A stretch of DNA of 64,000 bases. Origin: Bacteroidia bacterium. GTDB lineage: Bacteria > Bacteroidota > Bacteroidia > B-17B0 > Aurantibacillaceae. The stretch is from positions 1 through 64,000 of the forward strand of contig JAGNIU010000002.1 in the NCBI GenBank assembly GCA_018000995.1, written 5' to 3'. The notes beneath the pieces are model-generated. The model had not been told where the DNA came from, searched no databases, and was given only the letters and a program-made list of their open reading frames with translations. Position numbers and translations under genes: made by a program. This document shows positions 1 through 64,000 of the stretch, piece by piece. Positions within the stretch are counted from its first letter, which is position 1. Each line of letters begins with the position of its first letter.

Positions 1-1400
1 CTATTTACGAAACTAAAATGCAAAATCAGGCGATGAATTCGCAGTTTGCTATTTTGTACCGCACCAATGCACAATCGCGTTCGTTTGAAGAATCTTTACG
101 TCGCTTAAATATTCCGTATCGTATTTTCGGAGGCGTTTCTTTTTATCAGCGTAAAGAAATTAAAGATGCTCTTGGCTATTTCCGTTTAACGATTAATAAT
201 AATGATGATGAATCCTTAAAACGAATCATCAATTATCCTGCGCGTGGCATCGGACAAACTACAGTAGATAAAATTATGGTCGCCGCTGCCGAACATGATA
301 TTAGCATGTGGACTGTTATTTCAAATCTTCAGGATTTTAAATTGGGAATTAATTCAGGAACCAGCTCTAAGATTGGAGATTTTGTAACCTCAATTAAATC
401 TTTTGCATTGATGTTACCATTGAAAGATGCTTTTGAATTAGGAAATCATATTTTAGTAAGCACCGGTATTGTACGCGAATTATACTCCGACAAAACTGTT
501 GAAGGTGTAGCGCGTTACGAAAATATTCAGGAATTATTAAACGGTATAAAAGATTTTTCGGAAACAGAACGCACACCACAAGAAGATGAATTGAATGAAG
601 TAACTAAATTAAGTCTGCCAAAAGATGAAACCGACATGTTTGCACAAGCTGCAGATGGAGGCATTCGTACTTTGGATGAGTTTATGCAGGAAATTACTTT
701 ATTAACCGGAACAGATGATGCGGATGATGATGAGAACAAGGATAAAGTCAGCTTAATGACCATTCACGCCGCAAAAGGCTTGGAGTTTCCTTATGTTTAT
801 GTTGTTGGTTTGGAAGAGAATTTATTCCCTTCACAACTCTCTTTAAATAGCAGAAGTGATTTAGAAGAAGAACGTCGTTTGTTTTATGTAGCCGTAACGC
901 GTGCCGAGAAAAAAGCAACTTTAAGTTATGCTTTAACCCGTTACCGTTTTGGAAATATTTTATATTGTGAGCCAAGTCGTTTTATTGATGAAATAGACGC
1001 GCAGTTCATTGAATTACCAGAAGACAACAGCACGGAATTTGCAGATGATACCTTTGAAGGTTTCAGAAAAGGATACAACGATAAAAAAGAAGTGAAGTTT
1101 GAAAAATTTGGCAAATCTGCTTTCAAGAAAAAAGAACCGGAGCCAAAAATAAATTTCCAACCACCAAAAAATTTAATCTCTCTTAATTCGCGTTTAGCAA
1201 AACAAGCGCTTAGTCAACCCATAAACACCGAAGGCAATAAATTATTAAAAATTGGCGATGTAGTGTTACACGAAAAATTCGGACAAGGACAAATTACCGA
1301 CATCGAAGGCGCCTGGCCTGAAAGCAAAGCCACTATTAATTTTATGAATACCGGTGAGAAAAAATTGTTACTGAAATATGCCAAATTAAGTTTGGTTTAA
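1..1400 (+). CDS. uvrD: UvrD/PcrA-type ATP-dependent DNA helicase, 3' part
   Basis: C-terminal half of a superfamily 1A 3'-5' DNA helicase of repair and replication restart. The frame is open from base 3, before the first ATG at 18, so the 5' end lies outside the window. Counting from that ATG, motif IV (FAILYRTNAQSR) is at about residue 10, motif V (TIHAAKGLEF) at about 250 and motif VI (FYVAVTRAEKK) at about 290. Residues near 410-460 hold the PcrA-type C-terminal module (GDVVLHEKFGQGQI). Walker A and B are missing only because the gene is cut by the window edge. It ends 10 bp before the next gene on the same strand. PcrA rather than Rep or RecB is favoured by that C-terminal module. Confidence 0.93.
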   Translation, partial: IYETKMQNQAMNSQFAILYRTNAQSRSFEESLRRLNIPYRIFGGVSFYQRKEIKDALGYFRLTINNNDDESLKRIINYPARGIGQTTVDKIMVAAAEHDISMWTVISNLQDFKLGINSGTSSKIGDFVTSIKSFALMLPLKDAFELGNHILVSTGIVRELYSDKTVEGVARYENIQELLNGIKDFSETERTPQEDELNEVTKLSLPKDETDMFAQAADGGIRTLDEFMQEITLLTGTDDADDDENKDKVSLMTIHAAKGLEFPYVYVVGLEENLFPSQLSLNSRSDLEEERRLFYVAVTRAEKKATLSYALTRYRFGNILYCEPSRFIDEIDAQFIELPEDNSTEFADDTFEGFRKGYNDKKEVKFEKFGKSAFKKKEPEPKINFQPPKNLISLNSRLAKQALSQPINTEGNKLLKIGDVVLHEKFGQGQITDIEGAWPESKATINFMNTGEKKLLLKYAKLSLV

Positions 1401-1410
1401 AAAATCAGTC

Positions 1411-2994
1411 ATGCTTAAATTTAAAACGCTCATTTACTTACTACTTTCTTTTTTATTAAACTTAAACATAGTTGGACAAACTGATGTAGTAGATTCGTTA
1501 AAGAAGGTTTTAAAAAACAGCACACACGACACTTCGCGTTGCAAAGCTATAGCTGCATTGGTTGAAGTTGCACCTGATGGCGAATGGGAAGCGTTTAATG
1601 AACAACTTATCGATTTAGTAGAACTTAACTTAAAAAAACATTCAGGAAACAAATCACTAACAAAGGTTTTTAAAAAATATAAAGCATTTTCTTTAGTTAA
1701 TTCAGGCATCATTTTAAAAATGCACGGCAAAACAAATGAAGCTTTATCCTGTTTCGAAAACAGTTTAAAAATACAAGAGGAAATTGGCTATAAAGAAGGG
1801 ATTGCGTATGCCCTTGGTGGAATTGGTGTTATTTATCAAGAATTAGGCAAAAACGATAAAGCGCTATCTTATCACTTAAAGGCTTCAGAAATGCAACGTG
1901 AAATTAAAGATGATAAAGGATTAGCTTACACTTTAATTTACATTGGACAATTATACAATAGCAGTGGTAATGTAAAAAAATCATTAGACTTTTATAACGA
2001 GAGTTTGAAGATTAATGAAAGGATAGGCAACAAACAAGGAATGGCATTTGCCACAAACGATATTGGTGTTCTTTATCAAAGTCAGGATGAAAGTGCTAAT
2101 GCCCTCGAATGTTTTTTAAAGAGTTATAAATTACAGGAAGAATTAGGAGATAAGATTGGCCAAGCTACTTCATTGCACAATGTAGCGGATATTTACCTTA
2201 GTAAAGGAGATTATAACAAAGCGCTTGAATACTTCAATAAAGCATTAAAGCTTAACGAAGAAATTAATAATAAACACGGCATTGCCTTGGCACTGGCAAA
2301 TATTGGCCGAACCTACGAACATTTCAATAATTATTTGGAAGCACAAAATTATTATTCAAAATCTCTTTCCATTTATACTGAACTTAATGAGGCGAGTGGT
2401 ATTATCGACGGAAATACAGGTCTTGGCAGGGCTTATTTCAGAACGGGGGACTATTCTAAAGCTGTTCCTTATGCCGAGAAGGCTTTTAAATTAGCTAAAG
2501 AACTTGGTTTCCCGATACAAATTAGTACAGTAGCCAAATTGCTTACCGAGATTTATAAAAAACAAAACAATAAAGCCAAAGCTTTTGACATGCTGGAACT
2601 TTATCTTTTAATGCGTGATAGCGTAAGTAACGAACAAACCAAACGTGCCAGTATCAAAAATCAATTAAACTATGAGTATGATAAAAAAGTAGTAGCCGAT
2701 AGTTTAAAGGCTGCTGAAGAAAAGAAAATCCGTCAACTCAAATCCGAACAAGAAGAAAAACAACGCTATTTTTTGTATGGTGGTTTAGTATTGACTTTAG
2801 TCTTCGGAGGATTTATGTTTAATCGTTTTAGGATTACACAAAAGCAGAAAAAAGTTATTGAAGAACAAAAACATTTAGTAGAAGAAAAACAAAAAGAGAT
2901 TATTGATAGCATTCATTACGCCAAACGTATTCAGCAAAGTTTAATGCCGAATGAAAAGTATATTGAGAAAACGATTGATAAACTAAAAAAATAA
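1411..2994 (+). CDS. TPR repeat membrane protein lacking its SpoIIE phosphatase domain
   Basis: 527 residues. A signal peptide is followed by about eight tetratricopeptide repeats (roughly residues 90-400; units such as GIAYALGGIGVIYQELGKND), a charged coiled coil, one membrane segment near residue 455 (FLYGGLVLTLVFGGFMF) and a cytoplasmic coiled coil ending in DSIHYAKRIQQSLMPNEKY. In Bacteroidota this last motif is normally the linker into a SpoIIE/PP2C phosphatase domain; here the protein stops about 20 residues later and the next gene is unrelated. The same architecture and end point occur at 33041-34525. It is likely a sensor that works with a phosphatase supplied in trans, or a truncated sensor. 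The architecture is clear; the signal sensed is unknown. Confidence 0.85.
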   Translation: MLKFKTLIYLLLSFLLNLNIVGQTDVVDSLKKVLKNSTHDTSRCKAIAALVEVAPDGEWEAFNEQLIDLVELNLKKHSGNKSLTKVFKKYKAFSLVNSGIILKMHGKTNEALSCFENSLKIQEEIGYKEGIAYALGGIGVIYQELGKNDKALSYHLKASEMQREIKDDKGLAYTLIYIGQLYNSSGNVKKSLDFYNESLKINERIGNKQGMAFATNDIGVLYQSQDESANALECFLKSYKLQEELGDKIGQATSLHNVADIYLSKGDYNKALEYFNKALKLNEEINNKHGIALALANIGRTYEHFNNYLEAQNYYSKSLSIYTELNEASGIIDGNTGLGRAYFRTGDYSKAVPYAEKAFKLAKELGFPIQISTVAKLLTEIYKKQNNKAKAFDMLELYLLMRDSVSNEQTKRASIKNQLNYEYDKKVVADSLKAAEEKKIRQLKSEQEEKQRYFLYGGLVLTLVFGGFMFNRFRITQKQKKVIEEQKHLVEEKQKEIIDSIHYAKRIQQSLMPNEKYIEKTIDKLKK

Positions 2995-2998
2995 AAGC

Positions 2999-3784
2999 AT
3001 GTTTAAACCAACAGCCATTAGTTTTACTGAATTACCTCGTCAATTACCAATGAATTTAAAATTATCGGTTTGGTTTTCGAACATCTTCTTTTTGTTTGGC
3101 TTTGTTTTTACTTTGATGGGAGGTATAACTGCCGGTATTATTTTAAGTAAAGCTGATTTAAAATCTTTTGTGCTATCAGATAATTTTAACAAAACCGCAA
3201 CAGGTATCATCACCGAAGTAAAAGATTGCAACTCGAGCGAAAATAAACATACCATTTACAGATTTGATTATACGTTTACCGCTGAGAACGGGAGCAATAC
3301 TACAGGACATTCATTTTCAACCAGCACAGCCTTGCAAAAAGGAGATGAGGCAACTATTGAATATGATGAAAAAAAGCCTGAACACTCCATGATAAAAGGA
3401 ATGCGCACTGCTGAATTTCCTATTTGGGTAGTACTTTTGGTTTTGATATTTCCTTTTATTGGTATTTGTTTTTTGATTAGCAATTTTATTAGTGCTAAGA
3501 AAAACTTAAACATTTTGACTAATGGAATTCTCACAACAGGAAAGTTTATTTCAAAAACGGCTACATCAACTAAAATAAATAACCAAACGGTTTATCGGGT
3601 AACGTTTGAATTTATAGATGCGCAAAAAACACCGCGACGTGCTGAAGTAAAAACACATCATCCACACAAATTACAAGACGAAGCACAAGAACCCGTTGTT
3701 TATCTTTCCGAACAACCCGAAAAAGCAGTTATGCTGGATGCACTTCCTAAAATTGTAAGAAGGTTTTTTGAGGGGAATGGATAG
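2999..3784 (+). CDS. DUF3592-like membrane protein
   Basis: 261 residues, starting 4 bp after the TPR gene, so probably co-transcribed. Membrane segments are visible near residues 25-50 (VWFSNIFFLFGFVFTLMGGI) and 143-165 (VVLLVLIFPFIGICFLISNF). Between and after them are two similar beta-rich stretches (TGIITEVKDC...YRFDYTF and TGKFISKTAT...YRVTFEF), each followed by a turn of the type GDEATIEYDEKKPE or EAQEPVVYLSEQPE. This is the pattern of a duplicated DUF3592 domain. No catalytic motif is seen and the function is unknown. The gene ends 1 bp from the convergent PagL-like gene. Confidence 0.7.
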   Translation: MFKPTAISFTELPRQLPMNLKLSVWFSNIFFLFGFVFTLMGGITAGIILSKADLKSFVLSDNFNKTATGIITEVKDCNSSENKHTIYRFDYTFTAENGSNTTGHSFSTSTALQKGDEATIEYDEKKPEHSMIKGMRTAEFPIWVVLLVLIFPFIGICFLISNFISAKKNLNILTNGILTTGKFISKTATSTKINNQTVYRVTFEFIDAQKTPRRAEVKTHHPHKLQDEAQEPVVYLSEQPEKAVMLDALPKIVRRFFEGNG

Positions 3785-3785
3785 T

Positions 3786-4868
3786 TTACAACCTCACCCC
3801 AATACCCCAATTAATTTCATCGGAGATTTCTAATTTAAAAACACGAAGATTAACGGCCGCAAAAAATAGTTCGTTGAAATAATATTTTATACCTAACTTT
3901 TGATAGAAATCAGAAAAAGCGGGATACGGAGCGTACACATGGTAACCGAATTGTGTTAAAACACCCACTTTTCCAATAAAAAACTCATGACCAGCTGATA
4001 TTCCTACACGCTTAAAATCCTTTCCTCTATGTTCAGCGCTATTTTCTATAATATATTCCACTGCCCTATTCACAAAAACATCAACTCCTGCGTTAATAGC
4101 ATTAACGCGCGATATTTTTTTATCAACGTAAGAGGATATAGTAAACAATCTGTATTTTTCCTCATTATCATTGTCGATTTGCTTTATACCTGTACCTAAA
4201 GAAATATTGTACCTTATGCCTCGATCGTCTTCTTCTGCATCGGGGTTTTTATAAACCAAATTCTTTTTATCTCCAATAATATAACCTGCACCGGCTTTAA
4301 ACATTACTAAATTTAGTCCATTGTTGGGCTGCGACATCCCTCCATTCGAGTAATGCATCCCGGTAACCTCAAGATTAAACGATAATTTAGAAGTTGGGTA
4401 AACTGTAATGCCCAATCCTAATTCTCCTGAAAAACTCAGATGCTGGCTGATGGAATTATTATAATTTTCATTAGCATGATCGTTTTTTTTGTAAATTTTT
4501 GTTGCGTAGAAAAATCCGGCGGAAAGTCTCACAAAAGATTCAACTTTTTTCTTTCTGGCAAAAACATAATTCATGAAACGATTTAAAGCAATAGTGCTTC
4601 CCAAATATTTATTACGATGATCGATAAACGATAAAGACCATCCTGTTTGCGGGTAGTTGAAGATTTTTTCCCAATATTGATCACCTTTTCTTTGCTTATA
4701 AAAACTAAGCTCACAACCCGAAGGGACAGTATTACCAAATTCTCTTTCGCTTGCGTTGTTAAAATTAAAGCCATACTCATAAGCAGCGCCAAGATTGTAA
4801 ATACTTTGAGAAAACATTCTTAGTACAAAAAAAGAAAGAATGGTTATAATAATCTTTACCTTTTTCAT
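3786..4868 (-). CDS. PagL-like outer-membrane acyloxyacyl hydrolase (lipid A deacylase family)
   Basis: 360 residues with a signal peptide and alternating beta strands typical of a small outer-membrane barrel. Residues 170-186 read TGMHYSNGGMSQPNNGL and then N. This matches the active-site segment of PagL lipid A 3-O-deacylases, with His172 and Ser174 in the catalytic spacing. In PagL a Glu completing the triad lies 14 residues after the His; here that residue is Asn186. A second barrel-like half follows (residues 200-360), making the protein about twice the length of PagL. It is last in a minus-strand run downstream of uvrA. It may modify lipid A or be a non-catalytic relative. Confidence 0.65.
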   Translation of the reverse strand: MKKVKIIITILSFFVLRMFSQSIYNLGAAYEYGFNFNNASEREFGNTVPSGCELSFYKQRKGDQYWEKIFNYPQTGWSLSFIDHRNKYLGSTIALNRFMNYVFARKKKVESFVRLSAGFFYATKIYKKNDHANENYNNSISQHLSFSGELGLGITVYPTSKLSFNLEVTGMHYSNGGMSQPNNGLNLVMFKAGAGYIIGDKKNLVYKNPDAEEDDRGIRYNISLGTGIKQIDNDNEEKYRLFTISSYVDKKISRVNAINAGVDVFVNRAVEYIIENSAEHRGKDFKRVGISAGHEFFIGKVGVLTQFGYHVYAPYPAFSDFYQKLGIKYYFNELFFAAVNLRVFKLEISDEINWGIGVRL

Positions 4869-4874
4869 TTTTTC

Positions 4875-5138
4875 TTAATGTGTAAAAACATAATGCGTAA
4901 CATTAATGAGGGAAAATAAAGAGAGAATTGCTGAAACCCAAATTATCCAATTACCTTTACTTTTTGTGTAATAATAGACGCATAGTCCAACATGAGTGAT
5001 AACAATAGGTGCGCCAAAAATCATTATTGTAAAAGGTCCCGCAATCCAATCACCAGCCGGATAAGTATAAATAATTACATAACAAGTAAAACTTAAAAGT
5101 GCCAGGTATATTGCAGCAACTGATTTTAAATTTTCCAT
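4875..5138 (-). CDS. small three-helix membrane protein, unknown
   Basis: 87 residues, almost entirely three hydrophobic segments (about residues 7-26, 33-56 and 66-84), starting at ATG. It lies 3 bp after the uvrA stop and 6 bp before the PagL-like gene, so it is probably co-transcribed with both. No family is recognised. The tight spacing and regular transmembrane pattern support a real gene. Confidence 0.6.
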   Translation of the reverse strand: MENLKSVAAIYLALLSFTCYVIIYTYPAGDWIAGPFTIMIFGAPIVITHVGLCVYYYTKSKGNWIIWVSAILSLFSLINVTHYVFTH

Positions 5139-5141
5139 TAA

Positions 5142-8030
5142 TTAAATCATTTCTTTTTTCAGAAACTTAGCAGTATGCCCCACCTTCGTTTTAATCAACT
5201 CCTCCGGAGTTCCTGTAAATAAAACCTCTCCTCCGCCTCTGCCTCCTTCGGGACCGATGTCGATGATATGGTCGGCGACTTTTATAATATCCATGTTGTG
5301 TTCAATTACTAAAACAGTGTTGCCTTGGTCAACCAAACGATTTAATACGCCTAATAAAATACGGATGTCTTCAAAATGTAAACCTGTAGTAGGTTCATCT
5401 AAAATATAAAATGTGTTACCAGTATCTTTTTTACTTAATTCAGTCGCTAATTTTACACGTTGTGCTTCTCCTCCACTTAAAGTTGTTGCTTGTTGTCCGA
5501 GAGTGATATAGCCCAAACCAACATCCTGCAACGTTTTTATTTGTCGGAATATACTTGGAATGCTTTCAAAATACTCACAAGCTTGGTCGATAGTCATGTT
5601 TAAAACATCGCTTATTGATTTTCCTTTAAAGCGAACTTCCAATGTTTCGCGGTTGTAACGTTTTCCATTGCATTCGTCACAATTCACATACACATCAGGC
5701 AAAAAATTCATCTCAATGGTTTTTACACCAGCGCCACCACAAGTTTCGCAGCGACCACCTTTTACATTAAAGGAAAAACGTCCGGGTTTGTAACCGCGAA
5801 TTTTTGCTTCAGGTAAGTCTGCAAATAAATTACGGATGTCAGAGAATACATTTGTGTAAGTTGCAGGATTACTACGAGGTGTTCTTCCTATTGGAGATTG
5901 ATCGATCTCAATTATTTTATCAATGTTATCAATTTCTGTTAATGACTTATACGGTAACGGTTTCTTTTCTGAATTATAAAAGTGTGCAGATAAAATCGGA
6001 TACAACGTTTCATTTATCAAACTCGATTTTCCACTACCGCTTACACCTGTTACACAAATGAATTTACCCAAAGGCAAATCAATAGATACATTTTTAAGAT
6101 TATGTCCGGTACAACCTTTTAAACTAATTTTTTTACCATTTCCCGCTCTGCGTTTTTTCGGAATCTCAATTTGTTTTTTACCGTTGATATATTGCGCAGT
6201 TACAGTATCGAGTTTCAACATTTCTTTCGGTGTTGCACCTAAAACTACTCTTCCACCATGTACTCCAGCGCCCGGACCGATATCAATTACGTAATCACTC
6301 TCCACAATCATGTCTTTATCGTGTTCAACAACTAAAACAGAATTCCCAACATCACGTAAGTTTTTCAAAGCTTCAATCAAACGCATGTTATCGCGTTGAT
6401 GCAAACCAATACTCGGCTCATCTAAAATATATAATACACCAACCAATTGCGAACCAATTTGTGTAGCGAGACGAATACGCTGTGCCTCTCCCCCACTTAA
6501 AGAACGGGAAGAACGATTTAAAGTAACATAATCCAATCCAACTTCTAATAAAAAACCAATTCTTGCGCGAATTTCTTTTAAAACTTCTTTAGCAATAATG
6601 TTTTGATGTTTATTGATACGTTTTTCAATATTCTTAAACCATTCGTTCAATAAACTGATATCCATTTCAGATAATTCCGAAATGTTCTTCTCATCAATCT
6701 TAAAATACAAAGCTTCACGTTTCAAACGGGTACCATGACATTGCGGACAGTCAATTTTATTAGTAAACCCTTGAACCCAACGTTGTGCGGCTGGTGAAGG
6801 ATTTTCTTCAGCTTGTTTCACAATAAAATTAGCGATGCCTTCAAACGCTACAGTGTAGCCTGCGGTATTCGTATCTGTTTTTACTTTTATTAATTCGTCG
6901 CTACCAAATAAAATTGTATTAACAGCCTCATCACTTAATTCATCAAAAGGTGTATCTAAATCAAAATCATGCAACTTACCAATAGCAGCAAGCTGTGTAA
7001 AAATCCAACTTCCTTTTGATTCTCCAATTGGGGCAATCGCTCCCTTTTTAATTGAGAGTTTTTGATTGGGAACAATTTTATTAATATCAATTTCAGATAT
7101 TTCTCCTAGTCCGTTACACTTTGGACAAGCACCATAAGGAGAGTTGAACGAAAATAAATTTGGAGCCGGTTCATCGTAAGAAATTCCTGTTGTTGGACAC
7201 ATTAACGAGCGCGAAAAGAAAACAGCTTTATCTGGAACAGGTTTTGCACCCTTCTTTGCTTTTACTTCTTCCTTATGTTCAGAAACCATGATAGTTCCTT
7301 TACCATGTTTCATTGCGGTTTGCAACGATTGATTTAAACGTGTTTTTGAACCTGCATTAATTTCAATTCTGTCAATCACAATTTCAATATCGTGAATTTT
7401 GTAACGATCCACTTGCATTTTTGGCGTGAGGTCTTTTATTTCACCATCAATACGAATCTTAGTAAAACCTTTTTTACGAACCTCTTCAAACAATTCGCGG
7501 TAATGACCTTTTCGTCCTTTTACAACAGGCGCAAGAATATTTATTTTTTTGTTTTTGTATTTATCCTGAATTAAATCTACAATTTGTTCATCGCTATAAC
7601 GCACCATTTTCTCTCCTGTTTCATAAGAGAAAGCATCAGAAGCACGGGCAAATAATAAACGAAGGAAATCGTAAATCTCAGTAATAGTACCAACTGTTGA
7701 GCGCGGGTTTTTGTTTACTGTTTTTTGTTCGATAGAAATAACCGGACTCAATCCCGAAATTTTATCTACATCAGGTCGCTCCATACTTCCTAAAAACTGA
7801 CGGGCGTAAGAAGAGAAACTTTCAACATAACGCCGTTGTCCTTCGGCGTAAATAGTATCGAAAGCTAAAGATGATTTTCCGCTTCCGCTTAAGCCCGTAA
7901 TAACAACCAGTTTATTGCGGGGAATAGATAGAGAAATATTTTTAAGATTGTGTTCGCGGGCGCCAATGACTTCTATATTTTCTTCAGCAACCTGCGTGTA
8001 CGATTCTTCTTCTTTTATTTTAGTTTCCAA
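5142..8030 (-). CDS. uvrA: excinuclease ABC subunit UvrA
   Basis: 962 residues, the usual length plus a short N-terminal tail. UvrA is the damage-recognition ATPase of nucleotide excision repair and loads UvrB onto lesions. Both ABC modules are complete: Walker A GLSGSGKSS (about residue 46) and GVSGSGKSS (about 670), signatures SLSGGEAQRIRLATQIGS and TLSGGEAQRVKLATEL, and zinc ligands in CPKCNGLGE, CPQCHGTR, CETCGGAG and CDECNGKR. No ATG precedes the conserved region; translation must start at TTG (8028-8030), 1 bp after the stop of the lytic transglycosylase, which suggests translational coupling. The position downstream of envelope genes is unusual and probably incidental. Confidence 0.97.
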   Translation of the reverse strand: METKIKEEESYTQVAEENIEVIGAREHNLKNISLSIPRNKLVVITGLSGSGKSSLAFDTIYAEGQRRYVESFSSYARQFLGSMERPDVDKISGLSPVISIEQKTVNKNPRSTVGTITEIYDFLRLLFARASDAFSYETGEKMVRYSDEQIVDLIQDKYKNKKINILAPVVKGRKGHYRELFEEVRKKGFTKIRIDGEIKDLTPKMQVDRYKIHDIEIVIDRIEINAGSKTRLNQSLQTAMKHGKGTIMVSEHKEEVKAKKGAKPVPDKAVFFSRSLMCPTTGISYDEPAPNLFSFNSPYGACPKCNGLGEISEIDINKIVPNQKLSIKKGAIAPIGESKGSWIFTQLAAIGKLHDFDLDTPFDELSDEAVNTILFGSDELIKVKTDTNTAGYTVAFEGIANFIVKQAEENPSPAAQRWVQGFTNKIDCPQCHGTRLKREALYFKIDEKNISELSEMDISLLNEWFKNIEKRINKHQNIIAKEVLKEIRARIGFLLEVGLDYVTLNRSSRSLSGGEAQRIRLATQIGSQLVGVLYILDEPSIGLHQRDNMRLIEALKNLRDVGNSVLVVEHDKDMIVESDYVIDIGPGAGVHGGRVVLGATPKEMLKLDTVTAQYINGKKQIEIPKKRRAGNGKKISLKGCTGHNLKNVSIDLPLGKFICVTGVSGSGKSSLINETLYPILSAHFYNSEKKPLPYKSLTEIDNIDKIIEIDQSPIGRTPRSNPATYTNVFSDIRNLFADLPEAKIRGYKPGRFSFNVKGGRCETCGGAGVKTIEMNFLPDVYVNCDECNGKRYNRETLEVRFKGKSISDVLNMTIDQACEYFESIPSIFRQIKTLQDVGLGYITLGQQATTLSGGEAQRVKLATELSKKDTGNTFYILDEPTTGLHFEDIRILLGVLNRLVDQGNTVLVIEHNMDIIKVADHIIDIGPEGGRGGGEVLFTGTPEELIKTKVGHTAKFLKKEMI

Positions 8031-8031
8031 T

Positions 8032-9240
8032 TTAGTACTTTTTCAATTTTATGATTAGCCTTGTGCCGGACTTTAAATATGTAGAATCCGTAATATTATT
8101 CCACTCTTTAATTTCTAATACATTTACATCATAAAAATCGGCAATATCTTTTAAATTTTCGTTTACACTTACCAAATGGTTAATAACATTTTCCTCAGCG
8201 GCTGATACAGAATCGGCCACAGCCAATTGAACTGAGTTTGAATCTATTATCTCACTCTTTAATAAATCGGTATAATAACTCGAATAATCCGCATCCGACT
8301 TTTTAGGGATTTTGAATTCGTAAACGTGTTTGTCAGGATTATTCAGTTTATCCTCCAACAACCAGGGATTAAATAATTTTAAAATAGCAATGTTACACTT
8401 TACCGACTTAGCAAAATGATTTAAGTTAGTAATTGAAGAATCCACTTTAATTATTTTAATGGGAACTTTAGGGTAATATTTTAACGATTTCTTTTTCAAT
8501 CCTAAATTTTCAGGATTGGCGAATAAAGTTTTGTAGGCGAGAATTCTGTAAATAAAACTTCCGGTTTCACGGTTTAAAAGCAAATCATAATAATTATCTG
8601 ACTTTTGTTTAGCCATTGCATTTTGAATACCACCAATTCCCAAATTATATGCTGCTGCTGATAAAGTCCAATTTTGAAAAATGCTATATGCGTATTTAAT
8701 CAATTTGCAGGCGGCGTGGGTGGCTTTTTCTACTTCGAGTCGCTCATCTACATTCTCATTCACAATTAAGCCGTAATGGCGAGCTGTAGTAGGAACAAGC
8801 TGCCAAAACCCGGCCGCACCCGCCGGAGAAACTGCATTTGATAAATGACTTTCTATTACAGCAACATATTTAAAATCATCGGGCACCCCCTCTTTTTTAA
8901 GAATGGGCTCTATGTAGGGGAACCATTTTTGTGCTTTCGAGAATAAATAACCTGCATTGTTTTTCCATTGTTTATTCTTGAAAAACTCCTTTTCTAAATT
9001 ATCTTTTAAAGCGTAATCGTTAGTGGGAATTTTTTCATCACAAAAAGAAAGGTTACGCGGAATGTTTAAACCGAATACGCTGAAGTTATTGTTTTTATAA
9101 GAAGCGTAATTGTCTCCAAAACCATTTTTAAAATAAAAGACAATAAGTTGAAGCAAGATAAGTGCAACGAGCGAAAGAATTATTCGTCCGTAATTTTTAC
9201 GAAAAAAAACTAAAATATCAGATACCGTTTTATTGAGCAC
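8032..9240 (-). CDS. MltD-like membrane-bound lytic transglycosylase with LysM
   Basis: 402 residues. An N-terminal membrane anchor (about residues 16-35) is followed by an SLT-type domain: catalytic Glu in AVIESHLSNAVSPAGAAGFWQ's first four residues, then the conserved SPAGAAGFWQLVPTTARHYG segment and SAAAYNLGIGG. A LysM peptidoglycan-binding motif occupies about residues 350-398. It would cleave peptidoglycan glycan strands in the periplasm. The only suitable start is GTG at 9238-9240, which overlaps the end of the upstream WecA/MraY-like gene by 11 bp. Its link to the exopolysaccharide genes may reflect the need to open peptidoglycan for envelope machines. Confidence 0.9.
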   Translation of the reverse strand: MLNKTVSDILVFFRKNYGRIILSLVALILLQLIVFYFKNGFGDNYASYKNNNFSVFGLNIPRNLSFCDEKIPTNDYALKDNLEKEFFKNKQWKNNAGYLFSKAQKWFPYIEPILKKEGVPDDFKYVAVIESHLSNAVSPAGAAGFWQLVPTTARHYGLIVNENVDERLEVEKATHAACKLIKYAYSIFQNWTLSAAAYNLGIGGIQNAMAKQKSDNYYDLLLNRETGSFIYRILAYKTLFANPENLGLKKKSLKYYPKVPIKIIKVDSSITNLNHFAKSVKCNIAILKLFNPWLLEDKLNNPDKHVYEFKIPKKSDADYSSYYTDLLKSEIIDSNSVQLAVADSVSAAEENVINHLVSVNENLKDIADFYDVNVLEIKEWNNITDSTYLKSGTRLIIKLKKY

Positions 9241-10300
9241 TTTTCTTAATCTTTGTGTTTATATACAAAGCTAAGAATACGAGGATTATGTATGAAATAC
9301 TTATCCAAAAAAGCGTGTTGGAATATGTTAAAACGAGCTTATATGCAAGAAATACACCTATTAATGATAGTAATAGATACAAAATGGCAATGCGTTTCTC
9401 GGTAACTCCTTTAAAAAATAAGTGGTGTGTGGTATGATCTTTCCCGCCAATAAAAGGCGAATTGCCAATTGCTATACGATTTATGACTACTGTAATGGTA
9501 TCGACCAATGGCAATAAAAACACTAAACCAACAATCCCAAAATGATATAAATACTCGTTGGTATCAATTAAATTTTGAGGGAAATTATTCCAACAAAAAT
9601 GAATAGCTACAGAACCCATAAATACACCTAAAAACTGAGAGCCGGTATCTCCCATAAACATTTTTGAGGGGTGAAAATTATAAATTAAAAAGCCGGTTAA
9701 TGAAGCCAAAACACCAATAGATAAAATAGAAAACGGGTGCAACATTTGTTTTAATGATATGTTGATGAGAATAAAAAATACACATACCGAAATAGAGACA
9801 ATGGTAGTGATGCCATCCATGTTATCGAGCATATTAATAGAGTTCATGATACCCACAATCCAAATAATGGTGATTAGATAATTGAAAAACTCGTTCTCAA
9901 ATATGCGTATGTAAGTACCTGTAAACAGTAGAACCAGTGCACAAGTAATTTGTGTCAAGAATTTTAAGAGTGGCTGTGTATTAAAAGCATCATCCGCTAA
10001 GCCCATTAAAAAAGCCATGGTACAAACAGCCAACACGCCTGTTAAACGAATACGGTAAGCAGTATCGAGTGTTTGAATTAAATTAATGAAGATGTACGAC
10101 AACAGGAATACCACAAAAAAAGAAATTCCGCCTAATGAAGGCTTGATGCTTGGGTTCCATCTAATCTGACTGGCTTGTTTACCGCGGGTGCCTAAAGTTT
10201 GTGCGAATTTTAAAAGAATATTATTTATTAATACAGAAAATATGAAACAGATAAAAAAGAATACTGTTAGTACTAAAGGTATATTTTCTAAAAAATTCAA
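9230..10300 (-). CDS. MraY/WecA-family undecaprenyl-phosphate sugar-1-phosphate transferase
   Basis: 356 residues with about ten membrane segments. Family motifs: GLADDAFNTQP (Asp-Asp, about residue 100), NMLDNMDGITT (about 157), HPSKMFMGDTGSQFLG and the histidine-rich loop GKDHTTHHLFFKG. The enzyme transfers a sugar-1-phosphate from a UDP-sugar to undecaprenyl phosphate, starting a surface polysaccharide. The location inside a Wza/Wzc/RfbC operon favours WecA-like initiation over MraY, which normally sits with mur genes. Start is TTG (10298-10300), 2 bp after the rfbC stop; no early ATG exists. It overlaps the transglycosylase by 11 bp. Confidence 0.88.
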   Translation of the reverse strand: MNFLENIPLVLTVFFFICFIFSVLINNILLKFAQTLGTRGKQASQIRWNPSIKPSLGGISFFVVFLLSYIFINLIQTLDTAYRIRLTGVLAVCTMAFLMGLADDAFNTQPLLKFLTQITCALVLLFTGTYIRIFENEFFNYLITIIWIVGIMNSINMLDNMDGITTIVSISVCVFFILINISLKQMLHPFSILSIGVLASLTGFLIYNFHPSKMFMGDTGSQFLGVFMGSVAIHFCWNNFPQNLIDTNEYLYHFGIVGLVFLLPLVDTITVVINRIAIGNSPFIGGKDHTTHHLFFKGVTEKRIAILYLLLSLIGVFLAYKLVLTYSNTLFWISISYIILVFLALYINTKIKKSAQ

Positions 10301-10302
10301 AA

Positions 10303-10845
10303 TTAAAATTGGCTTTTAAAGTCTTTAAAATCTTTGCCGCTAATATCTTTTTCAGATAAAAGCGGATTCTCTACATTCCATTTAATGCCAACGGTGGGGT
10401 CGTTCCATTTAATGCTATCCTCAGATGCTTTATTATAGAAATTAGTACACTTGTATGAAAATATGGTGTTATCCTTTAACGTTAAAAAACCATGTGCAAA
10501 TCCTTCCGGAATGTACATCATCATTTTATTTTCTTCCGTTAACTCTGCTCCAAAAGATTTACCATAAGTAGGTGAATTTTTACGGATATCAACTGCTACA
10601 TCATAAACAGCACCTGTAATTACTCTAACTAATTTACCTTGTGCATAAGGAGGGTTTTGAAAATGCAATCCGCGTAAAACACCTTTATGTGAAAGCGATT
10701 GATTATCCTGAACAAAATTCAGATTTAAACCATTTTGTGTAAATAAATCTTTATTGTAACTCTCGAAAAAATATCCACGTGCATCAGCGAACACTTTTGG
10801 TTTAATTACCCATAAACCTTCAATACCTGTATTAACCAGTTCCAT
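10303..10845 (-). CDS. rfbC: dTDP-4-dehydrorhamnose 3,5-epimerase
   Basis: 180 residues, the full family length. RfbC/RmlC epimerises C3 and C5 of dTDP-4-keto-6-deoxyglucose on the way to dTDP-L-rhamnose. Visible family signatures are GYFFESYN, VQDNQSLSHKGVLRGLHFQ (catalytic His61), GKLVRVITGAVYDVAVDIR and YIPEGFAHGFLTL. The start ATG overlaps the stop of the Wzc-like gene by 1 bp (TAATG), implying coupling. rfbA, rfbB and rfbD are not in the window, so the sugar route needs partners elsewhere. Confidence 0.95.
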   Translation of the reverse strand: MELVNTGIEGLWVIKPKVFADARGYFFESYNKDLFTQNGLNLNFVQDNQSLSHKGVLRGLHFQNPPYAQGKLVRVITGAVYDVAVDIRKNSPTYGKSFGAELTEENKMMMYIPEGFAHGFLTLKDNTIFSYKCTNFYNKASEDSIKWNDPTVGIKWNVENPLLSEKDISGKDFKDFKSQF

Positions 10846-13286
10846 TATTTTCTTGAAAAAATGTTTTTACGTTTTTCTATTTTTGCTTCGTCAGTATAAT
10901 AACCGGAACCATAACCGTATCCGTAACCATAGCCGTAACCATAGCCGTAATTATAACCGTAAGCACCTTTCTTTACATCAACACCATTTAAAACAATTGA
11001 TAAATGCTGAATATTGTTTTCGTTTTTTAAACGATCAATAATCTGAGCGAAATTTTTCTTTGAATATTCTGCTCTAAAAACGTAAATAGGATAATCGGCA
11101 TGTTGCAGGGTTAATAAACCATCCGTTACTAATCCTACCGGCGGATTATCCACAACTACATAATCAAATTTTGTTTTTAAGTATTCTAATACTTCCATCA
11201 ACTTCGGACCCATAATTAATTCTGAAGGATTTGGAGGAATTGGTCCTGCTGTAATAAATTTTAATTGCGGGATAGAGCTATCATTTAAACATTCATCAAC
11301 AGTAGTTATACTAGTTAAAATAGTACTCATCCCTTTATCATTTGAAACTTCAAACCCGCGGTGGATTTTTGGTTTTCGCATGTCTAAGTCGATAATAACG
11401 GCCTTTTTACCACTGTAAGCTAATATACCGGCAATATTTAGGGCTACGAATGTTTTTCCTTCTCCTGAGATGGTAGAAGTAATAGAAACGATTTTTGAAC
11501 CGGGGGTATTATTAATAAATTGCAAGTTAGTTCGTATAGCACGAAACGCTTCTGTAATTAATGCTTTCGGGTTTTTATCAACGATAAGTTGAGACAGTGG
11601 CATGTTGCTGTCGAACTTCGGCACTATACCTAATGTGTTAATGTTTGCGCTGGTGTGACGAATAATTTCGTTTAGGGAAGAGATTTTATCGTGCATAAAG
11701 TATCTGATAAATATCAAAAGTAAACTGACCAATAAAAAACCTACTGTAGCTACAGATAAGGCATTTCTTCTGCTTGGAGAAACGACTAACCCGTCACCTG
11801 CTGCCTTCTCTAAAATGGTATTTTGTGAAACGAAACCTGCTTTTGCAATAGAGTATTCTGTTTTCTTCTCAAGCAACATGGTGTAATATTTTTCGCTGAT
11901 AGAATACACCCTCATTAAGCGCGCGTGCTCTACTTCATCTTCAGGATTCTGTTCGAATTTTGATTTATAATCTACAGATTTCTCAAGTAAATTTTTGTAC
12001 TTAGTTTTATACTTTAGGCGAACTGCATCTAAACTTCTGATTAGTAAACTACGTTGATTTTCTAATTGAAAATTAATTTGCTTGATGTTTTCTGAACTCG
12101 GCGTTACCTGATATAATAAATTTTCCTTTTCACTTAACAGCTTCTGTATATTCTGAATAATATCCTTAATCATGTTCTCATCTTCTGAACCTGCCAATAA
12201 TGAAACTAACTGATATACATCTATGTTTTTATTCTTTGTAATATTAGCTTGTATTTCATCCAATATTTTTTCTTCCATCTCCACTTTAAGAAGTTGGTCT
12301 TCCAAGTTAGTGTAACGCATTAAATTAGAATTTAACACTACATCCTTATCATTAATATTTCTGTCTTTTTTAAAGGATTGCAAATTTCTCTCCGCTCCCT
12401 TTAAATCTTCAAATACTATAGATAACTGCCCGTCAATAAACTCAATGATTTTCTCAGAACTTTCACTTTTACGCTCTACGTCATAAAGAATATACTCAGC
12501 AGTAATAGCATTAACGATATCTTTAGATTTTCTAGGATTAATATCACTTACGGTAACCAAAATTGTTTTGGCTAAATCACTTAACATCTTAATATCAACT
12601 TTCCCTTGTAACTCTGAAGTAACAACGTCAACGTTCTTTATTACAAAATAAAATTTACTGCCTTTTAGAGCATTTGACAGTGTTGTTTTTTCGAAGGCGG
12701 GATTAAAAAATACAGTAACATCAAAATCAGCACTTCTTAAAACTGAATTGGTAAAAAACTTAACGGTTTTAACTACACCACCAAGAGTGTAAGATATGTC
12801 GCCACTCGCTAAATCAGGTGAAAATGCAATATATAATTTTTGATTATAGAGGTCTTCATTTTTAAGGTCTACCTTTATTTTGTAAGGCGAGTTAATATAT
12901 AATTCGTTACTCTTAAAAACACCCTCATTAAAATAACTAACTTCAATTTCCAATCGCGTAACAACACGTTCAATAAATTTTTTTGAACGCAATAACTCAA
13001 TTGCTTCTGCTATCTTATTATTATTGGCTTCAATTTTATTTAACTCTAAAACTTTATTAGCCTCATTGTTATCATTAACCTGAAGTTTTGATTTAGATTC
13101 GTAAATAGGCTGACTGTATCGTAAATAAAGGAATGCACAGCTAAAAGAAATTATAAAGAAAAGTACAATAAAGTATTTGCTTTTGAACATGAGGTACAAA
13201 AACAAACTAAAGTCGATAGTACTACTGAATTTCTCAACCCGTTCTTTGTAGCGGTCTACTTCACTATCAATTTTTGCGTTTAGCAT
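10845..13286 (-). CDS. Wzc-like polysaccharide co-polymerase with BY-kinase domain
   Basis: 813 residues. A Wzz-type N-terminal domain spans two membrane segments (about residues 34-52 and 512-530) with a coiled-coil periplasmic part between them. The C-terminal bacterial tyrosine kinase has Walker A STISGEGKTFVALN (about residue 604), Walker A' VIIDLDMRKPKIH (about 632) and Walker B VVVDNPPVG (about 713). The tail is exceptionally regular: 11 tyrosines in 22 residues, mostly Tyr-Gly pairs. The enzyme controls polymerisation and export of surface polysaccharide by cycles of tail autophosphorylation. It starts directly after the Wza-like gene and overlaps rfbC by 1 bp. Confidence 0.94.
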   Translation of the reverse strand: MLNAKIDSEVDRYKERVEKFSSTIDFSLFLYLMFKSKYFIVLFFIISFSCAFLYLRYSQPIYESKSKLQVNDNNEANKVLELNKIEANNNKIAEAIELLRSKKFIERVVTRLEIEVSYFNEGVFKSNELYINSPYKIKVDLKNEDLYNQKLYIAFSPDLASGDISYTLGGVVKTVKFFTNSVLRSADFDVTVFFNPAFEKTTLSNALKGSKFYFVIKNVDVVTSELQGKVDIKMLSDLAKTILVTVSDINPRKSKDIVNAITAEYILYDVERKSESSEKIIEFIDGQLSIVFEDLKGAERNLQSFKKDRNINDKDVVLNSNLMRYTNLEDQLLKVEMEEKILDEIQANITKNKNIDVYQLVSLLAGSEDENMIKDIIQNIQKLLSEKENLLYQVTPSSENIKQINFQLENQRSLLIRSLDAVRLKYKTKYKNLLEKSVDYKSKFEQNPEDEVEHARLMRVYSISEKYYTMLLEKKTEYSIAKAGFVSQNTILEKAAGDGLVVSPSRRNALSVATVGFLLVSLLLIFIRYFMHDKISSLNEIIRHTSANINTLGIVPKFDSNMPLSQLIVDKNPKALITEAFRAIRTNLQFINNTPGSKIVSITSTISGEGKTFVALNIAGILAYSGKKAVIIDLDMRKPKIHRGFEVSNDKGMSTILTSITTVDECLNDSSIPQLKFITAGPIPPNPSELIMGPKLMEVLEYLKTKFDYVVVDNPPVGLVTDGLLTLQHADYPIYVFRAEYSKKNFAQIIDRLKNENNIQHLSIVLNGVDVKKGAYGYNYGYGYGYGYGYGYGSGYYTDEAKIEKRKNIFSRK
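10896..10961 (-). repeat. Tyr-Gly coding microsatellite in the kinase tail
   Basis: A degenerate hexanucleotide tract coding for alternating Tyr and Gly (11 Tyr in 22 codons). A 12-base unit (ccatagccgtaa on the plus strand) recurs. Changes in unit number would stay in frame and alter the number of phosphorylatable tyrosines. Confidence 0.85.
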
Positions 13287-14039
13287 TTATCTGATTCTAA
13301 AAACACTATAAATTAAAATGGTACTGGAAATAATACTAACTATTGGCGCTAACTCAGCAGCAACAGTTCTTGCCAAACGATAACGTGGTTCTATATAAAT
13401 AATATCATTTGCTAAAACTTTTGTGTTTGCAAGAGCCAATCCATCTATTTTCGATAAGTCCATTAAAAAAACTTCCGGTTTCGAGTTTCTGTAATTACGG
13501 ATAAGTTTTACCTTATAAGCTTTTCCATCTTCCGTTATCCCGCCGGAAAGTGCTATAGCTTCTAAAATTGTGGTGTTGTTATTTGATAATGGCAATACTT
13601 TTGCGATACCACCATTCCCGGGAAATACAATTACCCTCTTATTTGTAACCTTAACTGTTACAAAAGGCTTAACATAATACTCGGTATACTTTTCTTCTAA
13701 TAATTTTTCTACTTCACGTACGGTATATCCTTCAAGCTTAATATAACCAATCATTGGCATTTTACTTGTACCATCACTCTCAACTAAGATATCCAAATCA
13801 GTTCGGTACTGAATATTTGTTTTGTTTGCTAAGTCAATCAATTGAAAACCATCATTTGTCTCAACTCTTATTTGAAGCCTGTCGTTTGCAGATAATTTGT
13901 AATCTTGATTTGATAAAGAATCGGTTAATTTATCATAAGGATAATCCCCTTTTGTTTTAAGCATTAAGTTAGATCTGAATATTTTACAAGAACTAAAAAG
14001 CAATAAAAAAACCGGAATTAATATTAAAAGTTTACGCAT
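13287..14039 (-). CDS. Wza-like polysaccharide export outer-membrane lipoprotein
   Basis: 250 residues. The N-terminus is a lipoprotein signal with lipobox LLLFSSC, so the mature protein would be anchored at Cys17. It contains the polysaccharide-export (Poly_export) segment YKLSANDRLQIRV and a SLBB-like part (VIVFPGNGGIAKVLPLSNNN...ALSGGI). It ends in a hydrophobic C-terminal helix (LAPIVSIISSTILIYSVF), as expected for a Wza-type translocon. The protein forms the outer-membrane exit pore for the polysaccharide made with the Wzc-like kinase, whose gene starts on the next base. A -7 motif lies 13 bp upstream, so this is probably the first gene of the exopolysaccharide operon. Confidence 0.92.
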   Translation of the reverse strand: MRKLLILIPVFLLLFSSCKIFRSNLMLKTKGDYPYDKLTDSLSNQDYKLSANDRLQIRVETNDGFQLIDLANKTNIQYRTDLDILVESDGTSKMPMIGYIKLEGYTVREVEKLLEEKYTEYYVKPFVTVKVTNKRVIVFPGNGGIAKVLPLSNNNTTILEAIALSGGITEDGKAYKVKLIRNYRNSKPEVFLMDLSKIDGLALANTKVLANDIIYIEPRYRLARTVAAELAPIVSIISSTILIYSVFRIR

Positions 14040-14052
14040 AAAAAGGTTTTTA

Positions 14053-14060
14053 CAAAGATA
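14053..14060 (-). promoter_or_regulatory. candidate -7 promoter element, exopolysaccharide operon
   Basis: Reads TATCTTTG on the minus strand, an exact match to the Bacteroidota -7 consensus TAnnTTTG, 13 bp upstream of the Wza-like start. A TTTTG lies further upstream (14074-14078), closer than the usual -33 spacing, so the -33 box is uncertain. Confidence 0.55.
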
Positions 14061-14095
14061 TATTTTTTTGTGACAAAATACTAAAAAACAGTACT

Positions 14096-16102
14096 TTACC
14101 GTGGATATTCAATCCGAACATGGTACATATTCATTAGTCGTTTTTTGAATATTTTTTTAACGGTTGTAATATCTTTAAAGGTGATTTCTGCATTAATTAG
14201 CTGATTTTCGCTGATTTTATAGTCAATTATACGGTCAACGAGCTCATTTATTGCCAAAGCATCGTACTTTTTCAGAGATCTTGAGGCGGCTTCTACCCCA
14301 TCAGCCATCATTAATACAGCAGTTTCTTTACTAAATGGTATTGGTCCGGGATAACGAAACGCCTCTTCATTAATTTTCTCGCCTTGATGTTCCTTTTTAA
14401 AATTATTATAGAACCAACCTACTGTTGTGGTACCGTGATGCGTGCGGATAAAATCAATAACCGCATCAGGCAACTTATGCTCTTTAGCTTTTTCAATTCC
14501 TTTAATAACGTGGGCGATAATAATTTTCACACTTTCCTCCGGCAAAATCTCGGTATGGGGATTTATTTCGCCAACTTGATTTTCGGTAAAATAACGAGGG
14601 TTTTCAATTTTACCAATATCATGATACATAGCGCCTGTACGCACCAACAATGCATTACCGCCAATATGAAAAATTGCCTCTTCAGCTAAATTTGCTACTT
14701 GTAATGAGTGTTGAAATGTACCCGGTACTTTTAGTGATAACTCTCGTAATAAAGGGGTATTTAAATCGCATAATTCCATTAAAGTGAAATCAGAAATAAA
14801 CCCGAATAATTTTTCAGCCAAAAAAATAAACGGATACGCTAAAAGAATTAATAAAGAGCTGATGATAATTGGTAAATAAAATATTTTCTGACTAAGAATT
14901 TTTTCGCTGTCCATTACCAAATGATAACCAATGAACGACATGACATAAAAAAACAACACCACTAATCCTGACACGAGCAGTTCTTTTCGCTTTCGCATTT
15001 CGGCTACGCTGAAGATGGTTCCCATTCCGATTACTAACTGTATAAATACAAATTGAAACTTATCGGCTGCATAAAAAGAGCAAAATAAAATAGAGATTAA
15101 GAAAGTAAACAAAGCTGTTCTGCTATCAAAAAATATCCGTACCAATACCGGAATTAAAGCAAAGGGCAGAGATGAGAAAAATAAAATTCCGTAAGGCGCA
15201 GTTATGCCGGAAATAAATACAGAAAGTAAAACCATCATGAAAATAAAACTGACCTGCCTTGCTTGTCCGAAAATATTTTTACGGAAGAAGGCTAAGTACA
15301 ACATCAAAATCCCTAATAGTAAAGCGGCAATAATTAATTTACCTACAAAATTCAAAATATCATTGTGCTTACTTCTCCCAGTGTTTACCAAATATTCTGT
15401 TACAACTTCTCGTTTAGCAGGATTTATTTCATCTAGATGATGGATTAAAATATCGCCGGGTTTAAAAGCTGTTTTATAAACTGAAATATGCTCAAGATTT
15501 TCATTTACAATTTTTTCAGATAGCGATTTGTCGTAATAAACTGTAATAGCAAGGTGCTTAATGCAAGTCTCAATTATTTCGTCTCTATTTAAATCGTTTA
15601 CAGTACCGTTTTTAAAATAAGTTACAGCCTTATCAATTGTATAAAAATCATCGTAACTACCCGAAACCGCTTCTCCATTTTTAATAATGTAAACCGAGGC
15701 ATGTAATTCTTTATCTTCTATTTTTTCTACAACCCCTTTTAAATAAACAGAATCCAATAATAATTTTGCTTTCTTAAGTATTGTATTACCTGAACTTTTT
15801 ATTTGTTCGTTTAATTCATTCAGTTTTAAATCACGTTCGGTTTCCGTTTCTTTAAAATACATGGGCGACGATTTCACTAAAGCACTTTGCTCATTTTTAA
15901 AATCAGCATCCGATTTTTGTAAGAAAAATTCGCGCTCAGCTACTAAATTTTTATAAGGCCAAATTTTTAAACCTTTAATTGAATTTAGTGAGTACTCGTA
16001 TTTTGAAGGGAGTAAATACGCTACAATAAAAATGGAAACTACATACAATACAATTTTGTATACCAGCGAGTGCTTGTCGCGTATAATGTTAAGTAAATTC
16101 AC
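14096..16102 (-). CDS. 7TM-HD family phosphodiesterase (PgpH/YqfF-like)
   Basis: 668 residues. An N-terminal membrane segment is followed by an extracytoplasmic 7TMR-HDED domain (about residues 45-245), seven transmembrane helices (about 258-455) and a cytoplasmic HD domain. Its metal motif is MYHDIGKIENPRYF near residue 492, with further His at IIAHVIKG and FIRTHHGTT. PgpH-type members hydrolyse c-di-AMP, so this protein probably tunes a cyclic-dinucleotide signal linked to envelope or osmotic state. Start is GTG (16100-16102). It is 56 bp upstream of the exopolysaccharide operon on the same strand, but that operon has its own promoter motif. Confidence 0.92.
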   Translation of the reverse strand: MNLLNIIRDKHSLVYKIVLYVVSIFIVAYLLPSKYEYSLNSIKGLKIWPYKNLVAEREFFLQKSDADFKNEQSALVKSSPMYFKETETERDLKLNELNEQIKSSGNTILKKAKLLLDSVYLKGVVEKIEDKELHASVYIIKNGEAVSGSYDDFYTIDKAVTYFKNGTVNDLNRDEIIETCIKHLAITVYYDKSLSEKIVNENLEHISVYKTAFKPGDILIHHLDEINPAKREVVTEYLVNTGRSKHNDILNFVGKLIIAALLLGILMLYLAFFRKNIFGQARQVSFIFMMVLLSVFISGITAPYGILFFSSLPFALIPVLVRIFFDSRTALFTFLISILFCSFYAADKFQFVFIQLVIGMGTIFSVAEMRKRKELLVSGLVVLFFYVMSFIGYHLVMDSEKILSQKIFYLPIIISSLLILLAYPFIFLAEKLFGFISDFTLMELCDLNTPLLRELSLKVPGTFQHSLQVANLAEEAIFHIGGNALLVRTGAMYHDIGKIENPRYFTENQVGEINPHTEILPEESVKIIIAHVIKGIEKAKEHKLPDAVIDFIRTHHGTTTVGWFYNNFKKEHQGEKINEEAFRYPGPIPFSKETAVLMMADGVEAASRSLKKYDALAINELVDRIIDYKISENQLINAEITFKDITTVKKIFKKRLMNMYHVRIEYPR

Positions 16103-16170
16103 TTATACAAAGTAAAAGTTTAGTTAACGGGCTACATTACTAAAGGTTTTATCTTATTAACAGAACTGTT

Positions 16171-18603
16171 TTAATTAATCGTGTAAACGTATTGAACAGC
16201 GGCAGTTCGGGGTGACTCAATTTTCATTGGCCGTAAGGAATAATCTGCATTAAGGAGGTTATTGACGATAAACGAGATTTTATGTTGTTCGGTTAACTTA
16301 CAACTCAATCTCAAATCTATAATTTCGAAACCATGATGCGCATACCAATAACGAGTTGCCTTTATGGAATGAAAATAAGGGCTCTCGGCAGTTAAAGCCT
16401 CTAAATCCTGAAATGCTCTGTCAATATTTTGCATTCTACTGTAATATCTATAGCTAAATCCAACTGAGAATTTATATACGCGCAATTCGATATCAGCCTT
16501 AAACATATGCTTAAAACGATACTTCATAATATTATCAGTAGTATCTAAACTAGCTGATTTATAACTTAAGTTCTGACCAAAACCACCTAAAGATTTATCA
16601 CGGGCATACACACTATCGGGCGTTAAACATTCGGGTTCAACATAGGTATAACCAATCAAGGCTGCGATACCAAATTTTTTGTTTGCTTCATCTGATGTTA
16701 AAGCTAAAGACATATCCACCCCTCTTACACGCGAGTCGCCCGTATTTAAAAATTTAAATCCGATTAAAGCAACGCTAGGATCCCATACACCAAATAAATA
16801 TTCGATTGTATTTCTATATCGCTGATAAAAACCCGCTACATCTAAATATCCTTTTACATGGCCTATTTTGAAACCTTGCTTTACACCCATTTCGAAACTT
16901 TTGCTTTGTTCAGGTTTTAAATCCGGATTCGGGAATACACCAAACAATCCTGCTTTAGTCGTAATGTATCTTTCTGTTATGGTTGGATAACGGAAACCTT
17001 GTCCGTAAGAAGTTCTTACCCATGTTCCCTTTAAAACTTGCAGACTAGCTCCCGCTCTGAAAATTGGCGCCACAACACTTTGTAAATTGTTCATTTTAAA
17101 ATATTCGTATCGTACACCACCTGATAAATTCAATATCTTCCACATTTTTTTATCCAACTGCAAAAATCCGGATATGTTTACAATTTTATTATTGGGAGAA
17201 CCACTCGATGCATACAAACGGGAAAATGATGAAGAAACATTTCCTACAACACCACCAATAAATGCAAGGTCGATATTTTTAAAGATGCGTTGCAATTGAT
17301 ATTGCGCATAATACATTGTTCCTTTATTGCTCTGATTGTTCGAAATCACATTATCAGAACTAAAAATGCGGGCTACTAAACTATGGCTAACTCCTTTTCC
17401 GGGATTATAATTTATAAAAGGATCAATATTAAATAAGGTTTGGTTTTGCATGAATACAGCACCTGGATATCCTCTATATATTCCGCTAGAATCGTTTAAC
17501 CATGCTAATACCATGTTCGACTTACTTAGCATTACATTTCCATTAACGCCTGCGTTTAAACCAATAATTTTCTTAAATCTATAACGCAAATTAAAATTCA
17601 TCCGCCCTCTGATTTTCATCATGTCTTCGTTAGTAAAAGTTGGGATGCTATCTGTAATTAAGAATGCTTCCTTAATAACAGGAGGAATATATTTCATTGG
17701 CGGTGGCGGACCAATATATCCTTGATCGACATTTACATTTCCAGCTACTACAACATCCAAATTATTTTTTACGATTCGCGAATGCAGAAAATTTAAATTA
17801 GTGAAACCCGGTATAGATTCATTGTACCAGTTTTCTGCGGGCTTATTTGGTATACTATACTGACCTAAAGAATAATTAATAATTGTTTTTGGCTTACTAC
17901 GCGGATAAGCTGTACGGATATTAATAACACCATTTAATGCAGACGAACCATATAATACAGAAGAGGCGCCTTTAATAATTTCAACCTGCTCGATGTTTTC
18001 GACCGGAATATAACTCCATTCCGGTCTGCCGGCATCACCGCTTAATAAAGGAATACCATCCACTACAATTGCAACTCTACTTCCCACTCCAAATGTAAAA
18101 CCACTACCTCCTCGTATTTGCGGGTCGTTATCAATAATTGAAACCCCCGGTGCTTGTTCTAAAGCCGTTTCAATACTTGTGCTGTTTTTATTATGAATTA
18201 AATCCGGTTTTATAACTTCCATCGAAACGGTAAGTTCTTCTAATTTTTGCTCAAACTTGCCGGAGGAAACAACAACAGTCTCTAACATTTTAGCCATTGG
18301 TTTTAGCTTAATGTTTTTTTCGGCAGTTTGTCCTGGGGTAATTACAATCTGAAATGTATCGCTTTTTAAACCAACAAAAGCGCAAATAATTTTATAGGTT
18401 CCTGAGTCTAATTCAAGGGTATAGTTACCGTCGATATCAGCAGCAGTACCTTTTGATAAATTATTTAATAATTGAATGGTTGCACCCGGTAAAGTTTCTT
18501 TGGTATCGAAATCGGTGATCTGACCTTTTAAAGTACCGATTTGCTGCGCAAAAGACAAATTGCAACAAAGAATTAAAAAGACAGTTAAAAAACGGAGTGT
18601 CAT
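16171..18603 (-). CDS. TonB-dependent outer-membrane receptor with CarboxypepD_reg-like domain
   Basis: About 810 residues from the ATG at 18601-18603, which gives a clean signal peptide ending SFAQ; a TTG four codons upstream lies beside the terminator hairpin and is unlikely to be used. Residues about 27-110 are a carboxypeptidase-regulatory-like domain (GQITDFDTKETLPGATIQL). The plug follows (VVVSSGKFEQ; SRVAIVVDGIPLL; EIIKGASSVLYGSSALNG), then a long beta barrel ending in the usual TBDR terminal region (ISFIVNNLLNADYSLRP). No SusD-like partner is adjacent, so metal, vitamin or siderophore uptake is as likely as glycan uptake. The substrate cannot be told from sequence alone. Confidence 0.93.
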   Translation of the reverse strand: MTLRFLTVFLILCCNLSFAQQIGTLKGQITDFDTKETLPGATIQLLNNLSKGTAADIDGNYTLELDSGTYKIICAFVGLKSDTFQIVITPGQTAEKNIKLKPMAKMLETVVVSSGKFEQKLEELTVSMEVIKPDLIHNKNSTSIETALEQAPGVSIIDNDPQIRGGSGFTFGVGSRVAIVVDGIPLLSGDAGRPEWSYIPVENIEQVEIIKGASSVLYGSSALNGVINIRTAYPRSKPKTIINYSLGQYSIPNKPAENWYNESIPGFTNLNFLHSRIVKNNLDVVVAGNVNVDQGYIGPPPPMKYIPPVIKEAFLITDSIPTFTNEDMMKIRGRMNFNLRYRFKKIIGLNAGVNGNVMLSKSNMVLAWLNDSSGIYRGYPGAVFMQNQTLFNIDPFINYNPGKGVSHSLVARIFSSDNVISNNQSNKGTMYYAQYQLQRIFKNIDLAFIGGVVGNVSSSFSRLYASSGSPNNKIVNISGFLQLDKKMWKILNLSGGVRYEYFKMNNLQSVVAPIFRAGASLQVLKGTWVRTSYGQGFRYPTITERYITTKAGLFGVFPNPDLKPEQSKSFEMGVKQGFKIGHVKGYLDVAGFYQRYRNTIEYLFGVWDPSVALIGFKFLNTGDSRVRGVDMSLALTSDEANKKFGIAALIGYTYVEPECLTPDSVYARDKSLGGFGQNLSYKSASLDTTDNIMKYRFKHMFKADIELRVYKFSVGFSYRYYSRMQNIDRAFQDLEALTAESPYFHSIKATRYWYAHHGFEIIDLRLSCKLTEQHKISFIVNNLLNADYSLRPMKIESPRTAAVQYVYTIN

Positions 18604-18613
18604 GCTTAAAAAC

Positions 18614-18645
18614 AAAATCCGCCCCTAATATAGGAGCGGATTTTT
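18614..18645 (-). terminator. intrinsic terminator after the T9SS protein gene
   Basis: Stem AAAATCCGC/GCGGATTTT with an inner CCT/AGG extension and loop AATAT. On the minus strand it ends in a T-rich run. It lies between the T9SS gene (ends 18659) and the TonB receptor start (18603). Confidence 0.75.
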
Positions 18646-18658
18646 AAAAAATTATTAA

Positions 18659-19663
18659 TTATTCGATGATGAATTTTCCTGATTTTTTGTAATCAGCACC
18701 AACAACCTGATAAAGATATAATCCGTTATTGAAGCCTGACATATCAAAAGCATTTAGTTTATCGCCTTCAAGATTGTGAGAAGAAACTACTTTACCTGTT
18801 AAATCATAAATGGTAAGAACAGCATTATCATCACTTCTCTTTGTAAAATCAACGTAAGCGAATTTATTATAACTGTATACTTTAATATTCTGTTCTCTAT
18901 TTATATTCTCTGCAACTTTAGTTGAATTATAAATTGGCAATAAATCATCTAACCATAGCTTACTTCCATTACCGGTAAAGCCTGGCGCTGTTGTTAATTG
19001 ATTAGCAGAAGAGGTTACGTTAATCATAATATAAGAAGGAGTTGCAGCGCTAGTATAAGTAAATGGAACGCTAAAACGTTTCCAAGTAGTATTGTTAGAC
19101 ATTGCAGTTAAGAACAATGCATCGCCAATTTTATTCATTGAAGAATCAGGATGATTACTTGCTACAGGAATTTCAGGATCGTAATAATGTCCTTTGTGTA
19201 ATATGGCACGAATTTTTCCTTGTTCACTTGAGGCTCCTGTACCTGAAGTAGCTTGAGTGTACTGATACCATCCTGTTAAACTATCCGGACGTCCGGTAAA
19301 AGCCATTCTTCTAATATCTGTTCCTGCAATTGTACTTAGAAAACCTTCGTTTTTGTTTGAACTTGGCGCATTAACAATTCCGGTTGTAACGTTTCCGTTA
19401 ACAACTGCAATAATGTAATACTTGGTTTCAACACGAGCTGAGGAAGTGCCTGCGTGTTTAATGGTCATATCCTGGTAACAAGTTTGTGGGCCTGACGAGG
19501 CTAATCCTGTACCGGACTTATTAGAGTACCATCCATTAGGCTCTGTTGAAACTCCCGGAGATGCGTTTCCTCCCCATAGTTCAAAACCTGCATTTCCAAT
19601 GCTTGTTTGTGCTGTGGTGTAAATTGAAGTTGCAATTAAAAAAAGAGTAAATAATTTTTTCAT
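18659..19663 (-). CDS. secreted T9SS type A cargo protein with PCMD/CBM-like domain
   Basis: 334 residues. A signal peptide (ends IYTTAQT) is followed by a beta-rich domain with N-terminal GFELWGG and a late LWLDDLLPIY strand, the pattern of putative carbohydrate-binding (PCMD-like) jelly rolls. The last 80 residues are a type A sorting domain: AVLTIYDLTGKVVSS, then MSGFNNGLYLYQVVG and a basic end KKSGKFIIE. The protein is expected to cross the outer membrane through T9SS and be released or anchored after C-terminal cleavage. It has its own -7 motif upstream and a terminator downstream, so it is probably transcribed alone. The ligand is unknown. Confidence 0.85.
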   Translation of the reverse strand: MKKLFTLFLIATSIYTTAQTSIGNAGFELWGGNASPGVSTEPNGWYSNKSGTGLASSGPQTCYQDMTIKHAGTSSARVETKYYIIAVVNGNVTTGIVNAPSSNKNEGFLSTIAGTDIRRMAFTGRPDSLTGWYQYTQATSGTGASSEQGKIRAILHKGHYYDPEIPVASNHPDSSMNKIGDALFLTAMSNNTTWKRFSVPFTYTSAATPSYIMINVTSSANQLTTAPGFTGNGSKLWLDDLLPIYNSTKVAENINREQNIKVYSYNKFAYVDFTKRSDDNAVLTIYDLTGKVVSSHNLEGDKLNAFDMSGFNNGLYLYQVVGADYKKSGKFIIE

Positions 19664-19685
19664 GCGCGGGTTTTTATTGGTTAAA

Positions 19686-19693
19686 CAAAATTA
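19686..19693 (-). promoter_or_regulatory. candidate -7 promoter element
   Basis: Minus strand reads TAATTTTG, matching TAnnTTTG, 22 bp upstream of the T9SS protein start at 19663. No clear -33 box is seen. Confidence 0.5.
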
Positions 19694-19738
19694 AATAAAT
19701 TAGAGTACAGTTATTAAGTCTTGCGACTAATATATTAA

Positions 19739-21961
19739 CTAGTTTGTCTTATTAATTATTTTCAGAGTGCTTTCACCTATAACCTTAAAGGCAGTGCGAC
19801 GATTTTTTTGGTGAGCCGCTTCAAATTCTTCGCTCTTAGGTACCATTTTGTTGATTTCCGCTTCCGGTATTATAGGTTGTTTTTCGCCCCAACCTTTAGC
19901 AATTAGACGGTCTTTTTTAATGCCCTTAGAAATTAAATAATCAACACAAGATTGAGCGCGGGCTTGTGATAAACGCTCGTTATAAGCATCGTTACCGCGC
20001 GCATCGGTGTGCGCATTAATAGCAACTGAAAGATTATCATTAAGATTTAATAAGTCAACAATCTTATCTAAGTTCTCTTTTGATTTCGGACGTAAAGTAG
20101 CTTTATCAAAGTCGTACTCAATTCCTTCAATCTCAACTTCGCCATCAGGAATTTTGCTTAAAAAGAAATCTTGTTCTAAATGTGTGGTCTCCGTTAAACC
20201 TTTTGTAGCCTTACTTGCTTTATCAGCTAAATATTTTGTTTTTTGAGCCTTCATGAAGAATTCTCTGTCGGGCTTTAAAGCAGTAAAATAATATCCTTTC
20301 TCGTCGGTAACAACATATAAGGGTTCATCATCACCATGTACGTCCGAAATAGTTACAAGTGCGCCCGGAATCGGATCGTTAGTTACCGCATCAAATACAT
20401 AACCACTTATATCAAAAAATATAGGTGCATTTAGGAATTCATATATATCATAACAATGTCCACCTTCACAAGGTTCTCTATCACTAGAAAAGAAGCCGCG
20501 TTGCTGAGTTCTTTCCATAATAAAATAAGCATCATCCTTACTAGAATTAAAAGGACCTCCCATGTTTTTTGGGAAAGTGTAAACAGAATCATCTACATTA
20601 AATGAGGCTTTAAAAATATCTAAGCCACCCATACCCGGTAAGCCGTTAGATGCAAAGTATAAAGTATTAGAAACACCATGGTAGAAAGGCGACATCTCAT
20701 CGCCAGCGGTGTTAATATTTCTTCCTAAATTTTTTGGTGGACCAATCTGTCCTTCTTCATCAATCACACATTCCCAAATATCAAAGCCTCCAAAACCACC
20801 AGGGCGGTTTGATGAATAATATAAACGCGTTCCATTAAAATTCACAAATGGATGCATAGATTTTTTTCCGGGTAAATTCACATTCTCACCCAACTTAAAA
20901 GCTTCGAAAAATTTACCATCGGTCATTTTGGCCATAAAAATAAATACCTCATCACGGTTTACTTCACTCCATCTGGTAAATAACATCACCTCATCAGGGG
21001 TGATATATCCTGCACCTTCATGCAAAACAGAGTTAACCGGCCTTCCGAAGTTTATTGGCCTTTGCCAAACACTGTCTAAACATTCTGTATAATATAAATC
21101 ACAAAGGAATTTTGAGTCTTGTTTTTCAGGATCGTTAACAACACCATTACGACGGGCACTTGTAAATATTATTTTATTAGGACTTAAATAATACTGAGGC
21201 GCAAAGTTGGCTGTACCTTTGTTAAAGATTAAAGTATCAAACATTCTTACAATCACTTCACGTTTTACGTTAGTCATTGTATCCAAAGCAAAATAACAAC
21301 TCGATTCCTTTTTCTGAGCAATGAGCATTAACGAATCATTCTCGGGTGAATGTGTTACAAATTCATCAAACTCAACTAAAGCTTCGTTGTACTTTTTTAA
21401 GGCCATTAAAGATACGCCATAATAATAACGCGCATCGGGATAAGCATTTCTATCGACACAGGTTTTATAAGTTTTTGCGGCGTTTTTATAATCTGCATTT
21501 AAGCGATAAGAGTTTGCTAATTTCCAATAAACATAATCGGTACTGGTAATAGGATTGAATTTAGGTGTAGGTTTTTTCTTGCGGGAAGTATCGCCTGATA
21601 TTGCTTGTACGCTATCCGTTTTTACTTGGGTTGAATCTTTTTTTGTTTTTCTTAGTTGTAACTCAGGAACCTTTACTAATGATTTCATTTTAAGGTTTAC
21701 CATTTGTGCTTCGTAAGGCAAAACAAAAATATCTAACACTGTTGTGTCGTCTAAAACCTTAGCATAATATGCTGCAGCGGTAGCCCAATCCTTAGCTTTA
21801 TAAGCATTCTCGGCGGTTAACATCCATAACTTTTTTGATTGGCTAAAAGAAATGCTGCTAAGTGCAATTAAAAAAACAAGGCTTAGCTTTTTTATGCTGC
21901 CGCCAATAAAAAATTTGCGGCTAAAATTGTGTATGTGAAAAAGGGGATGTTGGGATTTCAT
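19739..21961 (-). CDS. PorE-like OmpA family protein (TPR, beta-propeller, CRD, OmpA)
   Basis: 740 residues with this order: signal region (hydrophobic about residues 26-41), TPRs (about 45-230), PD40/beta-propeller blades (about 250-530; FFSSDREP, YYSSNRPGGFGGFDIWE, YFASNGLPGMGGLDIF), carboxypeptidase-regulatory-like domain (about 540-610; GYVFDAVTNDPIPGALVTI) and a C-terminal OmpA peptidoglycan-binding domain (INAHTDARGNDAYNERLSQAR). This is the architecture of PorE, a periplasmic T9SS protein linking the machine to peptidoglycan. It is 3 bp downstream of a PorP/SprF gene, supporting a T9SS role. Many Bacteroidota carry several paralogues, so it may serve this locus rather than be the core PorE. 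The n-region is unusually long (about 25 residues). Confidence 0.88.
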   Translation of the reverse strand: MKSQHPLFHIHNFSRKFFIGGSIKKLSLVFLIALSSISFSQSKKLWMLTAENAYKAKDWATAAAYYAKVLDDTTVLDIFVLPYEAQMVNLKMKSLVKVPELQLRKTKKDSTQVKTDSVQAISGDTSRKKKPTPKFNPITSTDYVYWKLANSYRLNADYKNAAKTYKTCVDRNAYPDARYYYGVSLMALKKYNEALVEFDEFVTHSPENDSLMLIAQKKESSCYFALDTMTNVKREVIVRMFDTLIFNKGTANFAPQYYLSPNKIIFTSARRNGVVNDPEKQDSKFLCDLYYTECLDSVWQRPINFGRPVNSVLHEGAGYITPDEVMLFTRWSEVNRDEVFIFMAKMTDGKFFEAFKLGENVNLPGKKSMHPFVNFNGTRLYYSSNRPGGFGGFDIWECVIDEEGQIGPPKNLGRNINTAGDEMSPFYHGVSNTLYFASNGLPGMGGLDIFKASFNVDDSVYTFPKNMGGPFNSSKDDAYFIMERTQQRGFFSSDREPCEGGHCYDIYEFLNAPIFFDISGYVFDAVTNDPIPGALVTISDVHGDDEPLYVVTDEKGYYFTALKPDREFFMKAQKTKYLADKASKATKGLTETTHLEQDFFLSKIPDGEVEIEGIEYDFDKATLRPKSKENLDKIVDLLNLNDNLSVAINAHTDARGNDAYNERLSQARAQSCVDYLISKGIKKDRLIAKGWGEKQPIIPEAEINKMVPKSEEFEAAHQKNRRTAFKVIGESTLKIINKTN

Positions 21962-21964
21962 AAA

Positions 21965-22957
21965 TTACAAACGAGGGCAGTTTCTTACTTCTTTTAAATT
22001 TTTCTTTCCTGCTAAATAAGTAAATGATATTTCAAATGCTCCTCGTGTTTTAGAAGCTGTTTTTAAAGTAGAGGTGTTAAAATCATAACCAAACTTAAAA
22101 ATGTAATTGTCTTTTCTAAATCCTGCATAAACAATACTCGCATCTTTTGCACGGTAAGTGAATCCTGCTAGCAGGAAAAACTTATCATTTTTAAAATAAT
22201 AACCTGCATCGAAAGCATAAGTTTGTTCGAAGGCTGTTCCTTGACTCATTACTAATACTTTCGGGATCACGTATAATAACTCGCTGATATTTACACGTAC
22301 ACCTCCATGTCCGTAAATACGAATTGGTAAATGGTTGGCCTGATCGAAAAATGTTTCTTTTGGTTGTGTTAAGTTAAAACCTGATACACCAATAAATGGA
22401 TTAAGCCGGGATTGTTGTTTTGAAAAGAAATACAATAAACCTGCATTTAACTGAGGCAATATTTGAGATTGACGTGTGAATTTTTCGTTAGTAGGTAATC
22501 CAGTATCAAAACTACCACCATTAGTTGATGTGTATTGATTATCGAAAGTGTACAACTTATACTCCACCTGTTTTTGAGTAAAGCCGCCTTGTAAACCGAA
22601 TGACAATTGATGAAACTTTTTCTTGTCTAACGGCACAGTGTAAGCAGCGGATAACATTCCTTGAAATACATTATAGTTACCAATACCTGCACGCATTTCT
22701 ATTATCTGAATACCAAATCCCCACTTACCCTTAGGCATATCAGCACTAATTAATGCTGTATTGTAAGGTTTATATGCAACCGAATTCCATTGATTACGAT
22801 ATTGTGCATGCACTCTAAATTTAGCATCAATAACACCAGTCATAGCCGGATTTAAAAACAACGGACCGCAATCGTATAACGATAAGTGAAAATCCTGTGC
22901 TTTACTTTTTCCAATAAAGACAACAGAAATAACTATGTATAAAAATATCTTTTTCAT
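21965..22957 (-). CDS. PorP/SprF family outer-membrane protein, copy 2
   Basis: 330 residues. A signal peptide is followed by the family opening HLSLYDCGPLFLNPAMTG and RVHAQYRNQWNSVAYKPYNT, then barrel strands and family-typical AYTVPLDKKKFHQLSFGLQGG. SprF of Flavobacterium johnsoniae is needed for secretion or anchoring of the type B CTD adhesin SprB, encoded beside it. Here the type B cargo gene lies immediately upstream (6 bp gap) and a PorE-like gene downstream (3 bp gap). The direct inference is a dedicated outer-membrane partner for the 1255-residue cargo. Confidence 0.92.
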   Translation of the reverse strand: MKKIFLYIVISVVFIGKSKAQDFHLSLYDCGPLFLNPAMTGVIDAKFRVHAQYRNQWNSVAYKPYNTALISADMPKGKWGFGIQIIEMRAGIGNYNVFQGMLSAAYTVPLDKKKFHQLSFGLQGGFTQKQVEYKLYTFDNQYTSTNGGSFDTGLPTNEKFTRQSQILPQLNAGLLYFFSKQQSRLNPFIGVSGFNLTQPKETFFDQANHLPIRIYGHGGVRVNISELLYVIPKVLVMSQGTAFEQTYAFDAGYYFKNDKFFLLAGFTYRAKDASIVYAGFRKDNYIFKFGYDFNTSTLKTASKTRGAFEISFTYLAGKKNLKEVRNCPRL

Positions 22958-22963
22958 TTTCTG

Positions 22964-25900
22964 TTATCTTAATATAGTGACGTCGCCTGTTTTTCGAACC
23001 GACTTATTATTAAACATATCTACATCTAAAACCCAGACATAAACACCAAGCGGCGCATCTTGTCCTTTGTAGGTACCGTCCCATCCTATTTTCTGGTCTG
23101 TAGTTTCAAAAACTAATTCGCCCCAACTATTATATAGTCTGAAAATCATTTTTTCAAAAGGTCCGCCTTTTACAAATAACAAATCATTGTTTCCGTCTTT
23201 ATTTGGAGTAAATGCTGTAGGTACTAAAGGCAATAAGGTAACCTCAATTGATTTTGTAATAGAATCTCTACAGCCGTTATTATCAATTACAGTAAGCGTG
23301 ATATAGTAATTACCTTGATTGTTATAAAAGTGAGTTGGATTTTGTCCACTCGCACTTATTGAATCACCAAAATTCCAAAACCAATTAACAATTGAATTAC
23401 TTGGGGTTGAGAAATCTGAAAAATAAACTGTTTCTAATGCAAGTGTTGGATTGTTTGTCATTCCAAATTCAGCAGTAGGTTCAGGATTTACAGTTACCGG
23501 TTTAGAAATTGAAGATTGACAACCTTTATCAGAAGTAACAATTAAATTAACGTTATATAAACCGGCAGCTGTATAAGTATGTATTGGGAATTGATTAGTT
23601 GCTAACCCACCATCAGCAAAATTCCAATTCCAACTTACAACTGTGTCAGGACTGTTTACAAATGAAAGATCAGTAAATGTTGTTGGTAATGATTGGCAAG
23701 CGTTACTAAAATTAAAATCAGCAACAGGTAAACTATTAATAGTAATAGGTTTTTGAATGGAATCGATACAACCATTGGCTCCTGTAACAACATAAGTAAC
23801 AGTATATGTATTTGCTAAAGTATAAGTGTGTACAGGATTACCTGTGTTAATTGCAGTGAAACCATCTCCAAAATCCCACGTTTGAAAAACAATACCCGGG
23901 CTTGATAAATCAGAAAAATTAACCTGACTATTTACACAAGAATTGCCATTCGTAAAGTTTGCAGTAGGTGAATTCTTAAATGTTATTTTTAAAGTGTCCT
24001 TAACCGCATTACATCCTTTATTATTTGTCGAAGCCAAAGTAAATGTTACAGAACCTGTTAGAATATCGGAACCACTAGGACTATAACTTCCGTTTAAAGT
24101 AGTATTGTTAGGTGTAAAAGTTCCTGTTCCGCTGGATGCCCACTGACCTGTTCCGGTAAATCCTGTAATCACACCATTTAGAAGTACATTGGCGTTATTA
24201 CATACTGAAGTGTTAATGCCGGCATTAACATAAGGTAATTTTAAAATATCAATACGGATTGTATCAGTTTCAGGGATCGGACAAATTCCTTGTGCAGAAA
24301 TAACAAAAATAACATAACCTTGAATGGTATCATTAACACTCATGGTGTAAGTTGGATTTATAACATTGATATTACTGAATGCGCCTGTTCCGGAAATAGC
24401 TGTCCACGTAGGTGTAGTGGCTGCGCTTTGGAAAGTAGCAGAACCATTCAAATTAATAATAAATGCGCTTGCACAAATTGTATCGTTTGGTCCGGCAGTT
24501 ACAACAGGCTTCGGGAAAATATTAATATTAAGAGTGTTGTTTACCGCTGCACATAAACCATTATTTGTTGAAGTTAGCGTTAATGTAACAACGCCTCCAC
24601 TTGCTAATTCAGCAGCGCTTAAAACGTAATTTGTATTAAATGTTGTATCAGTAGGTGTAAAATAACCGCCGCCATTTGTTGACCAAACACCAGTACCAAT
24701 TCCACCTGTTATTGTTGCTCCTGAAACGGCAACTGTTGGTGTGTTAGTACAAACATTTATATCAGGTGGGGTAGAAACTACAGGAGGGTTTGTAAAATTA
24801 ATAATGACTTGATCATTTGCTGCCACGCAACCACCAATCGATGCTAAGGTTAAAGTAGCAGATCCTGCGGAAGCATCTCCAGGTGAAGGCGTATAGGTTG
24901 TTACCATAGCCGTTGGCGGGAAGAAAATACCTGTTCCGCCACTCCATGTTTGTCCGGGTGCACCCGTAACAACTCCTGTTAGGTTTATAGGCGTTAAATT
25001 ATTTTTACATCTTGTTATTACTGAAGGTGTAGCTGTTACAGAAGGGCCTTGCACAATATTTAAAGTAACCACATCACTAATGTTTCTACAATTACCGGTT
25101 GAGGTTAAAGTGAATGTTAAACTGCTTTGCAATAATTGTAATGGCGTAAGAGTATAAACACCACTAACTGTTGTTATAGAGGAAGTGTAAGCGCTTAACG
25201 ACCCTGTTGGGGTTGTCCAATATCCTGTTATCGCACCACCTGAAATTGTTCCGGTGAGTGCCACTGTATTTGTTGCGCCTGCACAAACTGTAAAGTCAGG
25301 ACCAGCAGTAATATTAACCTTACGACGGAAAGTAGACATATAATGGAATAAACCACCTGTACCAACATCTCCATTAATAATACCAAGAGCAAATACATCT
25401 GTACTGTTTCTGATTTCGTGAGCTCCAATAGGAATTACACCAATCGCAAATTGTTTTTGCGCACCCATCCATCCCGGAGGACCAGGCACTACGGAAAAAT
25501 CGGCAGCGGTTAATAAAGTTGCATTACCATTAATGGTAAAATTACCTTCATTGCCCGCTCTACATAATACGTTTAAGAGGAAAGGTTGAGTGTTATTACG
25601 TGAAAACACAACGGTATCTGAACCTGCACACTCTAACGGTGGTAATATTGCTCCGCCCGATTCGCAACCATAACCACTGGTTTGCCAAACGTAAACCGGT
25701 TTACTAGCCTGAACAGAAGTTAAAGGATTTACAATTGGATATTGTTTCGTGTCTCCTTTATTCAAAGTATAAGTTGTTGGAGTTCCATCGTCAATTGTAA
25801 TTTGTGTAAAGTTATCGGTTGCAACAACGAAAATACTTTCTGCCGATAAAGGAAACATAAATCCTTTATTAGCAATATAAGAATCACCAACAACATCAAC

Positions 25901-26731
25901 AGGAACAATTTGATCACCAATTAAATCATAACAACCTCCACCGGCCGTTCTAACAGAGTCATCAGCAACTGTAACTGAAATAGGATGGTTTGATACAACG
26001 ATCGTACCACCTAAATTTTGTCCGGGATTAACTGTATTTGTGTTAATAGTTACATTTTCGACTGTATAAACATCACCTGTATTCATCCCAACACTATAGG
26101 TGATGTTTGCCAAATGACCAACAACGTTGCAACGAGGTGTAATCCAAACAACAGTGCCTGGCATGGTAGCAACAATGTTAATCTGTTGCTTTGGTTTTGT
26201 ATTAATACCATCACCATTTAAATCGCCTGTAATGTTTTGGTTATTCCAGGTGTTTTGAAAAGGACAAACAAACTCAGTACCTAAACCGTTTTGTCCTTTT
26301 AATGAAAATGTTTCCGGATTATTAAAACCTGGAGCTCTTGTAACAACGTCATAAACTGCTGTTATTTTGTTCGACGAGGTTATTTTTAATCCATACGGTA
26401 AAACTGCGTTTGCAGGGCGTGACTCTAAAGAATCGTAAGCAAAATTAGTTGTTCCTGCTGCTGCATCTCTCCAAAAAGTATAATCAAAAGCACGTGATGC
26501 AGGGATCGTAAATGTAGTATCGTATTTGTTTGGTAAAATAGCGGCCGGTTGTCGTATACGCACAACAGTACCTGCGTTACCTGCAATATGAACTTTAACA
26601 GCATCTTTCCATGTGTGATCCGGTGTTACCCAAGGAGCAGCGAACCAGAAAACAGTATCTATCTGCGAAAACACTGAAGTGAATTTCATCATGCAGAATA
26701 AAACAAATACTATTACTTTAACTTTTTTCAT
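22964..26731 (-). CDS. T9SS type B surface protein: IgGFc-binding-like N-domain, Ig-like repeats, PKD, CHU_C (copy 2)
   Basis: 1255 residues with a signal peptide. Residues about 25-470 resemble the IgGFc-binding N-terminal domain family (FWFAAPWVTPDH; GLKITSSNKITAVYDV; QIVPVDVVGDSYI; VYVWQTSGYGCESGGAILPP). Then come five Ig-like repeats (about 475-900), each with a leading Cys and a TGxWxxxxG turn. Three PKD domains follow (about 905-1155; QTWDFGDGF, WNWNFADGG, WFWNFGDS). The end is a type B sorting domain (gliding motility-associated; TAFTPNKDGNNDLLFVKGG, then GWDGTYKGQDAPLGVYVW). The protein is predicted to be displayed on the cell surface and to stick to surfaces, cells or glycans. Its PorP/SprF partner is 6 bp downstream. 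It is a close architectural duplicate of the protein at 27804-31247. Confidence 0.9.
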   Translation of the reverse strand: MKKVKVIVFVLFCMMKFTSVFSQIDTVFWFAAPWVTPDHTWKDAVKVHIAGNAGTVVRIRQPAAILPNKYDTTFTIPASRAFDYTFWRDAAAGTTNFAYDSLESRPANAVLPYGLKITSSNKITAVYDVVTRAPGFNNPETFSLKGQNGLGTEFVCPFQNTWNNQNITGDLNGDGINTKPKQQINIVATMPGTVVWITPRCNVVGHLANITYSVGMNTGDVYTVENVTINTNTVNPGQNLGGTIVVSNHPISVTVADDSVRTAGGGCYDLIGDQIVPVDVVGDSYIANKGFMFPLSAESIFVVATDNFTQITIDDGTPTTYTLNKGDTKQYPIVNPLTSVQASKPVYVWQTSGYGCESGGAILPPLECAGSDTVVFSRNNTQPFLLNVLCRAGNEGNFTINGNATLLTAADFSVVPGPPGWMGAQKQFAIGVIPIGAHEIRNSTDVFALGIINGDVGTGGLFHYMSTFRRKVNITAGPDFTVCAGATNTVALTGTISGGAITGYWTTPTGSLSAYTSSITTVSGVYTLTPLQLLQSSLTFTLTSTGNCRNISDVVTLNIVQGPSVTATPSVITRCKNNLTPINLTGVVTGAPGQTWSGGTGIFFPPTAMVTTYTPSPGDASAGSATLTLASIGGCVAANDQVIINFTNPPVVSTPPDINVCTNTPTVAVSGATITGGIGTGVWSTNGGGYFTPTDTTFNTNYVLSAAELASGGVVTLTLTSTNNGLCAAVNNTLNINIFPKPVVTAGPNDTICASAFIINLNGSATFQSAATTPTWTAISGTGAFSNINVINPTYTMSVNDTIQGYVIFVISAQGICPIPETDTIRIDILKLPYVNAGINTSVCNNANVLLNGVITGFTGTGQWASSGTGTFTPNNTTLNGSYSPSGSDILTGSVTFTLASTNNKGCNAVKDTLKITFKNSPTANFTNGNSCVNSQVNFSDLSSPGIVFQTWDFGDGFTAINTGNPVHTYTLANTYTVTYVVTGANGCIDSIQKPITINSLPVADFNFSNACQSLPTTFTDLSFVNSPDTVVSWNWNFADGGLATNQFPIHTYTAAGLYNVNLIVTSDKGCQSSISKPVTVNPEPTAEFGMTNNPTLALETVYFSDFSTPSNSIVNWFWNFGDSISASGQNPTHFYNNQGNYYITLTVIDNNGCRDSITKSIEVTLLPLVPTAFTPNKDGNNDLLFVKGGPFEKMIFRLYNSWGELVFETTDQKIGWDGTYKGQDAPLGVYVWVLDVDMFNNKSVRKTGDVTILR

Positions 26732-26748
26732 TTTATATTATATATAAA

Positions 26749-27804
26749 TTAATCTTTTTTAGGTTCTGAAGTGTTTTCAGGTGTTTTGTTTTCCTCTTTT
26801 TTTTCAGGACTTACTTCTTCAGTTTTCAATTCAGTAGGTGTTGTTTTTTTATTTTTTAAACTTTGCTTAATGCTGTTGTCTTTAATTTTAAATTGCTCTT
26901 CATCTGCATTCACTACTTTCTTCTTAATGAAATTATAGTTCAAACTAATTTCGTGACTACCTTGATTATATTTTCTTATTGTAGACATAGAGTAGTCGTA
27001 GGCATAAGCGATGTTTAGCTTTTTAATAACTGTAACGCCCATCATAAAACTTACAGCATCATCGGTACGGTAGTTGCCGCCAATCCAAACCATATCTTTA
27101 AACGACAATTTCATAGTGTATTCTAACTGAGCAGGAACCGGCTCGTTATACTTTAATAATATTGAAGGCTGAAGAGCAAAATCTTTACTCAATTTAAAAT
27201 TATAACCAATAACTGAATAATAATGCGGCGTTAATCTGCCGGTAGGATTTTTCCATCTGATTTTGTTATTCAACATGTTCATGTCAGATAAACCAAAGAA
27301 AAATCTCTCTCCGTAGAAATAAATTCCGGCATTAGCATCTAGTACGTTTGCGTTAAGCGTATTTCCTGTTAAGTAATCGTCGCCTTTATCATATGCGTTT
27401 ACATCATACAATCTAACCGTGTATTGTTTTACTCCACCAGATAATCCAAAACTTAACCTTGTTTTTTTTGTAACCTTAACGTTATAAGCAAAAGTTACAT
27501 AACCTGTGTTTGTGGATATTAATCCTGTTTTATCTGATACAATCATTCCTCCAACCGCAACATTTTTCGCTTTTTTAAGTGGCCCGTGTAACGAGATTAA
27601 ATAAGTTTTTGGTGCGCCCTCAAAACCTACCCACTGATTACGGTAATTAATATTAGCCTGAGCGTAAGGCTTAGAACCAACTACTGCCGGATTATAAGCG
27701 TAACTGTTTAATAAATAGTTTGTATAAAGGGATTGCTGTTGAGCTTTTCCGAAAAACGAAAATGCAAAACAAATAACAACAGCTATTTTAAAATTCTTAT
27801 TCAT
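26749..27804 (-). CDS. PorP/SprF family outer-membrane protein, copy 1, with charged C-terminal tail
   Basis: 351 residues. The signal peptide ends FGKAQQQ, followed by the family signature LYTNYLLNSYAYNPAVVGS and ANINYRNQWVGFEGAPKTY, then barrel strands to about residue 290 (SHEISLNYNF). Unlike copy 2 it carries a further 60 or so residues rich in Lys, Glu, Pro and Thr with no strand pattern. The gene overlaps the upstream type B cargo gene by 1 bp and precedes the second cargo gene by 17 bp. It is probably the dedicated translocon-associated partner of the 1147-residue cargo. The tail could contact peptidoglycan or other T9SS parts; this is only inference. Confidence 0.92.
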   Translation of the reverse strand: MNKNFKIAVVICFAFSFFGKAQQQSLYTNYLLNSYAYNPAVVGSKPYAQANINYRNQWVGFEGAPKTYLISLHGPLKKAKNVAVGGMIVSDKTGLISTNTGYVTFAYNVKVTKKTRLSFGLSGGVKQYTVRLYDVNAYDKGDDYLTGNTLNANVLDANAGIYFYGERFFFGLSDMNMLNNKIRWKNPTGRLTPHYYSVIGYNFKLSKDFALQPSILLKYNEPVPAQLEYTMKLSFKDMVWIGGNYRTDDAVSFMMGVTVIKKLNIAYAYDYSMSTIRKYNQGSHEISLNYNFIKKKVVNADEEQFKIKDNSIKQSLKNKKTTPTELKTEEVSPEKKEENKTPENTSEPKKD

Positions 27805-30800
27805 TACTTCATTAACAATAGAGTTCCTTTAAAAATATTTTCGTTTTCTTTCCGGTTAGGATCGTTGAGGTTGATGATAAAATAATAGGAGGCTACAGGT
27901 AAAGCATCACCTTTATAGGTTCCGTCCCATGCAATATCATAACCAGTAGAATGGAATATTCTTAACCCCCACCGATTATATATCTCAATTTCTGCTTTAG
28001 GGTAAAAAGTATTTATAAAATTCAAATTCCATATATCATTTTTCCCATCTCCATTCGGCGAAATCGCATTCGGAATTAACTCAGTAATTTCATTCTTCAC
28101 CGTTAATATTTTTACGTATGATTTTGCAGAATCGGAACAACCAAATTGATCTTGCACTACTAAAAGAACCGTATAAGTTCCGTTTGCGTAATAAACATTA
28201 TTAGGATTTTGAATTGTACTGGTAGTAGCACCCGAATTATTGAAATCAAAATTCCAATACCAACTTACGGCATTCTTTGAAGTATCTAAAAACACAACAT
28301 TAGAACCAATATTAAATCCGCCATTATTAGTGAATACAAATCCTGCTTCCGGACGAGGGGTAATTGTTATTGGTTTACTTAAAGTGTCAGTACATCCTTT
28401 TTTACTGGTTACAATGTGTGTAATTGTATATGTACCAGGGAAATTAAATAATTGTGAAGGATTTTGTAAAGAAGAAATTCCTGTTGTACCAAAACTCCAA
28501 TAATAACTTCCTATAGTATCAGGGAAAGCAATGTTAGAGCTATCTTTGAAATTAATTTGTAAAGCTGAGCCTGAACAAAGGCGACTATAACTCCAATACG
28601 TATTTGGTAAATTAAATACAGTGATAGGTTTCTGAATTGTATCATAACAATTGAAAGAGTTTCGCACTATTAAGGTTGCAGTGTAAGCACCTGCAACGGA
28701 ATAGGTGTGTAAAGGATTTATAGCAGTAGAAGTGCCGCCATCACCAAAAGCCCAATTCCATCCTGCTAATGCACCAATATTAGGATTAGAAGCATCTGTA
28801 AACTGTGTGTTTTTATTTAAACAAACTGTAGTAGATGCAAAATTTGCACTTGGCTTATCTCTAAAGTCAATTCTAACCTGGTCAGTTACTGCTAAACAAT
28901 TACCATTGTTTGTTGATGTTAAAGTAAGAATAACAAAACCTACTGTAAATTCGCTTGTGGCAGGAGTGTAACTTGTACTTAATACAGTTGTAGTTGGTGA
29001 AAATACGCCGGCTCCTCCGCTCCACACACCTGTTGTTGCGCCACCACTTACAATACCGTTTAATGCAGTTACATAATTATTTTTACAAATACTTAAATCA
29101 ACACCAGCGTTTACATTTGGTGAAGGCGTGAAATTAACTTTAATACTATCTGTAACAGGTAAACAGTTTCCATTATTAGTTGATGATAAATAAATAGTAA
29201 TTCCCGATGATGCTAAATCGGATGAACTTGGTAAATAGTTTGTATTTAATTGAACGTTGTTCGGATTAAAAATTCCGGTTCCTGTTGTTGTCCATTTACC
29301 TGTTAAACTTGCTCCACTTACAGTTCCTGTTAATGCAATTGATGCGTTATTAATACATCTTGTAATAGTTGTTGGTCCTGCATTTACTGCCGGTGGTTTT
29401 GTAAATGTAACAAGCATAGTATCGGTTTCAGCTCTACATAAACCATTATTGGTTGACGTTAAAACCAATTTCACCTGACCTACTGCTGTATCTGCACTTG
29501 ATGTAAAATATTGCGGATTAAAAATTGTTGTTGTTGGTGAAAAAACTCCAGTTCCGGTTGTTGACCAAGAACCTGTATTGGTTGCGCTCACTACGTTTCC
29601 ATTTAAACTAACAGTTGCATTGTTACCACATAAAACTTGATCGAAAGACGCGTTAACAATTGGAGCCGGATTTACATGTAGCGAAATTGAACCAACGCTT
29701 GAAGGACATTGTCCTGTTGAAGTTAAACTGATTACAATATTCGTATCCAAATTACTTGGAACATAAGTGTTAGTTAAAGCTACGGTACCTCCGGCAAACG
29801 AACCAAATCCGGTTGTTGTCCATGCCCCGGTTATATTGCCTCCACCAACAACTCCATTTAAAGAAAATGTTGAGTTAGCACAAGTTGTTGCCGATAAAGG
29901 GCCGGCAATTGCAAAAGGATAAGAAGCCCATTCTGAATGATAAGCATAAGTACTACCATTGTTGTTTGAACCTTGATGAGTTCCAAAACCGTATATATCT
30001 CCTGTATTTGAAAGAATATTATATGAACCAAGAGGGATTTGAGAAAGCGGATAATAAATTTTTGCTCCGACAACTGTTCCACCTGTGCCTGGAACAACTG
30101 TAAATGCACTTGCAGGAACCGGCTGAGAAACTGAATTACTTAATAAAGTGAAGTTACCTTGATAACCTGTTCTTGTAAATACATTTATTGACAGGGAATC
30201 ATTTGTTGTTCTTGTAAATGAAGTTGAATATGTACCTGCACAATAAAAATGCGGAACCTGCGCACCACTTAATTTAGATCCATGAGCACTAACATGAAGA
30301 ACATAAACAGGTTTGGTTGATTTAATATAAGTTAAAGCTTGAGTTGCACTTGCACTATACGTTTCGCCCGTGTTAATTAAAGTTTGAACTGTAGATGTGC
30401 CATTATATATGGTAAGACTGGTTGAGTTAACTGAAGCTAAAATAAAATATTTATCATTTCCTGATTGGCTTTTTGCAATAACAAAATCATTGCCTGCATA
30501 ACTTGAATTAGTAATTTGATCAGCAACTGTACTATTAGATCCGCCATTTAATAAATTAGAAGAAGATACTGTAATAGCTACGGGTTTATTGGCAGAGATA
30601 ATTGTTCCTCCTAATTTAGTAGGAGCTAATGTAGTTGTATCCTGACAACTAAAAGTTTCGCCGGCATTTAAAACAACTATAAACGAAACATCTTTTGCGT
30701 GTCCGATAATATTTGCTCGGGGTGTTATTAAAATGGAAGTTAAGTTTTGCGTAGCTACTATATCAATCGCTGATGCTGAACGTGGATTTGTTGTTGGTGT

Positions 30801-31247
30801 TGGCATTGCTGTACGCCAAGCGTTTTGAAAAGGAGTATAGAAATCTGTACCAATTGCTTTTCTCCCCTTAAGACTTATCATTTCTTTATGAGTTGGCGAT
30901 TTAATAGTGTAAACAATCGAAACACTAGTGCTGGTACTGATATAAATTCCGCGGGGTAAAACTGAATTGCTTGGTGTGCTTTCAACAGCTGCAACAAATG
31001 AAGTTAAATCAATTGAGTCGACAGAAAAAGCTGGAATGGCTTTTGAAATTGGAACAAAAGTACCATTGGCGGGTTGGCGCAAGTACACGTTACTTGCAGC
31101 ACCATAGGTAGTAATGTACATCTTGATTGGACTTTGTCCCAAACTAGAGGAGATATCAGGAGCTACAAACCAAAAAGACGTATCTATTTGTGCGTCAATT
31201 TTTAAGAGTCCAATAAAAAATAAAAAAAGAAAGTATAAACGCTTCAT
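27804..31247 (-). CDS. T9SS type B surface protein: IgGFc-binding-like N-domain, Ig-like repeats, PKD, CHU_C (copy 1)
   Basis: 1147 residues with a signal peptide. The N-terminal domain (about residues 20-450) matches copy 2 in order and motifs (DTSFWFVAPDISS; LPRGIYISTSTSVSIVYTI; GTDFYTPFQNAWR; PVYVLHVSAHGSKLSGAQVP), the IgGFc-binding-like pattern. Four Ig-like repeats follow (about 450-790; WTTTGTGIFNPN type), then three PKD domains (WNWAFGDGG, YYWSFGTTG, WYWNFDFNN) and a type B sorting domain (IPNAISPNGDGKNDIWNLNF, AWDGTYKGDALPVASYYF). The first gene of the cargo/PorP locus. Predicted to be exported by T9SS and displayed on the surface, possibly for adhesion or gliding; no enzymatic motif is visible. 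Confidence 0.9.
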   Translation of the reverse strand: MKRLYFLFLFFIGLLKIDAQIDTSFWFVAPDISSSLGQSPIKMYITTYGAASNVYLRQPANGTFVPISKAIPAFSVDSIDLTSFVAAVESTPSNSVLPRGIYISTSTSVSIVYTIKSPTHKEMISLKGRKAIGTDFYTPFQNAWRTAMPTPTTNPRSASAIDIVATQNLTSILITPRANIIGHAKDVSFIVVLNAGETFSCQDTTTLAPTKLGGTIISANKPVAITVSSSNLLNGGSNSTVADQITNSSYAGNDFVIAKSQSGNDKYFILASVNSTSLTIYNGTSTVQTLINTGETYSASATQALTYIKSTKPVYVLHVSAHGSKLSGAQVPHFYCAGTYSTSFTRTTNDSLSINVFTRTGYQGNFTLLSNSVSQPVPASAFTVVPGTGGTVVGAKIYYPLSQIPLGSYNILSNTGDIYGFGTHQGSNNNGSTYAYHSEWASYPFAIAGPLSATTCANSTFSLNGVVGGGNITGAWTTTGFGSFAGGTVALTNTYVPSNLDTNIVISLTSTGQCPSSVGSISLHVNPAPIVNASFDQVLCGNNATVSLNGNVVSATNTGSWSTTGTGVFSPTTTIFNPQYFTSSADTAVGQVKLVLTSTNNGLCRAETDTMLVTFTKPPAVNAGPTTITRCINNASIALTGTVSGASLTGKWTTTGTGIFNPNNVQLNTNYLPSSSDLASSGITIYLSSTNNGNCLPVTDSIKVNFTPSPNVNAGVDLSICKNNYVTALNGIVSGGATTGVWSGGAGVFSPTTTVLSTSYTPATSEFTVGFVILTLTSTNNGNCLAVTDQVRIDFRDKPSANFASTTVCLNKNTQFTDASNPNIGALAGWNWAFGDGGTSTAINPLHTYSVAGAYTATLIVRNSFNCYDTIQKPITVFNLPNTYWSYSRLCSGSALQINFKDSSNIAFPDTIGSYYWSFGTTGISSLQNPSQLFNFPGTYTITHIVTSKKGCTDTLSKPITITPRPEAGFVFTNNGGFNIGSNVVFLDTSKNAVSWYWNFDFNNSGATTSTIQNPNNVYYANGTYTVLLVVQDQFGCSDSAKSYVKILTVKNEITELIPNAISPNGDGKNDIWNLNFINTFYPKAEIEIYNRWGLRIFHSTGYDIAWDGTYKGDALPVASYYFIINLNDPNRKENENIFKGTLLLMK

Positions 31248-31348
31248 GTATTAATGACCAATCGTTAAAAAATTTCGACTAAATTAAAGAAAAATTATGT
31301 TATTTTAACTCTTATTTTATCAAATAAAACAATAAATTCACAAAAAAC

Positions 31349-32266
31349 ATGCCAATTAACCGCCAAATCATAGAACCTTTCAAAAATCTTGAACTTTTGG
31401 CCAAAAAGGTGGTTGAAGGCTTTATTACCGGACTTCATAAGAGTCCTTTTCATGGCTTTTCGGTTGAATTTGCTGAGCATAGACTTTATAATACCGGAGA
31501 AAGCACCCGCCACATTGATTGGAAACTATTTGCCAGAACTGATAAGTTATTTGTTAAAAGGTATGAGGAAGAGACTAATTTACGTTGTCAAATTATTATA
31601 GATACCTCATCCTCAATGCTTTATCCGATTGATGCAGAAAACAACAAACTTAGTTTTTCTATTTATGCTGCTGCTGCTCTTAACGAACTATTAAAACAAC
31701 AAAGAGACGCAATTGGACTTACCTTTTTTAATAACGCCATTGATTTACACTTGCCGGCAAAAGCTAGTCCCGCACAAAAAAAACTAATTTTTGCGAGTTT
31801 GGAAGAGTTATTAGCTATCAAAAATAAAGAGACGAAAAAAGGAACTTCAGCTATTAAAGCCCTTCATCAAATTGCTGAAATTATTCATAAACGCTCACTT
31901 GTTGTAATTTTCAGTGATATGTTTGAAAGTGATGGTGATAATGAAGAATTATTTTCTGCTCTACAGCATTTGAAATATAAAAAACATGAAGTGGTTTTAT
32001 TTCATGTTAGCGATGCGCAAAAAGAATTAGAGTTTGATTTTGAAAACCGTCCCTACAAATTTATTGATTTGGAAAGTGGTGAAGAATTGAAATTAAATCC
32101 CAATCAGGTAAAAGAAAATTACATTAATTCAATCACTAATTTCACCAATGCGCTTAAACTAAAATGCGGACAATACCACATCGATTTTGTAGAAGCAGAT
32201 ATCAATAAAGGTTTCGATACCGTTTTATATACTTACCTCGTTAAACGTCAATTAATGATGAAATAA
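31349..32266 (+). CDS. DUF58 domain protein (VWA-like)
   Basis: 305 residues. The DUF58 signature is clear: HRLYNTGESTRHIDWKLFAR followed by KLFVKRYEEETNLRCQIIID and the MIDAS-like DTSSSMLY. These proteins commonly lie with MoxR ATPases and other VWA proteins and are thought to act as chaperone-like or metal-binding scaffolds; no MoxR gene is next to this one. It is divergent from the type B cargo gene (102 bp gap) and ends at a bidirectional terminator. The precise role is unknown. Confidence 0.9.
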   Translation: MPINRQIIEPFKNLELLAKKVVEGFITGLHKSPFHGFSVEFAEHRLYNTGESTRHIDWKLFARTDKLFVKRYEEETNLRCQIIIDTSSSMLYPIDAENNKLSFSIYAAAALNELLKQQRDAIGLTFFNNAIDLHLPAKASPAQKKLIFASLEELLAIKNKETKKGTSAIKALHQIAEIIHKRSLVVIFSDMFESDGDNEELFSALQHLKYKKHEVVLFHVSDAQKELEFDFENRPYKFIDLESGEELKLNPNQVKENYINSITNFTNALKLKCGQYHIDFVEADINKGFDTVLYTYLVKRQLMMK

Positions 32267-32298
32267 AAAAGCCTGATAAATTTTATCAGGCTTTTTTT
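32265..32298. terminator. bidirectional intrinsic terminator
   Basis: Perfect inverted repeat GCCTGATAAA/TTTATCAGGC (32271-32280 and 32282-32291), flanked by six A on the left and seven T on the right. It sits between the convergent DUF58 and SpoIIE genes and can serve both. Confidence 0.93.
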
Positions 32299-32317
32299 AT
32301 AATGATTTTTATAGATT

Positions 32318-33031
32318 TTAAATCTTCACACCAATAATACAAACATCATCAACTTGTTCTAAATTACCTCTCCACTCTTCAAAAATTACATCTAACTTTT
32401 GTTTTTGAGTTTCCATTGGTAAGCTGCTGTTTTTCAATAAAAAATCTTCTAATTGTTTATACTTAAATTTCTTTCCTTTTGGTCCGCCAAACTGATCAGC
32501 GAAACCATCAGTGAATGTATAAACTATATCACCTTTTTTAAGCTCAATTTTTTGAAGTGTAAATGGCTTTAATTCATCGCCATATTTACCAACAGGCATT
32601 TTATCGGCCTTATATTCTATAACTGCACCATCACGTACTAACCATAATGGATTGTTTGCAGAAGCAAATTCTAATATATTATTTTCGAAATCGTAGGCGC
32701 ATAATACGCAATCCATACCATCCTTACTTTCTTCTTCACTTCCCTCAGGATTTAAAGAAGAGATAATTCCGCTACGAACGTTATCTAATATTTCGTTAGG
32801 GTGAATAAGGTTTTTCTCGATGATAGACTCATTTAAACGAGAAATACCCACCATGCTCATTAAAGCGCCCGGTACTCCGTGACCTGTACAATCTGCAGTA
32901 CAGATATAGAATATTTCATTTTTAGCACCTTTTGGCTTATGGGCTTGAGCGTAATAAAAATCACCGCTCACAATATCCTTTGGTTTGTAAAGGATAAAAA
33001 AGTTTTTTGTTTCTGTTGCTACTGCTTCCAT
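32318..33031 (-). CDS. stand-alone SpoIIE/PP2C-type serine phosphatase domain protein
   Basis: 237 residues, essentially one SpoIIE domain. The metal-binding residues are all present: KDIVSGDFYYA, CTADCTGHGVPGALMS, FTDGFADQFGG and QVDDVCIIG. It lacks any sensor region. The gene starts 9 bp after the TPR/membrane/coiled-coil gene and in the same reading frame, separated by two stop codons (TAG, then TAA two codons later). In related organisms these two parts form one protein, so this looks like the phosphatase half of a split sensor-phosphatase, translated separately but probably coupled. It would dephosphorylate a Ser/Thr-phosphorylated partner, classically an anti-sigma-factor antagonist; none is encoded nearby. 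Confidence 0.92.
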   Translation of the reverse strand: MEAVATETKNFFILYKPKDIVSGDFYYAQAHKPKGAKNEIFYICTADCTGHGVPGALMSMVGISRLNESIIEKNLIHPNEILDNVRSGIISSLNPEGSEEESKDGMDCVLCAYDFENNILEFASANNPLWLVRDGAVIEYKADKMPVGKYGDELKPFTLQKIELKKGDIVYTFTDGFADQFGGPKGKKFKYKQLEDFLLKNSSLPMETQKQKLDVIFEEWRGNLEQVDDVCIIGVKI

Positions 33032-33040
33032 GACTTAAAA

Positions 33041-34525
33041 CTAAGACTTTTTTTTGAATTTGGTAAGATTCTTTATAAAATATTTTTCAGTGGGCAATAA
33101 ACTCTGCTGGATACGCTTGGCGTAATGGATACTGTCCAATATTTCCTTCTGCTTCTCCTCCAATAGCTTATGCTGGTGCTCAATTTGCTTGTTTTTTGAG
33201 GTTAAAGACAGGTTGGCTTTCTTTTTCTGGAGGAGGGAATAATAGATAAAAACCGCTATCAATAAAACCACCACCATTAAGCTGCCAAAAACGATATTAT
33301 TCCTCTGGCTAACCCTTTTGGTTTCTTCTTCCTTTAGCTTTATTTCAGCGTTGTTTTTCTTTAACTCAAGAATTTTCTTTTCCTTCTTTTCGTTACCGTA
33401 TTTTTCCGTCAAATCATTCAACTGCATAACCGTTTCTACATTAAATAAAGAATCATTAAGTTTTTGGTAAAGCCGGCTATAATTTAATGAGGCTTTATAA
33501 TTATTCAATTGCTCATAGGTTTCACTAATAATCTGATACCGATCCATCACCAATTTAAAAGCTTTCGCGTCGCGGGCAAATTCTAAACTTTCTAAAAACA
33601 AGGATAAGGCTTTGTCAAATTTATTTTCTATAAAATAAAAGAAGCCCAGATTATTCGCGGCCGAGGATTTTTCATAAGAATCAACTCCTTTTAGCTGTTG
33701 ATCGTATACCTCTTTAAAAATTTTCAAAGCCTCTTCTCTTTTACCCATCTCGGCATAAATTATAGCCAAGTTTACTTTTGCTTCTATATATTTTTTTGGT
33801 TCATTAAGTTTTTCGCTATGAACCAACCCTTTTTCAATATATGGCAGAGCCTTTTCGTATAAATTCCTGTTCACTAAATTTGCCCCATAATTTTGATACG
33901 CTAAAGTGAGCTGCCTGTCATCCTTTGTTATTTCAGCTTTTGCAATGGCCTTTAAAAAATACTCGTCGGCTTTATCGTTTCGTTTTAAACTTGTATAAAT
34001 ATCCGCTATCTGAATAAGAGATATAATATAATTGATAGAGTTTGTTTCAGATAGTTTTTCGGAGAGTTGCTCAACTATTAGAACATATTCGTGTATTTTT
34101 TTTATATCACCTAATCCTTGCCATGCATAAATTATACCGTTAACCGTTAGTAATTGATCATGGGTGGAAAGCGTTGTACTCTCTACTGCATCAAGTTCCT
34201 TTTTTAGCTTATACGCCTTTTCTAACCACAACAAAGCGTTTTGGTAGTCGGACAATGTTGAATAGATAGTACCAACAACATGGTAATTATAAGCTACATT
34301 AAATTTTGAAATACCTTTTGTAAGCTGCTTATTAATTTCAAGAGCATAAAATAAAGCCGTATCGGGATTAACCAATGAATAATCAGAGGCCAACTCATTC
34401 ACTTTCTCAACTCTTATTTCAAGGTTTTTATGGTGTAAATAATATCGTAACGAATCAGTTGTCTTCGCAAAAACAACAAAACAAGAAAAAAGAAAACAAG
34501 AAAGTATTATGTTTTTTATTTTCAT
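33041..34525 (-). CDS. TPR sensor membrane protein, N-terminal half of a split SpoIIE phosphatase
   Basis: 494 residues. A signal peptide (ends VVFAK) is followed by TPR-like repeats (about residues 50-350), a coiled coil rich in Lys and Glu, one membrane helix near 408-430 (IVFGSLMVVVLLIAVFIYYS) and a cytoplasmic coiled coil ending ILDSIHYAKRIQQSLLPTEKY and a basic tail. The end matches the linker that normally precedes SpoIIE domains. The phosphatase is the next gene, in the same frame after TAG and TAA. A -7 motif lies 17 bp upstream of the ATG. The protein probably senses a periplasmic state and controls its partner phosphatase through the membrane. Confidence 0.88.
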   Translation of the reverse strand: MKIKNIILSCFLFSCFVVFAKTTDSLRYYLHHKNLEIRVEKVNELASDYSLVNPDTALFYALEINKQLTKGISKFNVAYNYHVVGTIYSTLSDYQNALLWLEKAYKLKKELDAVESTTLSTHDQLLTVNGIIYAWQGLGDIKKIHEYVLIVEQLSEKLSETNSINYIISLIQIADIYTSLKRNDKADEYFLKAIAKAEITKDDRQLTLAYQNYGANLVNRNLYEKALPYIEKGLVHSEKLNEPKKYIEAKVNLAIIYAEMGKREEALKIFKEVYDQQLKGVDSYEKSSAANNLGFFYFIENKFDKALSLFLESLEFARDAKAFKLVMDRYQIISETYEQLNNYKASLNYSRLYQKLNDSLFNVETVMQLNDLTEKYGNEKKEKKILELKKNNAEIKLKEEETKRVSQRNNIVFGSLMVVVLLIAVFIYYSLLQKKKANLSLTSKNKQIEHQHKLLEEKQKEILDSIHYAKRIQQSLLPTEKYFIKNLTKFKKKS

Positions 34526-34541
34526 TAAACGGGCTTTAATT

Positions 34542-34549
34542 CAAAGCTA
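34542..34549 (-). promoter_or_regulatory. candidate -7 promoter element
   Basis: Minus strand reads TAGCTTTG (TAnnTTTG), 16 bp upstream of the TPR sensor start and overlapping the stop codon of the RsmI-like gene. Confidence 0.5.
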
Positions 34550-35260
34550 AAAATTTTTATAGATTCCGAACACTGTTGGAATTTTATTTAACTCAGGCTT
34601 AGCGGTTTTCTTCCACTCTGCAATGGATTTAGTCATTATTTTTTCGGTGGCCGTAGTTAAATTCATACCAACACATAATAATGTATCCGAACTTAAATTT
34701 CCAATTAAATCATCAAACAATGAAACATTACGATATGGCGTTTCAATAAAAAATTGAGATTGATTGTTTTTATAAACCAATTGCTCTAACTCTTTCATTC
34801 GCTTAATTCGTGCTATTTTTTCAATCGGTAAATACCCATTAAACGCAAAATTTTGTCCGTTAAACCCGGAAGCCATTATACTTAATACAATTGAACTCGG
34901 CCCCACTAAAGGAACAACTTTAATATTTTTTTCATGAGCATGTTTCACCACATCAGCACCGGGGTCGGCAATACCCGGACAACCTGCATCACTCAACAAG
35001 CCAATGTTTTTTCCTTGAAATAATTCGTTTAATAACGATGGTAATTCAGAACCTTTAGTATGCTGATTCAATAATAAAATTTCCGCTTTACTAATATCAG
35101 GATAACCGCATTGTTTTAAAAAGCGGCGGGTGTTCTTGGCATCCTCAGCAATAAAAACTGTAATGGTTTTAATGAGCTCTATATTATGAGCCGGAATAAC
35201 CAAAGAGACTTCAGTTTCGCCAAGAGTAACAGGGAAAAGATATAAAGTGCCTAATGGCAT
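34547..35260 (-). CDS. RsmI-like tetrapyrrole-methylase-fold SAM methyltransferase
   Basis: 237 residues. Motifs of the RsmI branch: GTLYLFPVTLGE at the N-terminus, AEDAKNTRRFLKQCG, GLLSDAGCPGIADPGADVV and PLVGPSSIVLSIMASGF. RsmI methylates the 2'-O of C1402 in 16S rRNA. This protein is about 40 residues shorter than E. coli RsmI and lacks its C-terminal extension; Bacteroidota often carry such a short paralogue, so the substrate may differ. It is 12 bp downstream of fbp and on the same strand. The fold assignment is firm, the exact target less so. Confidence 0.85.
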   Translation of the reverse strand: MPLGTLYLFPVTLGETEVSLVIPAHNIELIKTITVFIAEDAKNTRRFLKQCGYPDISKAEILLLNQHTKGSELPSLLNELFQGKNIGLLSDAGCPGIADPGADVVKHAHEKNIKVVPLVGPSSIVLSIMASGFNGQNFAFNGYLPIEKIARIKRMKELEQLVYKNNQSQFFIETPYRNVSLFDDLIGNLSSDTLLCVGMNLTTATEKIMTKSIAEWKKTAKPELNKIPTVFGIYKNF

Positions 35261-35272
35261 ATAATCTGAAAT

Positions 35273-36292
35273 TTATTTCTGAACTGCTTCGTAGGTATAT
35301 TTAGCCATAAATTCCATAGCCTTATCTACCATATCAGAACTTCCTAAAAACAAAGGTGTACGCTGATGAAGCTCTGTAATGTCTTTTTCAAGAATACGAA
35401 CTTTACCATCTGTAGCTTTACCACCTGCTTGCTCAACAATTAATGCTAATGGATTACACTCGTATAACAAACGTAATTTTCCGTTTGGTGATTTTGTTGT
35501 AGTAGGATAAATATAAATTCCACCCACAATTAAATTACGGTGAATATCCGCCACACCCGAACCAATATAACGTGATGAATATGGACGGTTAGTTGCTTTG
35601 TCTTCTTCCTGACAATACTTAATATATTTTTTTACGCCATCAGGGAAGTGCAAGTAGTTTCCTTCATTAACTGAATATGTATTAGCCACATTTTTTGTAG
35701 TCATATTTGGGTGTGATAAACAAAACTCACCGATGCTTGGATCTAATGTAAAACCATTAACACCTTTTCCGGTTGTGTAAACCATCATACAAGATGAACC
35801 GTAAATAACATAACCTGCAGCAATTTGCTCAGTACCGCGTTGCATAAAATCTTCAATAGTACCCGGTCCGTTTAAAGTAACACGACGGTAAATTGAAAAA
35901 ATAGTTCCGATAGAAACGTTTACATCAATGTTTGAAGAACCATCTAAAGGATCGATCGCAACAACATACTTCGCGTTTTTTGAAACTTCTGAATCAATTG
36001 GGATAATATATTCGTTTTCTTCGCTGGCTATAGCACAAACTTCGCCACCTGCCTTTAATGCAGCAATAAACTGCTCATTTGCGAAAACATCTAACTTTTT
36101 TACTTTTTCACCCTGAACATTGGTGTCACCAGTTTCACCTAATATTTCGGCTAAACCTGCTTTAGTTACTTCGCGGTTAACAATTTTGGAGGCAATTCCT
36201 AAATCTCTTAATAATCGGGATAGCTCGCCTTTTGCATACGGGAAATCCCCCTGCTTTTCAATAATAAACTGACCTAAAGTTTTAACGTTCAT
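35273..36292 (-). CDS. fbp: class I fructose-1,6-bisphosphatase
   Basis: 339 residues, full length. The enzyme hydrolyses fructose 1,6-bisphosphate to fructose 6-phosphate in gluconeogenesis. Visible motifs: [12 protein letters not shown] and the metal/active-site loop [20 protein letters not shown], then [10 protein letters not shown] and [21 protein letters not shown]. Start is ATG at 36290-36292. A -7 motif and a perfect inverted repeat lie 20-45 bp upstream, suggesting its own regulated promoter. Gluconeogenesis fits with the nearby polysaccharide synthesis but no direct link is shown. Confidence 0.97.
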
Positions 36293-36311
36293 GGGGTATT
36301 AATTAGTGAAT

Positions 36312-36334
36312 CAAATGTAAAGAAATACTTTACA
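36312..36334 (-). promoter_or_regulatory. fbp promoter region: -7 motif overlapping an inverted repeat
   Basis: Minus strand has TACATTTG (36312-36319), matching TAnnTTTG, 19 bp before the fbp ATG. It overlaps a perfect inverted repeat TGTAAAG-N5-CTTTACA (36316-36334). The repeat could be an operator, or a weak terminator for the small gene ending at 36367. Confidence 0.5.
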
Positions 36335-36366
36335 ATTAAAAAGCAACAAAGACTTGAAAATGAGGC

Positions 36367-36642
36367 TTATTTTGTGTACTCTTCCTTAAGGAATTCGCGC
36401 CAATCACTTAAGTTGGCTATTACCTGAAGTTGGCGGTAATGCTGGTGGAAATCAGTTTCGTTTTCTTGCGAGTTAAGAATTTTAAGACGGTAGTTATCAA
36501 AACTGGATAATGCAAAACGTTCTTCCGGACTTAACTTTGTTCCGCTAAATTCTTTATCACGTAAATCGTTAATACTTTCCGCAACTCCGGTACCTAGTTC
36601 TTTTGCAAAAATCTTTTTAAATAAATCACCTTTAAATGCCAT
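36367..36642 (-). CDS. small conserved-looking cytoplasmic protein, unknown
   Basis: 91 residues from the ATG at 36640-36642 (MAFKGDLFKKIFAKELGTG). A longer frame reaches 36711, but its extra residues look random and would collide with the divergent gene. A -7 motif TAACTTTG at 36649-36656 ends 6 bp before this ATG, supporting the shorter form and a nearly leaderless mRNA. The protein is charged and likely helical, with no membrane segment. No family is recognised. Confidence 0.6.
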   Translation of the reverse strand: MAFKGDLFKKIFAKELGTGVAESINDLRDKEFSGTKLSPEERFALSSFDNYRLKILNSQENETDFHQHYRQLQVIANLSDWREFLKEEYTK

Positions 36643-36648
36643 ACAGGG

Positions 36649-36656
36649 CAAAGTTA
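36649..36656 (-). promoter_or_regulatory. candidate -7 element directly before a start codon
   Basis: Minus strand TAACTTTG matches TAnnTTTG and ends 6 bp before the ATG at 36642, implying a very short 5' leader. It decides the start chosen for the small gene. Confidence 0.5.
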
Positions 36657-36746
36657 AAGATATTAACTTTGGTAAATGGCTTATACAAGATTGTCTTATC
36701 AACAATTTCATGTTAATTGAGTAAGCTCACATTTAAACTGATTTTG

Positions 36747-37349
36747 ATGCGCATTTTTTTTAGTATAGTTTTTATTTTTTTCGTTGTTGAAGTTTGGTCG
36801 CAAAAATTTAGCAGCCGCTCGTATTATGAAAAGTGCTGGGCCTTTTTTCATCCGTGTGCAGCTTTTAAAGTGAAGAAAATTTATAAGCAATGTATGCCCT
36901 TATATGAAGAAGTAAAGAAAAATAATTTATTAGATACGTATGAAAACGGCGGAAAGCTCGACGCTTTTCGTCACACTTTTTTTATGGCCGCCTTTACTCA
37001 GAAAATAAAAACAAAAAAGATTCGAAAACTTGGTATTGCACACGAAAAGGGAAATTACGCTCACTTTTTGAAAAACATTAAAGAAGATGGTGAATTAGCC
37101 GATAGTTTATCAAGCGTAATGGATTTGCAGAATAATGAATTGGGATTTAAGATTGGAAGCGCGAACAAAAGGAAAGACTTAAGAGACTTAAAAGACTTGA
37201 TGATTGAAGAGATAAAAAAAGGAGAAGCTGTTTATTTTAAGAGAAATAGTTCAGGACAAAATTTAAATTGCAACGGAGAACTTATTTTAATGGAGAACTA
37301 CAAGAATAAATGGTTCATTCCAAAATGTTTAATGCCTACGAACCTCTAA
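36747..37349 (+). CDS. secreted DUF6973-like protein
   Basis: 200 residues from the ATG at 36747, which gives a normal signal peptide (MRIFFSIVFIFFVVEVWSQ); a TTG ten codons upstream is possible but less likely. The mature part shows GGKLDAFRHTFFMAAF, then LGIAHEKGN and VMDLQNNELGFKIG. These spaced His/Asp/Asn motifs resemble the DUF6973 family. That family has conserved polar residues suggestive of an enzyme, but no activity is assigned here. The 3' end overlaps the convergent GNAT gene by 4 bp. Confidence 0.65.
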   Translation: MRIFFSIVFIFFVVEVWSQKFSSRSYYEKCWAFFHPCAAFKVKKIYKQCMPLYEEVKKNNLLDTYENGGKLDAFRHTFFMAAFTQKIKTKKIRKLGIAHEKGNYAHFLKNIKEDGELADSLSSVMDLQNNELGFKIGSANKRKDLRDLKDLMIEEIKKGEAVYFKRNSSGQNLNCNGELILMENYKNKWFIPKCLMPTNL

Positions 37350-37816
37350 AGTAAATTTAATTGGTGATTGGTTAACTTACCGTTAAGCCATTCCGGGTCG
37401 AGAGTGGCGTTGTACTTCTTGTAAAACTTAATGGCAGGCTCGTTCCAATCTAACACTTGCCATTCCAAACGACGGACTTTTTCTTTTTTTGCTACTTCAA
37501 CAATTTTATCAAATAATAATTTGCCTATTCCCGCACCTCGCATTTTTTCGGTGACGATAATATCTTCTAAAAACAAACATTTTCCTTTCCAGGTTGAATA
37601 TTTGTAATAGTATAAAGCTAAGCCAACAGTCACTCCATTTCGTTCAGCTATAAAAAAATCGAATAATTTATTCTCACCGAAACCCCAGTTTTCCATTTCA
37701 GCAATAGTTACTTCAACTTCCGCAGGGGCTTTTTCGTATTCTGCTAATTCCTTAATAAGATTTAATATGTTTGGTAAGTCATTCTTCTCTCCTACCCTAA
37801 TTGTAATGTTGCTCAT
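37346..37816 (-). CDS. GNAT N-acetyltransferase, SSAT/diamine type
   Basis: 156 residues with the GNAT fold: acetyl-CoA loop EKMRGAGIGKLLFDKI, preceded by CLFLEDIIVTE and followed by RRLEWQVLDWNEPAIKFYKK. The LEDI...LEWQVLDWN pattern is that of the spermidine/spermine and thialysine acetyltransferase subgroup. It probably acetylates a small amine or amino acid. Its ATG overlaps the stop of the upstream 118-residue gene (ATGA), so the two are translationally coupled. Confidence 0.88.
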   Translation of the reverse strand: MSNITIRVGEKNDLPNILNLIKELAEYEKAPAEVEVTIAEMENWGFGENKLFDFFIAERNGVTVGLALYYYKYSTWKGKCLFLEDIIVTEKMRGAGIGKLLFDKIVEVAKKEKVRRLEWQVLDWNEPAIKFYKKYNATLDPEWLNGKLTNHQLNLL

Positions 37817-38169
37817 TTGGCTTTGAAATGTTCTTTTATGACAATTTTTTGTAATTCTCTTTTTATAATTAAATCGGCTATGATTTCATTTAATGTTGTA
37901 TCCGGATTTAAATTAAATGCCTTTTTAATTTGCGCTTCACTTATATCAATTCTGTAAAGCAATTCATTTAATTTTCCTGATGAAGTTTTGTTTATTTTTT
38001 CCACTTCCAAAAGAACAGCACTCAAAATTAAATTATAGTCGGCAACTAAATGCGTAGCAAATATTCCTTCGAGACTACAATTTTCAAAATCCTTTTGCAA
38101 TTGCAATTTGAATTTTACGAAAAGATCAGGTTTAGAAATTCCTGTTATGATATCCGGAAGTTCTTCCAT
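37813..38169 (-). CDS. helical protein of unknown function between ferredoxin and GNAT genes
   Basis: 118 residues, mostly predicted helix, no membrane segment or signal (key stretch LEGIFATHLVADYNLILSAV). Its ATG overlaps the ferredoxin stop by 1 bp (TAATG) and its stop overlaps the GNAT start (ATGA), so all three genes form a tight operon. No family is recognised. The coupling suggests a common pathway. Confidence 0.7.
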   Translation of the reverse strand: MEELPDIITGISKPDLFVKFKLQLQKDFENCSLEGIFATHLVADYNLILSAVLLEVEKINKTSSGKLNELLYRIDISEAQIKKAFNLNPDTTLNEIIADLIIKRELQKIVIKEHFKAK

Positions 38170-38480
38170 TACATTTTCTTTAATAATAAACGTTCAACCG
38201 GTTTTTTATTGATGATGTGCGATTGAATTATTTCAGTAACATCCTCCTTTTTTACGCCCACATAAAAAATACCTTCGGGGTAAATAGCAACCGTTGGACC
38301 GAAATCGCAAATTCCTAAACAACCTGCGCGTTGCGCTCTTATTTTAAGATTAGTTTTTAAGTCTTTGGTTTGTTTTTTGAATTCAGTCACTAAATCCATG
38401 CCATGCGCTTCACCACAACTTAATCTGTCGGTTCCGGTTCGCTGATTAGTGCACACAAAAATATGTATATCAAATACCAT
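38169..38480 (-). CDS. thioredoxin-fold [2Fe-2S] ferredoxin
   Basis: 103 residues from the ATG at 38478-38480; the frame extends further upstream but those residues look non-coding and run through the promoter and terminator. Cysteines fit the thioredoxin-like ferredoxin pattern: HIFVCTNQRTG, RLSCGEAHG and AGCLGICDFGPTVAIYPEG. These proteins carry one [2Fe-2S] cluster and shuttle electrons. A TATTTTTG -7 motif lies at 38485-38492. It is first in the ferredoxin/unknown/GNAT operon. Confidence 0.87.
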   Translation of the reverse strand: MVFDIHIFVCTNQRTGTDRLSCGEAHGMDLVTEFKKQTKDLKTNLKIRAQRAGCLGICDFGPTVAIYPEGIFYVGVKKEDVTEIIQSHIINKKPVERLLLKKM

Positions 38481-38484
38481 GATA

Positions 38485-38492
38485 CAAAAATA
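38485..38492 (-). promoter_or_regulatory. candidate -7 promoter element, ferredoxin operon
   Basis: Minus strand TATTTTTG matches TAnnTTTG, 4 bp before the ferredoxin ATG. A TTTG lies about 15 bp further upstream. Confidence 0.45.
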
Positions 38493-38533
38493 CGTGTAAT
38501 TGTAATACAAAACAGAAAGGCTTATAAATAACA

Positions 38534-38554
38534 AACCCTCCATAAAGGAGGGTT
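38534..38554 (-). terminator. intrinsic terminator after the FadL-like gene
   Basis: Perfect stem AACCCTCC/GGAGGGTT with a 5-base loop, 33 bp downstream of the FadL-like stop on the minus strand, followed by a T-rich stretch. Confidence 0.8.
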
Positions 38555-38586
38555 CATTAATATAATTTATGTTCGGAATTCAATTT

Positions 38587-40113
38587 CTAAAACTTCATAC
38601 CTAAAGTTGCAACAAAATTTGTGTTAGCTATAGAAAGATCGGTTTTGTTAACGTAATCAGAATTGTACATGAAATAATCTTCATCATACATACTTCTTAC
38701 AAAACCAAAATCAAAAGCCCAGTTTTTATTTCTAAATCCAATTCCACCACTATAAGTTGTGCGGGTAAATTTACCGCTAAAGGTATTTCCAAAAGGACTA
38801 CCATACATGGCATAACCGGCACGCACAAATACATTTTGAACATTTACTTCAGCCCCAACTCTTAAATTTGAGGTTTGACTATATTTTGTACTAATTGTTT
38901 TATTTACACCTGAAAAATAACTAGGCTCTGCGCTTGTAATGTTAGCTTGTCCGTAATTTAAACTTTCATAATCGATACCAATAGCTAAAAGTTTACGGTA
39001 AATAAATCCGATACTGGCACCATAACGCATGGGGGTTATAATTTTGTACTTATAAATACCACCATTTTCAGGATAAGATGCTGATACATCATCACCACCA
39101 TCAAAAATGGTTGTCATAGAATAAGAATATACATCCGTTAAATTTAAAACCGTTGGTGTTTGATAGTTCGCACCCAAACGCAAAAACTCATTTACACGGT
39201 AAATAGCACCTAATTTTAAATTGTAACCGCGACCGGTAGTTTTATAAACTTCGTTATAGGTCATTGATTTAAATCCGCCTAATAGTCCGTTATTATCAAA
39301 ATTATCATAAGCCCAAACAGGGTATGAGTAAGTAGATTGAACATTATTGCTTGCGTCTCTATAAATTCTTAATGAATCTAGATCATCACTTTCGGTATAA
39401 GAAGAGTTGTGACTATAACTCACAATAGGAATACCTAAACTAGCACCCAGATATAATTTATCTTTAAAAGTATAAGCATATCCAATAGCCATCTCATTCA
39501 TTTTACCTGAACGAATAATGTTTTTGGTTTGTAGCATATTTTGTTTTGGATCAATGAAGCCGTAATAGCTTCCATTAATAGTATCCAATAAATAAGTACT
39601 ATAAGCCAAACCACTATACGAAGGGTCGAGATTAATGATGCTGTTTCCATCGGCATTATTCAAAATATCCTGCATAATTGAATTACCTTCTGCACGACCT
39701 TGAATTGATGTACTTGAATTGAAATTTTGCAATTGATTTAAAGCAATACCCAGCGAATGACGAACATCTTGATTGTTTCTACTGTCCCAAGAACCTGCAA
39801 TTCCAAAACCATTCAATACTAAAGCCGGTGTAAAATCTTTTGTCTCGTTACCATTATAAGATGATTTTACGGAAGAGAAATTGACACCCGGTGTAATATT
39901 TAATTCACCTTTACGGTAAATACCGATACCTGCCGGATTGTAACTTAAACAACTAGTGTTTCCACCCAATGCTCCAAACGCTCCACCCATTGTTATAAAA
40001 CGTGCAGTACCCCCTACTCCTGTTTGAGAGTAACGTAAAGCATCAATATCGTTTTGAGAAAAAGACAATGACGATGCAAATAATATTGCTATGGCAAAAT
40101 ATCCTGATTTCAT
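38587..40113 (-). CDS. FadL/TodX (OmpP1) family outer-membrane transport protein
   Basis: 508 residues. The signal peptide (ends SLSFSQ) is followed by the family N-terminus with DALRYSQTGVGGTARFITMG, the GGNTSCLSYNPAGIGIYRKG plug region (NPAG is the family hallmark) and barrel strands ending in TNFVATLGMKF, with a terminal aromatic. FadL-type barrels admit hydrophobic compounds such as fatty acids across the outer membrane. It lies 14 bp downstream of a lipoprotein gene and is followed by a strong terminator. The substrate is not determinable from sequence. Confidence 0.9.
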   Translation of the reverse strand: MKSGYFAIAILFASSLSFSQNDIDALRYSQTGVGGTARFITMGGAFGALGGNTSCLSYNPAGIGIYRKGELNITPGVNFSSVKSSYNGNETKDFTPALVLNGFGIAGSWDSRNNQDVRHSLGIALNQLQNFNSSTSIQGRAEGNSIMQDILNNADGNSIINLDPSYSGLAYSTYLLDTINGSYYGFIDPKQNMLQTKNIIRSGKMNEMAIGYAYTFKDKLYLGASLGIPIVSYSHNSSYTESDDLDSLRIYRDASNNVQSTYSYPVWAYDNFDNNGLLGGFKSMTYNEVYKTTGRGYNLKLGAIYRVNEFLRLGANYQTPTVLNLTDVYSYSMTTIFDGGDDVSASYPENGGIYKYKIITPMRYGASIGFIYRKLLAIGIDYESLNYGQANITSAEPSYFSGVNKTISTKYSQTSNLRVGAEVNVQNVFVRAGYAMYGSPFGNTFSGKFTRTTYSGGIGFRNKNWAFDFGFVRSMYDEDYFMYNSDYVNKTDLSIANTNFVATLGMKF

Positions 40114-40127
40114 AATGAGAATTTTAA

Positions 40128-41420
40128 TTAACGCGGACGTTTAGTTCCACCACCATCTGAACCACCACCTCTTGGAGTAGTTCCTGAAGGAGTTGGTTTA
40201 TTACCTCCGCCATTATTAAAAGTAGGCGAACCATTATCGAAAATATTTCCTTTTGGTTTTGTATTTTCGATAGTGTTGTTTTTCGATGGCTTTATAGGCT
40301 CGTTACCAATGTTAGGTGTGTATACATTTGTTTTGGGTGGCGTATTAAATTGCGCGTCATTACTCTTACCCGAATTAATAGTTGATTTAGGTGTAGTATA
40401 AGTTGGATTAGTTCCTCCATTGTAACCCGCATCATTTGTATTACCCGAATTAATATTGTTTTTCGGATTCGAATTTCCACTATTCGGTCTAACATCATTC
40501 GGATTATAATTTTCGAACGTAGCTTGATTACTATTAGTGTTATCGAAATTGTTTTTTGATTTGGTACTTCTTAATTCCTTATCAAACTTCGGTGTCATTG
40601 CTTGAGCAACCTGAACTTCCTGAACATATTTTTGAACTAAACCGTTATTTGCTAAGCCGGGATTAGAAGTGCGTCCGCTATTGCCACCATCATGACTTCC
40701 ACGAGGCGCATTTGTTGGTTTGTTATAAGCACTATTCACGTCAAACTGATTGTAATATCCCCAACCGTTTCCGTAATAATTATATCCACCATACGGATAT
40801 CCATAATAGCCATTATAAAAACCATTATTATAACCATTATTATACCCTTGCCAATAAGCATTCGAATAAGGATTACCCCATCCGCCGTAAGGGTTTCCCC
40901 ATCCACCGTAAGGATTGTAACCATAATTAGGACTACCCCAACCATAGCTTATTCCAAAATAACTGCTCGGCCAGCAATTGTAGTTACTGTAGCTCGGTCC
41001 CCAATAATTGTAACTGCTATAAATACTGGTTCCGTACATGCCCGGGTTGCCATTATACCAATAATAATTTGTGTAATAATTATCATAATACCCTACTCCG
41101 TTAACCGGGTTATCGAAACGACGGATGCGTGATGCATATTGATAATCGTAATAATCATCCTTATCGTAAACAGGTTCTTTATAGGCCGGATTAGCATCAT
41201 CAATTGCTTTTTGAGCAGCTAATGCAGCGGCGCGTTCTTCCGCTTCTTTTTTAGCAAGTTCTTCTTCTTTCTTTTTCTTCTCGGCAGCTAAACGGGCTTT
41301 TTCCAAACGATCTTCGCTTGGATTAGCATAAATATCGTCACTGTAAGTAGTTAATTTACTTGTGTTGCATGAGCTTAAAGCTAATGAAACAATACCTGCA
41401 ATTATTATGACCTTTTTCAT
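40128..41420 (-). CDS. low-complexity Tyr/Gly/Asn-rich lipoprotein
   Basis: 430 residues. Lipobox LALSSC (Cys18) marks a lipoprotein. An Ala/Lys/Glu-rich helix (about residues 40-80) is followed by a middle part rich in Tyr, Gly, Asn and Trp (about 95-230; short units like GGWGNPYGGWGNPY) and an Asn/Gly/Pro-rich disordered C-terminal part. No catalytic motif. Bacteroidota often carry such lipoproteins next to outer-membrane proteins; a surface or envelope-structural role is plausible. Co-transcribed with the FadL-like gene (14 bp gap). Confidence 0.8.
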   Translation of the reverse strand: MKKVIIIAGIVSLALSSCNTSKLTTYSDDIYANPSEDRLEKARLAAEKKKKEEELAKKEAEERAAALAAQKAIDDANPAYKEPVYDKDDYYDYQYASRIRRFDNPVNGVGYYDNYYTNYYWYNGNPGMYGTSIYSSYNYWGPSYSNYNCWPSSYFGISYGWGSPNYGYNPYGGWGNPYGGWGNPYSNAYWQGYNNGYNNGFYNGYYGYPYGGYNYYGNGWGYYNQFDVNSAYNKPTNAPRGSHDGGNSGRTSNPGLANNGLVQKYVQEVQVAQAMTPKFDKELRSTKSKNNFDNTNSNQATFENYNPNDVRPNSGNSNPKNNINSGNTNDAGYNGGTNPTYTTPKSTINSGKSNDAQFNTPPKTNVYTPNIGNEPIKPSKNNTIENTKPKGNIFDNGSPTFNNGGGNKPTPSGTTPRGGGSDGGGTKRPR

Positions 41421-41528
41421 ATTTTTTTTACCGTAATTAGGTTTTAAAAACTTAATTTTATGCGGAATTTATAATGTAAATTTACGAAATAAAAACCCCC
41501 TTTGTTTAAGTGTTTTATATCTTTTAAC

Positions 41529-41567
41529 AAGTGGTATGTTTAAATGGATTAAGTGGTAGGTTTTAAA
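41529..41567. repeat. short direct repeat upstream of proS
   Basis: Two near-identical copies, AAGTGGTATGTTTAAA (from 41529) and AAGTGGTAGGTTTTAAA (from 41551), 22 bp apart, about two helical turns, just before the proS start at 41584. They could be paired regulator sites. Confidence 0.45.
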
Positions 41568-41583
41568 GAATTTTAACAATTAT

Positions 41584-43056
41584 ATGAGTAAAGCAATTAC
41601 ATCAAAAACGCAGGATTACAGTAAATGGTATAATGATATTGTGGTAGAAGCTGATTTGGCCGACCATAGCGCCGTTCGCGGTTGTATGGTTATTAAACCT
41701 CACGGCTATGCTATTTGGGAAAAAATGCAACAAGCTTTAGATAAAATGTTTAAAGATACAGGACATGTTAATGCGTATTTTCCGTTATTCATTCCGAAAT
41801 CTTTTTTCAGCAAAGAAGCTTCGCATGTTGATGGCTTTGCAAAGGAATGCGCTGTTGTTACTCATTACCGTTTAAAAAATGATGGTAACGGAAATATTGT
41901 TGTGGATGAATCTGCTAAACTCGAAGAAGAATTAATTGTGCGCCCCACTTCTGAAACTATTATTTGGAATACTTATAAAGGCTGGATACAAAGTTACCGT
42001 GATCTTCCATTATTAATAAATCAATGGGCTAACGTTGTACGTTGGGAAATGCGCACCCGCTTATTTTTACGCACTGCCGAATTTTTATGGCAAGAAGGAC
42101 ATACTGCACACGCAACTGCCGAAGAAGCTATAGCAGAAACCGAACAAATGCTAAATGTGTATTCTGATTTTGTTGAGAATTGGATGGCGGTTCCGGTTAT
42201 AAAAGGAATTAAAAGTCCGAACGAGCGTTTTGCCGGCGCTATTGAAACTTATTGTATTGAAGCGTTGATGCAAGATGGAAAAGCTCTGCAATGCGGAACC
42301 TCACATTTTCTCGGACAAAATTTTGCAAAAGCATTTGATGTGAAATTTGCAACTAAAGAAGGTTCTCAAGAATTTGTTTGGGCTACTAGTTGGGGAGTTT
42401 CTACGCGTTTAATGGGGGCTTTAATTATGAGTCATAGTGACGATCAAGGTTTGGTTATCCCACCAAAATTAGCGCCTACACAAGTTGTTATTGTTCCAAT
42501 CTACAAAGGTGAAGAAGGTTTGAAGAAAGTTTCTGAAACAGCTTTACAAATTGTAGCGAAACTAAAAGCAAAAAATATTAGCGTAAAGTACGACGACAGA
42601 GATTCTCAACGTCCCGGTTTTAAATTTGCCGAGCACGAATTAAAAGGAACGCCTGTTCGTATAGCTATTGGCGAACGCGATTTAGCAAATGGTACTGTTG
42701 AAATTGCCCGCCGAGATACTTTAGCAAAAGAAACTATTAGTGTTGAAGGTATTGATGCCTACATTGAAAAATTATTGAACGACATTCAGGATAATTTATT
42801 TGCAAAAGCTTTAAAGCGCACTCAAGAATCAACTCACAATGCAGATAGTTTTGATGAGTTGAAAAAAATATTGGACGAAAAAGGCGGATTTGTTAGTGCG
42901 CATTGGGACGGTACACCTGAAACCGAAGAAAAAATTAAAGAAGAAATAAAAGCTACTATCCGTTGTATTCCTCTTAACAATACACAGGAAGAAGGAAAAT
43001 GCGTTTATAGTGGTAAACCTAGTAAGCAACGCGTGTTGTTTGCAAGAGCTTATTAA
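41584..43056 (+). CDS. proS: prolyl-tRNA synthetase (archaeal/eukaryotic-type)
   Basis: 490 residues. Class II motifs: [17 protein letters not shown] (proline/ATP site), then [24 protein letters not shown] (motif 2) and motif 3 around [20 protein letters not shown]. An anticodon-binding domain follows ([33 protein letters not shown]) and the C-terminal domain ends RVLFARAY. This is the short ProS type without the editing insertion, common in Bacteroidota. It charges tRNA-Pro. Start is ATG at 41584. It opens a plus-strand group with the next three genes. Confidence 0.97.
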
Positions 43057-43067
43057 AATTTTAAATA

Positions 43068-43772
43068 ATGGCAAAAAAAGAACCTAATCAACGCGAACTG
43101 ATTGTTGGCTTACTGAAAGAGAAGTCAGCCATGAAGCAGGATGTTTACAAAAACACTATTCAAACTTTTAGTGAGCTTCGTAATCTTTGCAAAGAAGTTA
43201 GCAGCGATTTAAAATCGGAGTTGGATAAAGTTGACAGACGCGTTTCTTTAAATTTTTTCGATGTTAATCAACATGCCTTTCAATTAAAAGTAGCTGGTGA
43301 TATGCTCGAATTTTACATGCACACCAATGTATTTGAATTTGAGAAATCACATCCTATGCACAAAACAGGTTACATTAAAAAGAATGAATTCAATTCGTAT
43401 TGTGGTATTATCAACGTTTATAATTTCTTAGCGGATTCATTTCAATTTAACCGCTTAAATGATTTAGGATATTTAGTGGGGCGGATTTTTGTGAACCGAG
43501 AAATGCACTTTTTCATTGAGGCAAAAGGACCAATAGGTATAAAATATAATTCTTTCTCCACTGAACCTTTAACTAAAGAACATCTTAGAGAAATACTTTA
43601 CGATTTTATGATTTGGGTTATTTCGTTCGATTTATTTACACCTCCGTTTGATGCAGTTCGTGAAGTAAGCGTAAACGAAATGCAGGAAAAAACCAGCAGC
43701 GTAAGTTTAAGAACAGGCAAACGTTTAGGTTACGGCGCCAGTGATAATTACGAAGACGAAATTAATTTATAA
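43068..43772 (+). CDS. conserved Bacteroidota protein of unknown function
   Basis: 234 residues, soluble, no signal peptide or membrane segment. An N-terminal helical part (about residues 8-60) is followed by a mixed region (NFFDVNQHAFQLKVAGDML; EFEKSHPMHKTGYIKKNE) and a C-terminal segment EVSVNEMQEKTSSVSLRTGK. It lies 11 bp after proS and 11 bp before the LpxD-like gene, so it is probably co-transcribed. No domain is recognised. Confidence 0.75.
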   Translation: MAKKEPNQRELIVGLLKEKSAMKQDVYKNTIQTFSELRNLCKEVSSDLKSELDKVDRRVSLNFFDVNQHAFQLKVAGDMLEFYMHTNVFEFEKSHPMHKTGYIKKNEFNSYCGIINVYNFLADSFQFNRLNDLGYLVGRIFVNREMHFFIEAKGPIGIKYNSFSTEPLTKEHLREILYDFMIWVISFDLFTPPFDAVREVSVNEMQEKTSSVSLRTGKRLGYGASDNYEDEINL

Positions 43773-43783
43773 GTCATTCTCCA

Positions 43784-44719
43784 ATGAAAATTACGCCAAC
43801 ATCTCTAAAAGAGATTGCTAAAATCATTAACGCAAAATATGTTGGCGATGATAATCATTTGATTCACGGTTTTAATGAAATTCACCGTGTTGAAGCGGGT
43901 GATGTTGTTTTTGTGGATCATCCAAAGTATTACGACAAAGCTTTACAAAGTGCCGCTACAACAATAATCATCAACAAAGAAGTGGATTGCCCAAAGGGAA
44001 AAGCATTACTAATTTGCGAAGAACCTTTTACGGCATTCAATACTTTAACACGTCATTTTAATCCTATCTCCTACTCTAATGTAAATATTAGTAAAACCGC
44101 TAAGCTCGGAAAAAATGTAACCTTAATGCCCGGTTGTTTTATTGGGAATAATGTTGTTATTGGAGATAATACAGTTTTACATCCGAATGTTGTTGTTTAT
44201 GATAATTGTATAATTGGAAGTAATGTTATCATTCATGCTAACACAACAATTGGTTCTGATGGATTTTATTTTAAAAACAGAACTACATCGTTTGAACAAT
44301 TACAAACTGTTGGAAGAGTAATTATTGCAGACAACGTTCATATTGGAGCGAGTTGTACCATCGACAAAGGTGTTACAGCAGATACAATCATTGGTAAAAG
44401 CACAATTTTAGATAATCAAGTTCATGTTGGTCACGATGTAATTATTGGCGAGATGTGTTTATTTGCCGCACAAGTTGGGATCGCAGGTGTTGTTACTATT
44501 GGGAACAATGTTAAAGTGTGGGGACAAGTAGGAATTTCGAGTGACATTATCATTGAAGACGGTGCCACTATTTTAGCACAATCCGGTTTAGGTGAAAATG
44601 TAAAAGCAGGTGCAACATATTTTGGTACTCCAGCCGGAAATGCAAAAGAAAAAATGCGAGAGTTGTTTGCCGCAAAACAATTACCCGATTTAATTAAGAA
44701 GTTGTACGAGAAGAAATAA
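43784..44719 (+). CDS. lpxD: LpxD-like UDP-3-O-acylglucosamine N-acyltransferase
   Basis: 311 residues. An N-terminal uridine-binding-like part is followed by a left-handed beta helix of hexapeptide repeats (about residues 98-270; LGKNVTLMPGCFIGNNVVIG). The presumed general base is His217 in QVHVGHDVIIGE, in a TIDKGVTADTIIG-containing context as in LpxD. LpxD adds the second 3-hydroxyacyl chain in lipid A synthesis. It is somewhat shorter than E. coli LpxD (341 residues) and is not next to lpxA, lpxB or lpxC, so it may be a second paralogue. Confidence 0.85.
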   Translation: MKITPTSLKEIAKIINAKYVGDDNHLIHGFNEIHRVEAGDVVFVDHPKYYDKALQSAATTIIINKEVDCPKGKALLICEEPFTAFNTLTRHFNPISYSNVNISKTAKLGKNVTLMPGCFIGNNVVIGDNTVLHPNVVVYDNCIIGSNVIIHANTTIGSDGFYFKNRTTSFEQLQTVGRVIIADNVHIGASCTIDKGVTADTIIGKSTILDNQVHVGHDVIIGEMCLFAAQVGIAGVVTIGNNVKVWGQVGISSDIIIEDGATILAQSGLGENVKAGATYFGTPAGNAKEKMRELFAAKQLPDLIKKLYEKK

Positions 44720-44729
44720 ACACCATAAA

Positions 44730-46130
44730 ATGAAATTAAAAATTATTATACTAATTTCCTTTTTCAGTCTTTATTTAGCGGCCCAAAAAGAAGATTATAT
44801 CTGGTATTTTGGATGTAATTTTTCAAATTTTTCTACACCAACTGCAGGATTAGACTTTAATTCCGGTGTCCCTGTTCCTTTACTAAATAGTGTAATGCCT
44901 TGTACTGAAGGTTGTGCCACACAAAGTGACAGAAATGGAAATTTATTGTTTTATACAAATGGAACTACTGTTTGGGATCGAACACACAGTATAATGATGA
45001 ATGGCCTAGCTGTAGGCGGACATACTTCTGCAGAACAATCAGCACAAATTATTCCATTTCCGAATGATACAACAAAGTTTTATGTTTTTTGTCAAGATGG
45101 ATATCCTACATGTCCAGGAACAGGACTTCACTACTCAATTATTGATATGACTTTAAATGGCGGATTAGGTGGAATAACTGCTCCAAAAGCCATATTACTT
45201 CAAAAAGGAACGTGTGAATGGCTTTCTGCTTGCAAACATATTAATGGAACTGATTACTGGGTCGTCACTTCTGACTACGATTCAACACGATTCTATTCTT
45301 ATCAGGTTTCCTCATTGGGCATTTCTTCTCCCATTATTACTAATTTTCCTTATATCACTTCAAGCAACTTTAAATTAGACTTTAATACAAAAGGAGATCA
45401 GATTGTTTTTAAAGCTACCTCTCAACCTACTCCCACTGTAGTGTATAACGTAAGATATTTAGCGGATTTTAATCAATCAAATGGCGTGGTAAGTAACTTT
45501 ATAACATTAGATTCTCTCGGAAACAATGATGGAACTGCTTTTTCGCCTAATGATAGTTTACTTTATGCATTTTCGTATGTCCCCACTTTAACGAATACAG
45601 TTTTATATCAGTATAATGTAAAAAGTCCAAACATATTTCAGAATAAAAATATTATTGGATATTTTTCTGGCGGTCCACATATTGGAATGAAACTAGGCCC
45701 TGATAAAAAAATATATTGCTCAAGCGGTTCACCCGACTCTTTAGATATAATACATTTTCCTAATATTGTTGGAACTGGTTGCAATTTCCAAACTAAAGCA
45801 TTGTATTTAGGTGGTAGAAAAATTAGGTTTATGCTACCAAACTATTCTTTTCCTTTAGCTAAGTATCCTTTGACAATAAATCAAACAATAGTAAATAATA
45901 TCGTTTCACTTTTTCCTAATCCAAATTTAAATTCTTTTTCAGTAAAATCCGCAACAAGAATTTTATCATATTCAATTCAAGATTTATCTGGAAAAGAACT
46001 GCTTTATGAAGTTTTTAAAAAATCTTCTAAAGATTTTGAAATAAAACACAATCTTGAAAAAGGAATATATATTATTTCTTTTGAAGATTACTTAGGAAAA
46101 AAGTGCTTTGAGAAATTTGTCGTTAATTAA
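44730..46130 (+). CDS. secreted T9SS type A protein with beta-propeller-like N-domain
   Basis: 466 residues. Signal peptide, then IWYFGCNFSNFSTPTAGLDF, a common opening of Bacteroidota secreted propeller-like proteins, with blade-like repeats to about residue 360 (DRNGNLLFYTNGTTVWDR; GMKLGPDKKIYCSSGSPDSL). The C-terminal 80 residues are a type A sorting domain (LFPNPNLNSFSV; YSIQDLSGKELL; LEKGIYIISFED). The predicted protein is exported by T9SS; function unknown. Its 3' end overlaps the convergent glycosyltransferase gene by 4 bp. Confidence 0.85.
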   Translation: MKLKIIILISFFSLYLAAQKEDYIWYFGCNFSNFSTPTAGLDFNSGVPVPLLNSVMPCTEGCATQSDRNGNLLFYTNGTTVWDRTHSIMMNGLAVGGHTSAEQSAQIIPFPNDTTKFYVFCQDGYPTCPGTGLHYSIIDMTLNGGLGGITAPKAILLQKGTCEWLSACKHINGTDYWVVTSDYDSTRFYSYQVSSLGISSPIITNFPYITSSNFKLDFNTKGDQIVFKATSQPTPTVVYNVRYLADFNQSNGVVSNFITLDSLGNNDGTAFSPNDSLLYAFSYVPTLTNTVLYQYNVKSPNIFQNKNIIGYFSGGPHIGMKLGPDKKIYCSSGSPDSLDIIHFPNIVGTGCNFQTKALYLGGRKIRFMLPNYSFPLAKYPLTINQTIVNNIVSLFPNPNLNSFSVKSATRILSYSIQDLSGKELLYEVFKKSSKDFEIKHNLEKGIYIISFEDYLGKKCFEKFVVN

Positions 46131-47251
46131 CTGATAGCTTTCTCCACCGACTTCCAAAGCAAATCGGCTGATTTATCCCAAGAGAAATTATTTTTACGCA
46201 TGTTACCCTTCTCGATTAAATTCAATCTTAAATTATCATCGCTTCGCAATTTAAGCATGGCGTTTTTAATTTCATTTATCTCGTAAGGATTCACAAACAA
46301 CGCTGCGTCTCCTGCTATTTCTGGTAAACTTGTTACGTTGCTTGTGATAATTGGAATTTCACTTTGCATCGCTTCTGCCAATGGAATTCCGAAGCCTTCA
46401 AAATAAGGCACGAAGGTTAATGCAAAAGCTGAAGCCATGACATTAGCTAAATCTTCTTCACTTAATCTATTCGTAAAAACAATATCATCTTTACAACTTA
46501 ATTCATCAATAGTTTTGTAAATATCACTTCCGCCCCAAGCGTGAGAACCAGCCAAGACTAATTTCAAATCAGAATTACTTTCTTTTTTAAAAGCTTCGAA
46601 AGCCTGAATTAATCTCGAAATATTTTTACGTGGATTTAATGAGCCCACAAATAAAAAATAATCTTTTCCCTTCGAAAAACGTTTTTTAGTTTCTGCTTTT
46701 ACTAAATCGGAAACGGGTTTAAACGAAGAGTTTATGCCGTTATAAACTACATCGATTTTATCAGGACTAATTTTATAATTATCAGAAATATCTTTTTTAC
46801 TGTATTCAGAAACCGTTGCAATACGTGTTGCTTTTTGTGCAAACTTTGGAAAGAAATGATTGTAATATCTGCGCGTTAACGGTCGCACATCTTTTGGATG
46901 ATGCAAAAAATTGATGTCGTGAATCACAGGTAACTGCTTACATTTTGCACCCAAGCTTAAAAATCCATCAGGTGACAAAAACAGATCAGGCTTCAATCCA
47001 TTTAAAGTGCTTTTAATTCCAAATTCTAACCAGACATAATACAAAAACGGATGTCTTGCCTGTGGCCCTACAATAATTGGGGTAATATTATCACTAAAAA
47101 TGAATTCTTCGCTATAAGGCCTGTCGAATAAAAACACAAAATGTACGTCCTTATTTGCCTCTGTAATACGCTTCAGGGTTTGGTATGAAAACCACCCCAT
47201 TCCTTCGAGCTTGTTTTTGAGTAAAAGTCGCGTATTTACAGCTATTTGCAC
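46127..47251 (-). CDS. GT4-family glycosyltransferase
   Basis: 374 residues in the GT-B fold. The N-terminal acceptor domain has LEGMGWFSYQTLKRI; the C-terminal donor domain has DYFLFVGSLNPRKNISRLIQAF and the E-x7-E region PYFEGFGIPLAEAMQSEIPIITS, typical of GT4 (retaining, nucleotide-sugar donor). The start is GTG at 47249-47251 and no upstream ATG is available. It is divergent from the flippase gene (65 bp) and probably builds the same surface polysaccharide. Confidence 0.92.
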   Translation of the reverse strand: MQIAVNTRLLLKNKLEGMGWFSYQTLKRITEANKDVHFVFLFDRPYSEEFIFSDNITPIIVGPQARHPFLYYVWLEFGIKSTLNGLKPDLFLSPDGFLSLGAKCKQLPVIHDINFLHHPKDVRPLTRRYYNHFFPKFAQKATRIATVSEYSKKDISDNYKISPDKIDVVYNGINSSFKPVSDLVKAETKKRFSKGKDYFLFVGSLNPRKNISRLIQAFEAFKKESNSDLKLVLAGSHAWGGSDIYKTIDELSCKDDIVFTNRLSEEDLANVMASAFALTFVPYFEGFGIPLAEAMQSEIPIITSNVTSLPEIAGDAALFVNPYEINEIKNAMLKLRSDDNLRLNLIEKGNMRKNNFSWDKSADLLWKSVEKAIS

Positions 47252-47295
47252 CTCGTAAAGCTACCAAAATATGCTTAGAAAGTGCAAAAAAAAGT

Positions 47296-47303
47296 TATCT
47301 TTA
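47296..47303 (+). promoter_or_regulatory. near-consensus -7 element before the flippase gene
   Basis: TATCTTTA differs from TAnnTTTG only at the last base and lies 13 bp before the flippase ATG at 47317. Confidence 0.35.
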
Positions 47304-47316
47304 CACCCTCTCAAAA

Positions 47317-48864
47317 ATGCAGCAACGAAAGTTCATAGTCAACCTTGCCATTTTAATAATTCTGAACTTATTAATTAAGCCGTATTGGATTTTAATAATT
47401 GACCCCAACGTACAGAATTTAGTAGGTAATGCAAACTATGGAGAGTACAGTTCGTTATTCAATTTTTCATTTTTATTAAGCATTTTTTTAGATTTCGGAC
47501 TCACCAATTTCAACAACAAAAACATTGCTCAAAACACACATTTATTAAGTAAACACTTTAGTAGTTTATTGACTTTAAAATTTGCGTTAGGAGTACTCTA
47601 CCTTGTATTAACCATGTTGTGCGCATTGCTTGTTGGTTACGATTCAAGATATATTAAATTACTATTCATTCTGGCCATTAATCAGTTTTTAATCAGTTTC
47701 ATTTTATATCTGCGCTCTAATTTACAAGGCTTGCATTTATTTAAAACGGATAGTATTGTTTCGGTATTGGATCGTTTAATAATGATTATACTTTGCGTGG
47801 CCTTGTTTTTAAATTGGTTTGGATTACAAGTGGACATCATGAATTACGTGTACGCTCAAACAATAGGTTATGGTTTAACTGCTGTTATCACCTTCTGGAT
47901 TGTATTGAGAGAAACACACACTTTCAAATTAAAATGGGATTCAAAATTTAGCATGATGATGCTTAAAAAAAGTTTTCCTTTTGCGATTTTGGTTCTATTA
48001 ATGACATTTTATAATCGTTTAGATTCGGTAATGATCGAACGCATCTTGCCTCATAAAAGTTTATACTTAAGTGCGCTGATAGATAAAGTAAGAGCCTCCA
48101 AACTATTATGGGAACACGATGGCGTAAAAGCAATAATTAACTCTGCCGAATTAAGTATGATTAACACCGGTGCTACACAAGCCGGAATTTACGCTAAAGG
48201 ATTTCGATTATTAGAAGCTGCAGGTATGATTGGCTTTTTATTTGCTACTCAATTACTCCCCATTTTTAGTAGGATGATTGAATACAAAGAAGATATTCAA
48301 AATTTAGTTAAGCTTGCGTTTACTTTAATCATCACCCCTGCCATTATTGTTTCTTTAGGTTGTGCATTTTACAGTAATGAACTTTGTTTGTTAATTAATA
48401 AAAGCACGGACTCCTCAACTGTATTTAGCTTATTAATGTTATGTTTTACAGCCAGCTCTGTGTCCTACATTTTCGGAACCTTGTTAACTGCAAATGGCAA
48501 CCTAAAGCAAATGAATATTATGGCGATCAGTGGCATTACCGTTAACTTAATCTTAAACTTTATTCTCATTCCTCAATTTTATGCGTTAGGAAGTGCTGTT
48601 GCCAGTGTGTTTACTCAGTTCTTTACCGCTATAATTCAAGTACTTATAGTACAAAAGGTGTTTAAGTTTAAAGTCAATAAACGCTTACTATTTGCCTTAG
48701 TTTTCTTTATATTTGGGGTTGCTTGTATCAATTATTTAACCCTGCACTTAACAAGTAATTGGTATTTAAATTTTGCAATAATGACAGTTACCTCCGGTTT
48801 ATGGGCATTTGTAACCGGTATGTTAAGTATAAAATCAGTATTACGTTTTATAAAATATAAATAA
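47317..48864 (+). CDS. Wzx-like polysaccharide flippase
   Basis: 515 residues with 12-14 membrane helices spread over the whole length, of the MOP/oligosaccharide flippase type (polysaccharide biosynthesis protein family). N-terminal LLIKPYWILIIDPNVQNLVG and a C-terminal half with an LNFILIPQFYALGSAVASV segment typical of the family. It would move lipid-linked repeat units to the periplasmic face. Its stop codon is directly followed by the GTG start of the Wzz-like gene. It is the head gene of the cluster 47317-52256. Confidence 0.87.
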   Translation: MQQRKFIVNLAILIILNLLIKPYWILIIDPNVQNLVGNANYGEYSSLFNFSFLLSIFLDFGLTNFNNKNIAQNTHLLSKHFSSLLTLKFALGVLYLVLTMLCALLVGYDSRYIKLLFILAINQFLISFILYLRSNLQGLHLFKTDSIVSVLDRLIMIILCVALFLNWFGLQVDIMNYVYAQTIGYGLTAVITFWIVLRETHTFKLKWDSKFSMMMLKKSFPFAILVLLMTFYNRLDSVMIERILPHKSLYLSALIDKVRASKLLWEHDGVKAIINSAELSMINTGATQAGIYAKGFRLLEAAGMIGFLFATQLLPIFSRMIEYKEDIQNLVKLAFTLIITPAIIVSLGCAFYSNELCLLINKSTDSSTVFSLLMLCFTASSVSYIFGTLLTANGNLKQMNIMAISGITVNLILNFILIPQFYALGSAVASVFTQFFTAIIQVLIVQKVFKFKVNKRLLFALVFFIFGVACINYLTLHLTSNWYLNFAIMTVTSGLWAFVTGMLSIKSVLRFIKYK

Positions 48865-49878
48865 GTGAATCAAATAGAAATTAATAACTCATCAGAGCAA
48901 TTGCTAATTAAAATTATAAAGTGGCGTAAGCCCATTATGATTGCATCTATAGTGGCTTTCATTATTTCAACCACTATTGCTTTTTTATTAGCGCCACAAT
49001 ATAAATCAGTAGCGACTATTTTTCCTACAAGAAGTTTCTCTGTTTCTAAATTATTGATTGAACAGAATATCGGTAATCAGGAAGATTACATGCAAATTGG
49101 AGATGAAGATGATGCGGAAAAATTATTACAGATTTTAAATTCAGATCATTTACAAAAAATAGTAGCAGATAAATTTAATTTATGGCAACGTTGGAAAGTA
49201 GAGAAAGATAGATATGCTGAACATTATTTAAATTTAAAATGGGATAACCATGTACGTTACAAGCGTACCGATTTCAATTCCATAAAAATTGAAGTTTATG
49301 ATTACACAGCCAATGGAGCTGCGGAAATAGCAAATTGCATTACAGATGTGGTTGATGATATTAAAAACGACATGACAAAAGATGTTGCAGAGAAAGCTTA
49401 TGCTGTTGTAAAAGAAGAATATGAAAACACTGTTGCAAGAATGAATGTATTGGAAGATAGCTTGCAAGTATTACGTCAGTTTGGAATTCTAGATTACAAA
49501 ACAGATGTTGAAGCTTATACAAAAAGTTACGCAAAAGCGCTTGAAAAAGGCAATAACAGTGGGATTAAAGCGTTAGAAGAAAAACTAGCAGCACTTAAAA
49601 AATATGGCGGTGCGTATAACCAGGTGAGTGAAAATTTAAGAAAGTACCGCTTCAAATTTCCGGTTATTAAAGCTAAGTACGATGAAGCTGAAGTTAACAT
49701 GAAAAAATCGTTACCATTTAAATTTGTAGTGGATAAAGCAATGCCAAATGAATACAAAGCTAAGCCGGTGCGATGGTTAATTATTTTATTATCGACAGCC
49801 TCAGCATTTGCTTTAACCATTATGCTTTTGATATTAAGTGAGCGGTATAAGTCACTAAAAACAAAATTAAACTCTTAA
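48865..49878 (+). CDS. Wzz-like chain-length determinant protein, copy A
   Basis: 337 residues. Two membrane segments, near residues 23-46 (KPIMIASIVAFIISTTIAFL) and 305-327 (WLIILLSTASAFALTIMLLI), frame a periplasmic coiled-coil domain. The N-terminal APQYKSVATIFP and C-terminal FKFVVDKAMPNEYKAKPVRW are typical Wzz features. No kinase domain, so it regulates chain length or export without its own BY-kinase; the Wzc-like protein at 10845 may serve. Start is GTG, directly after the flippase stop. Confidence 0.87.
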   Translation: MNQIEINNSSEQLLIKIIKWRKPIMIASIVAFIISTTIAFLLAPQYKSVATIFPTRSFSVSKLLIEQNIGNQEDYMQIGDEDDAEKLLQILNSDHLQKIVADKFNLWQRWKVEKDRYAEHYLNLKWDNHVRYKRTDFNSIKIEVYDYTANGAAEIANCITDVVDDIKNDMTKDVAEKAYAVVKEEYENTVARMNVLEDSLQVLRQFGILDYKTDVEAYTKSYAKALEKGNNSGIKALEEKLAALKKYGGAYNQVSENLRKYRFKFPVIKAKYDEAEVNMKKSLPFKFVVDKAMPNEYKAKPVRWLIILLSTASAFALTIMLLILSERYKSLKTKLNS

Positions 49879-49882
49879 GAAC

Positions 49883-50809
49883 GTGGAAAATTTTAATACT
49901 AAAGAGATTATAGCAATTGTTCTAAAAAACATAAAAGCTATTTTGATAGTTACTTTGTTAGCAGCCATCGCTTCTACTGTTGTATCTTTTATGCTAAAAC
50001 CTAAATACAAATCGTATGCGGTTGTGTTTCCTGTTAACTTAAGTCCAAGCTCGGAAGAATCGAATACAGAGCAATTACTTCAGTATTTTAACAGTGAGGA
50101 AGTGAAAAACACCGTGGCTCAGAAATTCGGGTTATTTAAACATTATGAAGTAGATTCAGCTGCAAGTGGAGCTCAAAGTTTATTTGATTTATATTTTAAA
50201 GGTAATGTTAGTGTTAGTCCAACCCTTTACGAATCGATTGAGATTATCGTTAAGGATGAAAGTCCGATAATGGCCAGAAATATTGCTCAAGCTATGATAG
50301 ATGAAACTAACCTACTTGTAAGAAATATTAAGAAACAACGCTTACTGGAGTACATTAATAATTCGCAAAGAATTATTGACTACGAAAATCGCCGCATCGA
50401 CAGTACCAATTCTAAAATTAATGAATTAAGAACTGAATACAATATTATTGATGTAACTGCTCAATCGAAATATCTGAGTAAGAAAATTATAGAAAATAAA
50501 CCATTAACCGAAACCGATAAAAAATTATTTGAAGGTATACGCAATAAAAACACTGAATTAGATAAGCTATGGAATGTTTCAGTTGGTCAGATGAAAACAC
50601 TCAGCGAATTTAAAGATCAAAACGATAAATATTTACTGGATTACTTTGGTGAAATCAGTTTTACAAATACCGTATCAAAACCTACTTTACCGGATAAAAA
50701 GTTTTTTCCTGTACGATGGTTAATTGTTTCTATTTCTACTATGTCGGCATTTGCGTTGGCCGCTTTATTTTTTATCCTCTCCAATAAATCAGTTCGTAAG
50801 GTTGATTAG
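49883..50809 (+). CDS. Wzz-like chain-length determinant protein, copy B
   Basis: 308 residues, same layout as copy A: membrane segments near residues 14-37 and 280-300, a periplasmic coiled coil, MLKPKYKSYAVVFPVNL near the N-terminus and TVSKPTLPDKKFFPVRW before the last helix. It starts with GTG 4 bp after copy A and overlaps the polymerase gene by a few bases. Two adjacent kinase-less Wzz-like proteins suggest a hetero-oligomer or two length classes. The copies are clearly related but not close. Confidence 0.87.
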   Translation: MENFNTKEIIAIVLKNIKAILIVTLLAAIASTVVSFMLKPKYKSYAVVFPVNLSPSSEESNTEQLLQYFNSEEVKNTVAQKFGLFKHYEVDSAASGAQSLFDLYFKGNVSVSPTLYESIEIIVKDESPIMARNIAQAMIDETNLLVRNIKKQRLLEYINNSQRIIDYENRRIDSTNSKINELRTEYNIIDVTAQSKYLSKKIIENKPLTETDKKLFEGIRNKNTELDKLWNVSVGQMKTLSEFKDQNDKYLLDYFGEISFTNTVSKPTLPDKKFFPVRWLIVSISTMSAFALAALFFILSNKSVRKVD

Positions 50810-52256
50810 AGTAAATAAAATAGTTGGTTTCTATTTATTGATTTTAGCATACATTTTTGCTAACTCATATATTTTGCTTTTTAAACGCAACATGTTTGAG
50901 GTATTTAATCTACTCCCAATTCTTATTTTAGTTTTATACTGGGCCGTTTACAATATCGAGCGCGTTATTTATTTAATGGTATTTTGCACGCCGCTTGCTG
51001 TTACTTTAAAAAATTTAGGTTTAACAACTGACGGCATTGATTTAAGCTTGCCCACCGAACCTTTAATGGCAGGTTTAATGGTGATTTATTTTCTGAATGA
51101 GTTCATGTACAAAATAACACCAAGTAAAATTCTTAAACATCCGCTCACCATTATTATTCTTGTACAACTCGCCTGGATGCTAATTACTACTCTCGCCAGC
51201 GAAAACTTTACCATCTCCATTAAATTTTTTATTGCTCGATTGTGGTTTGTGTTCAGTTGCTATTTTGTAACTACTCAATTATTCAAAAACAAAAAGAGTA
51301 TTATCCCATTTGTTTTAGCCTATGCTATCCCACTTGCAATTGTTTGCTTAATTACAACCTACCAACATGCCGCTTTTAATTTTGATGATAAAATTGCCGA
51401 TTGGATTGTATCTCCATTTTATAACGACCATACAGCTTATGGTGCTGCTTTAGCAATGTATATTCCTATTACTATCGCCCTGTTATTTTTGAGCGACGTT
51501 TCTAAACTTCATAAAACATTTTTAGTTGGTTTACTTCTTATCTTTTTTGTAGCTCTACTTTTATCATTCGCCCGTGGGGGTTGGTTAAGTTTAGCGACCG
51601 CCGCTGCCATTTTAGTTTCATTTTGGTTACGTATTAAAATCAGAACCATTTTAATAACCGTTGCAACGCTTTCTATTATTTTCTTCTCTTTTCAGGACGA
51701 AATTTTTATTGCCTTAGGAAGAAATAATACTGATTCGGAAGGGAATCTCTCTAATACTATTTCTTCCGTTACAAACATTTCTACCGATGCTTCCAACCTT
51801 GAGCGAATCAACCGCTGGAGTTGTGCCGTAAGGATGTTTCAGGAAAAACCAATTTTAGGATGGGGGCCCGGCACGTACATGTTTTATTACGCACCCTTTC
51901 AAAAAAGCAGTGAGCGAACAATTATTAGTACCAATTTCGGAACTAATGGAAATGCACATAGCGAATATCTTGGGCCACTCAGCGAACAGGGTGTGTTTGG
52001 CGCCTTAATTGTCATCATTATGTTCTTCGCTGTTTTGTTTATGGGCTACAGATTATATTATTCTGTTAAAGACCGCAACATGCGAATAATTACAATTGGG
52101 ATTTTCCTTGGCTTATTCCCCTATTTTATTCACGGATTTTTAAATAATTTTTTAGATACCGATAAATTATCTGTTCCGTTTTGGGGCTTTATGGCCATTT
52201 TAGTTTGTATTGATGTGTATCACCGCAACGGGAACACAGAAGAAACAAAAAGTTAA
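50802..52256 (+). CDS. O-antigen polymerase/ligase family protein (Wzy/WaaL-like)
   Basis: About 484 residues from TTG at 50802, which overlaps the end of copy B by 8 bp; an even longer frame begins further inside copy B but its first 25 residues look non-coding. About 12 membrane helices with a large periplasmic loop containing RINRWSCAVRMFQEKPILGW and GTNGNAHSEYLGPLSEQG, the Wzy_C pattern. It polymerises repeat units or ligates the chain to a lipid anchor. The cluster's unusual starts (GTG, GTG, TTG) are consistent with this choice. Confidence 0.85.
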   Translation: MIRVNKIVGFYLLILAYIFANSYILLFKRNMFEVFNLLPILILVLYWAVYNIERVIYLMVFCTPLAVTLKNLGLTTDGIDLSLPTEPLMAGLMVIYFLNEFMYKITPSKILKHPLTIIILVQLAWMLITTLASENFTISIKFFIARLWFVFSCYFVTTQLFKNKKSIIPFVLAYAIPLAIVCLITTYQHAAFNFDDKIADWIVSPFYNDHTAYGAALAMYIPITIALLFLSDVSKLHKTFLVGLLLIFFVALLLSFARGGWLSLATAAAILVSFWLRIKIRTILITVATLSIIFFSFQDEIFIALGRNNTDSEGNLSNTISSVTNISTDASNLERINRWSCAVRMFQEKPILGWGPGTYMFYYAPFQKSSERTIISTNFGTNGNAHSEYLGPLSEQGVFGALIVIIMFFAVLFMGYRLYYSVKDRNMRIITIGIFLGLFPYFIHGFLNNFLDTDKLSVPFWGFMAILVCIDVYHRNGNTEETKS

Positions 52257-53482
52257 GCGCACTTTATTGTCATCAACGCAATATCATCCACAAATAAATT
52301 CTCGCCTTTAAATTCTTCTGCATAATACATGATGGCATCGTTTATAAAAGCAGGTTCCGAATTAATATTTGTTCGTATTAATTCTACAATAGTTTCCTCG
52401 GCTAAATACTCTTCGGTAGAATTAACTGTATCTGTTAAACCATCAGTATAACAAAACAAAGTATAAGGCCTGGGCATATCCATAATTTCCACATCGATAA
52501 AAGGAATACTTTCTCCAATACCTAATAATGTAGAACCTTTACTTAAACGAAATAATTTTTTATCTGTGATTAAAATAGGCGGATTATGTCCGGCATTTAT
52601 ATAAGTGAGTTGCTTGCTCTTTGTATTTATTTTTCCAAGAAACAATGACACAAATTTTTCGCCTTTTGTATTTAACCAAACGCGTTTATTTAATTCAATT
52701 AAAATATCTTTTAAATTATGAGTGTAATTTACTAAGCTTTGAAATGTGGCCTGCATATTACTCATTAATAAAGCGGCGGCAATTCCTTTTCCTGAAACAT
52801 CTGCAACACAAAACACGAACTCATGATTATTCAGAGGTAAAAAATCATAATAATCGCCACTCACCTGTTGGTGTGGAATATATTTTGCTGCTACTTTAAT
52901 AGTATCTGTATCAGGTAAATTATTCGGGAACAACATTTGCTGCATAGTTTGAGCCAACTCCAACTCTTTTTGCATTTGCGCTTTCTGAATAGTTTGTCGA
53001 TACAGCTTCTTATTCTCGATGGATACTACAATGATATTGGTGAGCGTTTGAATGTACGGTAAATGTTTTATGGCAGCACTTAATTCAATCTTCTGTTCAT
53101 TCACATCACCTAATAAAACATACGCTAAAGGAATTTGTTTATGATAAACAGGAATAACAATTTCAAAACTCTTACTCAAATTTCCTTTACTGAAACTTAT
53201 AGTTTCAATTTCTTTTATTCCCAATAATTCATTCTCAAATTTAATATGATTGAAATCCTCACCTATTCCGTATTTCAAAATGCAAGTCCACTCCTTATCA
53301 TAACTAAACAAAACAAGTTTACCAACCTTTAAACGGTTTTCTAAAATATCCTGATACAAATCCAACAACTGGGCAGTAGACACATTATTGTTAATGGCTT
53401 TAGTAATTTCGAGAAGGGCATCAAGTTTTAAATCCTTAACGATGTGGGAAGCGCTTTTTATATCGAGTTTTCTATCGCTCAA
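52253..53482 (-). CDS. GAF-like plus SpoIIE serine phosphatase
   Basis: 409 residues. An N-terminal GAF-like sensor (about residues 15-165) is followed by a short coiled coil (QKELELAQTMQQMLFPNNLP) and a SpoIIE phosphatase with the metal motifs HQQVSGDYYDFL, VADVSGKGIAAALLMS, TDGLTDTVNS and VDDIALMTIK. It is soluble, unlike the TPR-linked phosphatase at 32318. Start is TTG at 53480-53482; no early ATG. It overlaps the convergent polymerase gene by 4 bp and follows a phosphoribosyltransferase gene by 6 bp. It probably acts in a partner-switching signalling pathway. Confidence 0.9.
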   Translation of the reverse strand: MSDRKLDIKSASHIVKDLKLDALLEITKAINNNVSTAQLLDLYQDILENRLKVGKLVLFSYDKEWTCILKYGIGEDFNHIKFENELLGIKEIETISFSKGNLSKSFEIVIPVYHKQIPLAYVLLGDVNEQKIELSAAIKHLPYIQTLTNIIVVSIENKKLYRQTIQKAQMQKELELAQTMQQMLFPNNLPDTDTIKVAAKYIPHQQVSGDYYDFLPLNNHEFVFCVADVSGKGIAAALLMSNMQATFQSLVNYTHNLKDILIELNKRVWLNTKGEKFVSLFLGKINTKSKQLTYINAGHNPPILITDKKLFRLSKGSTLLGIGESIPFIDVEIMDMPRPYTLFCYTDGLTDTVNSTEEYLAEETIVELIRTNINSEPAFINDAIMYYAEEFKGENLFVDDIALMTIKCA

Positions 53483-53488
53483 TGGTGC

Positions 53489-54016
53489 TTAGGTTAAATA
53501 CACGGTTTCTTTTCCCTTTTTAGAGAAATCTGCTTCAATATGTTCTTGCATGGTGGTTGATAAAGATAAACCAACAAAATCTGCTTTTACCGGGTAACGG
53601 GTATGACTTCTATCTACCAATACCAAAACATTTAAACGCTTCACCGGTTTATGCAAAAATGGTTTAACAGCATACATTAAAGTTTTACCACTATTTAAAA
53701 CGTCATCGACCATAATTACCGATTTATTTAAAAAATCTTTTTCTGTAAAATCAATTTTAGGATCTGTTGCCCATGGATTTTCTTTATCCATTTTTATTTT
53801 AGACAATTTGATTTTAAGTGGTGATATTTTTTTGAGGATTTCCTGAAGGCGTTCGGCAACTTTATAACCATTTCCCTCTATCCCAACTAAAAGTAATTCC
53901 TTTTCACCGTAATTTTTTTCATACACCTCATACGCCATGCGATTAAGCTTTTGGCTAATTTGGATTGTGTCTAGTATCTTAGTTTTTCCCATTTTTGAAC
54001 TTGCTTCATTAAACAT
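53489..54016 (-). CDS. PyrR-like phosphoribosyltransferase
   Basis: 175 residues. The PRPP-binding loop is SVIMVDDVLNSGKTLMYA (about residues 98-115), followed by LNVLVLVDRSHTRYPVKADFVG. This matches the PyrR/uracil phosphoribosyltransferase branch. It may act as a nucleobase salvage enzyme; an RNA-binding attenuator role is unproven and no pyr genes are nearby. A second in-frame ATG at 53992 (MGKTKI) is an alternative start and would remove eight non-conserved residues. Confidence 0.83.
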   Translation of the reverse strand: MFNEASSKMGKTKILDTIQISQKLNRMAYEVYEKNYGEKELLLVGIEGNGYKVAERLQEILKKISPLKIKLSKIKMDKENPWATDPKIDFTEKDFLNKSVIMVDDVLNSGKTLMYAVKPFLHKPVKRLNVLVLVDRSHTRYPVKADFVGLSLSTTMQEHIEADFSKKGKETVYLT

Positions 54017-54048
54017 AGAACGCAGATAACGCTGATTTTTATGATTAA

Positions 54049-54453
54049 CTATGATTTATTTGTAAATACTTTACGTCTTATTTCAGGCTTTTTACCAAAG
54101 TTAAGTAATAATCCAACTTCAATATCGGTTGCTTTAAGATAATTGATAAGCTGATATTCATGCTCTTCACAAAGAGCTTCTGCTACCTTTAATTCAACAA
54201 TCACATTTTTGTCCGCAACAAGATCAGCATAGTATTCCCCTACCTCATTATCCTCATAATAAACTTTTATTTGCTTCTACTTTTCTACAAATAAACCCAT
54301 TTCTTTCAATTCTATAAACAAAGCATTTTCATAAACCTTTTCAAGAAAGCCATAGCCGAGAGTATTATAAACTTTATAAAACCCCTTAATTACTTTATCA
54401 GTAATCTCAGTGTGCTTATAATTATCATTTTTAATCTTATCAATCTGTGTCAT
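54049..54453 (-). pseudogene. GxxExxY family protein gene interrupted by an in-frame TAG
   Basis: On the minus strand, ATG at 54453 opens 135 codons ending in TAG at 54049-54051, with one internal TAG at 54277-54279 (codon 59). The halves read as one continuous protein: the motif GFLEKVY (G-x-x-E-x-x-Y) and NALFIELKEMG before the stop, KQIKVYYEDNEVGEYYADL, ELKVAEALCEEHEYQLINYL and GLLLNFGKKPEIRRKVF after it. This is a nearly complete GxxExxY family protein, of unclear function. A single C-to-T change from CAG would create the stop at a position where relatives often have Gln. No frameshift is needed. It is probably a recent pseudogene between dapA and the phosphoribosyltransferase gene. Confidence 0.85.
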
Positions 54454-54485
54454 CAGCGTTCCATTTATGAAATGCTCTTCAGCAA

Positions 54486-55367
54486 CTAATACTTCTTAAT
54501 TAAATCCTTCAATTTTTGCTTTACTTTATCATTAGGCTCAACTAAAGGTAATCGTAAATAAGTATCACAAATTTTCAGCAGGCTTAAAGCATATTTTATT
54601 CCACCCGGATTTCCATCGGCAAATAATTGATCGGTAATATCCATTAATTTGTAATGTAATTTACGTGCTTTTGCCATATCATCTTCAATAGCAGCGCGCA
54701 CCATATCCGAAAAATCCTTTGGGAATGCATTTGCAACAACCGAAATAACGCCATCTCCTCCACTCGCAATAATTGGTAAGGTTAAATTATCATCGCCACT
54801 AATAACTAAAAAGTTTTTCGGACGATTATTAATGATTCGCATGCACTGCTCAATACTACCTGATGCTTCCTTAATGGCAATAATGTTTTTGAAATCTTTT
54901 GCTAAACGAATAGTTGTATCCCACGCAATGTTTGAAGCAGTTCTTCCTGGAACATTATATAAAATGATTGGTAATTTACTTGCTTTTGAAACTACTTTAT
55001 AGTGCTGATAAATTCCTTCCTGAGAAGGTTTATTGTAATAAGGAGAAACGGAAAGTATAGCCGAAAATGCTTTTGAATCTACTTTCGAAATTTGTTTTAC
55101 AACCTCAGCAGTATCATTACCACCAACACCTAAAACTAAGGGAACACGTTTTCTGTTTTCTTTTACAACGCAATCAATAACTTTTTGTTTTTCTTCTTTA
55201 CTCAACGTTACCGACTCACCTGTTGTTCCCATCACAACAAGATACTCTACTTTTCCATTAACTAAATGGTTAACCAATTTTTTTAAAGCATTAAAATCAA
55301 TTGAACCATCTTTTTTAAATGGAGTTACAATTGCAACACCTGTACCTGTTAAATCTAAATTTGCCAT
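54486..55367 (-). CDS. dapA: 4-hydroxy-tetrahydrodipicolinate synthase
   Basis: 293 residues, full length. The TIM-barrel aldolase condenses pyruvate and aspartate semialdehyde in the lysine/diaminopimelate pathway. Visible features: GTTGESVTLSKEEK, Tyr137 in LYNVPGRTASN and the Schiff-base Lys166 in IIAIKEASG. It starts at ATG 18 bp after the DUF6913-like gene on the same strand. Its product feeds peptidoglycan synthesis. Confidence 0.97.
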   Translation of the reverse strand: MANLDLTGTGVAIVTPFKKDGSIDFNALKKLVNHLVNGKVEYLVVMGTTGESVTLSKEEKQKVIDCVVKENRKRVPLVLGVGGNDTAEVVKQISKVDSKAFSAILSVSPYYNKPSQEGIYQHYKVVSKASKLPIILYNVPGRTASNIAWDTTIRLAKDFKNIIAIKEASGSIEQCMRIINNRPKNFLVISGDDNLTLPIIASGGDGVISVVANAFPKDFSDMVRAAIEDDMAKARKLHYKLMDITDQLFADGNPGGIKYALSLLKICDTYLRLPLVEPNDKVKQKLKDLIKKY

Positions 55368-55385
55368 ATAACAAAAGTAATAATT

Positions 55386-55874
55386 TTAGCTTTTAATCAT
55401 CATTAAATATTTCAAGGCCTGTTTTAAGAAATCCTGTTGGTTACTTTGGATACTAATATCAAAAAATTCGTTATAAACAGCACTTTCCGGACCCAACTTA
55501 CACTTAGCGGGGGTTAAACCAGTTAATGACTTCAAAAAACCGGAGTTATTGAAATCAGTATTAATTAAAACATCATACGTTTTTGCTTTCAGTTTTTGAA
55601 CTATCTCTGGTTTTGGTAAACCGAAAAAACTAAAGTCCTTTTTATTTACAGAAAGAAAACATTCTTTAACTTCTGAATTTTTATCGTTATGCGTAACGAT
55701 AATGTCAATATTTTTTCCGGTTTGTTTTACAAAATCTTTAATAACGGAATACTGTTCACTGCTAACCAATATTACAGCAGACTGCACCTTCCCCCACTCT
55801 ACAAATTGCTTTTGAATCTTAGGAATGCTTCCTATTTCCTTCTGAAGTAAATAATTTTTAAGCCACTCGAACAT
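55386..55874 (-). CDS. DUF6913-like small protein, unknown
   Basis: 162 residues, soluble, no signal. Segments GKVQSAVILVSSEQYSVIKD, FSFFGLPKPEIVQKLKAKTY and DVLINTDFNNSGFLKSLTG recall a family widespread in Bacteroidota beside dapA (DUF6913), but the assignment is from memory of context. It starts 1 bp after the DHH gene stop and precedes dapA by 18 bp. Function unknown. Confidence 0.7.
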   Translation of the reverse strand: MFEWLKNYLLQKEIGSIPKIQKQFVEWGKVQSAVILVSSEQYSVIKDFVKQTGKNIDIIVTHNDKNSEVKECFLSVNKKDFSFFGLPKPEIVQKLKAKTYDVLINTDFNNSGFLKSLTGLTPAKCKLGPESAVYNEFFDISIQSNQQDFLKQALKYLMMIKS

Positions 55875-55875
55875 C

Positions 55876-56883
55876 TTATGCAGTAAAATCAGGTTGACTC
55901 ACAATTTCCAAAAATTTGGCAATAGTATCATTTAAACTCAAATTGCTTTTTCCACCGGCTGCGTTAATATGTCCTCCGCCACTAAAATGTGTGCGTGCAA
56001 ATTGGTTCACATCAAATTTTCCTTTGCTACGGAACGACATTTTAACTACTCCATCCATTTCCGCAAAATATGCCGCGAATTTAATTCCCTTCATTGTTAA
56101 AGGATAATTTACTAAACCTTCAGTGTCTCCTTTTTGATAATCAAACTGTTTTAATTCGTCTTCTGATAAACTCATGTAAGCCGTATTTTTACCCGGAAGA
56201 ACCATCATTTTTTGTAAAATAGAATACCCTATTAATTTTAAACGGTTATAAGCGTAAGTATCATAAATAGCTTCATGAATTTGATTCGGAACCGCTCCTG
56301 CTTTTACCAAATCTGCAATTACTAAATGTGTTTTGGATGTTACTGAAGAAAAACGGAAAGAGCCGGTGTCCGTCATTATTCCTGTATACAAACAAGCTGC
56401 AATTTTTTTATCAATTAATTTTTTATGTCCTAAACCAACTATTAAATGATAAACCATTTCGCAAGTACTACAAGCCTTCACATCATGGTAAACTACTTTC
56501 GCAAATTTATCGGGTTGCTGATGGTGGTCGATTAAAACTTTTACAGCTTTACTTGCTGCTACTACCTCACCTAACTTTTCTATTCTTTTATAAGAGTTAA
56601 AATCCAAAGTAAAAATAGCATCGGCTTTTTGAACTAAAGCTTCCACTTTTGCGGTCTCGGTTTGGTGGTTCAAAACTTTATTATCACCGGGTAACCATTT
56701 TAAAAATTCAGGGTACTCGTTGGGTACAATTACCGTAGCCTTTTTCTTAATTTTTAAGAGGTAATTATATAAACCTAAACTCGAACCCATGGCATCACCA
56801 TCCGGACTCCAATGTGTAACAATAACAATATGGTTCGATTTTTTTATTAAGGCTTTAAAGGCTGCAAAATTGGGCTTTTTCAT
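55876..56883 (-). CDS. nrnA: NrnA-like DHH/DHHA1 phosphoesterase
   Basis: 335 residues. DHH motifs: THWSPDGDAMGSSLG (Asp ligands), FTLDFNSYKRIEKLG and LIDHHQQPDKFAK; the C-terminal DHHA1 domain has RTHFSGGGHINAAGGKSN. The family removes nucleotides from short oligoribonucleotides (nanoRNase) and/or hydrolyses pAp. It is first in a minus-strand group with the DUF6913-like gene and dapA, and divergent from ndk (132 bp). Confidence 0.92.
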   Translation of the reverse strand: MKKPNFAAFKALIKKSNHIVIVTHWSPDGDAMGSSLGLYNYLLKIKKKATVIVPNEYPEFLKWLPGDNKVLNHQTETAKVEALVQKADAIFTLDFNSYKRIEKLGEVVAASKAVKVLIDHHQQPDKFAKVVYHDVKACSTCEMVYHLIVGLGHKKLIDKKIAACLYTGIMTDTGSFRFSSVTSKTHLVIADLVKAGAVPNQIHEAIYDTYAYNRLKLIGYSILQKMMVLPGKNTAYMSLSEDELKQFDYQKGDTEGLVNYPLTMKGIKFAAYFAEMDGVVKMSFRSKGKFDVNQFARTHFSGGGHINAAGGKSNLSLNDTIAKFLEIVSQPDFTA

Positions 56884-56954
56884 AGGCTAAACGAGTTGCT
56901 AATTTACCAAATAATAACGACTCAGAGAACTTATAATATTGCAATAAATAAGCC

Positions 56955-56970
56955 ATCTGCCGTGGCGGAT
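56955..56970. repeat. GC-rich hairpin in the nrnA-ndk intergenic region
   Basis: Imperfect palindrome ATCTGCC-GT-GGCGGAT (one T:G pair), GC-rich in an AT-rich spacer, upstream of both divergent genes. It resembles a REP-like element or regulator site; no second copy was found in the window. Confidence 0.4.
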
Positions 56971-56983
56971 AATAAATAATCAC

Positions 56984-56991
56984 TATCTTTG
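56984..56991 (+). promoter_or_regulatory. candidate -7 promoter element, ndk
   Basis: TATCTTTG, exact match to TAnnTTTG, 24 bp upstream of the ndk ATG. No clear -33 box. Confidence 0.6.
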
Positions 56992-57015
56992 CGCCCTTAT
57001 TAATTTAAAGATAAA

Positions 57016-57435
57016 ATGGCAGGAAACATCACATTTACCATGATTAAACCCGATGCAGTTGAAGCTAACAACATTGGGCCAATTTTAGCTAAAATAAACC
57101 AAAGCGGTTTTAAAATTTTAGCTATGAAATATCTTCGTTTAAGTCCGGAACAAGCCGGGCAATTTTACGCAGTTCATAAAGAGCGTCCTTTTTATGGTGA
57201 ATTAGTTAACTATATGAGTAACGGGCCAATTGTTGCAGCTGTTTTAGTAAAAGACAATGCAGTAGCTGATTACCGTAAATTAATTGGCGCAACTGATCCT
57301 ACTAAAGCTGAAGAAGGAACTATTCGTAAATTATTCGCTAAATCTATCGCAGCTAATGCTGTTCACGGGTCTGATAGCGATGAAAACGCAAATATTGAGG
57401 CCGACTTTTTCTTTTCGAAATTAGAACGCTTTTAA
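57016..57435 (+). CDS. ndk: nucleoside diphosphate kinase
   Basis: 139 residues, full length. It balances NTP pools by ping-pong phosphotransfer through His117 in [12 protein letters not shown]. Other family features: [16 protein letters not shown] at the N-terminus, [20 protein letters not shown] and TIRKLFAKS. It has its own -7 motif and a strong terminator, so it is monocistronic. Confidence 0.97.
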
Positions 57436-57441
57436 AAATAC

Positions 57442-57469
57442 GCCGCGGAAAAGTCTCCGCGGCTTTTTT
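57442..57469 (+). terminator. intrinsic terminator after ndk
   Basis: Perfect stem GCCGCGGA/TCCGCGGC with a 6-base loop followed by six T, starting 6 bp after the ndk stop. Confidence 0.95.
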
Positions 57470-57513
57470 GTTTCTCAATTATTAACAACACATTAAAAAA
57501 GGTATCCTTTTTT

Positions 57514-57521
57514 TAAATTTG
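57514..57521 (+). promoter_or_regulatory. candidate -7 promoter element, GAPDH
   Basis: TAAATTTG matches TAnnTTTG, 19 bp before the GAPDH ATG. Confidence 0.5.
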
Positions 57522-57540
57522 ATTTTCTAAAAAAAAGTAC

Positions 57541-59001
57541 ATGGAAACACTTGCAAAAAACTCCGCTTACGAAACCCAACTTAATGAGTGGATAAAGGAC
57601 GAAAAAGCTGCTATAGATTTAATTAGCGCTATTGGTAAACTTTGGTTCGATAAATCTATCGAGTTAATTTTATTCAGAAATCAGTTGGTTGACCGCAGCG
57701 CGAGTGAAATTATTAATCTTCACTTTTATGCAAAAGATATTGTAAAGAAAACTATTGCCGTTAAAGATACTGTTGCCTTAGCAACTGAAATTTACAATTT
57801 AGATGTTTGTCCGTCCAGAATTGATATTGGCAAATTAGCTTATGAGTGGATTCAGGAAAAAGATAAATTCAAATCTCAAACTGATTTTTTGAATAATAAA
57901 TTAAAGGATCTTATTGGTAAAAAAGGTTCCATCACTCCTAAAGATGTTGTATTATTTGGGTTCGGACGAATTGGTCGTTTAGCTGCGCGTGAATTAATTT
58001 CTCAAGCAGGAAAAGGCGAACAATTACGTTTGCGGGCTATTGTTACCCGAGGAAGCAGTGATGCAGATATTACAAAACGTGCCGATTTATTACGTACAGA
58101 TTCAGTTCATGGTCCTTTTCCGGGAACCGTTATTGAAGATTTAGTAAACAAAGCTTTAATCATAAACGGTCACACCGTTCACATGATTGATTCTAAAAAT
58201 CCTGAGGATGTGGATTATACTAAGTATGGAATTAATGATGCTTTATTAATTGATAACACCGGTGTTTTTAGAGATGATAAAGAATTAAGTCGCCATTTAC
58301 AAGCTAAAGGAATTTCAAAAGTGTTATTAACTGCTCCTGCAAAAGGTGATGTTCCCAATGTAGTTCATGGTGTAAATCACGAAACTGTTGACGTAAAAAA
58401 ACAACAAATTTTTTCAGCAGCTTCTTGTACTACCAACGCAATTATGCCAATTCTTTATGTAATTGATAAAGAATTAGGAATTGTAAAAGGACATATTGAA
58501 ACTGTTCACTCTTATACAAACGATCAAAACTTATTAGATAACTACCATAAAAAATCGCGTCGTGGACGTTCAGCTGCGTTAAACATGGTAATTACTGAAA
58601 CTGGTGCTGAGAGTGCTTTGAAAAAAGTTTTACCTCATTTAGCCGGGAAATTCACAGCTAATTCGGTTCGTGTACCAACACCAAATGTTTCTTTAGCGAT
58701 TTTAAATTTAAACATCAACAAAGAAGTTACTAAAGAAGAAGTGAATGAAATCATTCGTAAATACGCTTTACAAGGTGGATTAGTAGAACAAATTCAATAC
58801 GCTTTTAGCAACGAATTAGTATCAACTGATATTGTAGGCAGTTCTTGTCCAAGTGTATTTGACAGTCAGGCAACTATCATATCTCCTGATAAAAAGAGTT
58901 GTGTGTTGTATGTTTGGTACGATAACGAATATGGATACACGCGTCAAGTAATACGTTTCAGCAAACATATTTCAGAAGTAAGAAGAGCAATTTATTACTA
59001 G
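57541..59001 (+). CDS. gap: glyceraldehyde-3-phosphate dehydrogenase, long Bacteroidota form
   Basis: 486 residues. An N-terminal extension of about 135 residues (helical, no known fold) precedes the NAD-binding domain (DVVLFGFGRIGRLAARELI) and the catalytic domain with Cys296 in SAASCTTNAIMPILY and VETVHSYTND-type context (HIETVHSYTNDQNLLDNYHK). Classical GAPDH is about 335 residues; the long form is known from Bacteroidota and some other bacteria. It interconverts glyceraldehyde-3-phosphate and 1,3-bisphosphoglycerate. Its cofactor preference and glycolytic or gluconeogenic direction cannot be read from sequence. A terminator follows. Confidence 0.93.
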   Translation: METLAKNSAYETQLNEWIKDEKAAIDLISAIGKLWFDKSIELILFRNQLVDRSASEIINLHFYAKDIVKKTIAVKDTVALATEIYNLDVCPSRIDIGKLAYEWIQEKDKFKSQTDFLNNKLKDLIGKKGSITPKDVVLFGFGRIGRLAARELISQAGKGEQLRLRAIVTRGSSDADITKRADLLRTDSVHGPFPGTVIEDLVNKALIINGHTVHMIDSKNPEDVDYTKYGINDALLIDNTGVFRDDKELSRHLQAKGISKVLLTAPAKGDVPNVVHGVNHETVDVKKQQIFSAASCTTNAIMPILYVIDKELGIVKGHIETVHSYTNDQNLLDNYHKKSRRGRSAALNMVITETGAESALKKVLPHLAGKFTANSVRVPTPNVSLAILNLNINKEVTKEEVNEIIRKYALQGGLVEQIQYAFSNELVSTDIVGSSCPSVFDSQATIISPDKKSCVLYVWYDNEYGYTRQVIRFSKHISEVRRAIYY

Positions 59002-59029
59002 GATTTTTGTCCTTATTATTTCAGAATTT

Positions 59030-59063
59030 AAAAATCCTAAATCAGAAATGTTTTAGGATTTTT
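59030..59063 (+). terminator. intrinsic terminator after GAPDH
   Basis: Stem AAAAATCCTAAA with TTTTAGGATTTTT (59051-59063), 10-base loop, followed by T-rich sequence, 29 bp after the GAPDH stop. Confidence 0.75.
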
Positions 59064-59330
59064 AATTTTTTTAAAAAACTTCAAACTCTTTTTGTAGGCC
59101 ACAACCTTCTAAATTCGAATAAATTATTCTCAAAAAAAGAAAGATTTAACAAAACCGTTAGTTGAATTAACAAGCTTTCTAAAAATCTAACTAAAGTGAT
59201 TTACTCATCAAATCGCACAATTAACTCATTACCAAACATATATATGTTAAATTAGTCGAGAAAATACCTATTTTAGTCTAATAAAAATGGCGGTTTTACT
59301 AAAATCATTTAGATTTAGTAAGCAAATTTT
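59064..59330. other. AT-rich spacer upstream of the giant repeat gene
   Basis: No ORF. It contains a perfect 14-bp palindrome AACATATATATGTT (59235-59248) and an inverted repeat ATTTTAGT/ACTAAAAT (59270-59277 and 59298-59305), which could be regulator sites. No exact TAnnTTTG -7 motif is present on the plus strand; TAGATTTA near 59310 is a weak match. Confidence 0.5.
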
Positions 59331-62300
59331 GTGAGAGTAATCACTTATACCCAATTTACCTTTCCAAATAAGATATTTCTTGTTCTAATTTGCTGTCTCT
59401 TTTTTCTAAAATCCAACACTTTACAATCTCAATGCCAGGTTTCAAATGCCGGCACTAGCCAAACTTTATGTATTGGAACTAATGCGTTGATGGCAGCAAA
59501 CACCGCAACAGGTGGCGGAATTGGAAGATGGACTTTAGTTTCAGGAACAGGTGTGATTACAAATTCTCTTATTCCTAATACAACTATTACAGGTTTAGCA
59601 GTAGGAACAAATGTCTTTTCGTGGACCATCACTAACGGAACATGTACTCCATCTGCATCAAATGTTACCATTACAACACGACCACTTCCAACTGTAGCTA
59701 ACGCCGGACCAAATCAAAATATTTGTGTTACAGTCGGTAGTGCCTTGCTGGCAGGCAATAATCCTATCAATGGAACCGGTTTATGGGTAAAAATTTCAGG
59801 CCCCGGAACAATAACCACTCCAACAAATCCAGCATCAACTATTACAGGACTAACGGTCGGCACCACTGTATTAACTTGGTCTATTAGTAATTCACCGTGT
59901 ACATCTTCAACGGCCAACATGACCATCACGATACGGCCTGCCCCTACGGCGGCAAATGCCGGAGTAAGTCAAACACTTTGTGCAACAACAGGTACTGCCA
60001 CTGCAACTTTAAATGGTAATAACCCTACTTCAGGAACAGGTATATGGGTGAAAGTTTCAGGCTCAGGAACAATAACAAATCCGCTTGTAAGAAATACAAC
60101 TGTTACAGGTTTAACACCAGGATTAACAGTACTAACTTGGTCAATAAGTAATCCTCCATGCGCTTCTTCTGTTTCTAATATGACTATTACTACCAATGGG
60201 ATGACATCGACCGCTCTTGCCGGACCTGATCAAACTGTGTGTGTAAGTTCGAGTGCAACAATGGCAGCCAATACACCTACCGCCGGAACAGGTCAATGGT
60301 TTTTAATCGGTGGGTCAGGAACAATTGTTTCGCCAAATAGTCCAACTTCCGTTATTACAGGATTGGGTGTTGGGAACAATACTTTTAGGTGGCGTATAAC
60401 CAACCCACCCTGCGCTACACGTCTAGATAATATTATTATTGTTGGAAGAGCAGTGCCTTCCATTGCTAATGCCGGCGTTGACCAAACCGTTTGTGTTAGT
60501 ACAGGATTCACTACACTTGCCGGTAATACACCAACTGCAGGGGTTGGACGCTGGATAAAAGTTTCTGGGCCGGGCACAATTACAAATTCTCTTACTGCAA
60601 ACTCAACTTTAACCGGACTAACGGTCGGGACAACTGTACTTACCTGGTCTATCTCAAACTTACCGTGTACCAGTTCAGTAGATAATGTTACAATAACAAC
60701 GAATCCTCTTCCATCAATAGCAGCAGCAGGAGTTGATCAAACTGTTTGTGTAAGTTCAAGCGCAACTATGGCAGCTAACACTCCTACTGCGGGTTCCGGA
60801 CTTTGGACTTTAGTTAGTGGTGCAGGAACAATAACTACACCTACTAGTCCCGTCACAACCATTACAGGTTTAGGAGTTGGGAATAATACTTTCCGATGGA
60901 CCATTTCTAATCCTCCTTGTACTGCAACTTTTGATAATATAATTATTGTTGGGAGAGCTGTGCCTTCCATTGCTAATGCCGGAGTTGACCAAACTATTTG
61001 TGTTAGCACAGGATCAACTACACTTGCCGGTAATACCCCAACTGCAGGTATTGGAGCTTGGGTAAAAGTATCAGGGCCAGGTACAATTACAAATTCACTT
61101 TCGCCAACATCAACATTAACCGGACTAACGGTTGGGACAACTGTACTCACTTGGTCTATCTCAAACTTACCTTGTACAACTTCGGTTGATAACGTTACTA
61201 TAACAACGAATGCTTTACCATCCATAGCAGCAGCCGGAGTTGATCAAACTGTTTGCGTAAGTTCGAGTGCTACTATGGCAGCTAACACTCCTACTGCGGG
61301 TTCCGGACTTTGGACTTTAATTAGTGGTGCGGGAACAATAACAACGCCTAACAGTCCTGTTACAACCATTACAGGTTTGGGAGTTGGGAATAATACTTTC
61401 CGATGGACTATTTCAAATCCACCTTGTACTGCAACTTTTGATAATATAATTATTGTTGGAAGAGCTGTGCCTTCCATTGCTAGTGCAGGTTCAAATCAAA
61501 CCATTTGTATTTCGTCGCCAACAACAACAATGTTAGCAAACACAGCAACCGTTGGCATTGGAACATGGTCGTTAGTTTCGGGAACCGGGATTATAACAAA
61601 TTCATTATCTCCAACAACATCAATTACCGGACTTGCAGTTGGTACAAATGTTTTTGCGTGGACAATTGGAAATGCTCCTTGTGCTGCTTCAACTTCCACA
61701 GTATCTATAACTGTAAGCGATGTTCCTACAATCGCAAACGCAGGAACAAATCAAACGCTTTGTATTTCTTCACCAACAACAACTATGAATGCTAACACAG
61801 CAACGGTTGGCATTGGCACTTGGTCGTTAGTATCAGGTACAGGTGTAATAACAAGTTCATTATCTCCAACAACATCAATTACCGGACTTGCAGTTGGTAC
61901 AAATATTTTTTCTTGGACAATTTCAAATTCACCATGCGCTCCCTCAATTTCAACCGTTGCAATTATTGTGAGTGATGCGCCAACCATTTCTAATGCAGGC
62001 GCAAACCAAACATTGTGTATTAGTAGTCCGAATACATTAATGACGGCCAATTCAGCAACAGTTGGCGTAGGAACTTGGAGTTTGATTTCCGGTTCAGGAA
62101 CAATTACTAATTCACTTTCACCAATAACTTCAATTACTGGATTGGCCATTGGAACTAATGTATTTGCATGGACTATTTCGAATGCACCTTGTTTAGCTTC
62201 TTCATCAACAGTTGCAATAGTTGTAGAAGATGTTCCAACAATTGCAAGTGCTGGATTAAGTCAAACACTCTGTATTACAACACCAACAACAACTATGAAT

Positions 62301-64000
62301 GCAAACTTGGCTACAGTTGGCATTGGCACTTGGTCGCTGGTTTCAGGTACAGGAGTTATTACAAATTCACTTTTACCGACAACATCTATTACAGGACTTG
62401 GTGTTGGTACAAATATTTTTTCGTGGACTATTTCGAATGCGCCTTGTGTTGCATCTACTGCAACAATGGCGATAGTTGTTGAAGATGCTCCAACAATTTC
62501 AAACGCAGGACCAAATCAAACACTATGTATTACCAGTCCAAATACATTTATGACAGCTAATACCGCAACAGTTGGTACTGGAGCTTGGACATTAGTATCG
62601 GGAACAGGGGTCATTTCAAATTCATTATCACCGACTACATCAATAACAGGTTTAGGATTAGGAACAAATATATTTGAGTGGGAAATTTCAAACAATCCTT
62701 GTTCACCATCAACCTCAACTGTAGCTATACTAGTTAACGATGTTCCAACAATAGCAAGTGCGGGATTGAATCAAACTTTATGTATTTCTTCACCCACAGC
62801 AACTATGGCAGCTAATATTCCATTAGTTGGTAATGGTGCGTGGACTTTACTTTCCGGCTCGGGAACAATCACTAACTCTCTATCACCAATAACAACAATT
62901 ACAGGATTAGCCGTTGGTACAAATATTTTTCAGTGGGAAATTTCAAATGCACCATGCGCGCCATCCAATGCAACAGTAGCCATAATTGTAAACGATGTTC
63001 CAACGATATCGAGCGCAGGTTCTAACCAAACATTATGTATTAGTAGTCCGAATACCTTTATGACTGCCAACACAGCAACTATTGGCACTGGAGTTTGGAC
63101 TTTAGTTTCGGGTTCAGGAACAATTACCAATTCATTATCACCAGGAACTAGTGTTACAGGATTAGGTTTAGGAAATAATGTTTTTGCCTGGACCATTTCA
63201 AATGCACCGTGCGCACCATCAAGTTCGAACGTTACGATTAGAGTTAATGATTTTCCAACGGTTGCTGATGCCGGTATTGATCAAACACTTTGCATCTCTA
63301 ATCCAACAACAACTATGTCAGCAAATCCTGCCGTTGTTGGCACCGGAGCTTGGACATTAGTATCAGGAACAGGAATTATTACCAATTCACTTTCTCCAAC
63401 AACATCCATTACAGGTTTAGGACTAGGAAATAATGTTTTTGCTTGGACCATTTCAAATGCACCTTGTCCCGCTTCTGTGGCTACAATAACAATTACTGTA
63501 AATGATATTCCAAGCGTTTCGAATGCTGGTACAAATCAAACATTATGTATTACCAGTCCAAATACATTAATGACCGCTAATACTGCAACAGTAGGAACAG
63601 GAGCTTGGACATTAGTTTCAGGAACAGGGGTCATTTCAAATTCATTATCACCAACAACATCAATAACAGGTTTAGGATTAGGAACAAATATTTTTGAATG
63701 GACCATTTCGAATGCGCCTTGCCTTGCCTCCACTTCTACTATGGCTATTATTGTAAACGATGTTCCAACCGTAGCCAGTGCTGGAACTAATCAAACGTTA
63801 TGTATTTCTTCTCCTACTACCTCAATGAACGCCAATTTTCCTTTTGTAGGAACAGGCGCTTGGACATTAGTATCTGGAACAGGAGTTATTACTAATTCAC
63901 TTTCACCTACAACATCTATTACAGGATTAGGTTTAGGGAATAATGTTTTTGCCTGGACAATTTCAAACGCTCCTTGTCTTGCTTCAGTTGCGAACGTAAC
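59331..64000 (+). CDS. giant secreted tandem-repeat protein, start present, continues past the window
   Basis: At least 1556 residues with no stop before the window end. Start is GTG at 59331: an in-frame TAA lies 12 bp upstream and no ATG precedes the signal peptide (NKIFLVLICCLFFLK, cleavage near LQSQC). The mature protein is 18 tandem Ig-like units of about 85 residues, each with NAGxxQTLC near the start, GxGxWTLVSGTG in the middle and GLxxGTNxFxWTISN and a second Cys near the end. The two Cys per unit could form a disulphide. Similar repeats occur in large T9SS-exported Bacteroidota adhesins. A C-terminal sorting domain is expected beyond the window. No enzymatic motif is seen. Confidence 0.88.
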   Translation, partial: MRVITYTQFTFPNKIFLVLICCLFFLKSNTLQSQCQVSNAGTSQTLCIGTNALMAANTATGGGIGRWTLVSGTGVITNSLIPNTTITGLAVGTNVFSWTITNGTCTPSASNVTITTRPLPTVANAGPNQNICVTVGSALLAGNNPINGTGLWVKISGPGTITTPTNPASTITGLTVGTTVLTWSISNSPCTSSTANMTITIRPAPTAANAGVSQTLCATTGTATATLNGNNPTSGTGIWVKVSGSGTITNPLVRNTTVTGLTPGLTVLTWSISNPPCASSVSNMTITTNGMTSTALAGPDQTVCVSSSATMAANTPTAGTGQWFLIGGSGTIVSPNSPTSVITGLGVGNNTFRWRITNPPCATRLDNIIIVGRAVPSIANAGVDQTVCVSTGFTTLAGNTPTAGVGRWIKVSGPGTITNSLTANSTLTGLTVGTTVLTWSISNLPCTSSVDNVTITTNPLPSIAAAGVDQTVCVSSSATMAANTPTAGSGLWTLVSGAGTITTPTSPVTTITGLGVGNNTFRWTISNPPCTATFDNIIIVGRAVPSIANAGVDQTICVSTGSTTLAGNTPTAGIGAWVKVSGPGTITNSLSPTSTLTGLTVGTTVLTWSISNLPCTTSVDNVTITTNALPSIAAAGVDQTVCVSSSATMAANTPTAGSGLWTLISGAGTITTPNSPVTTITGLGVGNNTFRWTISNPPCTATFDNIIIVGRAVPSIASAGSNQTICISSPTTTMLANTATVGIGTWSLVSGTGIITNSLSPTTSITGLAVGTNVFAWTIGNAPCAASTSTVSITVSDVPTIANAGTNQTLCISSPTTTMNANTATVGIGTWSLVSGTGVITSSLSPTTSITGLAVGTNIFSWTISNSPCAPSISTVAIIVSDAPTISNAGANQTLCISSPNTLMTANSATVGVGTWSLISGSGTITNSLSPITSITGLAIGTNVFAWTISNAPCLASSSTVAIVVEDVPTIASAGLSQTLCITTPTTTMNANLATVGIGTWSLVSGTGVITNSLLPTTSITGLGVGTNIFSWTISNAPCVASTATMAIVVEDAPTISNAGPNQTLCITSPNTFMTANTATVGTGAWTLVSGTGVISNSLSPTTSITGLGLGTNIFEWEISNNPCSPSTSTVAILVNDVPTIASAGLNQTLCISSPTATMAANIPLVGNGAWTLLSGSGTITNSLSPITTITGLAVGTNIFQWEISNAPCAPSNATVAIIVNDVPTISSAGSNQTLCISSPNTFMTANTATIGTGVWTLVSGSGTITNSLSPGTSVTGLGLGNNVFAWTISNAPCAPSSSNVTIRVNDFPTVADAGIDQTLCISNPTTTMSANPAVVGTGAWTLVSGTGIITNSLSPTTSITGLGLGNNVFAWTISNAPCPASVATITITVNDIPSVSNAGTNQTLCITSPNTLMTANTATVGTGAWTLVSGTGVISNSLSPTTSITGLGLGTNIFEWTISNAPCLASTSTMAIIVNDVPTVASAGTNQTLCISSPTTSMNANFPFVGTGAWTLVSGTGVITNSLSPTTSITGLGLGNNVFAWTISNAPCLASVANV
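59442..64000 (+). repeat. tandem 255-bp repeats, 18 units, with higher-order order
   Basis: Unit length is 252-258 bp, settling at exactly 255 bp in the second half. Units 4, 6 and 8 and units 5 and 7 form two alternating types with a 507-bp period. Later units 11/15 and 13/17 match best at 1020 bp (four units). This points to duplication of two- and four-unit blocks. Confidence 0.9.

Follow-up and report, generated by a model that had tools for sequence, protein, structure and literature searches.

The window analysed here, the whole stretch of 64,000 nucleotides, carries five genes on the minus strand, in which each of two cargoes is followed by a carrier and the last gene encodes a PorE-like protein:

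27804..31247, minus strand: cargo A, a type B T9SS surface protein of 1147 aa with an IgGFc_binding-like head, repeats, PKD domains and a type B CTD
26749..27804, minus strand: PorP-A, a PorP/SprF-family carrier of 351 aa (TIGR03519, 251.5 bits)
22964..26731, minus strand: cargo B, a type B T9SS surface protein of 1255 aa with an IgGFc_binding-like head, repeats, PKD domains and a type B CTD
21965..22957, minus strand: PorP-B, a PorP/SprF-family carrier of 330 aa (TIGR03519, 175.5 bits) with a predicted FadL/PorV-like barrel
19739..21961, minus strand: PorE-like protein of 740 aa with TPR, beta-propeller, carboxypeptidase-regulatory and OmpA domains

The open reading frame coordinates confirmed the order proposed in an earlier note on this DNA (cargo A, PorP-A, cargo B, PorP-B, PorE-like), and the gaps of -1, 17, 6 and 3 bp given there were matched exactly. 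The gene identities suggested at that time were borne out as well, with both cargoes passing the type B CTD model TIGR04131 (65.3 bits for cargo A and 39.7 bits for cargo B, cut-off 35) together with PF13585, both of the following genes scoring above the TIGR03519 cut-off of 90.55, and the fifth gene showing the PorE domain layout, though with a score below the PorE model cut-off.

Both cargo sequences begin with a visible hydrophobic N-terminus, a putative Sec signal peptide, and T9SS-dependent surface exposure is predicted for both; Pfam and profile scans found PKD domains in each. Their heads match PF17517, which was missed in Pfam scans of the whole cargoes and found once the N-terminal parts were scanned alone:

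30144..30857, minus strand: IgGFc_binding-like domain of cargo A (PF17517, E 4.8e-25, N-terminal 460 aa scanned alone)
25382..26251, minus strand: IgGFc_binding-like domain of cargo B (PF17517, E 3.2e-30)
27813..28076, minus strand: type B CTD of cargo A, in a CTD clade shared with cargoes of carriers without an adjoining PorE
23012..23224, minus strand: type B CTD of cargo B, from the type B CTD profile and the CTD tree

The heads of the two cargoes are 33% identical to each other and the C-terminal 200-residue regions 35% identical, and a PDB sequence search with the head of cargo B returned no match. Judged by these sequences, cargo A and cargo B are true paralogues and the only two IgGFc_binding-headed proteins of the genome, and because their shared head occurs nowhere else in it, they probably act together.

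PorP-A and PorP-B are 26% identical and fall in different deep clades of the PorP tree, so that the description of the locus as duplicated modules holds for the cargoes, as paralogues, and fails for the carriers. Tandem duplication of a single cargo-carrier module was rejected on the same grounds, together with the 33% identity of the cargo heads. PorP-A belongs to a clade of 18 carriers without a neighbouring PorE (97% SH-aLRT). For the predicted model of PorP-B, the top Foldseek match was 8gl6_F, titled Type 9 Secretion System RemA-CTD bound complex, and the top matches include T9SS translocon chains and FadL; PDB sequence searches gave no match for PorP-B or for one gldK-adjacent PorP. The carriers end in different tails:

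26752..26907, minus strand: charged C-terminal tail of PorP-A, with a DNS[IVLA]-type motif in 57/61 PorP-A and no cysteine
21968..21979, minus strand: CPRL C-terminal motif of PorP-B, Cys327 to Leu330, with CPR[LI] in 77/78

None of the 61 PorP-A has a cysteine within its last 40 residues, and the C, P and R of the PorP-B tail are invariant in 25/25 aligned sequences.

The PorE-like protein has the domain order TPR, PD40 (beta-propeller), carboxypeptidase-regulatory and OmpA, the same as the PorE layout. Because it scored below the cut-off of both models (339.9 bits against the NCBI PorE model, cut-off 600, and 341 bits against the CHU_0125 model, cut-off 620), we call it PorE-like and do not score it as PorE; the genome's best match to the PorE model lies elsewhere, at C74, and with 490 bits is also below 600. 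A search for a lipoprotein signal found no cysteine in its first 45 residues, and the aligned relatives are likewise without one there. Its OmpA part was located as follows:

19850..20116, minus strand: OmpA (peptidoglycan-binding-like) domain of the PorE-like protein, with D653 and R668 invariant in 27/27

We take D653 and R668 to be residues with a known role in OmpA-like domains, and the closest solved relative of this part is 6top, presumably the crystallised PorE C-terminal domain.

The genome survey of gene order that the earlier note had proposed was run on 80 named loci retrieved via the PorP-B alignment, and the full ordered five-gene set was complete in 56 of them, which argues against a chance arrangement; most of the other 24 are interrupted by a contig end, and in L092 the PorP-B ORF was missed by the ORF filter. 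The survey supports a cassette of fixed order, two cargo-carrier pairs followed by a wall anchor, that is kept across many genomes. Wherever the locus sequence reaches that far, PorP-B is always followed by a PorE-like gene, and genes 3 to 5 have the order cargo, carrier, porE-like gene, with genes 1 and 2 as an extra pair. True orthologues of PorP-A could be identified in 22 of the 60 relatives examined, every one of which also has PorP-B, and the trio of PorP-B, PorE and CTD-B also exists without the A part (for example L090, L097, L098 and L111). Many of the cassette-bearing relatives are uncultured. The suggestion that the cassette is self-contained proved wrong, because the translocon is encoded elsewhere in the genome, with SprA and gldKLMN-type genes (L004) on other contigs.

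The tree of the CTDs mirrors that of the PorPs, and in both of them A and B belong to separate clades. CTD and PorP distances were correlated across 45 pairs (Mantel r 0.82; permuted maximum 0.315) and also within this genome (8 pairs, r 0.73; 0/5000 permutations as high). CTD-A neighboured PorP-A in 81 pairs and CTD-B neighboured PorP-B in 108, with no mismatches and 5 edge cases, counts that include repeats, certain loci having been retrieved twice under different numbers. This matching of lineages favours own-partner pairing, in which each cargo would use the adjoining carrier. When the cargo B CTD and PorP-B were modelled as a fusion, in which, as in the other fusion described below, adjacent in-frame genes were joined as a single chain by reading through the intervening stop, the pTM was 0.54, and we claim no contact from either model.

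The carriers could instead be interchangeable, with the pairs co-inherited by linkage only and either PorP exporting either cargo. Such exchange would agree with the partial distance correlations in 57 cassettes (PorP-A with CTD-A 0.22, PorP-A with CTD-B 0.18, PorP-B with CTD-B 0.14 and PorP-B with CTD-A 0.23), which do not set A-A and B-B apart from the crossed pairs, and with F. johnsoniae, where, according to the available text of PMC12618676, some CTDs and carriers cross-talk and one carrier serves three orphan substrates. However, the crosstalk described there is between CTDs of high identity, whereas the C-terminal regions of cargo A and cargo B have diverged to the 35% given above, and the lineage matches among the 45 pairs and within this genome also point away from exchange, which we consider quite improbable. 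Own-partner pairing would nevertheless not be a strict one-cargo-one-carrier rule genome-wide, given 46 type B CTD matches against 15 PorP matches and the published crosstalk; published support for both the rule on carriers and the proposed role of PorE comes from the portions of PMC12618676 and PMC9143113 consulted.

Among the matches listed, a PR[YFLI]x end was present in 23/27 PorPs with a PorE-like next gene and in 1/47 others, the remaining four PorE-adjacent carriers comprising three with another or no such end and one with an extended form. The regular expression was picked after viewing this first set; in a hold-out, which is not taxonomically independent because it consists of other rows of the same list from the same genomes, the end was found in 4/6 carriers with PorE next and 1/33 without, again among the matches listed. 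Because the tail survey covers the best-scoring PorP matches, these counts under-represent the weaker lineages. Of the tail features, the PR ending alone tracked PorE among the 74 PorPs listed; a tail cysteine was rejected as a general PorE marker, being present in the last ten residues of 3/27 carriers with PorE versus 15/47 without. Seven independent, well-supported tree pairs differ in PorE, too few for the tree test to reach significance, and the motif co-changes in 2-3 of them, is opposed in 0 and does not differ in 4-5. The link between motif and PorE thus appears to be largely carried by shared lineage.

A single wall-anchored, two-headed machine of all five genes, with both carriers and both cargoes bound to the one PorE-like protein, would account for the presence of a single PorE gene in the whole operon, for the order fixed in 56/80 loci and for the constant company that PorP-A orthologues keep with PorP-B (22/22). 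We consider it unlikely, since the PorE-associated tail motif occurs in 0/61 PorP-A, the PorP-A clade is without PorE neighbours and the trio of PorP-B, PorE and CTD-B is found without A. In addition, PorE distances follow those of PorP-B and CTD-B (partial r 0.36 and 0.46) and, with the others controlled, are barely tied to those of PorP-A and CTD-A (0.09 and 0.11).

From gene order, conservation, lineage matching, tail motifs and domain content we infer secretion, specificity, tail docking, wall anchoring and joint function as follows, in a model that we hold to be somewhat more probable than its alternatives taken together. The conserved operon would display two related adhesin-like proteins via the type IX secretion system that serves the cell in general, with both cargoes leaving through the SprA translocon and each being picked up by the carrier encoded immediately downstream, as the congruence of CTD and carrier lineages suggests. 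The short periplasmic tail of PorP-B, ending in CPR[LI], most likely grips the neighbouring PorE-like protein, whose OmpA domain would then fix PorP-B and cargo B to peptidoglycan as a static anchor. Because the PorP-A lineage is without a PorE neighbour and its charged tail is without the motif, cargo A is probably retained by the outer membrane alone or through another partner. A fused AlphaFold2 model of PorP-B with PorE residues 1-515 showed no docking; its pTM was 0.47, and the pLDDT in the tail was about 47.

The proposed tail docking resembles that of SprB and SprF, likewise a type B adhesin and its own PorP-family carrier, where the C-terminal tail of SprF links to a periplasmic partner (PMC12635249, as far as its available text goes). 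Following this precedent more closely, the tail cysteine of PorP-B could be disulfide-bonded to the GldK track, making cargo B a moving gliding adhesin, and the same text describes C-tail cysteines of SprF and PorG joined to GldK. PorP-B does have one invariant tail cysteine, and the genome encodes a GldK-like protein with three internal cysteines. In SprF, however, it is an invariant Cys-Xaa-Cys tail that is joined to GldK, whereas the CPR[LI] end of PorP-B contains only one cysteine and the PorP-A tail none, and CxC was absent from the last 20 residues of every PorP examined, so that SprF-type mobile attachment was rejected. SprB is also without a PorE neighbour in the part of PMC12635249 compared, whereas every PorP-B locus long enough to show the next gene has a PorE-like one there, and according to the available text of PMC12618676, porE genes do not accompany the mobile substrates of F. 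johnsoniae. A gliding role for cargo B on the GldK track is thus very improbable, and static anchoring through the PorE-like protein is the likelier reading.

Three cysteines of the PorE-like protein recur in the aligned cassettes, Cys222 in 57/57 and Cys498 and Cys503 in 55/57; in the other two, the PorE ORF is truncated at a locus end. Cys498 and Cys503 were present in 7/7 cassette-type PorEs versus 0/26 PorE-likes adjoining other PorPs; of the PorPs beside those 26, two (L011 and L012) have a tail cysteine. A disulfide from PorP-B Cys327 to Cys498/Cys503 or Cys222 is speculation only, because these residues come from a single co-inherited lineage.

Such a disulfide is part of a bolder joint reading, doubtful though possible, in which carrier tails serve as address labels. 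A free C-terminus of the PR-aromatic or PR-aliphatic kind (PRYF, PRFL, CPRL) would be recognised by PorE-family anchors, perhaps through the PorE TPR domain, fixing the carrier to the wall, while a two-cysteine ...CPSF tail would accompany a GldJ/GldK-like neighbour and carriers without either neighbour would have neither tail. Cys327 of PorP-B would lock the label by a disulfide to a conserved cysteine in the PorE-like protein of the same cassette, and with PorP-A unlabelled, one operon would deliberately show two related adhesins that are anchored differently.

The cassette extends a published kind of operon. In F. johnsoniae, as described in the available text of PMC12618676, Fjoh_3952-3951-3950 and four other operons consist of a type B substrate, an SprF-like carrier and a PorE homologue; a static type B substrate is followed there by its carrier gene and then the porE homologue, and both mobile and static fates have been shown for type B substrates. 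Likened by this description, cargo B, PorP-B and PorE match those operons in order and kind. Each of them has one substrate and one carrier, whereas here a second pair with a carrier of another lineage precedes and is widely kept. The same three kinds of parts as in module B (type B cargo, PorP and wall-linking PorE) make up the published PorE-PorP-PG1035 complex of P. gingivalis, in which the TPR or the propeller domain of PorE may be the site that PorP binds (PMC9143113, in the portion available). That system works with a single PorP and a single type B substrate where the present locus has two of each, and its PorE is a lipoprotein, whereas the PorE-like protein here is without a lipobox cysteine and below the PorE cut-off. 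The PorE-linked carrier tail pattern is new here; neither it nor the double cassette was found in the literature searched, though the F. johnsoniae survey of Kulkarni et al., which lies outside that literature and which PMC12618676 and PMC9143113 cite for the operons, may contain such loci.

If the tail pattern proves to reflect inheritance only, the cassette is still a variant, and a well-conserved one, of an operon type already known. As a pattern that follows the neighbouring partner gene, the tail is a short and easily mutated candidate for what sets a carrier's choice between gliding track and static wall anchor, and a conserved operon in which one labelled and one unlabelled carrier go with two related cargoes would lend itself naturally to testing this.

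Family scans upheld the labels of all five cassette proteins, although the PorE-like protein scored 340 bits against a PorE cut-off of 600 bits. The earlier note's gene order and gaps (-1, 17, 6 and 3 bp) were confirmed, with five open reading frames running along the minus strand from 31247 to 19739:

Gene 1 (run starts at 31247), minus strand: cargo A, type B T9SS protein, 1147 aa
Gene 2, minus strand: PorP-A, PorP/SprF-family carrier, 351 aa
Gene 3, minus strand: cargo B, type B T9SS protein, 1255 aa
Gene 4, minus strand: PorP-B, PorP/SprF-family carrier, 330 aa
Gene 5 (run ends at 19739), minus strand: PorE-like protein, 740 aa

Both cargoes have an IgGFc_binding-like head, PKD domains and a type B C-terminal secretion domain (CTD), and they are the only two proteins with such a head in the whole 3.6 Mb assembly. 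The PorE-like protein has the domain order of PorE but lacks the lipobox cysteine; D653 and R668 of its OmpA domain are invariant (27/27 aligned). The predicted model of PorP-B is similar to the PorV and FadL barrels.

We searched named genomes in a single scan with a PorP-B alignment from 25 loci and kept 80 loci, of which 56 hold the complete order cargo A, PorP-A, cargo B, PorP-B, PorE. Contig ends interrupt most of the other 24, and L092 was counted as incomplete because its PorP-B is masked by a longer antisense ORF; CTD-B, PorP-B and PorE occur without the A pair in L090, L097, L098, L111 and L131. Median gaps over the cassette loci are 1, -4, 3 and 3. The source genome is that of an uncultured member of the Bacteroidota. 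Its nearest named contigs are metagenome-assembled genomes labelled Sphingobacteriaceae or Bacteroidia (91% PorP-B identity in the closest), and more distant ones are labelled Fluviicola, Crocinitomicaceae and Flavobacteriales. Within the family, PorP-B is matched at E 1e-90 in 56 of 87 genomes. PorP-A orthologues (E 1e-130 or better) occur in 22 of 60 relatives, and each of these 22 has an orthologue of PorP-B as well; PorP-B stands without PorP-A in three of the 60, two of them less than 80% complete. No cargo was seen adjoining the wrong carrier among 81 A-A and 108 B-B adjacencies and 5 at an edge (some loci counted twice). The cassette is a real, widely conserved operon, a new variation on the published operon type in which a type B cargo is followed by an SprF-like carrier and PorE. 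The original proposal of a cassette finds partial support, but its duplicated-module and self-contained parts find none.

Against duplication of a cargo-carrier module, PorP-A and PorP-B are only 26% identical and fall in separate deep clades when 73 PorPs, trimmed of their final 16 residues, are placed in a tree: PorP-A among 18 carriers without PorE neighbours (SH-aLRT 97), PorP-B in a clade of 5 with four same-genome paralogues (99). The cargoes share 33% identity in their heads and 35% over the C-terminal 200 residues. The A/B split recurs in a tree of 45 neighbouring CTDs, whose distances correlate with those of the PorPs (r 0.82, permuted maximum 0.315), also within the source genome alone (r 0.73, 8 pairs, 0/5000 permutations as high). 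The cassette thus couples a pair of related cargo bodies with two CTD-carrier lineages that are old and distinct. Inside 57 cassettes, where common species history dominates, the same kind of distance test could not tell own pairs from crossed ones. PorE distances track those of PorP-B and CTD-B more closely than those of PorP-A and CTD-A.

Nor is the cassette self-contained, since the translocon SprA and a PorP plus gldKLMN-like set (L004) are encoded on other contigs. Comparing positions of the genome-wide matches (15 PorP/SprF; 46 type B CTD, 44 exceeding the cut-off), we found nine CTD genes directly preceding a PorP and two more one gene farther away. The remaining 35 of 46 have no PorP nearby, so that, judged by gene position, most type B cargoes must share carriers, confining the idea of one carrier per cargo to linked pairs. 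At L005:2656-7233, two consecutive type B cargoes precede one PorP and a PorE-like gene, and one carrier may serve both.

The part that merits a bench test is the carrier tail. We surveyed 74 complete PorP-family proteins, 14 from the source genome and 60 from 60 stretches of other genomes, hand-picked among the best-scoring matches, and assigned PorE and GldJ/GldK neighbours with small custom-built profiles. Of the 27 PorPs followed by a PorE-like gene, 23 terminate in PR[YFLI] with no more than one further residue (exceptions VCPVFM, IPCDRY, IRLKFL and PRYYIY), against 1 of the 47 not so followed (Fisher p 4.7e-14); of the 18 followed by a GldJ/GldK-like gene, 10 terminate in CPxF and 6 carry an NVRFL-like end. 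Because the rule was made on this set, 40 further stretches were fetched from the same best-scoring list, giving the motif in 4/6 with PorE next and 1/33 without (p 8.7e-4). PorP-B obeys the rule (CPRL/CPRI in 77/78, one CPQL), PorP-A has the motif in 0/61 and instead a charged tail with DNS[IVLA] in 57/61, and L010, the nearest paralogue of PorP-A in the source genome, has neither PorE neighbour nor motif.

Shared descent could account for much of this association, as carrier lineage, tail and adjacent gene are all correlated. A 109-row PorP tree requires 9 changes in PorE adjacency and 6 in the motif; in 7 independent, well-supported pairs differing in PorE, the motif changes alongside in 2-3, oppositely in 0 and not at all in 4-5, a consistent direction for which significance is out of reach at this number. 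L183 and L229 have the motif with no PorE gene adjoining within the stretches read.

In the most likely mechanism, both cargoes would pass through SprA, each being picked up by the carrier encoded after it and remaining bound, as published for SprB-SprF and PG1035-PorP (PMC9143113, PMC12618676). The PorP-B tail would grip the PorE-like protein, whose OmpA domain would hold the wall, while PorP-A, without the tail label, would hold cargo A in some different way. Having no lipid anchor of its own, the PorE-like protein would have to touch the outer membrane through another protein if it bridges to it. TPR domains in other systems bind free C-termini, so the TPR region of PorE is a plausible receptor for the PorP-B tail; an AlphaFold run did not show the tail there.

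Further tail classes were observed. In L006, L217, L251 and L256 (order cargo, PorE-like, PorP), PorPs end in PCPKF, TCPKF or PCAKF. Across many families (L003:8190-9137 on the plus strand, L192, L194, L196, L206, L213, L216, L219 and L220), PorPs directly before a GldJ/GldK-like lipoprotein gene have two tail-region cysteines and a CPSF or similar ending; given the SprF-GldK disulfide described in PMC12635249, these may be track-linked carriers. Next after the cassette, at 16171-19663 of the window, lie genes for a protein combining a PCMD domain with a type A CTD and for a TonB-dependent receptor, as in several same-genus loci. A strong hairpin resembling a terminator is present at 18614-18644, and G+C reaches 0.42 at 60001-62000, most of the window being at about 0.34.

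Follow-up and report, generated by a model that had tools for sequence, protein, structure and literature searches.

Type-B substrates of the type IX secretion system require, and stay bound to, a cognate PorP/SprF carrier (PMC12618676, PMC9143113). SprF, a mobile carrier, depends on a Cys-X-Cys tail that links it to the moving track through a disulfide with GldK (PMC12635249), and it has been proposed that a porE-like neighbour is absent at mobile type-B adhesins and present at static, wall-linked ones (PMC9143113). GhpA, another type IX-secreted protein, is a heptamer (reviewed in PMC11205867). The gene described here belongs to the type IX type-B giant surface proteins, and combines a repeat unit like that of the GhpA base with an evolution that proceeds by dimers.

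The window that we analysed comprises 64,000 nucleotides, bases 1-64000 of a 239,105-bp contig (contig and window coordinates are the same) from a genome of 3.61 Mb in 77 contigs, and we read the contig on to 90 kb. Translation, unit layout and sorting-domain matches place the 5' part of the gene at 59331..64000 (+). As had been noted before, a GTG frame at 59331 is open as far as the window end. Beyond it the frame runs on to a stop at 72918 on the same contig, with repeats extending to about 72.6 kb, and the gene reaches a CHU_C sorting domain (type-B CTD) at 72664-72915 (+), so that the outcome the earlier note had set against its own reading, an early stop after 64000 with no sorting domain, did not materialize. 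The predicted protein is about 4,500 residues long or more. Its start (59331..59435, +) consists of the GTG and a signal-peptide-like segment (MRVITYTQFTFPNKIFLVLICCLFFLKSNTLQSQ) whose hydrophobic stretch is seen in the translation only. No further in-frame ATG, GTG or TTG lies between 59331 and the end of that stretch, and in a relative (genome G006) the gene likewise has GTG at this position, preceded by a conserved stretch that contains ATCATTTAGATTTA; both observations support GTG as the start. The upstream stretch ACTAAAATCATTTAGATTTA... (59297..59330, +), found conserved in G006 in a by-eye comparison of the two species, is a probable promoter or leader. A search for ATG-started frames only, which the earlier note had expected to miss the gene, would lose the signal peptide.

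The whole gene encodes 52 or more Ig/PKD-like units, each of about 85 residues and nearly all with two cysteines. We could confirm the eighteen units counted earlier in the window: 17 are complete (84-87 aa), and the 18th, from 63780, is cut by the edge. A search of the source genome with the first 209 residues found the unit in the gene at 59331 only. Exactly two cysteines occur in each of the 50 units extracted from the gene and in all 45 of G006, consistent with one disulfide per bead; the last unit of the array lacks the first cysteine. Units 1-8 (59448..61484, +) form a tip-side block in which, by lag and nearest-neighbour comparisons, a dimer has been duplicated at a distance of 507 bp, giving units 5-6 and 7-8. 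This lag dominates the block, as proposed (best lag, identity 0.61), and in units 3-8 the mean identity is 0.77 at lag 2 versus 0.56 at lags 1 and 3. Units 9-18 (61485..64000, +; 85 aa or 255 bp each, unit 18 cut) begin a more homogeneous stalk array, for which a four-unit period of 1020 bp had been suggested as a second level. Identities in these units are 0.714, 0.715 and 0.727 at lags of 255, 510 and 1020 bp, and a permutation test did not place lag 4 above lag 2 in units 9-18 (p 0.22), 1-18 (p 0.95) or 13-29 (p 0.78). We therefore rejected a separate 1020-bp level; the signal is a harmonic of the dimer, and in the window units 13 and 17 contribute most of it. The sequences at 62526 and 63546, described before as nearly identical, are similar (92% over 100 bp, 83% over 255 bp), short of that description. 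The dimer itself, tested as the excess of lag 2 over lags 1 and 3, reaches significance in units 1-18 (p 0.006), in units 13-29 (p 0.0005) and in the array of G006 (p 0.0005), and is not significant in units 9-18 taken alone (p 0.20).

The syntenic, gap-free gene of G006 encodes 46 units versus at least 52 here, and we compared 50 units of the gene with 45 of G006 by nearest neighbour. Towards both ends we found positional counterparts (for example units 2, 3, 30, 41, 42, 44, 50 and 51), with units 2 and 3 of the tip-side block closest to theirs in G006. For the pairs 5/7, 6/8, 20/22, 21/23, 24/26, 25/27, 35/37, 46/48 and 47/49, in contrast, the unit two positions away is a closer match than any G006 counterpart. 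These duplicated units are 84-93% identical with a dS of 0.23-0.47, whereas orthologous units of the two species are about 63-78% identical with a dS of 0.87 or more. Across the stalk repeats, DNA identity reaches 93% in dimer pairs and averages 67-73% by lag. The dN/dS of the duplicated pairs is 0.06-0.16 in all but one, 47/49, where it is 0.57, indicating that the domains are under purifying selection. The block duplication inferred in the earlier note is upheld, with the correction that the block is a unit pair. Its being recent holds in the sense that it followed the split from the nearest sequenced relative, although about a quarter to a third of the synonymous sites already differ in 5/7 and 6/8. 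The most recent tract, with at least 254 bp of exact identity, lies outside the window at an assembly gap. Since pair dS falls below between-species dS and both species show the lag-2 excess, dimer duplication has been repeated and lineage-specific. Variation of repeat number from strain to strain, as had been suggested, is plausible; the difference observed, 46 versus at least 52 units, is between species.

The C-terminus of the protein matches CHU_C (E 8e-24, 84 bits) and TIGR04131 (50.9 bits, cut-off 35). The next gene downstream, at 72915-73802, belongs to the PorP/SprF family (TIGR03519, 216 bits, cut-off 90.6) and overlaps the adhesin stop by 4 bp; it is also kept beside the adhesin in G006, G002 and G001. 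The genome encodes SprA (2413 bits) as well as GldM and GldJ, both of which score above cut-off. Type-B CTD, adjoining PorP/SprF gene and secretion components together agree with the earlier prediction of a secreted giant repeat protein bearing a sorting domain. Genome-wide we counted 46 type-B sorting-domain matches, 44 of them over cut-off, and 14 PorP/SprF proteins over cut-off. The window holds two more type-B sorting-domain proteins, with PKD_4 (21965-26731 and 26749-31247, minus strand; 1255 and 1147 aa), each beside its own PorP/SprF gene. On contig C32 of genome G000, four successive type-B sorting-domain matches lie within 9 kb (3797-12794) in frames of about 964-975 aa, which suggests a tandem family of surface-protein genes.

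The gene after the carrier encodes a PorE-like protein that resembles PorE-type proteins in their propeller part; it also has PKD-domain matches and no OmpA domain. Its C-terminus consists of two repeats that are SPOR-like only below the Pfam cut-off (E 0.005); a Foldseek search with a model of pLDDT 78 gave no significant match for them. The order adhesin, PorP/SprF, PorE-like is common to close relatives, and a GAPDH-like gene upstream of the adhesin is also conserved in G006. Throughout this clade the PorE-like protein carries the two SPOR-like repeats and no OmpA (L010:2-1975, L011:10891-14022, L012:3770-7102). In the more distant congener G007, where a giant gene of comparable kind is present, the PorE-like protein (L030:755-3478) combines a SPOR-like part with an OmpA domain, so the part binding the cell wall has possibly changed between the clade and this congener. 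Downstream of the PorE-like gene (L010:2010-6124) we observed a 317-aa protein without a Pfam match and then a Reg_prop/Y_Y_Y/SpoIIE phosphatase. Both are conserved in G006 and have similar counterparts in G001; they may form part of the same unit.

From this arrangement we consider it probable that the gene encodes a giant surface stalk or adhesin that is exported by type IX secretion, held by its PorP/SprF protein, tied down by the PorE-like protein and adjustable in length by recombination between unit pairs. A static, cell-wall-tied stalk is the most likely role on our analysis, and the adhesin function is a prediction from sequence. The main alternative is a mobile adhesin which, like SprB, would be moved by its PorP/SprF carrier along GldJ/GldK tracks for gliding. 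A giant repetitive type-B protein with an adjoining sprF-like gene is indeed the arrangement known for SprB, and GldJ, GldM and SprA are all encoded in the genome. However, the carrier at 72915-73802 contains no cysteine and so cannot form the SprF-GldK disulfide (PMC12635249), and it adjoins a PorE-like gene, unlike the situation at sprB (PMC9143113). These two features favour the static anchored stalk and make gliding unlikely in our judgement. The argument from the cysteine-free carrier is weakened by the finding that none of the 14 PorP/SprF proteins over cut-off in the genome has a Cys-X-Cys tail, which means that this motif may not mark mobile carriers in this lineage. In five PorP/SprF proteins (L035, L039, L041, L044 and L045) a cysteine lies 4-5 residues before the C-terminal end, so this lineage may link its carriers to the track through cysteines arranged in another way.

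We modelled units 13-14 from an alignment of the window units and obtained an all-beta, PKD/Ig-like fold with a mean pLDDT of 94.5. The window units also match the K319L-like PKD domain PF22352 at 131 bits, above cut-off. Compared with solved structures, the model agrees best with the base of GhpA from Aureispira (Foldseek E 1.3e-10, 35% identity); alignment with VIA-align gave Z 13.8 and an rmsd of 3.3 over 165 residues, compared with about Z 10 for unrelated two-Ig proteins. With phmmer, the GhpA base and CTD were matched at E 1e-57 to 1e-108. All the parts of the protein used as queries fall on GhpA residues of about 4566-5766, and the CTD on 5815-5894. This homology of array and sorting domain to the base and CTD of GhpA raises the idea of a capture filament resembling a grappling hook: the protein, alone or with a hook-bearing partner, would form an oligomeric fibre like that of GhpA and catch cells. 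We regard this as quite improbable, and think equally little of the version in which a GhpA-type fibre module has turned into a self-standing oligomeric capture filament whose length evolves by dimer recombination. No significant match was found to GhpA outside residues 4566-5894, and nothing in the protein resembles the hook/shaft region (residues 1 to about 4560). Further, since related units are common among relatives, GhpA, the closest of the proteins whose structures are solved, need not be the closest overall; the match may only reflect which protein has been solved. Type VI secretion was considered as support for a predatory role and discarded, as VipB, the sheath protein of that system, was not found in the genome. 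A search with PF17541 is uninformative on type VI secretion, having been silent in the controls too.

The array is interrupted, outside the window, by a scaffold gap of 100 N at 68383-68482 that breaks the reading frame, and the total of 52 units is for this reason a lower bound. The array has 35 complete units upstream of the gap, and downstream of it follow a partial unit, 15 units, the last unit and the C-terminal domain. The final 127 bp before the gap recur exactly at 68791-68917, and the 127 bp that follow it recur exactly at 68993-69119. No other exact repeat in the array is as long as these two, the next being 119 bp, and two equal exact overlaps of 127 bp would be what a k=127 de Bruijn assembly leaves at a collapsed repeat. 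The two matching copies are separated by 75 bp (68917/68993), and with an insert of this length both the 255-bp unit and the open frame are regained: the gene then measures 13,588 - 25 = 13,563 bp, or 4,521 codons including the stop. Judging by these sequence matches, the 100 N are best taken as a placeholder that creates a false frame break, and the missing sequence could also be longer than 75 bp by whole 255-bp units. A real frameshift after 68382 is less likely, given the placeholder of 100 N and the fit of 75 bp (or 75 bp plus n x 255) to unit and frame. In annotation the gap would split the gene, and since short-read scaffolding splits such genes by a false frameshift, they may be under-counted in genome surveys. 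That mis-assembly made the repeat number and order, as the gap and its exact 127-bp flanks might suggest, is very improbable, because exact repeats away from the gap stay below 127 bp (the longest is 119 bp) and a k=127 graph would therefore resolve the unit order, and because the relative's contig carries a gap-free array of the same kind, the frame is open across 35 units and dN/dS is low.

For the anchored stalk, the systems of F. johnsoniae and P. gingivalis suggest a route in which Sec would carry the protein to the periplasm and the type IX translocon SprA would move it across the outer membrane. Its own PorP/SprF barrel would then take the C-terminal domain and hold the protein on the surface, and the PorE-like partner would connect this barrel with the cell wall. 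Projecting from the surface, the chain would form a rod of beads, roughly 0.2 micrometre long if extended at about 4 nm per bead. We found no dedicated N-terminal ligand domain, as the array begins directly after the signal-peptide-like segment; ligand binding, if any, may reside in the tip-side units. The end blocks retain their order between species while the middle expands or shrinks by recombination between unit pairs, which is why the array would act as a stalk of adjustable length.

The analysis connects a giant repeat protein from an uncultured Bacteroidota lineage with a defined route of export and anchoring and with a unit of known cryo-EM structure. With GhpA of Aureispira sp. CCB-QB1 (PDB 9FLY, 9FLP and others) it shares the same Ig/PKD-like unit, at 34-35% identity over two units, a homologous C-terminal domain and the status of a type IX secretion substrate (PMC11205867). 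GhpA, however, has about 13 such units near its C-terminus plus about 4,600 other residues, whereas the protein described here consists of at least 52 units and the sorting domain only. Relative to the K319L-like PKD domain (PF22352), it is a bacterial tandem array with two cysteines per unit. SprB of Flavobacterium johnsoniae is likewise a giant repetitive type-B CTD protein beside a PorP/SprF carrier; unlike at SprB, the carrier here lacks the Cys-X-Cys tail and a PorE-like gene comes next, as proposed for non-mobile type-B proteins. In PG1035-PorP-PorE of Porphyromonas gingivalis a type-B protein also sits on a PorP-like barrel with a PorE-like partner and a proposed tie to the cell wall, but the PorE-like protein here differs from P. 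gingivalis PorE in matching the propeller only, with no OmpA and two SPOR-like C-terminal repeats. Finally, the Periscope Proteins (SasG, Rib and Sgo_0707) are also stalks of similar domains in tandem whose number varies by recombination (PMC8201768, PMC9704523); compared with them, the repeats here are mostly 60-85% identical in DNA, are arranged as dimers and belong to a different secretion system. The gene is a clear case of a surface stalk in which the block of duplication is a domain pair, with ordered ends and a middle that expands after species diverge.
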